Part shown: positions 1-64,000 of the stretch, piece after piece
Layout: every line of letters starts with the position of its first letter
Position numbering within the stretch: the stretch's first letter is position 1
Origin: Apostichopus japonicus
Taxonomy: Eukaryota > Echinodermata > Holothuroidea > Aspidochirotida > Stichopodidae
Assembly: GCF_037975245.1 (NCBI RefSeq)
Contig: NC_092568.1
Coordinates: forward strand, 25,850,501 to 25,914,500
DNA length: 64,000 nucleotides
Direction of reading: 5' to 3'
Notes under the pieces: generated by a model
Told to the model about the DNA's origin: nothing
Databases searched by the model: none
The model's input: only the letters and a program-made list of their open reading frames with translations
Program-made: the position numbers and the translations under genes

Positions 1-3000
1 AGCACCAGATGTAGTACTCCCACAGTCACTGATAACGTGGTGAGGGATATGGCCTGTGCCTTGCTGCAGATCTGTCAGGGGCTGCACGATAAATACCTCA
101 TCAAGCCACTAGGTGAGAATGTTAATTCGAGAGGATTTATGTCTTTCAAGATCTTGTTACCGGTCCAAATTATAAAAGAGAGAGAGAGCTCTATGTGGTT
201 ACGATGATGGATGTTGAGATAGACATAACCACAGCCATTGCAATTTTAACACATCCAGGAAGCAAATGATATGTGCATGCCAAATATCTAGTCTCTCGTC
301 CACATTACCAAGCTTGTATATGGAACTTGATGTAGGTATGAATTTGCTTGTGTCTGTGACATATCTATCATGCTAATTTAGAATCTCCCAAAACTCCCAC
401 CGATGAAATGATCGTATTGTTTGGTTTGTGTCATCAGGCATTCATGAAGAAGTGAAGAGATCTGGTCCACGAGCGAGGAAAATTGTGGAGAAGGAAGAAG
501 AGGAAGCAGACAAAGAAAAAGATGAAGGTATCGTTGGCTTAAACTCCCTTTCATAATCAATGATGCACTTTTAATTAGATTCTTTCAGGTGACTTGAGAA
601 ATGTCCTTGACATGTCCAAGTTGGACTTAAATATCATCCAAAAGGATGTAATTTAACTGGTTTACTAGCTATCTTCAACAATATATTATAATAATGGCTT
701 CAGACCAAGTTCTAGGCTGCAAAGTGGGGGGGGGGGGGATGGGGGGATAGACTTGGTGCCTCTAGCATGAAACGGTGTTAAAGGTTATCAGTGTTGTCCC
801 CGCAATATGCCAGAAAGTCGATGAATGGCCAGTCAAACTTGGCAATTTAAATATGTCCCTCAAAGCCTGAGACTTTTAATTGTCTAACTAGAGACTTCTG
901 TATGTCTGTGAATAATAAGAAGAAGAATTACATAAGTAAACAAATAACAGAAAACTGACTGGGTAATTTTAGACAATGGAACGTGATTTATGTCTAGAAC
1001 TGGCGCGAATCCTGTTCCAGCTATTAATTCCTTAGTTATTTCCAATAATTAGAGGACAGTGCTTTTTGAAAACTTCAAGCATTCTTTAGCAAGCAAAAAT
1101 TAAGGGCCGATATTGAAAATGTTTCTGGTAGTTTTATGTTCTCTGAAATTTGCCTTATCATTGGTCGCGTAGCGGATGAAAAGAAACAGAAGAAAACCTG
1201 TCGTGAATGTTGGGAGGAATCACTGATGGCTTCATCCAGCCTTTCTCAAGTCTTCCTTCACCTCTCAACATTGGAGCAGTCCATCCTCTGGTCCAAGTCC
1301 ATCCTCAACGCCCGCTGCCGCATCTGTCGCCGCAAAGGGGACGCAGAGGCCATGCTGTTATGTGACTACTGTGACAGAGGTCACCACATGTATTGTCTGA
1401 AGCCACCTCTAAAGGTTCGATTCCCATCATGTCACTTTGTAGGCTACTTACCATCACTTCCAATTTTCTGGATATTGTTGTACTCGGTCATATCTCTGCG
1501 TTATTTCCGTTGGGTTTTGGGAGCTGACTATTGTGACAGTTTGAAGGATGTTATTTGGGTTTTGTGTTATTATTCAAGTTGGATAATTTAAAATGCTAGA
1601 GTGACCTGTCAACAGAGATCATTGAACAATAGCAGGTGTTGAAATGGAGTGTAAAAGAAATACATTTACTGTAATTTAACTCTTTGTCCCATTAGTGAGC
1701 CCAATAGTATCATCTTGGTAGTAAAAAAAATTTGATATGACACAAACATTACAATTAAATCACATCTCAAGGAAAAATCAGAAAAAGATTGTTAAAGGGA
1801 TGGTAAGGATATTGATTTATATATATTATGATGATGTCATAAACCAGCTACCAATATTGATTTCCTGGAGAGAAAAACAGGCTGTCTGGTAAAAAAGCCC
1901 ATCAGAATAATCTTATCTATAGTAAGGATCAAAGTTTTAAAATGGCATTTTCACCTAGCATTGTGGAATAGAATGTCTTTCATTTAAATGCCATATTTTC
2001 TTTCAGTAACTCTCAGTTATTTACCTTGTTTACCTTACAGAATGTTCCAAAAGGGGACTGGTTCTGTAAGGACTGTACCCCGAAAGCTGTCAAGCGAGCA
2101 CCGAGGAAAACAAGACGCAAGACTTTTGACGAGGAAGCCGAGGAAAAAGTCGAAGAAGAAGAAGAAAACGAGGAAGAAGACGATGATGACAGTGATTCTG
2201 ATGATTCATCCGAGGAGGAAGAAGATGAAGAGGATGATGAAGGTGAGGAGGACGAAGATGAGGAGGAGGAGGAGGAGGAGGATGAAGAAGAGGAGGAAGG
2301 TGAGGAAGAGGATGATGAAGAAGATGAAGAGGAGGAGCAGGAGGAGGAAGAAGAAGAGGAGGAGGAAAAAGCTCCAGCAGTTAAGCTGGAAGTGAGGAGA
2401 GGTAGAGCAAAGGCCAAGCCAGCACCAGTTAGTACAAAAGCCAAAGGAAATAAAGCAACAGCTGTTGCTGTCAAGGAGAAGGTGGTTGCTCCGAGAGGCA
2501 GGAGAGGAGGAGGAAGGAGAAAAGAAGTTGAAGAGAAAGATGAACCTGCTGATGATGTTGAAAGTTCAGAGGAGTGAGTACCTGTCATGTTATTTCCTTT
2601 TCTTCGTTCTCTTTTTCTTCTTACATGTCTGTGCTCATCTGACGTCTTGGATTTTTCTTCCTTTCTAAATATCATAATGATGGGGTGCTTACTCGCTGTT
2701 AACCTTCCAATGTCCACATTTCTGCATTTGGTGACAACATTTCTTAGTGGTGGTAATGGAATTTATGGCTCGCTAATCCATGTGGCATGTACTTGAACTG
2801 TTTATGTGTATGGTGTGGGGAATTTCTGGTGCTTTGGTATGAGCATAGTTTATCAGGTGATTGGAGAGATCAATTGATATTTATTTGTTTCTAAGTTTAT
2901 TGGTATGATTTAAAAATCATATACCATATCCGTGCCAACTATTTAGTACTTTTAAGAAAAGGAGATTCTTTCCTGCCATTCTGTACCTGTTTGACATGAG

Positions 3001-6000
3001 CAAGCAACTGTGTAATATTCAGCACTTGGTCGGTAAGGCAGGATATAGTGCTCTCATCATTACCCTAAATCAGGGTTTCATGGTTTTCAGAAGTATGCAC
3101 TATTCTCTCATCTCGATAAGAATGAAGGTAAGTTCGTCCGAGCTTGTATCCAGAAAATCTGTTTTAATGCAAGAGGCAACTTGTAGATTCTTGGTAGCCG
3201 AAGCAGCCAATGAGATAATGGTCCACCTGTGTAGCAAATAAGATTGTAACAAGGAATTGTGGATCAGGCTCACAATACAGAGGATCTGTTGCTGTTTGTT
3301 TTAAGTATGTCTGCTTTATATGCATTGGTTACAAAATATTAAAACTGAGCATACTGACCGTGACTATACATATTAAATGCAAAGGTCATGACATCCAATC
3401 CTGACCAATATGGCCCTGAGCATTGGTCAGTAGCTACACCATTAGTGAGCGGTGTTGGTTAGTGATCAAAAATTTTAAAAAAATACAAAAGCTGCAAAAC
3501 ATTAACAATAATGACATGACCATTTCAAGATATGTATATAGCAGCATCCACAAGGGTATTTTTAGGCTATTTGCTTAGCCTTCCAAATGATGCATAGCTT
3601 AGCATCTATAATGAATGCAGAGGAAATTTGAGATGTTTTATCCCCCTTTTTTTTCTCATTTTCTTTGTTGCTGGATTTCACACTTCATGAAATATTGATA
3701 TATAGTTTTGTCATCATAGATGGGTTTTGCTATGAAAAAGACATGCATCTTTGCTATAATTGTATTCTCATTTTTCTCATGGTTATTTGTAGTATTATTA
3801 TTTTTATAATTATTAACAACCTTTTTGTTTTTGCCATATATCCTAAGTTCTGTTCTCCTCTTTTACAAACAGTTTTGAGTTCTTGCAAACTGCATGCTTA
3901 TTCTTGGCTCTACACAAATTTTCCTTTTTTGTTTTCTTTCAATGCCGAAGAAGAATTTATTTACACTACAATTGCTTTGATCAGCCCTGTTAAGCTCTTG
4001 TCAAATAGGTAAATTTACCCAAAATGAATATAAATGAGATGCAGGGGAGCAGGAGCATAAACATGTTAGCTGTAACTTTTCTTAAACTTCTTAAAAGGAC
4101 TGAAAACGTTTCTGGTGTGTGACAGCGTGAACTTGACTCATTGTCTATTTCATTTAAAGTTGTCTTATTTTGTCCTTAAAACTGACCTTTAAAGTAGTGA
4201 TTTACATCTGAATGTACATAAATGTGTTCTACAGTTGAACACAATCTCTGTGTCTGCCCTGATCTATTGCTTAAAACGTCCAAACCTTCTTTTTAAGGTT
4301 GAGGGTTCTTAGAGACAGAGAAGTAATAGGAATGGTCACCTGTATGATAAATTCATAGTCGTCGGATATTAGAAACCTTCAAGTCAGGACCATTTAAGGG
4401 AAGAAAAATGTGTTGTTGGGACCAGAAATACTCCTGAAATGTTATGCATAACCCAAAGAAAGATTAAGTTTTGTGTTGTACCAAAGGTTGCTGTGAACAA
4501 ATGAAGAAGGTTGGCAGGCAGTTCCTTTCCTGGTTGCTAAGTAACCTTGGAGCCTTAGAAGTGTCATGTGTACTGGGAGGGAGAAATTTCAAGATGGGAG
4601 TAATATGAGAGGTGGGGGGGGGGAGGCAGATATACATTCAGTCCATCCATTAGGACAACAGTATAACCATTGATCAACTATGCTCTCCATATCATGATAA
4701 CCTTCCATATCCTGATGCAATACTCTCAAGAATAATCATCAAATTTTACCAATTTAAGCAATAAGCATTGTAATCTCTCATTGCGTATAAGATGGCTGTT
4801 TGTATAATTTTACACAGTCATTGGATAAACCTTATATGTTTCCCTGCTGATGCAATAAGGGAATAAATACCACTCCAGGGCTGACATAGCTTTTGCTGGA
4901 CAAAAGCAAAAGGGGTCATTTGACATTTTGACAATCTATTTATTACTTCAAGCCAACAGCACAAACAAGTGTAAGTTTGTCAATGAACAAATATTGCATC
5001 CCCAACCACATCTAACTTAATCTAAGTAAGCTCAACAATACTGCAAGTCAGGCTTTGGAATTGTAGCATCTATAGGGACTTTTAGGCCTCAAAGTGTCTT
5101 TATGGGTAGTTGATATTAAATTTACAGGAGGACTAATTGTCCCCGTGATTCGATATATTAAAAAGGCAATTAGCAATTATGTTGCATGACATTTGCACAA
5201 AACCTTGTGATTCCATTGTTCTCCACTTTTTCAGTTTTATGTTTAAATTTGTGACTTATAGAAATATTTAGGTTACAATCATTTGCCATCTAGAACTTTT
5301 GTTTTAAATGATCTCGCAAAAGGAGAAGAAAAGGAAAGGGAAAAAAATCCATATGTAGCATGCAGCTTCAGGATGTGAGAGCAAAATATTAATGACAGGT
5401 GGAGGTCTAATCTGGTGGCATAGATTGCTTACCATTTCATCATGTGGTGTTGTTGTAAGGACATTGAGACATGCCATGAGTATCATTCATTCGAGGCTGG
5501 CATTCCCACATAATATATCTTCAAGCACAGACCGCCACCCATGAGCAGTGTTACGTACAGTCTATTGGCAGAGTTGGTTTCACTGTTTGACTTCTTACTG
5601 TGTATATTCTCTTGCATTGTGACCTTTCACCCCTGTAGCGATCTCAACGAGAGCACAATCCTAACCAGCAAGGAGGCCTACTACACATGTTACATATGCC
5701 GGCACGGTGGGCAACTGCTTCGGTGTATTGGGTGCGAGGGTGCTGTACACTTGGGGTGCCTTGATCCTGGGCAGCTGAAGAAAGGGCAGCAGTGGTGTTG
5801 TGATACATGCTCTAAGGCAGAACCCCAAGAAGGGTAAAGAGAAACATTTTGGTCAAATTCGTAGAGAGAGAGAATAAAAACCACCCATCAATTACCCATA
5901 TTTACCCCCCTCTGTCTCTCGTCTGCTCTTTCTCGAGTCGCTAACAGTGTTTCTCATAACAGCTCACCTCTCCTCGTGCATGTTCGGTAGCCTAGTGCAT

Positions 6001-9000
6001 CTTACTTTTGTATACCACCTTACAGCTTTCTAACATAATTCATTCATTGCATGCCTGCATTTGCTTATATTCCCAGCTTTATTAACTGTCACTCATTGCA
6101 TTTAAAACTGCAGCTTTCTACTCTCTTTTAGTGAAGTTTCATCAGGTTATCTATATCAACACTTCAGCCAACTCAACAACATTTGCAGCCTTTGTAGGTT
6201 AGAATTAATGATAAAGCACTCTAATCGAGGTACCACTCATATCCAGTGTTAGTAGCTTTTGATTCCGTTGCAGTCTTGAGTACATCCTACAAATCAAAGC
6301 GTTGAGATTTTACATGGCAAATTATGTGACTTTGTAAAGTTTTGGTATTTCATAATTAAAGTACTAACAGTAAAACAAAATACTGTTAAGCAGGTTTTCC
6401 ATATGTATAACAATTTGTCATTTTCTGTGGTCTGCAATTTGCCATGCAGATAACAAATAAAGTTATTCCTTGAAAGTTAGGCTAAAGATTGTCAAATTAC
6501 TTCTTTTTTTTTCTTTTTTTTTAAATATAAAAACTAAAAATCTTTTTTTCTCTTGAGTGTAGACTTTGTATAAAAATGCAAAATTTTGATATGATATGAA
6601 ACCTTTGTTACACAAAAGTAACATAATAACAAATTTGTCTATTATTGTATTGGTGAATGTCCTATATGCTCTGTGTGCATTTATTATATAAAGTGTATCA
6701 AGTGACTTTGTTTTTGCTTGTGTTTGCTACATGTGCCCATGCCTACAGTATGTTGTCTACTTACTGTAATTGTAACAATGTGTCCATCAGACTATGGCAT
6801 GTTAATCTGTAGTTTGTTTTGATTGAACATTTTTGAAATGATTTGTATGTCTTTTTTCACATTTTGGCATAATTTCTTCCACGTGGTGGAAAATACATAA
6901 CATTGTTGGAATGCATACTTACTGTGCTGTATAGTTTATACGATATGAACATCAGGCACAGTGGACATGTAGTCTAAAATTGACATTCACAGCCACAAAC
7001 TGTAAAAATTTGAGTAAAAGATCGCCAAATGATAGATCTGTTGAACTGGGAACAGTCACACTAATGAATTAATTTGAAGTAATATTGTTAAACAAAACAA
7101 TGGTCAATTATCTGTTGAAAGGGGGACAATGTTTGACCATGATTGGCCTTGGTGGCCTCGGTACATTTCCTGCCTGCATGCATTTACTTTCATTTTCTTC
7201 TTTGTTGTTACTGTCAGATTATTCAAGAGTTGTTTTATGATGAGCTTTATAGCTATACATGTCACTGTTGCATCTCATTGAGATCATTTGACTGTTGCAG
7301 CTTAAAATGAAAATGCTTAAAATTGTGGAGAAATCTCAAGATCTTGCATCCTTCATAAGTTGATAAAATTTCTTTGAAATTATGTAATACCATAATATTT
7401 TATCTCACTGACCTCCCTGTTTCCTGCACTTGCACTGTATGATTACTTTGCCTAATTCAGGGCAGTCTTAAGTTCTACTCCTGCTTAATAGGACAGAGCA
7501 TGCTCTTGCGTTACCGTAGAAACAAAAATTGTGAAGTCATCTGGTCATGCCTAATGGAAAATCGCTGTTTTGATGAGATGAGGATATGTGTGAATGGATT
7601 TTTGCTTTAACTGGATCAGAATTTGTGTTTATGTTAGGAGAGAAGGGTTGGTGGGAGGGGTAGGAGAAGGTTGAAATTGTTTCGTTTACCATGAGAAATT
7701 GGTATCGGCTTCAACATTTTTGTTTTATATGATTTTTCAAGCTGACGTTGTCAGTTTCTTTTCTTGTATGTTTATATACTGTACATTGTTACACTACATC
7801 ATGCTACAAACAAATTCTGCAAGCCCTAAAAAGAAAACATATTTCATTGCATCATTGCTCACTGAGCAATTGTTGTGACATGTTATACCAAACACCGCCC
7901 TATAGTTTGGTTGTTAGGTTTGGACTGTGCTATAGAACAGGTCATAAGTAGGATTTCTTGTCACATATCTTTTTTGAAATTGGACCTTTAAATTGTTTTG
8001 TAGTTGTTACCACACAAGCAATACAGTAAGTAGGCTCACACCCTTTATCTTAAACTTTGAAATGTTTGAATAAATGCAACACCACAGGATCATGTCCTCC
8101 AAGAGATAGAGCTGAAAATGTGCAAGTTTGATATGATGACATGATCCTTGTATCAATCATTTTTAAAATTCTTCCTATTTCTCTTGTTACAATCATTGCT
8201 GACATATCCTCAAATAATGATGTACATATCCTCTAGTGACATATATATCCTCTAGTGGTATCAACAGTCTTTATTGTTTGGCTAATACCTGTAGCACAGG
8301 AAAAGTAGCATTTCCTAATCTTAGCTCCAGAGTTACTTCCCAACTAACACATCAGTGGTAATATATCTCTAAAGGATGGAAACTGTAAAGTGAACATTTA
8401 ATTGGTCATTTTGTGCGATACCTGACAAATTAGTCCAGGCTGCAAATGAATGATGTCGAGACTTTTTCCTCGATCATCATCTCTGAATTTCTGACCTGGA
8501 TTTAATAATTAAATTGGATACTGCTGTCTTAACCTTCCTTATATCAAACAAAGTGGCCATTCTTACGACTGTTCGTAAGAATAATTTCCGACTACGCATG
8601 CGCAGTTGCTATTTTTATGACAGGAGAACTATTTTTTACGACCAGGAGTAACAATAATTTCCGGTTAGTGTTAGGATTGGGGTTTAGGGTTAAAGTTAGG
8701 GTTAGGGTTACCCATACTACATGCGCAGTTGCTTTAATTACTTTACTGCGCTTGAATTCGCCTTTGTCGTAAGAATAGTTTATAAATAATTGTTACAACT
8801 AGTCGTAAGAATAGCCACAGCCTATATCAAATGTTCCACCCTTCTTCTACAGAGTACCTCTTTGAACTATTCAACTTTATTAAAGAATGTTCTGTCTTTC
8901 AAAATCTTGTCTTGTGGTGTTGCCATTTTGCTGAAGCTGGTAACTACCGTAAAACCTGTGTTTGACCGCATCTCATGATATGCGACGAATGCTGTGCATA

Positions 9001-12000
9001 TGACTGCTGCCTCTGATGATATCCTCTCAGGATGGTCGTTAAAGTGCATGGTGTACATTAACTAATTAATCAGATCTCATGTCGGGGTTTGCTTAAGTTA
9101 TAGAATTACCGTAGTCATCATCCAGCATTATTGATGATTATTTAGACTAGTCAAGTGATTGGTGAAAAAGAACCGGGACACTTTTATCAACCTCATATTT
9201 AAATGTTGTAGATTGTACTTGCTAAGGAAAAATTGTGTGGAAGTTTGCAACTAGTTTGAAGGTGCAGTTACTCTGTAGAAAGAGAATTGATTTCTAGGAT
9301 CGTATATGGCTTTGATATGATTTAGTAGGAACGCCGTTTTATCAGATGGTGCACACTCTACACAGGAAGTAAAACTGTATTCTGTTTGGCAATAAATGCT
9401 GGTGATATCCTCTGGGGAAAAATTTGTTTGCTACCCTCTAACAACAAATAACACATTAAGTAGCTTTAATAATTATTTATTTTAATATTGACCTCCTCTG
9501 ATTGGTGAGACTTAGTTGATCTATCTATGAGCGGCCGTTACCACCTAAATAAAATACTGCCTAAACTCATTAAATCAATAACACTCTTTATAAGGTACTA
9601 CTTAGTAAATGTGGAAAATGGAAATAAAGATTTATGGTAACAATGCTATCCTCTTCTTACTAAGAACTTCAAAATGGGTTATGATCTTTCAGGGAAGCTG
9701 CAGATACCAGTCAACATGGAGCAATCTGTGTCGAGTGTGGCCATGGTGGCAAACTCATCTTTTGTTCGACCTGCTCGTCATCGCTTCATCTGGGATGCTG
9801 CCGTCCTCCCATGACAAGGATGCCCCGCAAGGATTGGCAGTGTAAAGAATGTAAGGAGAATCCCCAAGAAGAAGTGGTTGCAGGTAAGAGTGACTTGCAT
9901 ATTGGCTGTGTTCATAGGTTTGAAAATTCATTGTCTCGTAATAATAAGGTATGCTAGAGAGGTTCAATATGAAGCTCTCAATATTTCAAAGCTTTGGAAG
10001 GTTATCTAAGTTAATACAGGGAGATACCTAATGATTCCAATATGAAGCTGCTGGTAGGTTGGGTTTAGTTGTAACCATTGAAGAGAAGGTGTCGTCAATC
10101 CCATACTCCAGTCTTTCCTAAAGAGAGAGAGACTTAAAAAGGAAGGAAGAGAGAGGGAGATATAGAACAGAGTTGTTTTACTCTCTTCGCTTCAGACCCT
10201 TGGAAACTGCCTGCTTCCCTGATTTATGTCAGTGAAGTGATTGTGATGCAAGAAATCATTAGTCTTTCATTTTGACGTTCTTGAACCTAACTGTAAGAGA
10301 AATGAGACGATTTACTTGACTTCTAATATGTTTACCAATGTCAGGAAAAGCTGGAAGACAGGCTAGAGGTAAAGCCCAGACCAACAAACCACTTGAGAGA
10401 GGTTCAAGACAATCCCGGCGAAAGACACAGGAGTCTGACAGTGAGGTCCACACAGTGCAGGTGGACGAGGAGATCACGTTAAACATCAGCGACGACGGTA
10501 CCAAATTAAAGAAGTCTCTGCGGGAGGCCAGACAAGACTCCCAGCGACCCATCAGGGGCAAGAAGAGGACCAGGAGTGCGGAGGAAGATGCCGATACGGA
10601 AGAGGAGGAAGAGGCAAGGGCACTTCCAAGCAGAAAGAAATCCTTGACGGTCGTGCTGACCAGACAGGATAAAGAGCTCAGAAAATTGGTCTCTATCGGT
10701 AGGTTTTATTCTTCAGTTCACCTAGAAGAGAGAGTTGCTACTTGATGAGAATTTAAGATATATATAGCTTTAAAAACTTTACTTGGCAGTTCTACTCAGA
10801 TAACTGATTATTACTGATGCTGACGTTTTTCCACACTTTTAATCAGACTGTTGTAATTTGTTTAGAGTGTTAAGGTTGAATAATTTTCTTTTTTCATTGA
10901 GCTGAATTTGTGAAATATCAGCTGGTAAAACTGGTTGCCTTTAAAGAGAAAAATTGGCAAATTTTGAAGTACTTCCATGACTCCCTCTCCCATTGAACTC
11001 CCCCTGCCCCTTTTAAACACAAAACAAGAATGAACAAACAGTACAATGTAAAGGGTATGATACTCTTTAATCAGTCATATCTGGATAACTAACCTTTGCA
11101 AGTATAACAACATGAGGTGCAACCTGTCTCACAAGGATGTTGACAACATCCTTGTAATCTCATTTCCATTAATGCAAAATATGCCCCGAACTTCCACGAT
11201 AAGTTTATGACTAAAACCCCCATATTCAAAATCACTAACCCCCATTTGAGAGGGTTACTCTCTTCAAACTAAATAAATGTAATTTGGGAGTTTTTAGTTA
11301 GTAGATTCCATCTGGAGGTAAATCATGCTTCCCTGATCTCTTTTTGTTGAGCTTGACACTATTTATAGCATTGGTCATATGTCACTCCTTTCGATTACTC
11401 AACAGACGGGAGCCCTGAGACCTCATCTTCACACAGACGAAGGTCTTCCACCACAGCGAGGGGTTCATCTGATATGCACCAGCTTGGTCAGTGTGAGCAA
11501 CTTCTCAAGGAACTGGTCAGACATGCAGATGCCGGACCATTCATGGTCCCTGTCAGCAAAAAGACGGTAAGTTCAACCCGTTTGCCTTTTGGGAGTAAAT
11601 TACTGCCTCTGCGGTGTTTCCTCAGCTAAGACTCAAATTTACTTTGGTTTGCCCTATGGAGGAGGATATGTAGACACAAAACAGTTTCATTTTTTTCATT
11701 TTCATTTCAATGTCAGACCACCTCTGTAGTCATTAAGTTTGAGTTGGTAGTGAATGCAAAATATGTGTGTGTAGCCTGAGCATTACCCGGAAGTAACTGC
11801 TTGTTCCAGAGAATATTTTATCCAGTATTGCATCGCAAATTGTCAAATTGCTACACAAATGCACAGATTTATAGCAGTTTCTTATAGCAGTGTACATCTC
11901 TCTCAACATACCCATATGCTAAGCTTTCTAAGGCAACTTAAAATTGCCTTCCAGCCTGCTCAGGCAGATTGTTATCTTTACCTTCTGCTTAACCATCTAG

Positions 12001-12342
12001 GTGCCAGATTATTACCGAGTCATCAAGAGGCCAATGGACTTTTCTACCATGCAGAGTAAAGTAACAACCATGCAGTATGCGACTCCTGTGGAGTTTATCG
12101 CTGATCTGCGTCTCATTTTCACCAATTGCCAGCAGTACAATCGCTATCAGAGCTACGAGGCAAAGAAAGGCCGAAAAGTGTGGGCCTTCTTAGAACAGAG
12201 GGTAGAAGAGCTCGGACTGCAGACGGAGGTCGCTGTCAACAAACGAAAAGATCTGTCGCCCTCTGGTGGTGACACAGAGGACAGGCGCAGCAGCGGAGAA
12301 AGAAAGAGAGCTCGCCGTAAGAAGGTCATCACAGACGTATAG
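1..12342 (+). CDS. BAZ1A: ACF1/BAZ1A-like chromatin remodelling subunit, 3' part (nine coding exons visible)
   Basis: Exons by splice sites and phase: 1-112 (partial), 438-527, 1173-1414, 2041-2573, 5639-5833, 9693-9883, 10345-10698, 11406-11566, 12001-12342 (stop TAG). They join in frame to 739 residues; the N-terminus lies upstream. Visible order: a WSD-type motif (about residues 77-115, with LHLSTLEQSILWSKSILNAR), PHD1 (116-160, C4HC3), a long Glu/Asp tract, PHD2 (342-382), PHD3 (403-444), a basic/acidic linker, and a bromodomain (about 598-702, with PDYYRVIKRPM and the acetyl-lysine Asn in NCQQYN). The family is the large partner of ISWI in the ACF/CHRAC nucleosome-spacing complexes in the nucleus. 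PHD1 resembles BAZ1A more than BAZ1B. As I recall, vertebrate BAZ1A has one PHD finger and fly Acf1 two, so three is unusual. A possible polyA signal is at 12732. Confidence 0.85.
2574..5638 (+). other. Intron of the BAZ1A-like gene
   Basis: This 3.1-kb intron separates the PHD1/acidic exon from the PHD2 exon. The donor GTGAGTA at 2574 and the acceptor CCCTGTAG ending at 5638 join in phase 2. It holds AT-rich unique-looking sequence, a T-rich stretch near 3640-3660 and a short G-run near 4614. I see no gene or clear transposon. Confidence 0.6.
5834..9692 (+). other. Large intron of the BAZ1A-like gene
   Basis: This 3.9-kb intron lies between the PHD2 and PHD3 exons (donor GTAAAG at 5834, acceptor CTTTCAG ending at 9692). 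Apart from the inverted-repeat element at 8549-8822 it appears to be ordinary AT-rich intronic sequence; the T-rich tracts near 6500-6550 have no other structure that I can see. Confidence 0.6.
8549..8822. mobile_element. MITE with telomere-like TTAGGG repeats inside
   Basis: The ends are an imperfect inverted repeat: GTGGCCATTCTTACGACT from 8553 pairs with AGTCGTAAGAATAGCCAC ending at 8818. A direct repeat TATATCAAA flanks the element at 8540-8548 and 8823-8831 and is read as a 9-bp target duplication. The first four bases of the ends do not match, so the exact termini are uncertain. The interior has GTTAGGGTT-type units near 8665-8711 and the word ATGCGCAGTTGCT twice (about 8598 and 8721). 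There is no coding capacity. The length and duplication suit a nonautonomous DNA transposon, perhaps Mutator-like. Confidence 0.6.
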
Positions 12343-15300
12343 ACCAGTACTGCATATGGAGAATTACTTACTGGTGAGCGACCAAACAGCTTGAGACATT
12401 TTGGCACACTTAGCACATGTGGAGTGAAATGGTCCAGTCTTGATTAGTAGCTGAACTCTGCTACACTGATTTTAGCCACAGTACTGAATGGGATCTGCGA
12501 TGGAAGTGAACTATCACAAAACAGAAGTAGAACCGGGAAAAGCAAAGAGTATTCAGGTCATTGGAAAACTACCTATGAATAATATGTGTGAGGAGCATCA
12601 TCTGTGTGTAAGGCATGGAAACGTGATGGAAAAAAGACTGCACAAATGCTGTGAGAGTATATATCAAGGACATGTATGCAAGCAGACCCTGGTTAAGATG
12701 TATGCATTGTTTTGAAAGATGGAATTTAAAAAATAAAAAAATGATTTGATAGATGGATGGATGGTTGGACGAACCTTCTATGAGTGTAACTTGTAAACGA
12801 TTTTTAACTATCGTTGGAGGCTCAGGTGTTATCAGATGTAAATATTGTGACATTTGCATCATCAAACGGTCGCTATTGACTCTTTAAGGGTTACCTCTCT
12901 TGTGATTGGTCAACTAGCCTGCCAGATGGTTCATCTCCTTGGTTAGTCTATGATCGATGATGGTTACTGTCTGTGATATTAGTGTCCGGGGAAGGGCTGA
13001 AGTATAGAGTCCTTCATACCAAATTATGACTTCCATATGGACTCTCAGGGAATTTTCATATTTCATGTTTATCAAATATTGTCTAGTAATGTACTCAATT
13101 TACAGCTAAATTTAATAGTTTTGAATTTTTGTGTGATAGAAACAACTCAAGTAGTGTTTCTATAGCATTGACTCATGTGGATTTGAAGCGTGGTTTATAC
13201 CTTACAAACATACTCAAGAGCAGAACTTGTGCTCTAAAGTTTGAAGTACTGTTGAATTAAAAGGACGGATAGGATAAGGAGAAAGGTAACACTCAGTCTA
13301 TAAGGTGACTGGTGAGGGTATAGAACAGTAGTGTTACATGGTTTGATGTGATATGTAAACCAAGAGGATTTTGTTGATGGAAAGTAGAAGTGGGCAGTCT
13401 GTCACTACAAAATTTAATTTGCAGTTTGTTGTAGTAGGTTTGAAGAAAGATGGATTTATTATAAAACCTTAAAATATATATTATACGTTTCGTTTATGCA
13501 GCCTCATAAGCTTTCAGGTAAGATATTTAGTTATCTCATAGATGGGGCTCAAGTTTTTATAAAATCACCTCTATACAGCAAAGAGATGTAGCTGAGACAA
13601 TAACAAAACTTATTGATGCTTTATCTCAGCGAGGTGAAAGAAAAATTACTGCAGCTTTGCAAATATTTTGATTGAGTTAGTAACAGTCACTTATATAGAG
13701 GTGGATTGAAACTTGCAGTGTAATAATTCTGCAGTTTCATTCTGCCCAATATCAGCCAATCACACTGAGGTTACTCATAAATGACAACCTAATGTCTTAT
13801 TATAATAATTAACATTCAGCAATAAATAGCAATGATATTCCAAATGTGTTTAATAACACAGTAGACTACTTACTTGTTTATGTTTGTATAGCAGTCTTGA
13901 GGTTTATGTTTAATTGTGTCCGAAGACTTCAATGATGTATGAATGAAAAAGACAGATGTTATGTGCTCAAATCAACAAGAGTGTACCATAGGATATAATC
14001 CAATGCCTGCCAAGTCTTTTGCAATTTGCAGTGCATCACAGAATTTGCTTGAGAACACAACATTTGCATAATTTCTTTCAATATGTGTGTTGTTGGGGCA
14101 GATGTCATAAATCTAGGGTAAATAGGTAATGAAACAAGTTATAAAGACAAACCTTGATTGTTTGCACATAGAAAGTGTCATCTGAGTTGGAGTTAATCCA
14201 AAGACACTATTAGCATTTTGTTAAGCGGATCTGAAATCCATGTCTAAATAAAAATGGTAATAATGTTGTTTTCTTTTGTACAGGAAGTTTCATATGTAGT
14301 TTCTTGAGGAAGTAAGTGCGACTGGAAATATGATCCTTTGCCTAAGTTTTTTTTTTTTTTTTTCGCACTATGTGCTTCCATTTCTAGAAGAAACAGAAAA
14401 CACTAAAATCCACTGCCAACTGAATGCTGCAAACAGCAGCTCGCCTAGCAAGGATCACATGTAGTGTTGGTTAACCCATCTTCATAATATGAAAAATAGC
14501 AACATTAGCATATATTATGTTAACTACTGCGATAAAACCCCACTGTACAGGACTTGAAAGGCATATTTTATTTGTGGGACGTTTCATCAAATTCAGTGGT
14601 CTTAAAAAGAAAAATAGGGTCTGTGTGTTTGTGAGGGGGTGGGAGGGAGAACATGTTCATGCCACCACACACAACACATGGAACATCACATACTTTTATT
14701 TCAGTTTGCAGTTTCTGGAAACTGTTTTTCCAGTGTACCATGATTTATAAGCTTGAATAAGAGGACCTGCATTTTAACAATCTACTAGATTACCAACAAC
14801 TTCTTCACTCTTTTTTTTCGAAACACTTATCAATTTACTCTTTCCTATACATTTCACTTTAAAAAGCCTGACCACTGCTGTACCTATATCTTTCATTGAT
14901 AAGGGATTACTTCAAGAAAGCTAAACATAGTTGTCCCTTTTTAGAAGGATATGCAATATTGTAGATTTAATTTTGCATGGCAAAGGTTACATTTTTCTAA
15001 TAAATTGTAAAACTAGTCGAGGTGTAAACTAGTAATGTGAGAAATAAACAAATGCCAGTCTTGGTATGCAATATGATGGAGTAATATTGGGGTAATGGTG
15101 GATGGGAGGGGAGAGAGGGAGGGAGGGAGGGGGAATTTGGCTGAGTAAGAAGAAGAAGAAGCAAGGTTACACATGAATGATGGTATATTTAGGTTATGAA
15201 ATGTTCACATTGTAAGATATTGTTTAATACATTTTCATTTCTTTTTTTCTTTTTCATTATTTTCATTTCATTGAAGTCATTTTTTCATGAGAATTACAAA

Positions 15301-15464
15301 CATTGAGAATGTTGAAAGAAGAACTAATAGAGAGGATCTGAAAATGTTATGCATTGTCTCTTTGGGGAAATTATTTTCTTTGTATTATTTCCACTAATAT
15401 ATGACTTGAATATCGCTAACATAATAGAAAGTGTAACCCGGGGATTATTAGCTACTTAGATATC
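12343..15464. other. 3' flank and intergenic DNA, no gene seen
   Basis: The first few hundred bases are probably 3' UTR of the BAZ1A-like gene. The rest is AT-rich with a T-run at about 14348-14363, a purine/G-rich tract at about 15093-15131 (runs of GGGAGGGAGGG) and a T-rich stretch near 15240-15270. The open frames here are short and show no family resemblance. Confidence 0.5.
12732..12737 (+). promoter_or_regulatory. Possible polyadenylation signal of the BAZ1A-like gene
   Basis: AATAAA lies about 390 bases after the stop codon, inside an A-rich stretch. It is the first canonical hexamer I noticed downstream, so it is a reasonable but unproven 3' end. Confidence 0.35.
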
Positions 15465-16390
15465 GCAAAATCGCCGTCAAGCATACTCAAAACCATTGAC
15501 ACTAAGAGGACAACCAACTCGGGCAAATCATTCCATTTATTCACACCCCTCTGAGAATTGAAGTTCTTACAAACATTTAATCTAGTGCAAGCTTTCTGCA
15601 ACTTAACCGCATGTGGCCATCTGAAAAAGTTAACTTTCCGTTGCTTGCAAGTGACGTTTTGTTCGCGTCGCTAAAAAATGCAGACAGTACAGTAACGAAA
15701 CGTGATACCTTGTTATCTTTAGCTGGACCTGAGATGTCCATCGCTGTATTGTTTGTACACTGTGCTGTGGGTATTGACCGCAGCTGTAGGCCTATGTACT
15801 GACTGTACACTAGTGTCTAATTACCGATGGTAGCAAGCTGTGTGTGTGTATTTTCTGGGATCGATGGTGGTGTCTAACACTTCTGTTACACCTCATTTGA
15901 AACTAGGTCAGATTACCGGCATTAGACGTTTCTTTTGGCGCGAGTCTTCACACCCTTTAAGACGATGAACTCTAGTGAATCCTACCCTTGAAAAATACCC
16001 TCATAAACCCACTAAATGCTTAATCATCAATACAAAGGAAAATCTTGCTTGAATCAAATGCCCTCGGAATTTTTTGACTACAGGTTGATGAGATATGAGA
16101 ATCCGGAGCCTCTCATGATAGCAAATATCCTTCGATGAGTGAATTGTCCTAGTAGTACATCATTGAACCTTTTTCAAAGCTTCTTCTTTGTAAGGATTCC
16201 AAACCTGAAAACAGTATTTTCAAGATGAGGCCGTTCCAACTGCTTATACAATCTAACACCAATTTCTAATTGTATCTCAAAGAAAGGGGACGTTTGCAAA
16301 GAAACGTAAGTTATAATCTTTGACCGTTTCATACCATTTGGCCTTTTCCAGAAGTTGAAAACTGGCCACATCATTAAGATAAGCAAAATG
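15465..16390 (-). mobile_element. Decayed LINE fragment (reverse transcriptase C-terminal region), reverse strand
   Basis: Reverse-strand translation of about 16174-16386 contains VRLYKQLERPHLENTV, matching the VRLYKQSVRPHLEYAV motif of the better-preserved LINE copy at 17007. About 15470-15620 in reverse gives KLQKACTRLNVCKNF and KWNDLPELVV, matching the C-terminal block of the same family (NEWNSLPEKVV). Stops and frameshifts break the reading frame, and about 500 bases between the blocks match less clearly. This is an old non-LTR retrotransposon remnant, of CR1/L2 type by its motifs. Confidence 0.6.
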
Positions 16391-16923
16391 CTTCCCAGGG
16401 AAAGTAAATAAACACTGACAAGGCCAAAGCTGACCCGATCATATTGTGAATAACTGAAACTGATCGAAGTGGATGCTGCATCGAAAAATGTTCACAAAAT
16501 AATACTGTTTTAAGTAGATCGTCTTTGTTTACTTGTGAACAGATTTGGGAGAGTTACTTTTTGTCTAGCCTGGGTTCTTTGTGTTGAAGCAGTGGAGGTG
16601 CTGATGATGATACAGGTGAGATTTGTCAGTCAACATCAAGATACGTGCAGTTAGAACATATACCCTGTTGTAAACCAACCCCACAGCGAATGGACTGCAA
16701 CATAAGATTTATGTGGTGTTTGGTAGGCGACAGTTTTAACACTAACAGAAATTTTAACAAATGTGTGAATTGTTGAAAATCAACTGTTTTTTAAGTCCCG
16801 TAAGATTGGTTATATTGCCAAACCGTCAGCTACTGTAACTGTAAGCGTACGGTAATGTAGCAAATTTATTCCTTTGACAATGCAAGACTTTGAAATGTTT
16901 CTAACATATCATGAAGATAGCTC

Positions 16924-16995
16924 TCCCATATGGTCTAGTGGTTAGGATCCGGCGCTTTCACCGCCGTGGCCCGGGTTCGATTCCCGGTATGGGAA
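16924..16995 (+). tRNA. tRNA-Glu: tRNA-Glu (anticodon UUC)
   Basis: The 72-nt cloverleaf is complete. The acceptor stem TCCCATA/TATGGGA (16924-16930 and 16988-16994) is perfect. An A box-like TGGTCTAGTGG and B box GGTTCGATTCC are present. The anticodon stem CGGCG/CGCCG (16950-16954 and 16962-16966) encloses the loop CTTTCAC with anticodon TTC at 16957-16959. The T arm is CCGGG/CCCGG. No intron and no mismatch in the stems that I checked. A T7 run follows at once. The structure is intact enough to be functional, although the join to LINE sequence leaves open a retrocopy origin. Confidence 0.93.
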
Positions 16996-16999
16996 CATA

Positions 17000-17006
17000 T
17001 TTTTTT
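17000..17006 (+). terminator. RNA polymerase III terminator of tRNA-Glu
   Basis: A run of seven T residues begins five bases after the tRNA 3' end, as expected for a Pol III transcription stop. Confidence 0.75.
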
Positions 17007-17416
17007 GACTCGTCTCTGCAACCTTCTAAACAATGTCTCGAAGCTGCTAAAAGAGGTAATAGGGTTTTAGGTATGATCAAGAGGAACTTCAGTTTTCTGA
17101 AAGAGGACATCGTAGTTAGGCTTTATAAGCAGTCGGTTAGGCCTCATCTGGAATATGCTGTGCAGGCTTGGAACCCATATTTTGCTAAGGATAAGGAAGT
17201 ACTTGAAAAGGTCCAGATGAGGGCTACTATAGGATGATTAGTTCCTTAAAGAGTGTTCCTTATTACAGGCGGTTACAACTGTTGAATCTCACCACACTGG
17301 AGCTAATTCGGAGGTTACATGGGGACTTGATTCAGGTTTTTAAGATTGTGTATGGTTTTGACAATTTACCCTTTACCACATTTGCATGTTTGCTAACAGT
17401 AGTTGTACCAGAGGTC

Positions 17417-18637
17417 CATGGGCGGTGATCCGTACTTCCGAGTGGGGGGGATATGACCTTGTTGACTATCTAAGCGTAGCGCCACCATGAGTTGGCGCGA
17501 AGCGTACAAGAAAATTTTGGGATTTACAAACCCTCTAGATGGCCGGAAACGGCACTTGCCGAGGTTTCCAAGCGGCATATACCCAACTTTAAAATAGGGA
17601 TTTCATGTCCGAAATATCTCATAAGCAGGATCCAAAATACTTTTTTTTTAATTTCGGGTGTTATTTTGGGAAAATTGCCCCTGTCAATCTTGTTTCAGGC
17701 GCTAGGTTAGAATGTTCGAGAGCTCTTTATATTATTCGATGAAGAAAATGGCCTCATGCAGGCTGTTATAGGCCTATACACTTGCAATACACAATTACAC
17801 ATAGTTACATTCCTAGGTACCGATTGCTAGGGCATCCAGGTGAAACGTACGTGTATTAACAGGGGCGTCGGAAGCTATTTTTGATTGGTACGGAAGATCA
17901 GAGTGTAGCCATCTACCATAATTATCGGGGGGGTGGGGGACGTTTGGAAGGTCAAACTACGCTACGCGCCACCATTGGTTGGCGCGTAGCGTATTGGAGA
18001 AAATTTTGAAAAAATGCCTCCCAGATTGCAGGAAATGGCACTTCCCGAGCTTTTCTTCTGTGCATTCTCCCTTGTCTGTTTTTGTGCCCGATTAATCTTC
18101 TGAAACACATTTTGAAGTATGTTTTCATTTTGGTTCTTTATTTTTTTGCCTTTTTTTCTTCTTAGTGCTACTTTTTTCTCCTTTTTTTTTTGCGCCGTGA
18201 ATATTGGTCCGGCGAACCGCTCCGACGCCCCTAATTAAGCATTACCCTGGTAACATGAGATTCTCAGCTGTTCGAGGGAACATGTACGTGTGTAGGCCTA
18301 CTATAGGGCCTATATGAATACTATGAGGGTGCATATATGTACTATATCAATACCGTGGGCGCAATAATACATTTTGTTGTTATAGGGCCAATGAAGCCTA
18401 CAGTCAACTATTCTTGCTTTATAAAGACGGTTTATTTGAAAAGATCGCACTGCGTTTATGGTATAGGCGAGAAATGAAGCTAAAGAGAGCCGTACATTCG
18501 CGATGATGCATAAATGAAGGCATGAAAATATTCTTATTCCTGGCATTTGGTGGGGGGGATATGGTGTATTACATCCCCTCCACCCATTTTCATGGGGGGA
18601 TATATCCCCCCATCCCCCCCCAGGATCGCCGCCCATG
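17417..18637. mobile_element. hAT-like nonautonomous transposon inserted in the LINE
   Basis: Terminal inverted repeats are CATGGGCGGTGATCC (17417-17431) and GGATCGCCGCCCATG (18623-18637), with one mismatch. An 8-bp target duplication CAGAGGTC flanks it at 17409-17416 and 18638-18645. Removing the element rejoins the LINE reading. The 8-bp duplication and CA...TG ends suit the hAT superfamily. The interior has a hairpin with GCGTAGCGCCA-type arms near 17475-17505, G- and C-rich ends, a nested element at 17860-18233, and no transposase frame. Confidence 0.8.
17860..18233. mobile_element. Nested MITE related to its host element
   Basis: The ends are CAGGGGCGTCGGAAGC (17860 onward) and GCTCCGACGCCCCT (to about 18232). 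ATTAA occurs on both sides (17855-17859 and 18234-18238) as a possible short or decayed duplication. A perfect 14-bp hairpin TACGCTACGCGCCA/TGGCGCGTAGCGTA (17958-17971 and 17980-17993) sits inside and is followed by GAAAATTTTG. The same hairpin-plus-tail arrangement occurs in the surrounding element near 17475-17515, so the two are relatives, one inserted in the other. Confidence 0.6.
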
Positions 18638-19376
18638 CAGAGGTCATAGTCTTAAACTCCAAAAGTCACATAGTAGGATTAATATTCGGCATAACTTTTT
18701 ATCTAATAGGGTTGTGAACGAGTGGAACAGTTTGCCTGAGAAAGTTGTACTTGCAAGTAGTGTCAATGGGTTTAAGAATGCTTTGGACAAGCACTTTAAG
18801 CATTGGGTCTAGGTGTTTGTGTCTTCAGTTTTTTTCTCTCTCTATATGGTCCTTGATGGGGACTTAAGTGTCCCTCCTGATCCTTTTTTCTACTAAACTA
18901 AACTAAACTAAGTTGCATGAAGGAAATCATTGCTCATACGCGGTCATGTATATAATTGTTATTTTTTGTACATCTCAGCTTAAAGATCTGCTTTATTGGC
19001 TCCAATTTTAGCCGCACAAGGCTATAGCTAGGAAAGTTTGGTGATTATGTAATCGACCTGCCATGGTCGTAAATGGACCTCATACTCAACAATTAGCCTG
19101 CATATACTGTAGCTTCTTAATTCCATAAGGCTCTTTGTGTAAACACTGTGTGAAAATTAGTTCATGTCTACAGTGTAGTATGAATCATATACACAAAGAC
19201 CCTCATACAAGAACAAATATGTGGCAGGTGTTGCAGACTAATTGGTAAAGAGAGGTCATTTTTTGTAATCTCAAGAAACATTTTATGATGGCGTGCTATA
19301 GTCTACACAGCAGACCTTTAAGGATGTAGCCTTATCTACATACTGTACAGTACCAGCATGTACTGTACAGTATGAG

Positions 19377-20019
19377 GGTGTTACTAAAACGAATGACAAT
19401 TGCGTTACACATAACGAATGATAATATGTTGTACACACTAAAAAATTGCGTTGACTAAAACGAATGACAGTAATGACAGCACAGACATTTGCTTCAACCG
19501 GATATCACAGTTCAGACTTCCTGGGTATCTAGATCTAGTAAAGTATGGACAAGATAAAAACACACCTTACAGTAAGCGAAATTGTAAGTTTGATTTTAAA
19601 AAGTAAATTTAACGTCATTTTTCTGATATTAATTGTTAGAAACTAACGATACTATAATCTTGAAACGGCTTCAGTTATCTTTCTTTATAAATCTACAGAG
19701 GTAAAAAGCACAGCACTCAAGCGCATTCCCACACAAAAACTTTCCCTGTGGTTTCTATCCGTAAATAACACGAAAACCCTGCTACTGTACCACGTAACAT
19801 GCGATTTTCTCAAATTTCCTCAAATCATTTTTGCGCAGGAAACCAATAACCGCATTTACTCCACTCCGTTGATCATTCTATCTCCTCTCAACACTGTCAT
19901 TCGTTGTCATTCGTTGTCATTCGCTGTCATTCGCTGTCATTCGCAAATGATAATTAACCCGGCCTGTACAAAGTCAATTGTCATTCGGTCATTCGCTGTC
20001 ATTCGTTTTAGTTTGTCCC
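19377..20019 (+). mobile_element. Mutator-like nonautonomous element, copy 1
   Basis: The ends share ACTAAAACGAATGACA in inverted orientation. The 9-bp direct repeat CAGTATGAG flanks it (19368-19376 and 20020-20028). Five tandem copies of TGTCATTCGY lie at 19895-19944, with further single copies near both ends, as subterminal transposase-binding arrays often look. There is no transposase frame. The same element lies inverted at 53578-54257, also with a 9-bp duplication; 9 bp is the mark of Mutator-type transposition. It sits in the 5' flank of the zinc-finger gene. Confidence 0.75.
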
Positions 20020-20196
20020 CAGTATGAGTAGAGGAATAACTTATATATCCTCCACAAAACATCAATTAAGTGTGTCTAATTATATCTAAGTTTACTTTGG
20101 TTTCTGTACGTAATTAATACTACTTAACTTTGCTCGTTTGTCTTTAGCAGATCGATACAGCAGTATTTTCACAATTAACCAATTACATAAATTGAG

Positions 20197-23100
20197 ATGG
20201 ATCTGGCTGGTGAAGATACTAACAAGACCAAAGATGAAAACCTAGACAGCAGCTCAGCTGATGGTAACTATAGATACTATAAAGAATTCTACAATTTTGC
20301 CATTTCAAACTTGGTGAATCTTGCATGAGCAGAAATGTTGGTGGTGGATCATATTTGTGTCAACTTTAGACTTATTGAATTAACACGTGTTCAGAATATC
20401 AGAAACTGTTTGGTTATTAACTTATTGTGAAGTACAGTAAGATAACATCAAATTTTTGGTTTCGATGATAATTGTAACCTTTGCATTCATGATTGCGTAA
20501 GGGTGCGTGTGTGTGTGTGTGCGTTTGTGATGCCCAGCTTTTAAACACGATATCTCAAGAAGGGAAGGTCAGACCAATTTTTTATATAGTGTGTAGAAGT
20601 ACCACATTAAGTACAAAAAGCCTAATGTTTTGGTGGAAGTCAAATGTCATTTGGGGTCATCAGAGGTTAAATTGTGAAAACCTTGTTAACATGATATCTC
20701 AATATTGGAAGTTTGGGCAGCTCTCACACTTGGCATGAAGGTGTACAACGTTGATTAAAAGAAGCCTATTGATTTTGGTGGAGGTCAAAGGTCATTTGGG
20801 GACAACATGTCAAAGATTGAAAGGCTTGTAAACGTTATATTGCAAGAAGGGAACGTTGGATATATCTCATATTTGGTTTGTAGATGTACCATATCAAAGT
20901 TAAGGAGCCTATTATCGCTTTGGTGGAGGACAAAGATCATTTGAAGTCAACAAACGCCAAACATTTACTTCACTCCCCTCTTACTTGTCTCTATACACTA
21001 ACACACCTTCCTAAACATAATATCGCAAGTGAAATATAGTAAATCTTATTTGACTTATGATTGCAAATGTGTGACTCTCTTTCTTCCATTTCTTCATTTT
21101 TCTGTTGCTATTTTTTAATTACCCCCCCCCACCCCACCCCAAAAAATATGATAAGAATAATAAAATAAGTAAATAAATAGAAGAGACACAAATTCAGTTG
21201 TGGCAAATTGCATGGTTACTGTTTGAAACTGACATTTGTTATTTTTTCTTCATCAGAAGTTTTTATCAAGGTCGAGATTGGTGAGGATGATGACAGTGAA
21301 GTAAATACACAGAAAGAAACAGGTTTGTGGATATTAAGTTGTGGATGGCTACGAATGGGAAGAAAAGGGGAAGTTAATTGCCAGATAAAAAACTATGTAT
21401 TTTACTGAGAATGTCTAAAGAAAATGTGTTTTAAGTTTATGATAATGTATATATAATTTACCTGCTCCATAGCATGTAACTGTTGCTGAGATAAAAATAA
21501 TAGAATAATAGAAGCAAGTTTGAAAGACTCAGTCCATTTAAAGCATCTCAGATTAATTTTCATATCAGTGATTTTGACAAGTTTATGAAAGAATTGACTT
21601 CCCTGATGTTAAAAAAAGGCCTTGTGCTAGCTGTTAGTTTTGGTGCAGATGAAATGTTAGTCTTTCAAATGGCTAATTTTTGTTTTTCAGCAATTCGATA
21701 TTTCTGGTGGTCCAGATGATCTTTAACACACAATATTTGGTTAGATATTGTATAAATGTCACAACTCACAAAATATTTAAAACTTCAGAAAGTCTGGACA
21801 TATTAGTGTAAACCTATGACACTATTTATAGAATATGGACCTAGTCTAGCCTTTGCATGAAAGAAGGACTGAAAACCAATATTGTCATTCACAGTTGAGA
21901 GAAATTACTGAATAAATGTGCCTTTTGTAGAAACTTTGGGTAATCTGGTGCGAGTGAATTATAAATTGAGATAACAGGCAATCAGCTGTTTGTAAAACCT
22001 TGAGTGAATGTTGTGCTTAAGAGTGAATTATGTTCTGATAACAGTCAACCAGCTATTTGTAAAACCTTGAGTGAATCTGGTGCTTAAGAGTGAATTATAA
22101 AATTCAGAGAACAGGCAACAAGCTGCTCTACCAGAAAAGATGCATTTTAAGACTGGAAGAGCTGTTCCCTTCAAGTAAACATAGAACACAGTTATACTTA
22201 AAGCTTGACATGCTCTCAGTAAATGCTTTTTTTAATGTTTTCTAATATTTATCACAGGGGGAGGAATTGATCAAGCCCCGGTACAAGTTTCTTCTGCTAT
22301 TGATCACAGATTGTCCATACATCATCCTGAAAGTGAAAGGATCACAGGGACAGAGAGTGCAATAAAGATGAACCACACGTTACCAAAGTCCTCTTTGAGG
22401 GGCGATGAGAATCTCACACTGGTTCCTGCGGGGTTTGTTGGAGTCGTTAATCATGACGAGGAAGCTGCCGATGTCACTCATACGGCAATGTGTGAAAGTA
22501 CAGATGAATATTGCACCATCTCTTTTCCTGATGAACTCGATCAGTCTGAGAACAGGCATTACAGCTCTTTGAAAGATGAAACAAATTTGAACGCTCAAAT
22601 CCTTGAGACTAATGATGACTCGTGCCAAGGTGACATTCCATTAGAATGTCAATACTGCAGCAAGGTCATGTTAAAGCAGAGTGCATTGCTAGTACATGAA
22701 AGAACCCACACAGGAGAAAAGCCTTACCTTTGCAAGTTTTGTGACAAAGTCTTTGCCTATTCTGGCACTTTGAAGACCCATGAGAGCTTGCATACTGGCC
22801 AAAGACCGCATCAGTGCAAACTCTGTGGTAAAACGTTCAACAGGCCCAGTCTCTTGAAAGCCCACGAAAAACTGCACTCTGGCGAGGAAGCCTACGAATG
22901 CAAGCAATGTCCGAAAGCTTTCAATACCTACAGCCGGTTGAAGACACACCAGACGACACATTTGAGTGAGAAACCTTTTCAGTGCAGCTTCTGCGAGAAG
23001 ACTTTCAACACGGCCCATTGTACCAAGAATCATGAGAGAATCCACACAGGTGAAAAGCCGTATCATTGTCCATATTGCACCAGAACGTTTTCTCGAGTTT

Positions 23101-23744
23101 CAGGTCTGATAGTTCACAGGAGAACTCACACCGGTGAGAAACCTTACAAATGTCAGTTCTGTGACAGTTCTTTCACCACTTCGAATTGTTTGAAAAGGCA
23201 TGAGAGAGTTCACACGGGAGAAAGACCCTATCAGTGCCACTTTTGTCCCAAGGCCTTCTCTCAGTTGTCGACCGTGAGGAAACACGAAAGCATTCACAGC
23301 GACGTGACCCCGTATGGTTGTCAAACCTGCGACAAATCATTCCCCACCATCAGCTGTTTAAAGGCTCACGAAAAGACTCACTGCACCGACAGACCATTCA
23401 AGTGTCAGTACTGTGGGAAGGGGATTATGTCAGCAGCCGGTCTACGAATACACCTCAGAAAGCACACCGGCGAGAAACCTTATGCCTGCAAGTATTGTGG
23501 CAAAGCTTTCTCGGTGACTTGTTCATTGAAACTACATGAGAGAATACACACAGGTGAGAAGCCATACCAATGTGAACAGTGTAACAAGGATTTCAGAACA
23601 GCCAGCTCCTTAAACCGACATAAAATTGTTCACAGTGATATCAAGCGACCTTATAAATGCCAGGATTGTGGGAAGAGATTTAGAAAAGTGGATACGTTAA
23701 AGCTACACCAAAGGCAGCACGCTGCTGAGAATTCCTTCCGCTGA
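20197..23744 (+). CDS. 13-finger C2H2 zinc-finger protein
   Basis: Three exons join in phase 1: 20197-20263, 21257-21322, 22258-23744, giving 539 residues. The first two encode a short acidic N-terminus with a sumoylation-type IKVE motif (around residues 26-29). The last exon encodes a 125-residue linker and then 13 C2H2 fingers in one array (about residues 173-532), most joined by TGEKPY-like linkers. Finger 10 is CQYCGKGIMSAAGLRIHLRKH, lacking the usual aromatic before the helix. No KRAB, SCAN, BTB or ZAD domain is seen, so this is probably a sequence-specific nuclear DNA-binding regulator whose target cannot be read from the sequence. The start ATG at 20197 is the only one that fits the phase of exon 2; a possible acceptor (TTTAGCAG, ending at 20149) suggests an upstream noncoding exon. 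Intron 2 carries a 68-bp tandem repeat. A one-to-one ortholog cannot be named because such arrays evolve fast. Confidence 0.85.
20541..20960 (+). repeat. About 143-bp tandem repeat, three diverged copies
   Basis: The phrase ATATCTCAAGAAGGGAAGGT recurs in diverged form at about 20550, 20692 and 20837, each followed by GTAGATGTACCA-like and TTTGGTGGAGGTCAAA-like blocks. It lies in intron 1 of the zinc-finger gene. Copy 2 holds AGGTCAAAGGTCA at 20782-20794. Confidence 0.65.
21937..22130 (+). repeat. About 68-bp tandem repeat, nearly three copies
   Basis: GAGTGAATTAT recurs at about 21952, 22021 and 22088, with shared blocks ACAGGCAA and TTGTAAAACCTTGAGTGAAT between. The repeat is in intron 2 of the zinc-finger gene. 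Confidence 0.65.
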
Positions 23745-25543
23745 AACACTTTGCAACAGCACAGTCTATTTTAAAGTCACATGAGAGAACACACATACTG
23801 TAGTTGAATAGTCTCACGAGTGTGAGTATCAGAGCAGTGCTACATGTAAAATATCTTCATATTTGAAGGCTCATGAAGGAAGAATCACATAGGTATAGAA
23901 TCTTTCCATTGATACCAATTCATAAAAGTAACTCTTCACATTGTTTTGCATTATATACTGTACATATGTGTGTATGTGCATGTGTGTATGTTTTATTTAT
24001 GAGTGTACTTATTTGTTTTCTATTTAAGTCAGTGTGATATTGTATTGCTTACTTACCAATACAACATTGTTTTGAAATGTTGGGTTTTGCATTACCTTTA
24101 AATTGTATTCAAAGTAACTTAAGCCAGACTTGCAGAAGGAGTTCAGTAGAATGAGTACAAGAATTTCCACGCTATGAGTATGAGTGTAGGTACATGGCGA
24201 TCGGCATGATCATGTACCAGTACTTAATTTTGTATTAGTTTTTTACGACTATTGAAGATGATAGTACAAGTAAGAGGACAAATCAACAAGGCTTTGTACA
24301 TGTACAGCTAGATGCGAGAATACGAGTACAGAATCAGTACAAGTCTTGAAGCTTAGGGCTCTCATGGCTTTTGCGACGCATAACTTGAAGGTCATCAGTG
24401 TTGCTACAAAATGTGCTAGAAATATAGAATACTTAAGCAGTCACTATGTTCAAAACTTCAATTAGCAGTTTACATCCAACTGAAATATGTTCTCTTTATG
24501 GCAATGCAATATTATTAATTTAATATTCTCTATGTCAAGCAGTAATTTGAAGGTCCTGAAATGTCAGACCTTCTACATATTAACTTAAAAGTTTGAGGAA
24601 TTTTCGGTACACAAACTTTGAAAGCTGATGCTCTTTAATTTAATTGAAAATACACATAGTGTGAACAGAGAAGAAATACATTTGCTTATCTTGCCTTTCA
24701 TATTTATGTTTGTGTACATAGAAAGTAATAAACAGTTCAGATTTGAAAAGTTGTTTCACATGTATTCTTTTGAAGTAACTAATCAGAGCAGGCCCTTGAG
24801 TATACCGTTCTACGAATGATAGAAACATGATATTCATACTGCTGGTACTGACAATACGAGTGCTCAGAAGCGCCGCGGGACATGACACTACAGTATAAAA
24901 AAAATTGTCCCAATTGGGTTCACTGTACTACCAATGTAGCTTAATAGGGACATAGGAAAATTTTGAGATAAAAAGTTTAAAAAATTGAGATTTGGGGACA
25001 CCTATTTTTTTCCTATGTCTCTATAAAGCCACCGTAACTATCAACCGTGGTTTACCTGTCGTTGCGACTCGTCAACGTAACTATCATATATCCATGCTTG
25101 GCACTGTATGTAAACCCTGACTATTCCTGGTCATTACAGTAAACTCACACAGATCTTCTTTTGAGGTTATCTTTACAATTTGAAGGTACAGCACGACTTC
25201 AAGTAAGTAAGCATTAACGAAAACATTAAATAACATAATAGCATAATCTCTGCGTTGAACGGGAGTTTCATGTGAAGTGTGCCCTGTCGGGTAAAGCTTC
25301 ACATGCAAATGTATTTCGTGGAACTAAGCCTACGGTACGCTTATTACTATATTCACGCTTTCATTGCATTGGTTACAATACAAACACAACACATGACTAA
25401 ATAGGCTAAATAATGCGAAAGCTGTTGTAGGATAACGGTAACTCAGACTACCATATTTACGAGAGTAAATAGGCCTAGTCAACAGCTAGTTCACAACAAT
25501 TAAACTACTGATAAACTTTGGGAAAACTTTATTTTTCTCCCAG
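23745..25543. other. Zinc-finger gene 3' region and spacer before CDKAL1
   Basis: The first part is likely 3' UTR. An AATAAA at 24727-24732 is a possible polyA signal about 1 kb after the stop. A 97-bp inverted-repeat element is at 24936-25032. No other gene is evident. The CDKAL1 5' UTR or an intron must occupy the right side, since a strong acceptor (TTTTTCTCCCAG) ends at 25543. Confidence 0.5.
24936..25032. mobile_element. Short inverted-repeat element (97 bp)
   Basis: GTAGCTTAATAGGGACATAG on the left pairs with CTATGTCTCTATAAAGCCAC on the right. The same terminal words flank 44714-45481, suggesting a family of small nonautonomous elements. The target duplication is unclear. Confidence 0.5.
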
Positions 25544-25545
25544 AA

Positions 25546-28500
25546 ATGCCAGCCCTAGAGCCCTCCCTTGATGATATTGAGGACATCATCAATACTGATG
25601 ATGTTACACCACAAGAAAGGTACAAGAATAAAAACAAAGTCATACCGAAAATACATCGCAGGAAAGAAAGAGTGTCTGGATCAAGGCACAAAGAGGATGT
25701 TGTTGCTGACAGGTATGTTAACTGACTTAGTAAGAACTGTTGTCATTTCATGTCAAAGTTTGTGTACTTTATGCTACTTGGTTATTGAATATCCTTACAT
25801 TCTCTTTTGAAGGTCTTTAAATTGTAGGCTACTTTATAACAAACAAAGTACATCAGAAAGGTAACTGTTGTTCAGTAAGACTTTGCAAATACTTACTTGA
25901 AACCCTCCAAAGCTGTCACTAGATATGGATGTTCCTGCTTTGTGCGACCAGTTTTAGTTGGTATCATCCAATTACTTTTATCATGCTTTATGCAGTAGTT
26001 GCCACATAGTCATATTTTCCAGAGATGAAAGAAAAAGCTGTACACTTTTGGCATGGAAAATATTTTCACAGTTACAGCCTTCATGTTCAGTTTGATAGTG
26101 TTCATAGAATATCCACAATTTGTTACTATTTTCAGTGTGATACCAGGCACTCAGAGTATCTATGTGAAGACCTGGGGCTGTTCTCATAATAACTCTGATG
26201 GTGAATACATGGCAGGACAACTTGCTGCTTTTGGCTACAAAATAACAGGTATGAAGTATTCAATTTTCAGTTGCTTATAAGTTTGTTGTGTGTGTGTTTA
26301 TGTCTTGTGTTGCAACCAATAATTTTATTGTTTGATGTTCAATGTGATAGGCAGTGGCGGACTGGCCACACAGGCATTTGGGCATGGCCTGGTGGGCTGG
26401 GGAGCCTGGTAAAAATTACAGCCCATTTTCACAGTAGTTAATAGAATACAGACAGGCTGTGTAGAAATATATATTTAACTGTGGGAATCAGCTCATGAAA
26501 TCACCATGTTAGTTAGTCTGTTAGTTCGTAACAAAAGAATGTGCTATTGGCAACCGTCCGTGCTAATGAATTTTATTTAGGTTTTTTTTTTTTTTTCAAT
26601 TATGTTTCCACAAAATGCTTGAAAAACCAAATAAAATCCAGTCTTAAAACAATTATTTTTGTCTATTTTTTTACGTTTTTAACTTTTCTCAGTTTAATCA
26701 AGTGTTGCTTCTGGAAAATTATTTTTGGATCTTTTTAAAGGACTATTGTAACCTACAAAATTGAGAAATATAGCACCATTTTGCATCTAGGCATTCTTTA
26801 ACTTCAAAAAAATCTAAATGGGGAGACCCCTCTCCCAGGACAGCGATCACTATGTAAGTAACATATCAATGAATACTAGGCCGGTCTAGGTGAAAAACGC
26901 CCGGGCCGACTTTAAGACCCAGTCCGCCCCTGGTGACAGGAGAAAATGAAGTCTTCAATAAATTTTTTTAGTACACTATGACCAGTATTATTAAGTGATT
27001 GTTTAAAAAAAGTTCTTTCTCATAGAGCAAGTTAATTATGTGTGTTGCTGTTTCTTGTTAATTCACATCATCACTAATCCTCCAAATAACTACAGACACC
27101 TGAGGCACTTGCAATGGCATTCTTCCTTTGATACATGTCCCAAAATATTTCCTAAAGAAGAACTAAAGACATTAATTCAGAAATACTGCACATGGTCACT
27201 TCATTGTACATTTTCAGGTAGACGATCAATTTTCTCAGTGAGGAAAACAAATTTGCTCTGAGGGCAGCAGTAAATAAATAGTTTAATGCAGGTGAACACT
27301 TTTGATCTGCATATTTTGGGGCAAAGTAGAGTCCTTCCCAACTTTTCATGTTAAAACTCGAAATATTAAGTTTGCCATAATTGTTCCAAGAATGGTGATA
27401 TATGAAACTTATAAAGTGTGGTATGCTGGGCTCCATTCAGCACATCTTGTATAGCCCAGAACAGTGAGCAGATGTGTACCCTCCTTTCGAGTGAGAAACG
27501 AAATAAAATATTTCAAATTTTGCTTCAACAGATGACTGGGAGGATGCAGACTTGTGGCTTTTGAACAGTTGCACTGTGAAGAGTCCTGCCGAAGATCATT
27601 TCAGAAATGAAATTAATAAAGCTCAACAGAAGGGGAAACACTTGGTACTCTCTGGGTGTGTCCCTCAGGCCCAACCCAGAGCTGGATATCTTCAGGGTGT
27701 GAGTGCTGTCGGTGTTCAACAGATTGATAGGGTGGTTGAGGTTGTCGAGGAAACACTCAAAGGTAAAAACAGAGCCATGAATTCGATTTTTTTGGTTATC
27801 ATTCCAATTCAGGATCTTAAAATTTTATATTTGTGCTTTCCTGTTTTTTAAGTTTGTAGCATTGCTCATTCATTTGTTTCTTTGAGTTTTTCTTCAGCAT
27901 TGAAACATTCCATTTAAGTAGAAATATGTACAGTATAATATTTTCCCTTATATGACATGCCTGAGAACAACCTTTACTCAGTGAAACTTAAATAAGTATA
28001 TAAACCATTTTGGATTTCTTGAAGGTTTTATGTCTGTCTGGTATCTCTCATTTAGGTCATACGGTTAGATTATTCGGTCAGAAGAAATCAGAAGGAAAGA
28101 AGATTGGAGGTGCCAGATTAGACCTGCCTAAGATCAGAAAGAACCCACTCATTGAAATACTTGCCATCAATACAGGGTAAGTTTTACCTATACAGGCATC
28201 TTGTTTACCAGTAGAAATGTTTCATGATGCATGCAAAATCTCAGTTTAGATGGTTTCATGTTTGGTATTTGTATTCTGTTCAGGTTTTTATCAGAGATAC
28301 CAAGTGTTAATATATTTACAGTTTTACTGACTCTTTTATATAAAAGTCCCCAATGGTAATGAACCCTACCTCAACTTCTAACAATTTTAGACTGAAAATT
28401 GGTGTGCTTAAAAATTTAACTTTTGATCATCATGCTCTCAGTAAGAGAGTTATTCCTTTATTGTATTTTTATTTTCTTCATAAAATGAGTAATATATGAT

Positions 28501-31500
28501 GAATAGTCCAACAGCAAGTCATTTCCTTTCTGTTTGATGTGTTAGATGGTTCTTCTGATTTTTGTTTGTGTTTCTTTTCCCGTCTTGTTTATTTGAAGGT
28601 GCTTGAATCAGTGTACGTACTGCAAGACAAAGCATGCAAGAGGTGAACTAGGCAGCTACCCCATTGAAGATCTAGTGGAACGAGCTAGACAATCTTTTCA
28701 AGGTAAGGAGATGAATCATAAGCAAGCTAGACTTAATAATAACCACCTGATGATCCAACATTTACAGCTTTCTTGAGAAAGTTCTGCATTTGAATCTCTG
28801 ATCAGCTTAATGGGACTAATTAAGGAAATCTTTGTAACTGTTTCTGGAGTCCGTAGCACTTGGTCTGTATCAAATTGGAGAGAGGTTGTAATTGTTGTTA
28901 TCTTTTGCACTATTATGTAACTGCGTTTGATAATGTTCGCCAATTATGATACCAGTCAGCCATGCAATGGTCTTAGCTTGATATGATCTGTATGAATGCT
29001 TAATTTAATGTTATGCCATTAACTCTGGGAGTTAATTCACCTACAGAATAATCAGACTTATTAAAAAATCATCGGTAGTTTCATGGACAGTAATTTAAGA
29101 TGTGGCGTTATTTATATTGGTGGTGCACTTCTCATCTTGAATGCTTGAACTTCCAATAGGAATTCTTATTAATTTTTGTATGGCTTTTCCCTGAAAATTC
29201 AATATATGGATGCTCCATTGTAGCCATTTCTACCAAACATGTGCAACCCGACATTCCTTAGTTTGCTCATGTTTACTTTGAAAAGTTTGAAAACTATCAT
29301 TTTGTTTGTTTTTAGAGGGTGTTTGTGAAGTTTGGTTAACCAGTGAGGATACAGGTGCCTATGGCATAGATATCGGTGTCACCATTGTTGACCTTCTGTG
29401 GAAGCTAGTGGAAGTCATACCAGAGGGATGTATGATGAGAATTGGGATGACAAACCCACCTTACATCCTCCAACATTTAGAGGTGAGTTCAACTTTAACT
29501 TAAACCTTAATGATAAGATGAGTGGAGTAATAGGAAATGGATGCAGCAAAGACATGAAATAATTAGCTGTTGTACTTCATTATGGTTAGGATGGGTGGAG
29601 TGAAGGGGTAATGGATGCAACAAGGCCATGTCATATTTAACTCTTGTACTTCTTTTATGTTTTGCATATTTTTGTCACCAGGAAATAGCTAAAATTCTTA
29701 ACCATCCCAGAGTGTATGCCTTCTTACATGTCCCGGTGCAGTCTGCATCTGACAGTGTCTTAATGGACATGAAGAGAGAATATTGCCAGGCTGACTTTAA
29801 GAGGGTGATGGATGTACTGAAAGAGAGGTAAAGAGTTTCACCATGAAGGTCTGATGTTACTTTCCTCCCAGTTGAGTGACTTCCCATGAATGTAGTAGCG
29901 GGAAAATTAATATGATTAGATACTTAGCCCAACGTAAGCCATGAATGATGTAATAGGCACTTTAATATTTGGTATTTATTATTAGTTATTATAGGGAGCT
30001 AGACAAAGTAAGTAGATTCTCATTTCTATGAGGAATTATTAGACACCTATTAAAGATTTCCATTGTTAAGAGTAGTTTAGAAAGAATGTTAAAGGAAATA
30101 TCTTGATTTGAATAAGTAAACGTAAGTTTTTTGTCTTTGGTAGCTCATTAAAGGAAAGGGTGAGTTTTTTCCCCTATGACCTTGATCATCTGCTTTGAAA
30201 AGTTGGGTAGAAACAAGGAATGTCCTGTCCATCAGTAGGATATGGGTAGAAAGATTAACTGACTAAACATACTGCTACATTAAAATCTAACAAAATGTTT
30301 GATATGTTTTACCATTGTGATGATAGATATTAATGTCATATTACGAATATGCCTCCGATTTGAACTACAGATCTTGTATCTTGTTTATCCATTCGAGGTT
30401 TCACTTCTTTTTCTTATCTTCTTGTAGATTGCCGGGTGTCACCATAGCAACTGATGTCATATGTGGCTTTCCAACAGAAACAGAGGAAGTGAGTTAACCA
30501 TCAAATTATTCTTCACAATGTGGAGGGGTATCTTCTTTCAGGTTTTTGTTAAATTTGTCCATACCCATAACCTTCCTCCACTTCCCAACCCCCTTCCCAC
30601 CTCCACTTTAAATAAATAAATAATGAAAATGTTGTATACAATTAGGAAATACCAGCTTTGTATGTCTTCCTTTGCTGTTGCCTTGTCTAAGAATGGGGAA
30701 TGAGGGGAAAGGAGAAACTAGAACTATATTTTCCAAACCAAACATTTACAGAATACTGCTTCATTTCTTCTTTAGGATTTTGAGGAAACAATGGAACTTG
30801 TGAGACAGTACAAATTTCCAAGTTTATTTATCAACCAGTTCTTCCCAAGACCAGGTACACCTGCTGCAAAGATGCCGCAACTAGATGCCCAGGAGGTAGG
30901 AAAAAGACTTCAGTCTTAGATATTCATGTTGTCAAAAAAAATTGATTCTATGTTTATGTTTGTCTGGTACAGAGATATTATTCCACACCTCCAGCTAGTG
31001 TTAAGTTACAGGGTTCCTGTAAGTGAGTTGAATTGGGTAGAGTGTGTCTACCTTAACCTCAACTGGTAAAGGCAGAAATGGCCAAATGTAATGACTAATC
31101 AATTTAGAGAGTGATATGTGTGCATTACGAAGTGTCAAGTTATTAAAGACTCCATAAAATTCTAATTCTTCTTCCATGACAGAAAAAGAAGCGTACAAAG
31201 CAGATCTCAGTTTTATTCAAAAGTTACCATCCATACGATCACAAACTTGGAGAGAGGCAGAATGTTCTGGTCACAGAGGTCTCACACGACAAACAGTATT
31301 GGGTCGGTCACAACAAATTTTACGAGCAGGTAAGTTATATTCATTTCTAACAGGTACAATGTACAGTATTTCTCTCTCAAAGCATTGTAAAATAAGCTTC
31401 TCCTTTGGTAATTCAAGTTTTTGCTATAAACTTCAGGACCTTTCTTCTTCTAGTTGCCATATTTTTTTGGTTGATATATTGTTTTTATATCAAAACAAGT

Positions 31501-32962
31501 TTTTGGAATGATAACACAAATTTTTTGGTTAATTAGTGTTTTAGATTAAAAAAATTGGACCAAATACTGAGACTTCTGAAAGCTTTGATTTACTTTTGCT
31601 ATTCAACAAAAGGTAAACACTGGTGTTAAACAGATCTTAATAGTAAATTCTATATGGAAAATTGATAAAAGCATGGCAAGGTATTTGTAGTCATGTTATT
31701 TAAAAAGTTGTATGACTAACAAAGAATGGTATTCAAAATATTTAAAGGAATGAGCCTTCTATTCTAGCTCTGTAAACACTAAAGAATAATTCCTTTTGTT
31801 TTTCTTAATTATCAAATTTTTAAAATAGTCAGAGGGGTTGACAGTTTGATCCTAGTAGGATCTGTAAAGGCAGACTGGTATGATTACAAACACATTGCAG
31901 ACACAGAAACTGTTATACATTTATCTACTACACTATAGATGAACATTGTTATGTAAGCAAATTCTTGACTTTAATCTTATCTATACTTATCAATCCTGTT
32001 AAGCATATTTGCTGTTTTGATGTATAATATGTGTGTTACATTATTCCAGAAATAGGCTGCACAAAATTTGACGAGCAGCTTGTTGGGAAGTTTGATAGGA
32101 CATAGCCTATTGGTTAAGCTCAGAATGGTGTAACATTGGAACAAATCAAAACTCAGAATCTATCTATGGGAGTAAATGTTTTTGTTTCATAGCCATGATC
32201 ATTTAGAACTTTTGTGTAACAATACTTTTAAGTTTGCTGTCACTTACTACATATGTCTCTATAGTAATGCATGAATATTCATATCTCTGTTTTATTCTAA
32301 ACATTTTAGGTTTTAGTTCCCAAAGAGGACGGTCTGTTAGGTAAAATGGTGGAAGTAGAAATCATCTCCACGGGTAAACATTACATGATGTCAAAGATTG
32401 TTAAAGAAAAGGAGATTTTCACACCATCTGTAGCTACTCCCCTTGCACAAGGAGAAATATCTGGACTCCCAAAGAAGGTAAATACTTTCTATACTGATTT
32501 TCTTTTGTATTGTTTTCTACCTTCAAACTTGATATAATGCTTGGAAGGTGCACAGCATGCACGGTATTAGAAAGGCAGTGTTGTAGCTTAGAATCTAACT
32601 AGAACCATTTTTTATGGCAGGTAATTATTTGTTCTCAGTTTTATTGCTCTGGATTTATGTTCTGGAAGACTTGATGTGTGAAACTGACATGTTTCATTTT
32701 AACATATTTTTAAGTGTAGTCCGTCCACTGTAGGGGCAACTCTTTTTACCACAACTTTTCAAGAACCACAAGTATTCTGTTATGTATTTCTATGAATATG
32801 CATTTCTTACCCTCACTGGGTTGTTCTTTTCTCTTTTGTTATTTTAAGGTTGTTGTTGACAGTCATCCACACAGGTTTTGGTTTCCTCTGTCTGTGATAT
32901 TAGTTGGGGCTGCCATAATATATGAACTCATTCGAATTGCTCGCCAGCTGGTACAAAGATGA
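25546..32962 (+). CDS. CDKAL1: CDKAL1, threonylcarbamoyladenosine tRNA methylthiotransferase
   Basis: Twelve coding exons: 25546-25712, 26136-26248, 27532-27762, 28056-28176, 28599-28702, 29316-29482, 29682-29827, 30428-30488, 30776-30895, 31183-31329, 32310-32477, 32849-32962. All phases agree and give 552 residues (human is 579). The family adds a methylthio group to t6A37, making ms2t6A in tRNA-Lys(UUU). The UPF0004 domain has its three cysteines (C71 in TWGC, C107 in NSC, C136 in SGC). The radical-SAM CxxxCxxC is C212-C216-C219, split between exons 4 and 5 just before C212. A TRAM-like region (about 440-500) follows. The last exon encodes a hydrophobic tail (about 525-542) ending in basic residues, matching the ER tail anchor known in vertebrate CDKAL1. 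The ATG at 25546 starts a [15 protein letters not shown]-terminus close to the human one. Intron 2 contains a hAT-like MITE. Identification is very firm. Confidence 0.96.
26352..26932. mobile_element. hAT-like MITE in CDKAL1 intron 2
   Basis: Inverted ends CAGTGGCGGACTGG (26352 onward) and CCAGTCCGCCCCTG (to 26932) are nearly perfect. An 8-bp duplication with one change flanks it (GTGATAGG at 26344-26351, GTGACAGG at 26933-26940). The interior is AT-rich with no transposase. A CAGNGGCGG terminus with 8-bp duplication is typical of hAT elements. Confidence 0.8.
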
Positions 32963-35900
32963 TGGTAACGATAATAGTTTTGGAGTCTTGCTAAAACCCG
33001 AGTGGCTGTGATGGGCATGGAAAGTTTTCAATGCCCTGGAAAGTCTAGAATGCTGTTCGGTTCTACGGTCGTACACATCTTGTACGATGACAGGATGCCA
33101 AATGATTTTGGTGAGAAGGTTGGCCCAGGAAATTTGGAAATAATATTTATGATTAGACAGAAGTTCAGTATCCGATGGTGCTGCTTCCATTTCATAATCA
33201 AAGGATTTTCATTGATTTAATTTCAGTGGTGAACCTTCAGAGGTTAAATTTAACACGTTCTTGATATTGTTACCCATGGCTCAGTTGTGTCTGCAACATA
33301 GTAACTGCAAGTCTTCCTGTTTCAAATCAACCCAGTGCCACATGTCAGTGGAACCTCTTGTTTTTTTTGGTAGAAACTCTCACCAATTCAATTTAGTGTG
33401 GAAAGAGGTGATGAAAATCTTAGCACATCATACATCAGACCATCATCAGACCTCATTTTCAAACCTGGTGTGCATAAGTTTGTGTATAGAGTGTATTAAA
33501 GTAATGTATGTACTTTGATGAAGCATATATGAAGGATCATTAAAGAGATGAGATGGCTTTCATTTATCTCCAGTAGTTAACGTAAAGAGACATACTCGGT
33601 TGACATTGTCAAACAAGAATAAATTTTTTGGTGAAATGATAAGAGTGTAAAAAAATTAGGAGAAATCAGGCATAACTGAAAGGTTATTGGCTATTTTTGC
33701 CATGCTGTATGAAGATGTACACACACATTCTGACAGGTAATTTCTGTTTTATATCGATATTTGGTGAGATTCCAAATTGTGTGGTACTGCTCAAAGTAAG
33801 ATATATGGATTTGACTCACTAATGGTAATTGAAAACAATAGAAATGTTGATTTTATGCCAATTTTCAGAGACTTTTTCAATCTAGAAGTAATGTTGGACA
33901 ATATGTGACAAACAGTTTGACTGTACACAATAATACTGTGAGCCAGGTTATTGATTAATTTCTTGTGCAAACAACAGCAGTTGTTTTCAGAGCACAACTT
34001 CTCTGCAATATGACACCTGTATATAAGTGTATCCCTGCTGTTTATAAGTCAAAGCTAATTGAGTATGGATTATGAGTGTAATATTTGTAACGAAAAAATA
34101 AATGTAAACCATGGAAGTGAACAAGGAATTGTGGTAAAGTAGTTGTGGTTTCCAAGATCAAGTAATATCTTCCTTTTTTTTTTAATTACCATGGTTTTTT
34201 CAAATCAATTTTACAAGGAATAATTTGATACATTTCTAAATAATTATTAATTGGACTCAAATTAAACACCGTTAGCAAGAATCAGTCATCTATGTTAGCT
34301 CCAAATGTAAGCACGTTAAAGTTTAGCAAAAAACTGACTTTGCATAGTGTGTGATACATATGTAGCTATATTGATAGACACTTTAGTTGCCTTGTTTGAA
34401 AGTAAATTGTAACTATTTCCCAAACACAAGTTTAATCTACACAGCCTCCATGAAAACAGTTTAAAATTTATGGGGGAAAGAATCGTATTCTGAGGTATTT
34501 TCATGAAATATTTCACTCATTTACTGGAATTATACAATAAACTTTATGTTAGATAATTTTCATTTTTGGTGGAATATCTTATACAGCTATCGGTGAAGGC
34601 ATCCAACATTTGTGCTATTATTATTATCAAAAAGCTACCATTTCATCCTACTAAAATAAAACTAAATTATTTGGCTTTAGACCTTAAGATTAATGAATTG
34701 GCATTTTTATATTTACTTGTTCTCATTCTCACTGGGAGAGGGCTGATCTCTATGGTCAGGCTTGTATAAATTTTCATAGCTTCACTCATTTGGCTCAATG
34801 TTAGAGATCTACGTTTCACAATAAAAAGGAAAAATGGACCCATGTGTTTGCTTTATTCCTGAAGTTTATCTTGGCTCTGTAGGCCATGGTATGTTTTGCA
34901 TAGACAAAACATCATTTCTATTCAGGGTCATTGTTATGGGAAGCAGCTATTCAATAACAATGGATTTCTACCTTTCTCAATTAGTCAGGACAATTTCTTG
35001 TATTTTTTAAGGAATGTCCTAAGTTGACCAACAAGTACTACTTATCATTGTGCGCGTTCCTATACAACGCGAAAATTTTGTGGGCGGGCACAAAACCACT
35101 AGTGACCAATCATAATAGATACCATGTGCGCATGTGAACGTGAACGCAGAATTCACGAAGAAAGAAATAAGTAAATCAACGTATCCTTTGTGTGGTGCCT
35201 GGAACTTGCACAAGTACTAAAAGTAGACTAGACTTAGTAAGAAATGCACCCAGTGAATAGTGTGTTTGGTTTATTACTTGATACAGAAAAAATAGGATTG
35301 CTTTAACGGGTTGGTGATGCCGGGAAATTTGAACTACTTGCGTCTGTAAGATTGTACCTTGGTCATCTGTCGTAAATGTAAGTTATTTTCCATGGGGCCA
35401 GTTGATTGCAGGTTTAACACTTTAAATCTTGCCCAACATAAGCCTCAACGTTAGGCTGTTATTTATTGGTCTGCAGTAGGCTTGAGCCTTAACTTAGGCC
35501 ATCTTGAAATCACAAGGCTTTTTCCTTTGCATAAGTCAATGAAAGACAGGGAGTTGGCTATCCTTACGTTATGCACATGTAATAAAGAAGTAGTCATAGC
35601 CTAACAGGGCAGGTCTAATGTTTGTCTAGGCCTAGTTTTTATTTTAATTGTGCATACACAAGTACAACTTTTTGTGTGGCTAGGAATTAAAGTAACTTGT
35701 ACATGGGTCTACCACTAAACTTGGCGAGGACTAAAATTAGATTTAACCTAGACTAGTTTTTTTTTTTTGCAAAGAATTTACTTGCATTAAGCACTCCTTT
35801 GCAAAGTATAACTTGCACATGGAGCATAGGTTTATGCTTTCACATGGCAATAGAGTGTGTTTGCCTTCTAATCTTGTCTATATTATTCAACAACTGGATG

Positions 35901-36185
35901 CCATGAACATTTCCCAACAAAGATCTAGACATGTTTGGAAGAATTCACAGGTTATTTTGGTACTGCATAATAACTGTTAACATTTCATTTCCCATATCTT
36001 CACAAACTAAGGTACACTTCGGCATAGCTGATATAACATGTAGCCACCATGTTTTTAAAGTTCTTTTGATCATACCTTATTGGGGACAATATTAATGTCA
36101 ATTCATTTTCATATCAGACTTAACTCTCCCATTTTACCCATTTATTAGTTTAAGTATTGTATGTTTGTATTTTTTTTTCCAACAG
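32963..36185. other. CDKAL1 3' UTR and spacer before the bHLH-HMG gene
   Basis: The first 1.1 kb is probably CDKAL1 3' UTR, ending near the AATAAA at 34097-34102. The remainder is AT-rich. A 5' noncoding exon of the next gene may lie near 35200-35380, because the start-codon exon has its own acceptor (TTTCCAACAG, ending at 36185). No other gene is seen. Confidence 0.45.
34097..34102 (+). promoter_or_regulatory. Possible CDKAL1 polyadenylation signal
   Basis: AATAAA about 1.1 kb after the CDKAL1 stop, on the sense strand. Confidence 0.4.
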
Positions 36186-36224
36186 AATCTTTCAAGCAAA
36201 GACAATTAACATCAGGAATTTAAG

Positions 36225-39200
36225 ATGTCAGACCAATGTGTTCCAAGTTCTGAAGCACCAGAAAAAGAGAGCACTGGGCTAAAGAGATGTACAAGTTTAA
36301 GGAAGAGGGGGAAACACTATCATGGAAACAGTGAAAGTGGCAGCAGGAATTTAAATCAAATTAATACCAGAAAAAGAAGATATTACGGGGAACCTGCAAG
36401 GACTGGTTATGGGACAATCCTAGATGTCAAAGTGGCACATAGAAAAGCTAAAAGGAGATCAATAGTCAAAGATAAAAAGAGGGAAATTCACAGACAAAAT
36501 GAAAGGTATGCAAATTCATAATAGATATGCAATCATCAAATATTTCGCATGAAGTTTTTCACGATTTTCTGGATAGCAAAATTGCTGCTTTGTGAGATCT
36601 TGCTCACTTTAAATTCTTGCCTAAGTTGTTAACATTGTAACATTGCATCACAATGGTACAACCCATGTATGCAACAACCATTTTCATGAAGCTCTTAAAG
36701 GTACAATTCCCAACAGAAAATTTAATATAAAGTTTTGTGGTTTCTTTCTCAAGTCACATGTAGTACTTAATTCTGTCTTCCCATCTTGGTGGGGGTTTTA
36801 GTCATGTAGACTAACGTAATAGATTATTGTTCGGAGTATGCTTAAAATCTTTGAAATGTTGAATGCCTGTTGGTACTGACAGTGGAGAATTCAATAATTC
36901 ATCTTCAAATATGTTGGGTAAATATAAGTGGAGGATATTTCTATATAAATACTTATACTTTGCAAGGAAAGAATTACAAGAGTGTAACATATTAAAAGTG
37001 AGTGTTAAACAATCAAAACAATAGAAAGATTTATAACGCCACCTTGAAATGTTTTCTTTGTGTAGACACCGTCACCATAGTGTCAACTTGGCTATACAAG
37101 AGCTCTCTCAACTAGTACCTTGTCTTGAACCAAGACGAAATAATACCAAGGTAAGAGTCGTTTTGCAAACATTTTACCTTCTGACAGTAATCATCTTAAT
37201 TAGATGAACTAGCAATTTAATCAACAAAAAGATTACTGTGTAGTATGCTGTAAGCCTGGTTGAGCATATGCACAGACCAATTGAGTGGTCTAGAGCCCAG
37301 GTAATCAAAGTTGGGGCCATCAAACATGTTGGGTCACCAAACATTGGAAGATAAGGAAATTTTGATATTTTTTGGGGGGAAAGTGTAAAAATGTTGACAT
37401 AAATTATGTTAATAAGTTGCAAACTTTACACCATTTGCAACCAAGTGCACTGACTCATATCAAAATGTCTCAAACACCTGTTCCTCCCATACCACAATAT
37501 GATGGTCACCAAGATGTTGAAGTTGCAAATTGGGGTCACCAAGCAAAAAAGTTTGAAATACCAGGAGTCTAGAGCAATCTTCAGATAATATATAGTGGTG
37601 GCATGTAAAGATTTCTTCCTAACAACACCATGAGTAATGAGAACTCAGCAAAATAAGATCCTGGGAAGGTCCACTTCTTCACAGAACAGAGAGTTCCAAA
37701 TGTGGTTGAGCCCAACTGAGAGAATAATGTATTGCAATTATGAGATTGTGTGATACACCTTCATACAAGCATATCAAAGCAGCTCTGCTTGAATAGGAAT
37801 TTTATTTGATAACTATTCAAATAGTATCATGAAATTAAAATAGGATGAAACAAACAGGCATTAGTTCCCACCAAATCAGTGTAATCTTGTCAGAAATTAG
37901 TACAAAATGGACAAAATCCAAAGCAGCTAGTAGACACAGAGTGATGTCTTCAAGGCGGTTGCGGGGATAATATAAAACATTTTCTCAAATCAGATAACAT
38001 CTCTACCAATATTCTCCTGCGCAAAGGGTCTTGATAAGTTCTCCTTATAGAGGAAGTTCTATGATACAGTACTGTATATATTTAAGAAGGTTCCTTCCAG
38101 ATAAGTTTTGCCATCATTGCTTTAAGTTTTATATTCTTTGTTACATTTTCCAGCAAAACATCGTTCAAAGGACGGGGGAGTATATGGAATACCTGAATAA
38201 CAAAGTGACTGCTATGTGCGATCAGCTTCGTTGTACTAAGAGTCTGTGTCATGACTCGCTAGCAATGAGTCAGATTCTCTCAGCAGTGGTTGGTAAGTCA
38301 CCCTCAGTACAGAGTTGTTTGTGTCTGTTGCTTTATTTTATGTTTTATTTAGACAGATTGGAAGTGCAAGGTGGGGAGGTCTGGGTTGCTTGGCTCCTTT
38401 TTCAGGATAGCTTTGGAAGTTTCAGAAATGAAAGGTTTTTCTCACAACACCGACCGACAACCCTTTACTCTCAGCCTAACTTGGGGATAGCAGCTACTAT
38501 TTTCAAGCTATAGTTAATCAATTGTAACAGAATTGTGAAAACTCGGTAGGCTTCTCCGTGTATCGAGATATGGGCTTATTTGTATGTATAGATGAAAACG
38601 TTAATTCACAGTTTTGACGAGAAGGAATCCTACTTAGCATTGGTACAATCCATGCACAAAAGCTTTTGGTGTGCCAATCATCAGTTATGATTCTGATAGA
38701 AAGTAGACAATATGATTTCATGCAATAGTAATAGCATCCAACCGGGAAGCTTAAGTGTTAAGTTTTAACATATATACATCGTTTATGTATTTATCTGTAC
38801 AAGAAAGAATTCTTCAACCAAGCTTGTACCATTTTGTTAGGTGTACTTTCCCAATAAAATGTTGACATAAATGTACAAGACATAAACAGACACAGCTAAA
38901 CTAGATTATCTATTCTTCCATTTTGTTACTTGACAGATGGTCAAGAAGAAAAATTTCCTGCTGATAATCCAATACATTTAAGTAATTTGGAAACTCTTTT
39001 GGATAATATGCACATTGAGAACAGAACATACAAAATAAGAAACCAGGCCGAACAAGACGATTGCTTAAACTCTGAGGAAGAGGGCCTTGGTGATCAGAAA
39101 GAGGTGAAAAAGTCATTTAGAGTCCAAAGTAAAGGAAGCAGGAAGAAAAGTGATTCCGACTTCCCAAGAGGACAACCTTTTGTTGCGTCTCCTTCCTTTC

Positions 39201-41307
39201 ATGAGAGCCGATCTTTCACCTCCCCTTCAGTCAGTGGAAGTACTTCCCTCCGTAGCCAAGAGGTGGTTACTCCTGGTTACCTTGGCGATGGGGAAGAGTC
39301 AGCCAGTCCTGTCGGAACAGCATCTTGCACGAAGTCGCTGTCCTTATCCAACTCGTCCGACGACATCTCGGACGATGGTTCAATGGATGACGCTGCGATC
39401 AGTTCCGCAGCAACAATCGTAGTCCCAAGGGGTAATTTGATGAGCCCTCAGAAATACCCTTCGAGCACAAAGCTTGAAACCTCAAAGAAACTTTTATTGC
39501 TAACGGACAAATCAGTCAGTAAAGAGATTCAACAACAAAGGGTTCATTATTTGGTTGATGCAGAGCAGTTTGCCTCCATCAGGAAATGTCAGGTTGCAGA
39601 TGGTGGGTCGTCCTCTGCAGCAGACAATGTGACTACGACAGCAGGCTTCCCACAACTCTTTCTTATACCCACAACAATCACAAAACTATTGCAGATTGTT
39701 CCTGCCCAAAGCAGTGCTCAGAATATCAAAGTCACAACAGAATCTCCGGAGAAAGGAACGAGACTCGTCGAGAGGAGTCCTCGTGGTAAAGAAAATCGAC
39801 CAGAATCAACGACAGATCAGGATGGAAAGCATGAGGATGGGATGGATCAAACTAGTATGTCATCAAGTCCAGTTAAAGCCAGCTGTGATGGTCAGCCACT
39901 GAATATGAAGGTCTGGACAGATGCACCTGGTGATGATCAACACATTGAAACTGATGGCTACAATTTATTTTCCAAAATCAACTACCCTCATTTTCATCAG
40001 TAAGTGCCTTTCAATACTATAATCGTAATTAGTTATGGACACAATCTCATCCCCACAGATGATGTGATTGGATGTTTTATCAGTCTCTACTCAAATAGTG
40101 AATGCACAAGCTACCAATAGCATTCATTTGCATGGCCAATGAAAGTCTTCAAAAGTAAGGTATTTTTTCCTGGATATTCTGATTGGGCATGTTATTACCA
40201 GCCATCAGTATAGAAAATTATATTGCTCAGTCATCACAGCTTGAATTTGTTTAAGCATTGCAGTAAAAAGAATGTTCATTGAAGTTTCAGCATATTGGTG
40301 ACCATTTATTCAAATTTCTCACAAAATAGTGATGATCTTTTACTCTGACTTTGGGCTTTTTGTTACCAGTAACTAGTGTAGATTTCCATGCTGTAGCAAT
40401 GAAAATATAGGCAGTCTAAGTCTCTGAGTCAAAAGGGGGCTGGATTTAAGAATATGTGGAAACCTAACTGTCCAATTGCAAATTGCAGTTGTCAGGTACA
40501 GAAGTCCCAGAGGTTAACTTATCAGTAAGATGAAGAAAGACTATTAAGAACATAAACATTTCTAACCAATGTTTCAACTACTGAGGGATGGACACTATAT
40601 TGTGGGTTATTGGGTGTGGATGAGATGTCCTTACATCATGTAACACTAACACATGATCAAATAGCTGTATGTTTTCTATTCAAAATTTACAGAGCTTGGC
40701 CTCACCTTGATGGATCTGATGTGACAAATCTAGTGAGTCAAGCTTGGAAAGACTTACCAGAAGAAATAAGAAATGTTTACAGGTTAGTTTAAGGCATCAT
40801 GATTTAACTCTGATGTACTTCTTAATTATCCTTCACTCATGACTGTTGCATGATTTTATCTCTCTGCTGAAAATTAATTTACCAGCTGCATGATACTAGA
40901 ATGTTCTTCTTTATTAATTAAGTTAGGGAACGTAAAATTGCTTTTAGAACAACAAGCCCCAGATATTTGTAGACTCACTTCAAAAGTATTTAATTTACAT
41001 ATCCCCACTGGTAGTTGAGCTGATCTAGTTTAAATGTGCAGGTATTTTAGTGTATAAATACCAACAGCATTAAATCCATAAAGAATGCTGGAAAATTCAT
41101 GGAACTTGCAGATTGTGTACTTAGCTTGGTTGTTTGCAAGTATTACAAAATCAGATAAATTGATGTACCATTTCTTAAATCGCTTTAATGTTATCTTATA
41201 TTTAAGAATTTTATGGCTGATATTGTTTTTTTCTTTGTAGTGAGAAAGCCAGTGATTGGCTTCCAGATGAGCAGCAGAAACAGGCCAAACATACTTCAAA
41301 ACAATGA
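36225..41307 (+). CDS. MEIOSIN: bHLH plus HMG-box protein, MEIOSIN/BHMG1-like
   Basis: Six coding exons: 36225-36505, 37066-37150, 38154-38292, 38937-39999, 40693-40782, 41241-41307; phases agree, 574 residues. The bHLH spans exons 1-3: basic part KKREIHRQNERHRHHS (about 85-98, keeping the His/Glu/Arg pattern for E-box contact), helix 1 VNLAIQELSQLVP, a loop with PRRNNTK, and helix 2 IVQRTGEYMEYLNNKV. Exon 4 encodes about 350 residues of Ser-rich, charged, apparently disordered sequence. An HMG box is split over the ends of exons 4-6: DGYNLFSKINYPHF (from residue 508), then VSQAWKDLPEEIRNVY and SEKASDWL. A bHLH with a C-terminal HMG box is the arrangement of vertebrate MEIOSIN, the STRA8 partner that activates meiotic genes. 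The N-terminus is rich in Lys/Arg. The architecture is clear; orthology is inference. Another bHLH class that gained an HMG box is the alternative. Confidence 0.8.
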
Positions 41308-44300
41308 AATAACAAGCCCATGGTGAAATATGTCCTTCAAAGTCATCCAGATAGCAACAATTATGTAGTATTGTGATATTTGTCACTATTATTGATAATG
41401 TCATTGCAAGTTGATCGATCAGCTTAATGTTTTAAGATGGGACCACTTCCTGCTGTATTATTAGTAGGCCTACTCACAGCTAGTGCAGTCCATGCTACAT
41501 ATTTCCAGGCCTGACAAGAAGGGGGATCAGGGTGGCTACACCCCTGGCCCTCGCAGCAGTTAGGAGGCCTGGGAAAATATGGAGGGGTCCCTGGAATAAA
41601 CGGGAAAAAGAATAGTGTATTCTCATTTTCATAATATACGTAAGGACAAAATAAAAGGTCTGTCCATGCAATTGTTCCAGAGCTTGTCGTGGCTCTTGGG
41701 CTTGTCTCTTCAATGAAATAGACAACTAAGGTTAGTTTATTGGTTCCATGATGAAGGGTTTTTCGTAATTTCTTTTCACTGTGTCCTGCTGACAGTGGGG
41801 TGTAGCCACACAGTATGGCTGCTAACATAAGGCTGTTATGTCTGCTTGCGTGAATGACAATTCTCCCATATGTTTATTAAGGTGCTAACAGAAAATATTT
41901 GACCCTGCTTGTATTCTGAAATCTTCAATTTCCTGAGATATTAATGTAAATGCCGTTGATTTATGTATAAGAGGAAAAAAGATAGTAAGGAGCAGACTTG
42001 AATATTGGACTGGACTAGAGATTGTGGAACATAAGTTAGTTAATTTCTTTCCAGGTTAGGTTTCTTGACACTCTCTGTTTCAAACCACCTCTAAAAAGAT
42101 GAAAGCGTTCATATGTTTCAAAGATGGAGTTTGTGACTCCAATATGCAGAGGGCACAAGGTCAGAATGGGCCTTTGGGCAAAAAGTCACCCAGTGAGAAG
42201 GCATATATGAATTTAGAGTAAATAGTTGGCATGCCTACAGTAAAACGTGACACAATTATTTGTGAGATTAGAAACAATAACCCCTCATGATAGATTTTCA
42301 GTTGTATATATATTGTCATTATATATTGTCTGATATTAACTTGCCAAAAAGGTAAATTGTTGGATGATTCCAAATACATACTTCCATACTGCTAATGTTG
42401 GCACTCTGTCTGGGATATACTCAACTGAATGTATTAGAAGCTGATGTTGTTCAAAGTTTCCATTTACAGTGTTTGCTACATTAACTGCATTTGTCCCAAG
42501 TTTTGAAGTCATGAATTGATCATGAAGTTTGATAATCTTGAAAGATTGCATCATGCAGTAACCACATGGCATGCTAATGTGTTTAAACAGGCAACGTTTG
42601 AAGGTATGAAGTGCCCTCCATTCAGTGAAAGAATCACTTCACCTTCAGATTACTTTCAGCATAGGAAAAGAAGTAGAGGTGAAAAAAAATTCTAAAAAAG
42701 GTATTGCACAATATTGAATAATAGACAACTGACATCCAATTGAATAATCATCATATGAGGCAAAGTAAATTCATTATGTTTCATATTTTATTTGTACAAA
42801 TTTGCAGATATTCATATTGCAGAATTATAGATGATGATCATATATTGTAAATAGTGTTCTTAGGTTTGAGACATGGCATGACATGTCGAGAACATTACTT
42901 AACATTAAATGTTTGTGTGCAGTATAAATTGTCTAGGTGAAAAATCATATCTCAATTAATATGACAATGACATCAATTGATTATTTTATCCTAGAAAATT
43001 CTTTTTCAAGTTATGAAAAAAGAAGTGAACAGTATACTAGTTTGGCTTTTGTCAGAATCACAACAAAAACTAACTGGTTGGCAATCATTCCTATTTTTAA
43101 ATTTCCACACAGCATAATAAATACTGAAGATTATTTGAATATCTCCATCGTCAGAAATTTTGCAATATTTCTGTTATTTCATATTTTCAATTGTTTCATT
43201 GAGTTTAATCCGTCATTGGGGATTTAATTTGTCACATTTGTAAAATAATTCTTGGACATTGTGATGAAATAAAAATGGGACAAACAGAAATTCTTGTACA
43301 TCTTCTTTCTGAAAGTAGTAATTACCTTCACAGGCAACTTGCTTTATGATTTTACTTTGTAATTCATGATACTTAGTTAATTATAAAGTTATATACCAGT
43401 TAGTTATACACATCTGTACTTTGCGCAAGAGCAAATAAACTTCATCGACTTCAGATGAATGCATAGCAGATTTGCACTTCTTTCTACTCTGTAAGATTTT
43501 AGTAACTTCTACACAGGGCTAGTACTGACAGTACAAGCATACCATAGACATGTCTACTCTGAGCGGAGTTAACTAACTTCACCGACTGCATTTCTTTCTA
43601 CTCGGTAAGATTTTAATAACTTCTACTGCTAGTACTGCAAATATAAGCATTACATGTCTCCCTATTAGAAAGATTTTAGCAACTTCATCCACCGAAGGTG
43701 AAAGCATAGTAGAAATGTACAGCCAGCCCTCTACTGATTCAAGTAGTTTCTACACACACCTCAATACTGCAGATGCAAGTGCATAACATGCATCCCTCTT
43801 TCACTATTGATACTGATTCTAACTGCCAATTCAGGGTTATCAGACTTAACACTGTTGCCCAATGCCTCATTGTTAAATGTCTTATACGGTTACTGTACCA
43901 TAGCAGGATTTCTTCATTTTAAGTTACCTGTTATAATATTTATATCATTTACTAATGTCAGCAAACTGCCAACTAAATTATTTTGCCTGGTATCACTACT
44001 TCCTTCAAGTGTAATAAGTAATCGTGTAAAGCTTGAGTGCAGTGAAAAGATTTTTTTCTGAATAGTATCGATACTACTTGTCTTGCATGCAGGTATATTA
44101 CACTCCTGGACCTTGGCAGTTACAGCATGGATTGCTATAAACAGTTATTTCCATTGAATGGCTGCATGGATAGATTACATACAAATACAAAATTAAACAA
44201 CACATGTTTCCCATATTGAGTAGCTTTCTATACTTGATTTGCAACACACAATGCAGTCAATTACACATTGCCCATGATAACAATATATCATGACATTCCA

Positions 44301-44430
44301 TGAAGCAACCAGTATATAATACCTGTTAGTAGTTATACTTTCCTCAGATGCTCTGCCAATGAAGTGACATATCTGGAATGTCCAAAGACTTCCATCTTAA
44401 CAAGAATTCCGAAGGCAATCCTGCCTTGTT
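41308..44430. other. Convergent 3' spacer between the bHLH-HMG gene and B3GALNT2
   Basis: Both flanking genes end here. An AATAAA at 41595-41600 could serve the plus-strand gene; I found no obvious hexamer for the minus-strand gene. A degenerate tandem repeat lies at 43430-43790. The rest is AT-rich without recognised coding sequence. Confidence 0.5.
43430..43790 (+). repeat. Degenerate tandem repeat, period about 110 bp
   Basis: TTTCTACTCTGTAAGATTTT near 43481 recurs as TTTCTACTCGGTAAGATTTT near 43590, with weaker copies after it. Each is followed by AACTTCTAC and a GCTAGTACTG...CAAGCAT block. Confidence 0.5.
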
Positions 44431-47400
44431 TCACTTTATCTGTGATTGGGCAGAGCATTCACATGGATTACCACATTCATTCCAATTGATCCAGAGTTGT
44501 TTGATTTCATCCACTGAGTGTTCTGCTGAAGCAAGCATATTCTGATCACACTTTTCATCACAAATCCACATCTTATCATCCAGATAGTTGGGTAAAATAG
44601 CAGATAACCATATTGCCATGGAAACATCTTCTCCCTGGTACTGATGTAGCACTCTGAAAGAAATAAAAGTCTCCATATATATTCTTTGTTTGTAGGTTGA
44701 CTCTTCTTGTAAGGTAGCTTAAAAGGGACACGGGGGCAAAAAAATAAATACAATATTAATGAGTTGGGCGGGGCTTAACGTAGAATTTGGTTCATACTGG
44801 TATGGTGATGTTGGTATGTAATAAGTACATTTTCATGACGTCTCCAACTTTATGTCATTAGTATTCATCAAATTGCAAGAAATGGCTTTTAAGCAAAAGA
44901 TAAGAACCAAATGTTCCATGGTTCTAATCCTTTACATATTAGGTTTGTCACACTACATTCATACAATCAACCTTGTTGTTTTTTTGTGTGCATATCATGA
45001 ATATTAATCAGTAAACATCTCTGAAATAATATGTCTAATTAGCTTTATACATGTACTTGGATAATACTATATAAGTATATAGATACATGCTTTTGTGATC
45101 ATAAAATTTGACCTCATTAACAATCATGCATGTATCTGTTTTATGCTATGTCACTAAATACACTTGACAACATGATGACTGATTCCTGGTACCTTCCTTT
45201 ATATGTTGCCACAGTAGATAATACTCTTCATTTTGTTGTGCATAAGTTCATATATATTAACATGTATGGCTTACCACACTATGAATATATATGTTTAGCA
45301 TCGGAACCACTAATCATTTTCGTTTTCTGGTTATGTTTCTCCTTATTTTGACTTTTAAAGTCTTAATAATGAGATTAAACATCAAAATTTTGACTTTTAA
45401 AGTCATAATTGTGAGATTACAAGTCAAAATGTTGATATTTTGAGTCACTATTTTTTATTTCCCATGTCCCAATTAAGCCATTGTATCTATGCAACATACT
45501 GCAGCAATTAATACTCTACATTTCGTGAGCAAGTAGCTACATAAAAAATATGGAGAAGGGTAAGGTTTGGGAGAGCCACAGGCCATGAAAAGCATTTAGG
45601 GGTACAGCAATGGTGAAGAAAAGTTCAGTATAACTTTCAGATCTTTCTTTTCAAGTGCAAATTGTAATCAGAGGCTGGAGATGAGGGAAGGATGCCACTG
45701 CAAAGAAACAATGGTATCTGCATGTTCTACAGAATATCTTGTCCAAACCTACAGCCCTGATTCTAAAATGCAAAGTAGGCCAGGCTAGGCACATCTGTTA
45801 TCAACAAGTGGATGGTCTAAGGCTCGAAGCTTTGTGTTGATGTTTCAATTGAAAAGAAGCACAAGACATTTCAACATCTGTTACCATGCTGGTAATGTAA
45901 AACCTATTATAGGCTTTATTCAAGCATAATTTATGATTGCCACATTTTTACATGGCAATCTACGAGTCTGTGTTCCTTCTTGATGAAATTCACCTGTAAT
46001 TTTTGGCTGTCCATTTCACTAAGTCAGCCGATAGCATATTTCCACTGCCACATGCAAATGCAGGGTAAGCTGTGGAAGGATAGTGGTGCTCTGCCCATTT
46101 CCCATGACGTTGTACTGCCCAGTTGTACCTGAAATTACCCCACCAAGCATTCGACTCAGGAAATGTTGTTTTGTTGATAGTCTACGAATAACGGGAAGCA
46201 AAAGGAAAACAGTTTTTCACTTTAACAGTAAACAGGTCACAGTTGCTACTGCAAGGAGAAAACTATAAATAGTACACACAGAATGAAGTTTTCAATTGTG
46301 TGTTGTCATTCACTGACCACAAAACTTGCACATATTACAATGCCATGAAAGAAACATGAAGGAGATTCCAATTGCTCTTATTATTGGAGACTGATAAAAA
46401 CCGAAGTGTCATTACGCAGAACTTGCCTATAAGAAAATCCGTCCTAGATACCTTACTTTTTCCGTAAAAGTAATGAGCCATTGGTCGGGTAGGGCACCCC
46501 AGTGTTTATGGAAAAAGTGGGGCTCTATGGCGGATTTTCTTATAGACAAGATCTGCATAATGTATTCACTGCAGTATCTTGCAAAAAAGAACATTTTGAC
46601 AAAGCAAGCTCAGCTCAGAGCTTCTGAACGTTGTTACTGAAATAAATAAACTATTGACTATCATGTTTATTCTCCAAAACGAACTCTGTTCATTCAGACC
46701 CTTTGAAATTCTTGTAAGATGAAATACATAAAGAAATATACCCCACAAACTTGAAAATAACAAATAATTATGAGCAATTACCTTCAAAATGTGACGAATA
46801 TTCAGGAAGCAATCATCATCTGTCTTGAGGAGATACTTGAAGTCAACATTGTCAGTTAACCTGGAAAATGAACATTTAACATAAAACTTAGAAACTACAG
46901 TCTACGTCTATACATTCGCAACTGCCAGACTGTAATCATGATGGTGAAAGTAAGATAAGAACTAAAACGTCCTTCAAACTACACTTTATATTTAATAATT
47001 CATTGGCATAGATAAATAAACATCAATGATGCACACAGAGAACACATGGAGGTTACACGGATGCCACATCAACATAAATTGGCATTAAAATGAATGACAT
47101 TCAATATGATGGCCTATATTACATCACTAGCTTTATTAATAAATTCCTACTGAGATGTACCATGTTCCCTGGAACGAAATTTCAAACTATAGGATATTAT
47201 TAAACCGTAACAAATTTTAATAGCAGTAATAAATATTTTATAGTCATAATTACCATTTGTGAAATAGTAACACTTTCAGAGGAAGATTTTGGTAGGTATC
47301 AACAGCATCCACTAGGACTATATCTCTGTGTTTTTTATTTTCCTCTTGGAGTCTTTTCTGTACTCTGTCCATCTCAGTTGACCATTCTTGACGTTTCTCA

Positions 47401-50400
47401 TCTGTCTGTTTCACAGTCTCCATTAATTCTTCTGAACCTGTCAACAAAATGTCAAACCTGTAATTGTTGTTTACAAAACATCTGTGTATTTTAATTATTC
47501 ACTCACAGAGAGCATGGATACTTTGAAAATGTTGTGCATAAGAATAAAGATTCCTTCTAAAGCTTGACCTGAGCTGCTGACTACAGTAAATGTCACACAT
47601 TTAGGTCTCAGGTTGTTAGTTAATAAACATGGCATGTAACTACATAGCTACCTCACAAAGAACAGATGATAAAGAAAACCAACATCATCATTACCACTTC
47701 TATTACATCATAACCAATACTCTTACAAGTGACAACAACTCCTACAACATACTGCACACCTATTACGGGCTTGCACCCTTGCCAATAATTTATTTCTCAG
47801 AAGAAAGTTCAGTCTACAATTTCAAAACTATTGTTTGGTGGAAGGTCTGTTAGGATGCTTATTTGTCTCTACGACAAAAGTAGGACTGTTTGTGAAAGAT
47901 CTTCCCTTATTATTGTGTCATCATGTCTGCTAAGGGCTGGCTATGTGAAGCCATTATGTAATGATCTCATCCCACTGTACACCAATACAGTTAACACTCA
48001 CAACATTGACTGTGTATGAATGGAGTTGTTATCCCTGCTTGTAGTCACATGGTGGAAGCTAACTGCACTAATTGCAGTTGGCAATTCTATTAGTTTAACT
48101 GACCTACTTCCAAGTTGCCCCCCCCCTCTGCCCCTCATTACAACCTCCAACCCCCAAAAGCTTGTGCTGGCTAAACCTGGGAAACAGGTGCAAAAATGTA
48201 CTAATCAGAAGCCATTCAAAAAGAAACTCCTTTCTTTTAACCAAAAAAGTTCTAATTTTTTTCTGTTTGTTAAATCTTACCATGAATCAGAAACATGAAA
48301 TTGCCTGCAAACATGTCTGATACATCTTTGCTAATGATAGGTAAATTCGCTGTTTGTGGTTCGTCCCATCTGTACTGTAGTAGAAGTAAAAAAGTATCAT
48401 GAATCAATCAATCTTTTGTCAGTAACTTGTCAGTGTGATGAAAGTACAACATAATTTCTTTTAATAACCCACACAAACAAACTAACAACTTTAAAGCAGT
48501 TGGTTGCATTTCACCGAACTGTTTCATTTCCCACCAGACTTCTCATTGAAAGCTTGTTTTCATATTTAGATATGCATCAGGTTATATGTTGAAGCCATCA
48601 AGGACTTGGTTTACCATAACTTTTAACCAGATAAGTACTCTCTCTCTTTCTTTCATGGCCGGATTTTTAGGTAGTTCTGTAATAAATACACTAAACTGAG
48701 CAAAGAAAGGCAAATTATCAACAGTAACAGTGTTTCCAAGGCATATTGCTTTCTTTTCGTATACTATTTTCATGTTGGTACCCTTCAAAGAGGAGGGGGA
48801 ACCCTCTTACCAGGCCATGACAACTTGGTCTCCTTTCTCCAGATAAAACAACATAACCCTACTTGGCTCTTGTCTGTTCATCTGTGCCTTTTCAAGAGAA
48901 CTGACTTCTGACAATTAAATGTTACTTCAAAGAGTTGAGCCTAAGAATGCATTATTCAATACACCATGCCTATTTCCATAAACTTACATGCATTGAATAT
49001 TCTCTGATGTGTAAAGTAAATTCACTCATTGAATGCAAAATATCAACGACTTAAGTCTATTAATAATACCTGCATGTATGAGATAACATTTCCTCCTGTT
49101 TCCAGAGTGAGTGAACCACCAGGAGTAACTAACCAGCCATAATCCCCTGCAAGAGGTTTGACTACCACAGAACCCTGGAAGTCCTTTAACAATGAAAGCA
49201 AGAAAGGACATAACTCTAAAAATAAAACTATCAGAGAAAGAACCCCACCTCACTCACTTCTCCATTCTCCTCCCCCCCCCCCCCTCCCCATCTTCCATGT
49301 CTAAAGAAAGACAGCACTATATTGTTCTTATCTGTTACACAGGGAAAAGATGGTATGAATGAAAAGAAAGAAACATTAGTACATTTCAACTAACACATCA
49401 CACAACACCTAGTTGGAAACCACATTTATGTTTCATGCTTCTCCTTCTTATACCCTAACCCTCAACCATGTAATGTTTTTTAACAAATTACATCAATTAC
49501 AGACAAATTTACTATACTGGTAGATGGCTATAAACACACAGAATAAAAGCCTCACAAAAACAACTTTGGTAATCAGACAAAACTGCTATTTGGAAAAGAG
49601 CAAAAGAAGAATTGTTTCAAATATCCCAGCTTGTCTTTCAGTTATTCATTGACTCACATAAAACTGCTATTTAATCAGATCGTCAAAGATGCACTAATCT
49701 ACTCAATAGGAAGAATTTAGATGACTGTACATAGCAATCTGCAACACTTTGCTACCAGCAAAGAGGATGCATATCCAGGTATTGCAGCTATGTTGTAATC
49801 TTTAATTGAGGTCTCTTTAAAAAAATTGCGCACTTTTCCAGCCCTTTATAATAGGTCAAAATTATATCATCCTGCTTTTTAGCCTTTTACCTTCTACAGA
49901 GTGGGTATGCAGCTTTCGTTTGTACTCAAACCAAATCATTGACGATATTATTAAACATGAATACATTGCTAATTCACTGTTACACATACCTTTGGCAAGA
50001 TGAAACTTTCAACTGGTTTGAAAAGATAATCACCGAGACTGACTCCTGGACTACTCGAAGAAAACATAACCTGAACAACAGTTTCCTGACAAGAGAACAA
50101 AATAAATAACCTAGATATATAGAGTTAGATAAACCAGTATGTGCAAAGTTGACAATCAATTAAATATTCCATTTTACCTTTATTTACATGCACAAACCAA
50201 TGAATATCTTTATGGACTACAGTATATCATCTCTTTCAGTGCTGCCAGATGTCCTACACCACATTATGATCAGGAACATTTTTCTGCTTGTTTTACCCCT
50301 CCCCTCACATTTCCTTTTTATTCGGGGGGGGGGGGGGGGAGGGGAATTAGCAAGCCCAACTTTGAGCCCCAAACATGTTCATATTTTTCTTTTGTAATCA

Positions 50401-53305
50401 TTGTGGCTGTAATTAAGACTTGATATGCATCTACTGTACTACTATAATTACTGGACAAGCTGTGAATCTTTATATCGCACTTTGTAGTATTAAAGTGGTA
50501 TATGTTGGTTATATTAACGTTTTAATAAGTCTACCTTTCCAAGGTGATTTCTTTTATAGCTTGCTATGACAGTTTCACAGAATGGAACAGCTGGGTTTAA
50601 GAGTCTCTGCAAACAGTCTCCTGATAATTTTAAATTTTTGAAGTGTAAACAATAGCATTGAAAGTCCTTAGTCTGGTTTAGTGCACTGTACCTATGATGA
50701 GTAACTTCTAAATACAACCAAAGCCAGGATAATATACTTCATTGAAGTACATACCTCGTTCATATCATCAAACAAATACACTTGGTAAGTCGATGTCATA
50801 GAAGAGGAGGCACCTCTCCAGTATAGTCCAAGCTTTTGAATAATGATGGGATGATGAACCTGAAAGGAAAAAAAAAACAGGATTAAATATTCATTGGCAA
50901 CTTTCTAGCCAATAAATGTTACAGTTTTTATATCTAATAACTTATCAATGTTCTCACTTGAAAGGAGATTCTGCTGGGAAGAGGAACAGCAACATCTTTT
51001 TCTTCTTGACTGGTTCGGCTGATATTGACTGCCATCACCTCTTTGTCAATGTCTGTAAAGAGTTTAAAAGGAGCTTGAAGTAAATTAGTGTATTCATGTG
51101 TAACACAGAAATCAAAGATAATTGATCAAAGGTTTGAATTGGTTTATTACAGCGTATGTCTGCAAAAATTATCATACTGTGACACTTTCACCATTCTGCC
51201 CCTCCCCCCCCCCCCACCCCTGATTGCATGCTACCCTAGAAGAAATAAATGGTGGGAGGAAGAGTCACATGGTTATGGATTAATTAAGATAAGCTGTCAA
51301 AGTCTCAGATTTTTTTTATACATTAGCAATTGTTAAGTTGTCATCATAAGAAATGAGTAGAATTTTACTTCAAGTTAAAAACTATTTCTTTTAACATATA
51401 GAATGTCCTTGAACAGCTTTGATCGGTGAGTGTAATGACTAGATGGGGCTATAATGCTTACTAACTTGGAATACATTTACTATTTACTACAATACAGCAA
51501 GGCTGAATCATAAATGTGATGTTTTCTGCTACAACTTTTGGCAAATGTGATTGACTAATATCTTTGATCTATCCTGCTCAAATTGTACTTGATGATTTAC
51601 TTTTCAGAGATCACATACTGTATGTCAGAATAAAACATATTCAAGTATTTCACACATATATGCCAAACAAATTTACTCCATTATTGAATGTGCTCTGTTA
51701 AATGTCCTGACACTTCAAAAACCCTTAGACTTAAAACATCGAATTACATCGCAATGTGATAATGTCATCAATACAATTACAAAACTGGATTTCATACTTT
51801 CATAAGATAGATTTGAAGGTGTGCAGCCATAAGGGGATCTGCGATATTCTGGATGTGTCAAACAATCCTCATTTCCTACAATGAATTTCAGCATTAACCT
51901 GCGAAAGAAAAGCAAAAATTCGCCAATAAGGTAAACAACAATAGGTTAACTTTCATGAAAGTTGGTAAACTTTCATTGGTTATTTAAAAATGTTGTAGAT
52001 GTTATGACAATAAAGTTACTCAAGTTATTATGTGGTGATGCAGCTTGAAATTTCATACTGTAAGAGTAAAATTAATGGATTTCATTTACAATTCAACTTT
52101 TAACATCTTTAATGCAATGTTAGTCTTCAAATACAACTGTTGCATGATTCCAACTCAATTTATTTTGCCATGTCATTATAATAATAATGTCTGTAGGAAA
52201 AGTATGATATATGGCAAGGGAAATGAACAGTCTTACATTCTTACTTTAGAATCAATTGAGTACCAATTCAAAGCAAATTAAAACACTGCTAATGAAATAT
52301 TGAGCTAATAAGCAGAAAGTATCCATATCACAGTTGATTTACCTTTCATTACTTTGAGCAAATCCAAACCAAGAGTCACGAAGAGACTGTCTCTCCTCAA
52401 AGTTATCCCTGGCTGTTAGAACCCCAACAACAATTTCCACATCAAATCTGCTACCAATGCCTGAAATGAAAGAAAAAGAAACTGACTCAGATTTGATTAC
52501 AATTTTTACAATTTTGCTGTCAGTTTTCTATTGATGATTGTTTATGCAAAAACAAATGTAAGAAAAGCACTATCACAAATATCATCATTAACGAATTAGG
52601 CCTATAAAATTTTGATCAGCTGGTACTAATTAATACATGACTGATATATGGTTAGTAACAGGGTTGTATTCAGCTTATGTGGTTGAAGTTGACTCCAGTT
52701 GTACCAAACTGTTGGGAGTGCCTTGGGATTACCATGTGTGCTCACCTTCTCACATAGAATTAACATAGCTAGGCTATCAGTACAAGGTTAGGGCTAGATG
52801 GTTCACACTCACAGTCAGTCACACATACAGATCTGAATAAGTTCCACAGTTCGACAAAGATAGAATATAATATAAAATCACTATGTGTGACATATTTCAT
52901 GATATATGTGATAAGCTTATAAAGAATAAGATGTATCAGGTATTTTTCTAACGCACTGAATACCTCAGGCGGCGCTGGTCTTAACATTTCGTTAGCTTTT
53001 ATCAATTGTAGCATAACTAGTCCTAAACTACTGCTAGTACTAATACCTATAGTCTAACCTAGGTTAGGCTATGGGCGGCTACACTTGATGTTCTACATTG
53101 TACACTATAACAGCAACATAATACATCTGCCAACGAGAAATAGACATTTACACTTACCAGGTGTTAGCTGAACCAAAAAATAGCCAAGTGCTAAGGACAC
53201 CACAGCAAGGAGTATACTGAACAACCAGAAATTTTGGTTCGTGGCCATTACCAACTCAGTCAACTGGGTACAACACACCTTTGGTACAAACATAACAGAC
53301 GACAT
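44431..53305 (-). CDS. B3GALNT2: B3GALNT2, beta-1,3-N-acetylgalactosaminyltransferase 2
   Basis: Twelve coding exons in transcript order: 53305-53158, 52460-52343, 51898-51798, 51052-50958, 50859-50755, 50085-49990, 49183-49070, 48374-48281, 47437-47254, 46860-46782, 46181-45994, 44653-44431. Phases agree; 514 residues (human is 500). It is a type II ER/Golgi membrane enzyme of family GT31 that adds GalNAc to GlcNAc on O-mannose of alpha-dystroglycan. Visible: a signal-anchor helix (about residues 25-44, [20 protein letters not shown]); [12 protein letters not shown] opening the luminal part; [33 protein letters not shown] with the DDD metal site at 366-368; [41 protein letters not shown]; and a Cys-rich C-terminus. 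The first ATG is used; M20 is a possible alternative that gives a shorter cytoplasmic tail. Introns carry two inverted-repeat elements. Identification is very firm. Confidence 0.95.
44714..45481. mobile_element. Inverted-repeat element in the last B3GALNT2 intron
   Basis: The left end GTAGCTTAAAAGGGACACGG and the right end CCCATGTCCCAATTAAGCCA are imperfect inverted repeats and resemble the ends of the 97-bp element at 24936. The right part has an internal duplication of TTTTGACTTTTAAAGTC at about 45346 and 45390. No clear target duplication, so the boundaries are approximate. It begins about 60 bases from the splice acceptor of the last exon. Confidence 0.45.
46410..46562. mobile_element. 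Palindromic MITE in a B3GALNT2 intron
   Basis: Arms of about 32 bp, beginning CATTACGCAGAACTTG and ending CAAGATCTGCATAATG, share TATAAGAAAATCCG in inverted form and surround about 90 bp. Transcribed from either strand it would fold into a long hairpin. Target duplication not clear. Confidence 0.65.
50323..50345 (+). repeat. Long G-run
   Basis: About 16 consecutive G followed by AGGGG, in a B3GALNT2 intron. Similar G or C runs occur near 728, 4614, 15110, 49268, 51205 and 61095. They are simple sequence with G-quadruplex potential. Confidence 0.7.
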
Positions 53306-53577
53306 AAAATAATGTTGCCAGACACTAAAACTCCTTTACGGCCAATATTCCTACAAATCGGCCAAATGTTCCGCGACGAAGCTAACTGAATCTATGCGGT
53401 TGTCCTAAAGGACGATTTGTAGGGTTGTCCTAAAGGACGAGAAGACGGGTTGTATATATATATTTTTTTTGTATAGAAGGTCAAATTTGTGGGGAAAACT
53501 ATTTTGAAGGGTATCAACATGAAAATAGTACACGATTTGAGACGAAGAGGTAATATATATATATGACATAGAAACAC
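53306..53577. other. B3GALNT2 5' flank and probable promoter region
   Basis: The sequence GTTGTCCTAAAGGACGA occurs twice, at 53399-53415 and 53424-53440. An 11-bp inverted repeat, CCTACAAATCG at 53350 and CGATTTGTAGG at 53413, brackets the first copy. No TATA box was recognised in the expected orientation. The stretch 53445-53576 is AT-rich with TATATA runs. Confidence 0.4.
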
Positions 53578-54257
53578 AGGACAAACTAAAACGAATGACA
53601 GCGAATGACCGAATGACAATTGACTTTGTACAGGGTTAATTATCATTCGCCAATGACAGCGAATGACACCGAATGACAACGAATGACAACGAAGAACGGT
53701 GGTGAGAAGAGATAGAATGATTAACGGAGTGGAGTAAAAACTCGGATTTTTTCGATTTTAACCCCGATTTTCCGATTTTTGGCCCATCCCTTCCCTACGC
53801 CACTGTTACAGAGTAGCTACATAACTGGCGCAAATTTTCTCCTTTTCCAGTCCCTTTTGCCCCCCCCCCCACCCTTAAAATTGTTTGTTTTTTTCATAAA
53901 AATGTCCAATATAAGGACTTTTCCTGAAATTTGTAGCCGAGATTATAGTATTGTTAGTTTCTAACAATTAATATCGGAAAAATGACGTTAAATTTACTTT
54001 TTAAAATCAGACTTACAATTTCGCTTACTATAAGGTGCGTTTGTATCTTGTCCGTACTTTACTAGATCTGTAAGCCACGCACTTCGCGTCCACTCGGTTT
54101 GCGTGGCTTTAATATACCCACGAAGTCTGAACTGTGATATCCGGTTGAAGCAACTGTCTGTGCTGTCATTCGTTTTAGTCAACGCATTTTTTTAGTGTAT
54201 ACAACATATTGTCATTCGTTATGTGTAACGCAATTGTCATTCGTTTTAGTAACACCC
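53578..54257 (-). mobile_element. Mutator-like nonautonomous element, copy 2 (inverted)
   Basis: It is the same family as 19377-20019 in opposite orientation. It starts AGGACAAACTAAAACGAATG and ends CGTTTTAGTAACACCC. A perfect 9-bp duplication TAGAAACAC flanks it (53569-53577 and 54258-54266). Sequences such as AATGACGTTAAATTTAC and CAGACTTACAATTTCGCTTA match copy 1 in reverse. The middle (about 53735-53940) does not match copy 1 and includes a hAT-like half end, CCTACGCCACTG near 53793. Confidence 0.75.
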
Positions 54258-54266
54258 TAGAAACAC

Positions 54267-56061
54267 TGTTAATAAATTGGCAATTTGCCTTTCTTAGCTC
54301 AGTTTCACAAGTTTGTGATATTTTTCATACTTATGCTTCTGTATACTCTCACCCCTACCCCACCCACACCCACCCCACCCCACCCTCTTCCCTTTCAACC
54401 AAGTAAAGTTTTATAAAAATGACACCAATAACAAATTTACAATACTGATAAATGGGTTATAAACGCACAAAGCGCACAAACCTATAAAACAACCTTTGGT
54501 AATCAATCAAACTACACATTATTCACAGAAATTTATGAGTGTCATGTCATGCAATTATTATGACATTTATGACAATCAACGGACGCAGAGAACCAAAATG
54601 CTGCGTGTAAAATAATTTGGAAATTTGAGCAGTGTCTCAAATTGACTTGTCTGAAATGTGATAAATTTGGTAAAAATATCAGCTAAGCTATAAGATATAA
54701 ATGATTATTACACTGCTTTATTTAAAACACTGTTTAGTAGCCCAATTCGCCGGATCAAAATAATGTTCTCTAGGGCTTACTTTAATTTAGTTAAGATTAT
54801 CTATAAAGTGCAATCAATAATTAGTTTTATACGCCTTAGGGCTTTGTTAAAATACCGACCAAACACGGCAAAAATTAGCTGGTTTAGTAAATAGAAGCAG
54901 AACCATTTAGGGGGATTTGTTCTTAATATGGCACGGTTGTTCTTTGTGTACTGAAACGACATTGGTACAAGTATCCCGCCAGACCTGGCGACAGGGTGAT
55001 CAGAGGGCTTTAGATTGAGAAAGCCAACACAATTTAAACTTTTATTATTTTTGCTTTTATTCAGCAAACTCCGTGTCCATGTGAATACATGGTCACGTGA
55101 TGCAGTCCATAACGTGTTTATCAGTAAGGAATCAAGAAGGACATTAACGTTCTAACTATCGAGGTATTTGACTGGTTGATTCTGTAGGTAATTACGAACT
55201 GTAAATAAACTCGGAAGCTGTAAATTCTCCGATTAGGATCTTCATCAAATACCAAAGCTCTAGGATAGATTTATGTGGTCAATAACAGGCAAGGCGTTTT
55301 GTATGAACAACCACTGGGAACGGTACGTAAACCTGACAATTAAACAAACCAAGATAGGCAGAAATTGACCATGCACGACGTATGCATGGCAACTAAGGTA
55401 ATGGGTGTGATGCTAAAACAAAGGATTATAACCGTTGTTAGGTATCATTGACAACAAAACGTATTTCATTTTCTTCTTAGTATATAGTGTAACTGTTTAT
55501 AAAGAAATTCGTGTTTTGAAGTCTCGGTGGTGTAGGGTACCAGCTTCTCGAAGAGCTTGTGCTTTACCAGTGTTAAATGTTTCTTTTGAGCGTAACTACT
55601 ATATATATTTGCATATATGGCTGACACAACTTCAGATGATTGGAACGGTCGTAATACAGAATGACTCAGTAACTTGTTGGAAGTGCGATATTGACAATTT
55701 TGTGAAGGACGTGGACATTGATATTCCTATCATTTGTGCCACGAAGACTCCACACTGCCACGATACCACTTTTCTCTATTCCTTCATGTCGTGAGCTACA
55801 GCTATTCAGGATATTTGGAAGAATACTACGGGCAAGGCTATCAATTTAACCATGATGATGATTCATGGGTAGTGTTATGTGTACAGTATATACACATTAG
55901 CCAGCTATATCTGAAACGAAAGGAAATCACGCAGATAAGACTCCTTCTGCAGTGTTCAGTCAGTGCGGTGAAGATACTATAGAGTATCTTAAAAGTCTCT
56001 GGGGGTGCTTTCTTTTCGCTAAGAGATTTTTTATCACAATCGGAGTGTTGCTACGGTCACG
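54267..56061. other. Intergenic DNA upstream of the unrecognised gene
   Basis: It begins with a C-rich, CCCCACCC-type stretch near 54350-54385. The rest is ordinary-looking. A 119-codon open frame at 55435-55794 shows no domain, and I do not call it a gene. The last 100 bases should contain the promoter or 5' UTR of the gene that begins at 56062. Confidence 0.45.
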
Positions 56062-57204
56062 ATGAGCTTTACCACATCTCCCAAACGTCCCACGTTACTC
56101 GAGGACGCGAGCATCCTTTATTTACCGCGACCAGCGAAATCTGTGGTGCGAAATATTTCGGAACATTCACAATGGGTTCTCTACAACAACGAGAGCGAGC
56201 GACGAAGACTCATTAAACGCTGGGCTCAGATGGATAAGGACCACGCACGACAGATGAGGTTACTAGAAGCAGACTTTCAAGAAGTCAAGCACGACCTGAG
56301 AAATATGGAGTTGGAGAAAAAGGTGCTACATGGGGAGAGATATTCTAGCAGGGAGAGCACGAGAACCGTCTCTAGCGGACCGAGTCAGGGAGCAAGAAGG
56401 GGTTCACAACGGAGCCGACGGTATGGAAGAAAACAGAATAAAGCGAACAGCAAAAATGTTACAAATCCTAAGTTAAAAGATGAAACCGTGAGAAAAGAGT
56501 TTCACAGAGCTGATAGTGATCTGCCAATTATTCATCCTAAGTCACTTGGAGTTTCAAGTGGAAAGACAGCTAAGCAGGCCGATCAAATAGCGAAGTTGAA
56601 ATCGAACAGTCATGAGGAAGCTCAGGATGAGTTGACATCTCCGACGCCCGCCCCCTCGGATGTCAGTGGTAAATTATCCATTACTGAGACTATTTACTAT
56701 TTGAGTTTCCAGGCACGTCAGAGGTATATGAACAATCTTAGTGTCGGCAACCGAAATCAAGATGAACAACCTGTTTTACCAGACAAGGTTAAGCAACAAC
56801 CCGGACAAGCTTTACCCACAATGGAGCAATTGTCGAACAAACCCTTTCCTGATCACAAAAAGGGTCTTTGGGGTGCACTAAGACAGAGTGTCATGATGGA
56901 TGGCTCAAGTAAGACGACGAAAAATAACACTCCAAGTTGGGAAAGGAAAGATTCTAAATTAACGAAGACGTTTACACCATGTGGTGAATGTAAGAAATGT
57001 GTGGAGACAATGCGAACTAGGAGGAAAAACGTAATGCAACAACTCTATGGACAGGGGAGACACAGTGCAGAGAGGATGGAAAAGAGACGGCTGGTCTCCG
57101 GGTCAACGGCTGGATGGACGGCCATCAGAAGCGTCGTCATTATCAACCATGCATTAAAGAAATCTCGGGAGAAAGAGAGAGAATCTGCCATTCCTGTTTC
57201 ATAG
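56062..57204 (+). CDS. Unrecognised intronless protein, 380 aa
   Basis: I do not recognise this protein. The open frame runs 380 codons, very long for AT-rich noncoding DNA, and codon positions look constrained rather than repetitive. The ATG has a fair context (CACGATGAG). Residues about 36-90 (QWVLYNNESERRRLIKRWAQ, then DKDHARQMRLLEADFQEVKH) look like an amphipathic, charged coiled coil. A Ser/Arg-rich basic stretch follows (about 92-130), then a disordered middle. The C-terminus has a small Cys motif PCGECKKC (around residues 312-319) followed by a basic helix, and ends KKSREKERESAIPVS. No signal peptide or membrane segment is seen. Two overlapping AATAAA hexamers at 57318-57328, about 115 bases after the stop, support a complete gene. 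It could be a lineage-specific gene, a retrogene, or one exon of a longer gene. Confidence 0.6.
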   Translation: MSFTTSPKRPTLLEDASILYLPRPAKSVVRNISEHSQWVLYNNESERRRLIKRWAQMDKDHARQMRLLEADFQEVKHDLRNMELEKKVLHGERYSSRESTRTVSSGPSQGARRGSQRSRRYGRKQNKANSKNVTNPKLKDETVRKEFHRADSDLPIIHPKSLGVSSGKTAKQADQIAKLKSNSHEEAQDELTSPTPAPSDVSGKLSITETIYYLSFQARQRYMNNLSVGNRNQDEQPVLPDKVKQQPGQALPTMEQLSNKPFPDHKKGLWGALRQSVMMDGSSKTTKNNTPSWERKDSKLTKTFTPCGECKKCVETMRTRRKNVMQQLYGQGRHSAERMEKRRLVSGSTAGWTAIRSVVIINHALKKSREKERESAIPVS

Positions 57205-57317
57205 AAAGTATTCACAATATCACAGCTGCACTATATGGTCACAATGCTTATAGTGAAGCCAGAGTTCTATTAAGCACCAGCACGATTCGAATTCAAACTG
57301 TCAGGTTTAACATTTAA

Positions 57318-57328
57318 AATAAAATAAA
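57318..57328 (+). promoter_or_regulatory. Double polyadenylation signal
   Basis: AATAAAATAAA places two overlapping hexamers about 115 bases after the stop codon of the 380-codon frame. Confidence 0.5.
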
Positions 57329-57983
57329 ACTGTTAGCAAACTGCTTATCAACTAGAGAGCCTGTGTAAGAGAGCCTGTGTAAAGCCTGTGTAAAACCTAA
57401 AAATAGGTTTAACATTTAACGACAAGGATGGTAATGGATCCAACTATGACCACGGATCTGTAATATTACTTCTATATGCAGTGGCGTAATCAGTTGTTTC
57501 AAACTTGTTGAGTTTAAACTTATATACATAATGATGAATAAGAGTACATTTCCCTATGTGTTATATTTATTGGGGATGTAAGGGTTGCATGCAACCGACT
57601 ACGGTAGTCTACAATCACCCCCCCCCCTCCCCTCACTCCGGCGGTTACACCAATATGGCTGCCTTTTAAAAATTGTAATGACTATATGCAATAATATTCT
57701 TGATGTTAGCAATCGCATACCTAATGATGAGATTTAGTAGCATTGTATATCAGCTCCACCTGAAAACAGAACAGTATCAGCCTAAATGATTCTTTGTGGC
57801 ATCACCTAGTATAACAAGCATTAATTTAAAGATTCAACAATCATAAATGCATTGACGCCTATCGGATAATTAATGGTTATTTATTTCCGAACCGAGGCAA
57901 ATTTGTTATAACTGAAAGGAAATGCTTCAAGAAGGTCAGAAATTTTTATCTACGTTTAATATAAATAACCATTATTTAATAGA

Positions 57984-58355
57984 CAAGGGCGTAGGAACCG
58001 GGGGGCTGGGGGGCGCCAGCCCCCCCGGTGAAAAATGTGGAGGGGCGGAAGTATCATTCCGCCCCCCCCCCCCGCTTCGCAGGTCAGAAAACCCCTTTTT
58101 ATTTCCAAATGAGAAAAAAATCTCATTTGGAGCACCAAATTGCATCTAAGGCCAGGTGCAAATGCAAAATTATATACAAAATGGAGTGGGTGGGTTGAAG
58201 TGTGCTATATTGCACCAAATTGCATCTGAGGCCACCTGGAAATGCAAAAAAATTCCAAAGGGGAGGGGGACACCCCCTCCCCTTAGACCCTTCCCCCAGG
58301 CCGGCCATCAGTCTTCAGCCCCCCCCCCACTCAAAAGTACCTTCCTACGCCACTG
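57984..58355. mobile_element. hAT-like MITE with perfect 8-bp duplication
   Basis: The ends are CAAGGGCGTAGGAACC (57984 onward) and CCTTCCTACGCCACTG (to 58355). The duplication TTAATAGA is exact on both sides (57976-57983 and 58356-58363). Internally a unit around CACCAAATTGCATCTNAGGC occurs twice (about 58131 and 58214). Long C and G runs lie near the ends. There is no transposase. Confidence 0.85.
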
Positions 58356-59594
58356 TTAATAGATATAACATATTTTGGGCTATATATTGACTTTAAATGA
58401 GAAATAAACCGTCATCGTCTCTTTCAGGAGAAAGATGCTCATATAATGAGCGCAGAAAAGTACTACAGATAGAAAATTTATTTTTGTTGGGATACCATAA
58501 TAATGCTTTGGGGTGAGTGGGGGGAGGGGCGTCCCGCGTCGGAGCTTGTGCATAAATTGCCACCAGCTCAGTGACTTCGGCACAGTGACTACATGACCTA
58601 TACAATATTACTTGACTTAAGAGATCATCAGTAATAGCACGCTAAAATTAACTTGCTATGATTTCATAATTCAGTATTGTCTTTTTGTGGGAGGACAGCT
58701 AGTCAAGCAAGAATATTCCGTTCAAGTAAATATGCTATCCAACCTGTCCAGAGAGTATAGGCTTCATGGTCTAATCAGTCACCCAGTTACAGGGTAGCTG
58801 TATCAATGTTATGTTATTATAGTCTGTTACATAATTGTTCAGTCATGTTTAATGTCATCTATGGCTTGAGGGTAACTTAGGTTGATCAATTCATATCATA
58901 TTTTTGGAAATACTTTGTAGATTTGCTAAAAATCAAAGAGCTTCCTACTTAAAAGTCACCTGCGAAGACGAAACCAAACTCCGAGTAATGTGTTTCTTGG
59001 TAATAGTTTATTGCAGCAATGTCCTTCACATGTGAATATAATCATCAGTATTATATACGACGAATAGAGTCGGGCATAGATATAATGTCAGCCTATGGAG
59101 TAAAACAATAAATAAACCCCGTCGGTGCTCTGTACAACGAAGCATAGAACGAGTGGCGTTGCAGGAACTGTGTTAAATGGCAGTCCCTGGTTTACCATAT
59201 CAAAAGGGCTAGATTTACATCTTTTGGGGCCAGATATAAATTAAGGAGCCCCGGCCAACTGGACGTAAAGCGACCAATAGGTTATGTTTGCATTTCAATT
59301 CAGAAGTGCAGTAATGTGTTTGGATACAGTACATGCATGCACCTATCACACTCGTGGCTGCAATAACAATCTGATAAGGAAAGCAATCTTTAAAAGATAT
59401 GAGAAGAATTTGTAAAGATATTCACTGGATATGAATGTAACATGCTGGGATAATTTTGGTTACTTGAATCATTATTTTAATTTTTAGGATAATAAATTAC
59501 GCACATGGTTATGTTTCATAAAATACTTTTTTATCTTACGGCACATGAAACCAACAGGCCGTTTTGCCGGTTCCTGCTTGCAGGAGGATCTTAA

Positions 59595-59611
59595 ATACAT
59601 ACATACATACA
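59595..59611 (+). repeat. CATA microsatellite
   Basis: About four tandem CATA units preceded by TTAAATA. It may be the tail of an old retroelement (upstream GCTTGCAGGAGGATC), but this is uncertain. Confidence 0.5.
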
Positions 59612-61824
59612 TATGGATGTCTCTTTGTCATAATAAACAGAACGGAAAAAATAATGCCCTCAGTTATTGAGTAGGTGTACCCCTCACTCTGACCTCTTTC
59701 TTTGGATACCGTTTACAACAATAACATCATACTGTCGGTTCAAATTCAGTCTCTAAAAGTTAAAATAGTACAGAAGCCCTCGTATTATTTTAAGCTTAAA
59801 TATAACAATATCACATCTTATACAATCACAAAACTCAGAGATAACCTTTTTGGGCTTCAAGTTTAACTTGGGCTTCATTTTAAACTTTCATTTATCTTTA
59901 ATTTCCATCTAATTGTCTGGTTGTATTCAAGTTGAGCAAATGTGAAGCGTTGAAATATTTTGGATTTCAAGCAAAGGGATATCGGCTTTCACACACGAGA
60001 GTCGTTCAAATTGTTCGAGTTTGGTTTGGCCTCGTCCACAAAAATGTACTAAAATATCCACATACAAAAGATTTGATATAACTTTAGCTACTATCAATAT
60101 AGAATACTCATGATCAATCCACAATTTATCCTTTGAGAAATCCACAACGAAATATGCATGTTTGAAAGATTTAACTTGAAGGAGACACAAACCCTACCAT
60201 CAACATTGGCCTATGTGACAGAGGTAAATGTCATGAAACAACACCCACAAACAGCTAAGAAAAATGTTACTCCAATTGGAAGATATCATAGATTTGATGT
60301 TGAAGACTTGACCAGGTCTAAATTATGACATCATCGAGTCACATGTCATTCATTTCCTTACGTCTTTCCTTGCTTATCATAACTTTTACTTTCTGTACTA
60401 AAGATGACTTTTGCGAATGCTGAAATCTAAAATATTGTAGCTCTTAACATGACCTAAAGGTGGCAGTGCTAACATTTGACATTGGAAACATGAAAACAAT
60501 ACCAAGAGAAAGTCAAAGCTTTAAGCTCTTAGCGGCACTAAGATTTACCAAACAAACACTCTAAAACTAGGATATCTACCACAAAGAATAATATTTTTCT
60601 TAGCATTTTTAGGGAGTTGTCCTTCACAAAGATCTGTCTTATTAGCTTAATATGATAGTTGGGTTTGTGTCTGCTTCATCTAAAGTTTTGAATAAAATGG
60701 ATTGCTTATGTCCAATCTACTTCTGCTTCAGCTCTTTACAAGAAACCAATTCTGTAAACATAATACATTAATATTCTGATCAGCTGGAAATTAAATGGTT
60801 GACTAAATGCATAGCTCAGAAGATATTAAAATTATAGGAAAATGTGTACAAAATTCTCGCAAAAGAAAATAATGGGTTAACTATCTTCAAAAGTAGCAAA
60901 AAACACAGTGAAGGATACATTATATAGAGTTCTCTAGTGTTGCTTGTGTTGCAACCTGCTACACAGTGATGAGATAAAAACCTCTAAAATCCAAAGCACT
61001 TAACAGGATTATCATAGTAAAGGTTATGCATCACATATTAAGTGCATGATTAGAAGATCTGTTCCACTCCAAGTGAAAGGTAACAGCAAGGAGAGGGGGG
61101 GGGGGCGGGGGTTTCACCGTGGAAGTTTTGTTCTCTCCTACGACTTACACTAGAGACTACAAAATGAACATTTGTCTCACAAAGACCAATATCTACTGCC
61201 TCACAGGATTATTTGGTACAATTTCATGGAATATGGAATTTTTAAAAGGTGGCCCAAAAACATGACTTTTGCATAGGTTTTCCATATTGAATAGTAATTT
61301 CGAACCATGACTACTGGCGGCTACTTGACAACCCTGTGGGTTCATTAGTCTGCTGTTTCTTTATCATTTGTATATTCTTTAAGAATAAACTAGACTTTGG
61401 TATAAAAGTATATTACTGTGATGATACAATGAGAACATAATACTAGTTACCTATCATTAAACTAAAAGAGAACTTTTACACCTACAGGATGCATATTGGT
61501 TAGCTTGTGTGTATAAATATAGCAATCATTATTAACACTGCAAAGTGAACAAACTTGACTGTAATTATTTAGGTATGTTTTCCATGAGACACATTTGATT
61601 AACTCTTATAAAGTAATTGTTGCTATGGTTAAACTATCTGTGAAATAAGAACTTAGATCAACCTGTTTGTAACAAAATGACACAACAGCTTTCATAGGAA
61701 GAAAGTGGGATGTAAGGCATCAGTATTCTTTCTTTCCTCTCTCCTTTCTCTGATTCTGATTTTGTGCCTCAAACTCAAAATGATACTTGAATAATATTAT
61801 TACTGTTGACTGTAAGACCTTCAC

Positions 61825-63922
61825 TTAAAAAAGAAAAGGTATCAAGGCTTTACGATTCTTTGGGTAGTCGTCAAATTTCTGAAGGTACCACCTGAAACAG
61901 AGGAAAAACAGAAAGAAGAACTGGAAACACTATCTCTAAATATATTCTCATCTACTAAACGATCATAAATGTCTTGTTTTTTCATGACTAATATTTTACA
62001 GCCAATTTTAATTCTTTATTGAAAAAAAAGAACTGTTCACAAGTTCAGTGACTGGTTTTCAGCTATGGACTTATAAAGTTAGAGAGGTATTCAGTTCTTA
62101 TCACCAATTGTGAAAAATGCTCTGTTCTAAGATAAAAAAATAAATAAATAAAAAATAACAGGGCGTCATCGGTCAGAAACCTATATGATATGGCGAGTTG
62201 TTTTTATTTCTAGACGGAAAGGAAAAACAATAGATGTGACCTCCTGAAAGCAAAATTGGATCAATCTATGGACAATAATGTAGTTTACTGACATGACCTT
62301 TATATATCAAGATAAAGGATGAAGAATTTGTCAGTCATTTGGTGCAGACTTACCATTAGACGTACTTCAGGTAAATACTGAGTGAATACCTTTGAAACAA
62401 TGGCATTGCTCCAAACTTTATCCTTTCCCCAACTCCACCTCTCACCCCTCTTGTAGAAGTACTTACTCATGATGATGCATTGCACGATGACCAATGTTGC
62501 ATGAACTGAATATGCAGAAAGAGACAGCAGGGAGAGACCAACAGGCAATTGCAAAACCCATCCATTCCACAATCTCACCCAAAAAGTTGGCACCAGAAAC
62601 GTAATTGAATAGACCTCCTAACAGCAAAAGAGAGAAGGATAGTAGTAGGAAAGTAGAAAATACTGCCTCAGGTACCTTCTTCTCTATTCATATCAGCCAA
62701 ATGGAGTTTTCCATCATTGGGTGAGCACTTCAAAAATGCCTGTTAGATTTCATGTGTGTGTCATAGTTCAGGATTGAGTCACTTAAGAAACATATAGGCC
62801 TACTGTGCATCTATTGGTCATATCCATTCCTCTACTGAACCCATCCATACCTCTATTGATCCCATCCATACCTCTACTGATCCCATCCATGCCTCTATTG
62901 ATCACATACATGTCTCGATTGATCCCATTCATGCCTCTGTTTATCACATACATGTCTCGATTGATCCCATCCATACCTCTCTTGATCCCATCCATGCCTC
63001 TGTTTATCATATCCATGCCTCTACTGATCCCAACCATGCCACTATTGATCACATTCATGCCTCTACTGATGCCATCCATGCCTCTACTGATCACATCCAT
63101 GCCTCTCTTGATCCCATTCATGCCTCTATTGATCACATCCATGCCTCTGTTTATCACATACATGTCTCGATTGATCCCATCCATACCTCTCTTGATCCCA
63201 TCCATGCCTCTGTTTATCATATCCATGCCTCTACTGATCCCATCCATGCCTCTATTGATCACATTCATGCCTCTACTGATGCCATCCATGCCTCTGTTGA
63301 TCACATCCATGCCTCAATTGTTCCCATCCATGCCTCTATTGATCCCATCCATGCCTCTGTTGATCACATTCATGCCTCTATTGATAATATATATACCTCT
63401 ATTGATCACATTCATGCCTTTAGTGATCCCATCCACACCTCTGTTGATCATATCCATGCCTCTATTGATCCCATCTATGCCTCTCCTAATCATATCGGTG
63501 CCTCTAATGATCACATCCATGCCTATTGTGATCACATCCATGCCTCTAGTGATCATTGACATACCCCTAATGATCATATCATGATACCATCAAATATTTA
63601 GCTATTACTGAATACATTGGTTACAATTTAATATGACCCAGTCTTCTTTTGTTAATTGTGCCATCTACAGCTGCACATCATTTCAGAGAATGAAGTGAAA
63701 CTGAAGTTACTTTCCGAGAAACTCGTTTCAAAAAGACCAAGTATGACCATTACCAACCAAAGGTCAATGAGGAACAGATCAAATTTAAAAAAAACTAAAA
63801 CATTTTAAAAAAAACGATACCTTCTGGGATTTTGTACCCGGTTTCACCTGGTTTACGCAAATTTCTTAGAACTGAGTCTGAATGTATATTGATGACGAGA
63901 CCAAGAAAGAAGAGAGCAATTC
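61825..63922 (-). CDS. Steroid 5-alpha-reductase (SRD5A1/2-like), C-terminal exons
   Basis: Three coding exons in transcript order: 63922-63821, 62617-62467, 61891-61825, stop TAA at 61827-61825. They join in frame to 106 codons; upstream exons lie beyond the window. The reading gives LVINIHSDSVLRNLRKPGET then GYKIPEGGLFNYVSGANFLG, EIVEWMGFAIACWSLPA, and KFDDYPKNRKALIPFLF at the C-terminus. The N-H-S-D-x-x-L-R-x-L-R-K-x-G-type run and YVSGANFxGEIxEW are hallmarks of the family, which reduces the delta-4 bond of 3-oxosteroids with NADPH in the ER membrane. The family is sure. I cannot separate SRD5A1 from SRD5A2 with only this part. The intron between the first two exons holds a minisatellite. 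Confidence 0.93.
62815..63585. repeat. 21-bp minisatellite with 210-bp higher-order repeat
   Basis: About 36 tandem copies of a unit like ATCCCATCCATGCCTCTATTG fill about 770 bp. Variants (CACATACATGTCTCGATTG, ATCATATCCATGCCTCTACTG) recur in the same order at a spacing of exactly 210 bp (62941 versus 63151), that is ten units. Because 21 is divisible by three, frames stay open on both strands. It lies in an intron of the reductase gene, on the opposite strand to the unit written here. Confidence 0.9.
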
Positions 63923-64000
63923 CTGACAACAACAAAAAGAAGAAAAACAGATATAAAACTAATATTGAGTCCCAGGCCTAGAATTTCACAAATTTAGCCA

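What the first reader, a model, noticed from the sequence alone, without database searches (positions are those of the whole stretch)
36225..41307. MEIOSIN-like bHLH plus HMG-box gene in an apparent invertebrate
A complete six-exon gene joins a bHLH (exons 1-3) to a C-terminal HMG box split over three exons, with a long disordered middle. This pairing is known to me only from MEIOSIN/BHMG1, the STRA8 partner that starts the meiotic programme in mammals. If the host is an invertebrate, the regulator predates vertebrates. The basic region keeps the H-x-x-x-E-R-x-R pattern, suggesting that it can still bind E-box DNA.
Basis: partly seen in the sequence, partly recalled or inferred. Interest (0 to 1): 0.78.

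Follow-up and report, generated by a model that had tools for sequence, protein, structure and literature searches.

The report
MEIOSIN-like gene in an echinoderm
An echinoderm genome carries a gene that joins a bHLH domain to a C-terminal HMG box, the layout of the mammalian meiosis starter MEIOSIN, which suggests that this regulator may be older than vertebrates, although true kinship could not be proven with the data at hand.

Summary
A six-exon gene at 36225-41307 (+) gives one 574-aa open frame with five GT-AG introns. Pfam finds a bHLH (residues 85-136, E 3.4e-8) and an HMG box (509-557, E 1.3e-7), both above cut-off. No second copy was seen in its genome. The host is an echinoderm by mitochondrial code and gene order. 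bHLH plus HMG is not unique to MEIOSIN: STRA8 is described with both (PMC6392498). STRA8 fails the tests made here: no sequence similarity, different bHLH exon structure, no LXCXE. A bHLH tree pairs the gene with human MEIOSIN at 91/86 (not starred), but the MEIOSIN letters were recalled and are unverified: a lead, no proof; the HMG comparisons are mixed. The basic region keeps H5, E9, R10 and R12, not R13. The HMG box has net charge -3. Best reading: an echinoderm MEIOSIN relative that binds DNA mainly through its bHLH and helps to switch on meiosis genes (0.58).

The parts
36225..36505 (+). exon 1 (coding): basic N-terminus and the first part of the bHLH basic region
   Evidence: splice model; Pfam HLH begins at residue 85; in-frame TAA at 36207 upstream of the ATG
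37066..37150 (+). exon 2: rest of the basic region, helix 1 and loop of the bHLH
38154..38292 (+). exon 3: helix 2 of the bHLH and a C-terminal extension
38937..39999 (+). exon 4: long middle, 22% Ser+Thr over residues 170-500 (probably disordered, inferred from composition), and the start of the HMG box
   Evidence: 353-aa open frame reached by 0 of 1000 resamples
40693..40782 (+). exon 5: central part of the HMG box
41241..41307 (+). exon 6: end of the HMG box, C-terminus and TGA stop
41595..41655 (+). two AATAAA hexamers that could be the polyadenylation signal
   Evidence: consensus match only

Best explanation
The gene is an echinoderm member of the MEIOSIN (BHMG1) family: an apparently single-copy, probably germ-line transcription factor. 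Inferred mechanism: the HLH helices dimerise with another HLH protein (a STRA8-like or other bHLH partner), the basic region (H5, E9, R10, R12 kept) contacts E-box-like DNA, the long Ser/Thr-rich middle recruits activators, and the C-terminal HMG box serves more as an interaction or weak DNA-bending module than as a strong DNA binder, since it is net negative and lacks the basic N-terminal strand. Together this would raise transcription of meiotic genes at meiotic entry. Shown: gene model, both domains, no second copy seen, echinoderm host. Inferred: family membership, partner, target and timing.
For: Both domains above Pfam cut-offs in one spliced frame. N-terminal bHLH and HMG box at the extreme C-terminus, the MEIOSIN layout (order recalled; that Meiosin has both domains: PMC9604137 passage). 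Apparently one copy: at E <= 10 the bHLH query gives 6 matches in 671.6 Mb, of which the two below E 0.4 are this gene's own exons, and the HMG query gives 3, all its own exons. The bHLH tree pairs it with recalled human MEIOSIN at 91/86; recalled MEIOSIN bHLH scores the window first of 36; recalled MEIOSIN HMG has the highest Z of 22 rows against the window HMG. Zebrafish has a meiosin expressed in late germ-cell progenitors before meiosis (PMC12289312 passages), so the gene is not mammal-only.
Against: All MEIOSIN letters were recalled, after I had seen the window, and cannot be checked; the recalled bHLH aligns with a 5-residue gap inside helix 1, which suggests a recall error. By Z the window bHLH is closer to a genome bHLH, L005 (14.1), than to recalled MEIOSIN (12.6), and recalled FIGLA (12.5) is as close. 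By path in the tree USF (2.47) and MAX (2.68) are nearer than MEIOSIN (2.92), and 91/86 is below the starred level. Without the recalled MEIOSIN and STRA8 rows the window bHLH is a long branch inside a starred 10-row set that also holds MAX, USF, SOHLH2 and TCFL5. The reciprocal HMG test fails: the recalled MEIOSIN HMG prefers four SOX-type boxes of this genome, window rank 5 of 21, and the HMG tree does not pair the two. Net charge also differs: +14 in the recalled MEIOSIN HMG segment, -3 here, -4 in recalled STRA8. The recalled MEIOSIN bHLH found nothing in a genome-wide search, not even this gene.
Confidence: 0.58

Rival explanations
1. Independent fusion: an echinoderm or invertebrate bHLH gene of another family gained an HMG box by exon shuffling, so the layout is convergent with MEIOSIN.
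For: The HMG box is very divergent (net charge -3; highest identity 22% among the 17 other rows of its tree) and the bHLH cannot be placed firmly; trees joining it with FIGLA, SOHLH2, TCFL5, MAX or USF are not rejected, p-AU 0.12-0.23.
Against: No close relative of either domain was seen in the genome that could have served as the donor; same order and C-terminal position as in MEIOSIN (recalled); the best bHLH pairing is with recalled MEIOSIN.
Confidence: 0.17
2. STRA8 or a pre-duplication ancestor: the gene is the echinoderm co-orthologue of both STRA8 and MEIOSIN, which share the bHLH+HMG pair, and may work as a homodimer.
For: STRA8 also has a putative bHLH and a likely HMG box (PMC6392498); no second gene of this kind was seen, though the searches were weak; a tree joining window and recalled STRA8 bHLH is not rejected, p-AU 0.273; the HMG net charges are alike, -3 here and -4 in recalled STRA8.
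Against: No similarity to recalled mouse STRA8 beyond shuffles: bHLH Z -0.4, HMG Z 1.9. Human STRA8 has residues 21-86, the bHLH region, in one exon (PMC9941050); here the bHLH is split over three. No LXCXE, and the HMG box is terminal, not internal. STRA8 rows are very long branches, so these tests are weak for a distant ancestor.
Confidence: 0.13
3. Two neighbouring genes or a wrong join: exons 1-3 are a bHLH gene and exons 4-6 a separate HMG gene.
For: No transcript data. One AATAAA hexamer lies in intron 3 at 38853 (sequence). The exon 4 frame has its own internal Met.
Against: Consensus-like donor and acceptor at intron 3 with matching phase, intron only 644 bases; the exon 4 frame does not begin with a start codon; hexamers of this kind are common in DNA of this AT content (inference).
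Confidence: 0.07

Closest known systems
MEIOSIN / BHMG1 (vertebrates)
   Same: bHLH plus HMG box in one protein (PMC9604137 passage); HMG at the C-terminus (recalled); bHLH pairs in a tree with recalled letters, not starred.
   Different: The HMG box here is net negative (-3), whereas the recalled human segment is +14; the basic region here keeps E9-R10-x-R12. Expression, partner and DNA target unknown.
STRA8
   Same: Putative bHLH and likely HMG box in one protein (PMC6392498); HMG net charge similar to the recalled one.
   Different: bHLH region inside one exon in human STRA8 but split over three here; no LXCXE here and no Glu-rich tract like that of mouse STRA8 (sequence; the tract is not well conserved between species); no sequence similarity beyond chance to recalled mouse STRA8.
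Class-B type bHLH factors (MAX, USF)
   Same: Nearest named rows by path in both trees; H5 and E9 shared.
   Different: R13 replaced by His; HMG box added; no clade of window with MAX or USF in the trees.
SOHLH1/2, TCFL5, FIGLA (other germ-line bHLH factors)
   Same: bHLH domain, germ-line roles (recalled); recalled FIGLA scores Z 12.5 against the window bHLH.
   Different: No HMG box (recalled); the best tree does not join any of the three rows used (SOHLH2, TCFL5, FIGLA) with the window, though joining is not rejected.

Membership tests
MEIOSIN / BHMG1 | N-terminal bHLH domain | tested here: met
   Pfam HLH residues 85-136, E 3.4e-8, 33.6 bits over cut-off 20.7
MEIOSIN / BHMG1 | C-terminal HMG box in the same protein | tested here: met
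   Pfam HMG_box residues 509-557 of 574, E 1.3e-7, 32.4 bits over cut-off 25.4; join by splice model, no transcript
MEIOSIN / BHMG1 | bHLH groups with vertebrate MEIOSIN in a tree | tested here: inconclusive
   91/86, not starred, with recalled unverified letters
MEIOSIN / BHMG1 | HMG box groups with vertebrate MEIOSIN | tested here: inconclusive
   Highest Z one way, rank 5 of 21 the other way, no pairing in the tree; recalled letters
MEIOSIN / BHMG1 | Germ-cell expression at meiotic entry | not testable with these tools
   no expression data
MEIOSIN / BHMG1 | Binds STRA8 | not testable with these tools
   no STRA8 found, and the search proves no absence
STRA8 | bHLH region within one exon (human residues 21-86) | tested here: not met
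   PMC9941050 passage against the exon model
STRA8 | C-terminal LXCXE motif, conserved in vertebrate STRA8 (PMC10600341 passage) | tested here: not met
   no L.C.E in 574 aa
STRA8 | Sequence similarity in bHLH and HMG region | tested here: not met
   Z -0.4 and 1.9 against recalled mouse STRA8, whose letters agree with published landmarks; a shared clade is not rejected
SOHLH / TCFL5 / FIGLA | bHLH groups with that family | tested here: inconclusive
   not joined in the best tree, but p-AU 0.137-0.233, not rejected; SOHLH2 and TCFL5 share a starred 10-row set with the window; recalled letters

The most novel reading that the evidence does not exclude
MEIOSIN arose before the split of echinoderms and chordates, and its early form still bound E-boxes through an intact basic region while the HMG box was an accessory module. 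The vertebrate line later shifted DNA recognition away from the E-box (mouse STRA8 and Meiosin share the motif CNCCTCAG; PMC9604137), so that the transcriptional starter of meiosis is a deuterostome, perhaps animal-wide, invention that could be tested directly in sea urchins or sea cucumbers.
Probability: 0.35. Interest if true: 0.75.

Novelty: new member of a known kind. Interest (0 to 1): 0.5.

Why it matters
How animal germ cells decide to enter meiosis is understood in most detail in mammals, where STRA8 and MEIOSIN switch on the programme; signals of meiotic entry look divergent between lineages. A MEIOSIN relative in an echinoderm would date the switch to before vertebrates and give accessible animals with large gonads in which to test whether it works without STRA8 or without retinoic acid.

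Tried and rejected
Profile libraries: NCBIfam gave two chance-level matches (E 0.038 and 0.12); PDB by sequence gave bHLH proteins at E 0.22 or worse with the whole protein and TFAM at E 0.0074 as best with the HMG segment; no row of either list is named MEIOSIN or BHMG1. Collections: genome contigs had 75 pattern matches and viral contigs 9, none a relative by tblastn, so no outside homologue was obtained. STRA8: recalled mouse STRA8 gave 0 matches in the own genome at E <= 10; the call itself says an empty answer shows nothing. The same holds for the recalled MEIOSIN bHLH, which missed even the window gene. In the Pfam lists of the genome (42 HLH; 35 HMG) the nearest HLH and HMG matches on one contig are 375,822 bases apart, but the window gene itself is missing from both lists because introns split its domains, so this is no test of uniqueness. 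The motif CNCCTCAG was sought at 33001-37000 on both strands and not found; this says little about a distant animal.

Papers: ten searches. Searches asked for stra8 without meiosin; accepted any two of six terms, and the 30 of 2,998 and 5 of 7,186 papers listed held no meiosin. Of 111 papers that hold meiosin, bhmg1 or gm4969, 40 were listed. In these listings and in the passages read I saw no report of MEIOSIN in an invertebrate; 71 of the 111 were not seen. The original MEIOSIN paper is not held. In the Mesocentrotus nudus (sea urchin) paper the passages with Stra8 concern vertebrates and a reference title.

Rows dropped before counts: of 42 HLH matches, 35 were fetched plus one weak match (L035, dropped: stops in frame); all 35 were scored, and 30 went into the trees (L033, L034, L036, L037, L038 left out as partial or weak). 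Of 35 HMG matches, 20 were fetched and scored, and 15 went into the tree (L044, L055-L058 left out as partial); net charge was counted on 9 of the 20. Gene-family labels of genome rows (NHLH-like, MYC-like, SOX-type and so on) are by eye and recall.
Full report
What is there. The ATG at 36225 follows an in-frame TAA at 36207 in an exon that seems to begin after an acceptor-like AG ending at 36185, and AATAAA occurs at 41595 and 41650. Exon 4 is open for 353 aa; none of 1000 Markov-1 resamples reach this, the longest being 269. Coding GC is 0.432 against 0.345 in the introns. Pfam-A finds HLH at 85-136 (E 3.4e-8) and HMG_box at 509-557 (E 1.3e-7), both above the curated cut-offs.

The host. The window lies on C8 (25850501-25914500) of a 671.6-Mb assembly of 35 contigs. 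Contig C35 (16,099 bases) is mitochondrial. In its COX1 the motifs GNW and RMNNMSFW come out only when AAA is read as Asn and AGA as Ser, as in table 9; with table 5 they read GKW and RMKKMSFW, and with table 2 there are 6 stops. Pfam confirms the order COX1, ND4L, COX2, ATP6, COX3, ND3, ND4, ND5, ND6 (minus strand), CYTB, with ND1 on the plus strand further on. ND4L between COX1 and COX2 with this code is the echinoderm arrangement, and ND1 on the COX1 strand the sea urchin/sea cucumber rather than the sea star one; these two labels are recalled. So the host is an echinoderm and an invertebrate.

Copy number and surroundings. At E <= 10 the bHLH segment gives 6 matches in the whole genome; the two strongest are the gene's own exons and the next has E 0.405 at 36% identity. 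The HMG segment gives 3 matches, all own exons. Masked or unscored stretches could hide a copy. Neighbours are a stretch with three PHD matches and a bromodomain (1070-12339), a C2H2 zinc-finger gene (22236-23744) and a gene with a UPF0004 match at 27507-27848 (CDKAL1-like by eye). They give no hint of function.

What it is not. Kojima et al. 2019 describe mouse STRA8 with a putative bHLH at 28-79, a Glu-rich stretch at 143-193 and a likely HMG box at about 216-268 of 393 aa (PMC6392498, passages). So STRA8 had to be tested. My recalled mouse STRA8 has 393 aa, the Glu-rich stretch at 143-193 and an LXCXE at 384, in agreement with these landmarks and with the C-terminal LXCXE of PMC10600341 (passage). 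Against it the window bHLH scores Z -0.4 and the HMG Z 1.9. Human STRA8 exon 2 encodes residues 21-86, the bHLH region (PMC9941050, passage), whereas here the bHLH lies on three exons. No LXCXE exists in the 574 aa. It is therefore not a recognisable STRA8, although a tree holding the two together is not rejected (p-AU 0.273) and the HMG net charge is similar (-3 here, -4 in recalled STRA8).

What it may be. I obtained no real MEIOSIN sequence from a tool. I used recalled human MEIOSIN segments, which cannot be verified and were recalled after I had read the window; all results with them are leads only. Among 43 bHLH rows the window bHLH has its highest raw score with recalled MEIOSIN (92; Z 12.6), while by Z one genome bHLH, L005, is higher (14.1) and recalled FIGLA about equal (12.5). 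In the reverse direction the window is first of 36. The tree of 39 rows and 58 columns joins window and MEIOSIN at 91/86, not starred, with 23 of 36 inner branches open; by path USF and MAX are nearer than MEIOSIN. Among 22 HMG rows recalled MEIOSIN has the highest Z (10.4), but its raw score is one point under L045 (61 against 62); in reverse four SOX-like boxes come before the window, rank 5 of 21, and the HMG tree does not join the two, though both fall in a starred set of 7 rows. A genome-wide search with the recalled MEIOSIN bHLH found nothing, not even the window gene, whose bHLH is split by introns. Without recalled MEIOSIN and STRA8 the window bHLH is a long branch (2.05) whose nearest rows are USF and MAX, in a starred set of 10 rows that also holds recalled SOHLH2 and TCFL5. 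So the bHLH is not firmly in another single family, and MEIOSIN is the best available guess.

How it may work. The basic region reads E-I-H-R-Q-N-E-R-H-R-H: H5, E9, R10 and R12 are kept, residues that in bHLH factors contact the E-box (established knowledge), but R13, typical of class B, is His. DNA binding to an E-box-like site is therefore likely, its exact core uncertain. The HMG part has net charge -3, against -1 to +7 in the nine other boxes of this genome that were counted, and lacks the basic strand at its start; it is thus more likely a protein contact or weak DNA bender than a strong binder (inference). The middle is 22% Ser+Thr over residues 170-500 and probably disordered. Mouse STRA8 and Meiosin share the motif CNCCTCAG, which is not an E-box (PMC9604137, passages), so if this gene is a MEIOSIN that binds E-boxes, DNA recognition has changed in one of the lineages. 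Partner, targets and expression are inferred, not shown.

Novelty. In the held library, the listings and passages showed no report of MEIOSIN in an invertebrate, but 71 of the 111 papers that hold meiosin, bhmg1 or gm4969 were not listed; zebrafish meiosin is known (PMC12289312, passages). Automated database annotation of echinoderm genomes could not be checked, so such genes may already be named there.

Verdict. Observation confirmed; interpretation partly supported; a new, non-vertebrate candidate member of a known kind, with membership still to be proven by a tree with verified sequences.

Noticed in passing
G000:C29:2761-31219: Contig C29 carries several broken or repeated COX1 and ND1 stretches on the minus strand, besides the mitochondrial contig C35: a nuclear mitochondrial insert or an unplaced concatemer of mitochondrial reads.
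   Followed up: no
window 1070-12339 (+): Exons with three PHD matches and a bromodomain, with a Glu-rich stretch coded by a 33-base tandem repeat at 2212-2366; by eye one BAZ1A-like gene.
   Followed up: partly
window 56023-57204 (+): A 393-aa open frame with no Pfam match at E <= 0.01; it looks like a coding exon of unknown family.
   Followed up: partly
window 62806-63555: A tandem array of a 21-base unit, 35.7 copies, open in several frames on both strands.
   Followed up: no
window 16905-17237 (+) and the pair 19647-20027 (+) / 53392-53757 (-): Stretches that look like a reverse-transcriptase fragment and like two copies of an interspersed repeat, by eye from the open-frame list.
   Followed up: no
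G000:C8:26064020-26064169 (-): Another bHLH exon (L031) about 150 kb beyond the window on the same contig; it is a long branch in the tree and scores only Z 3.4 against the window bHLH.
   Followed up: partly
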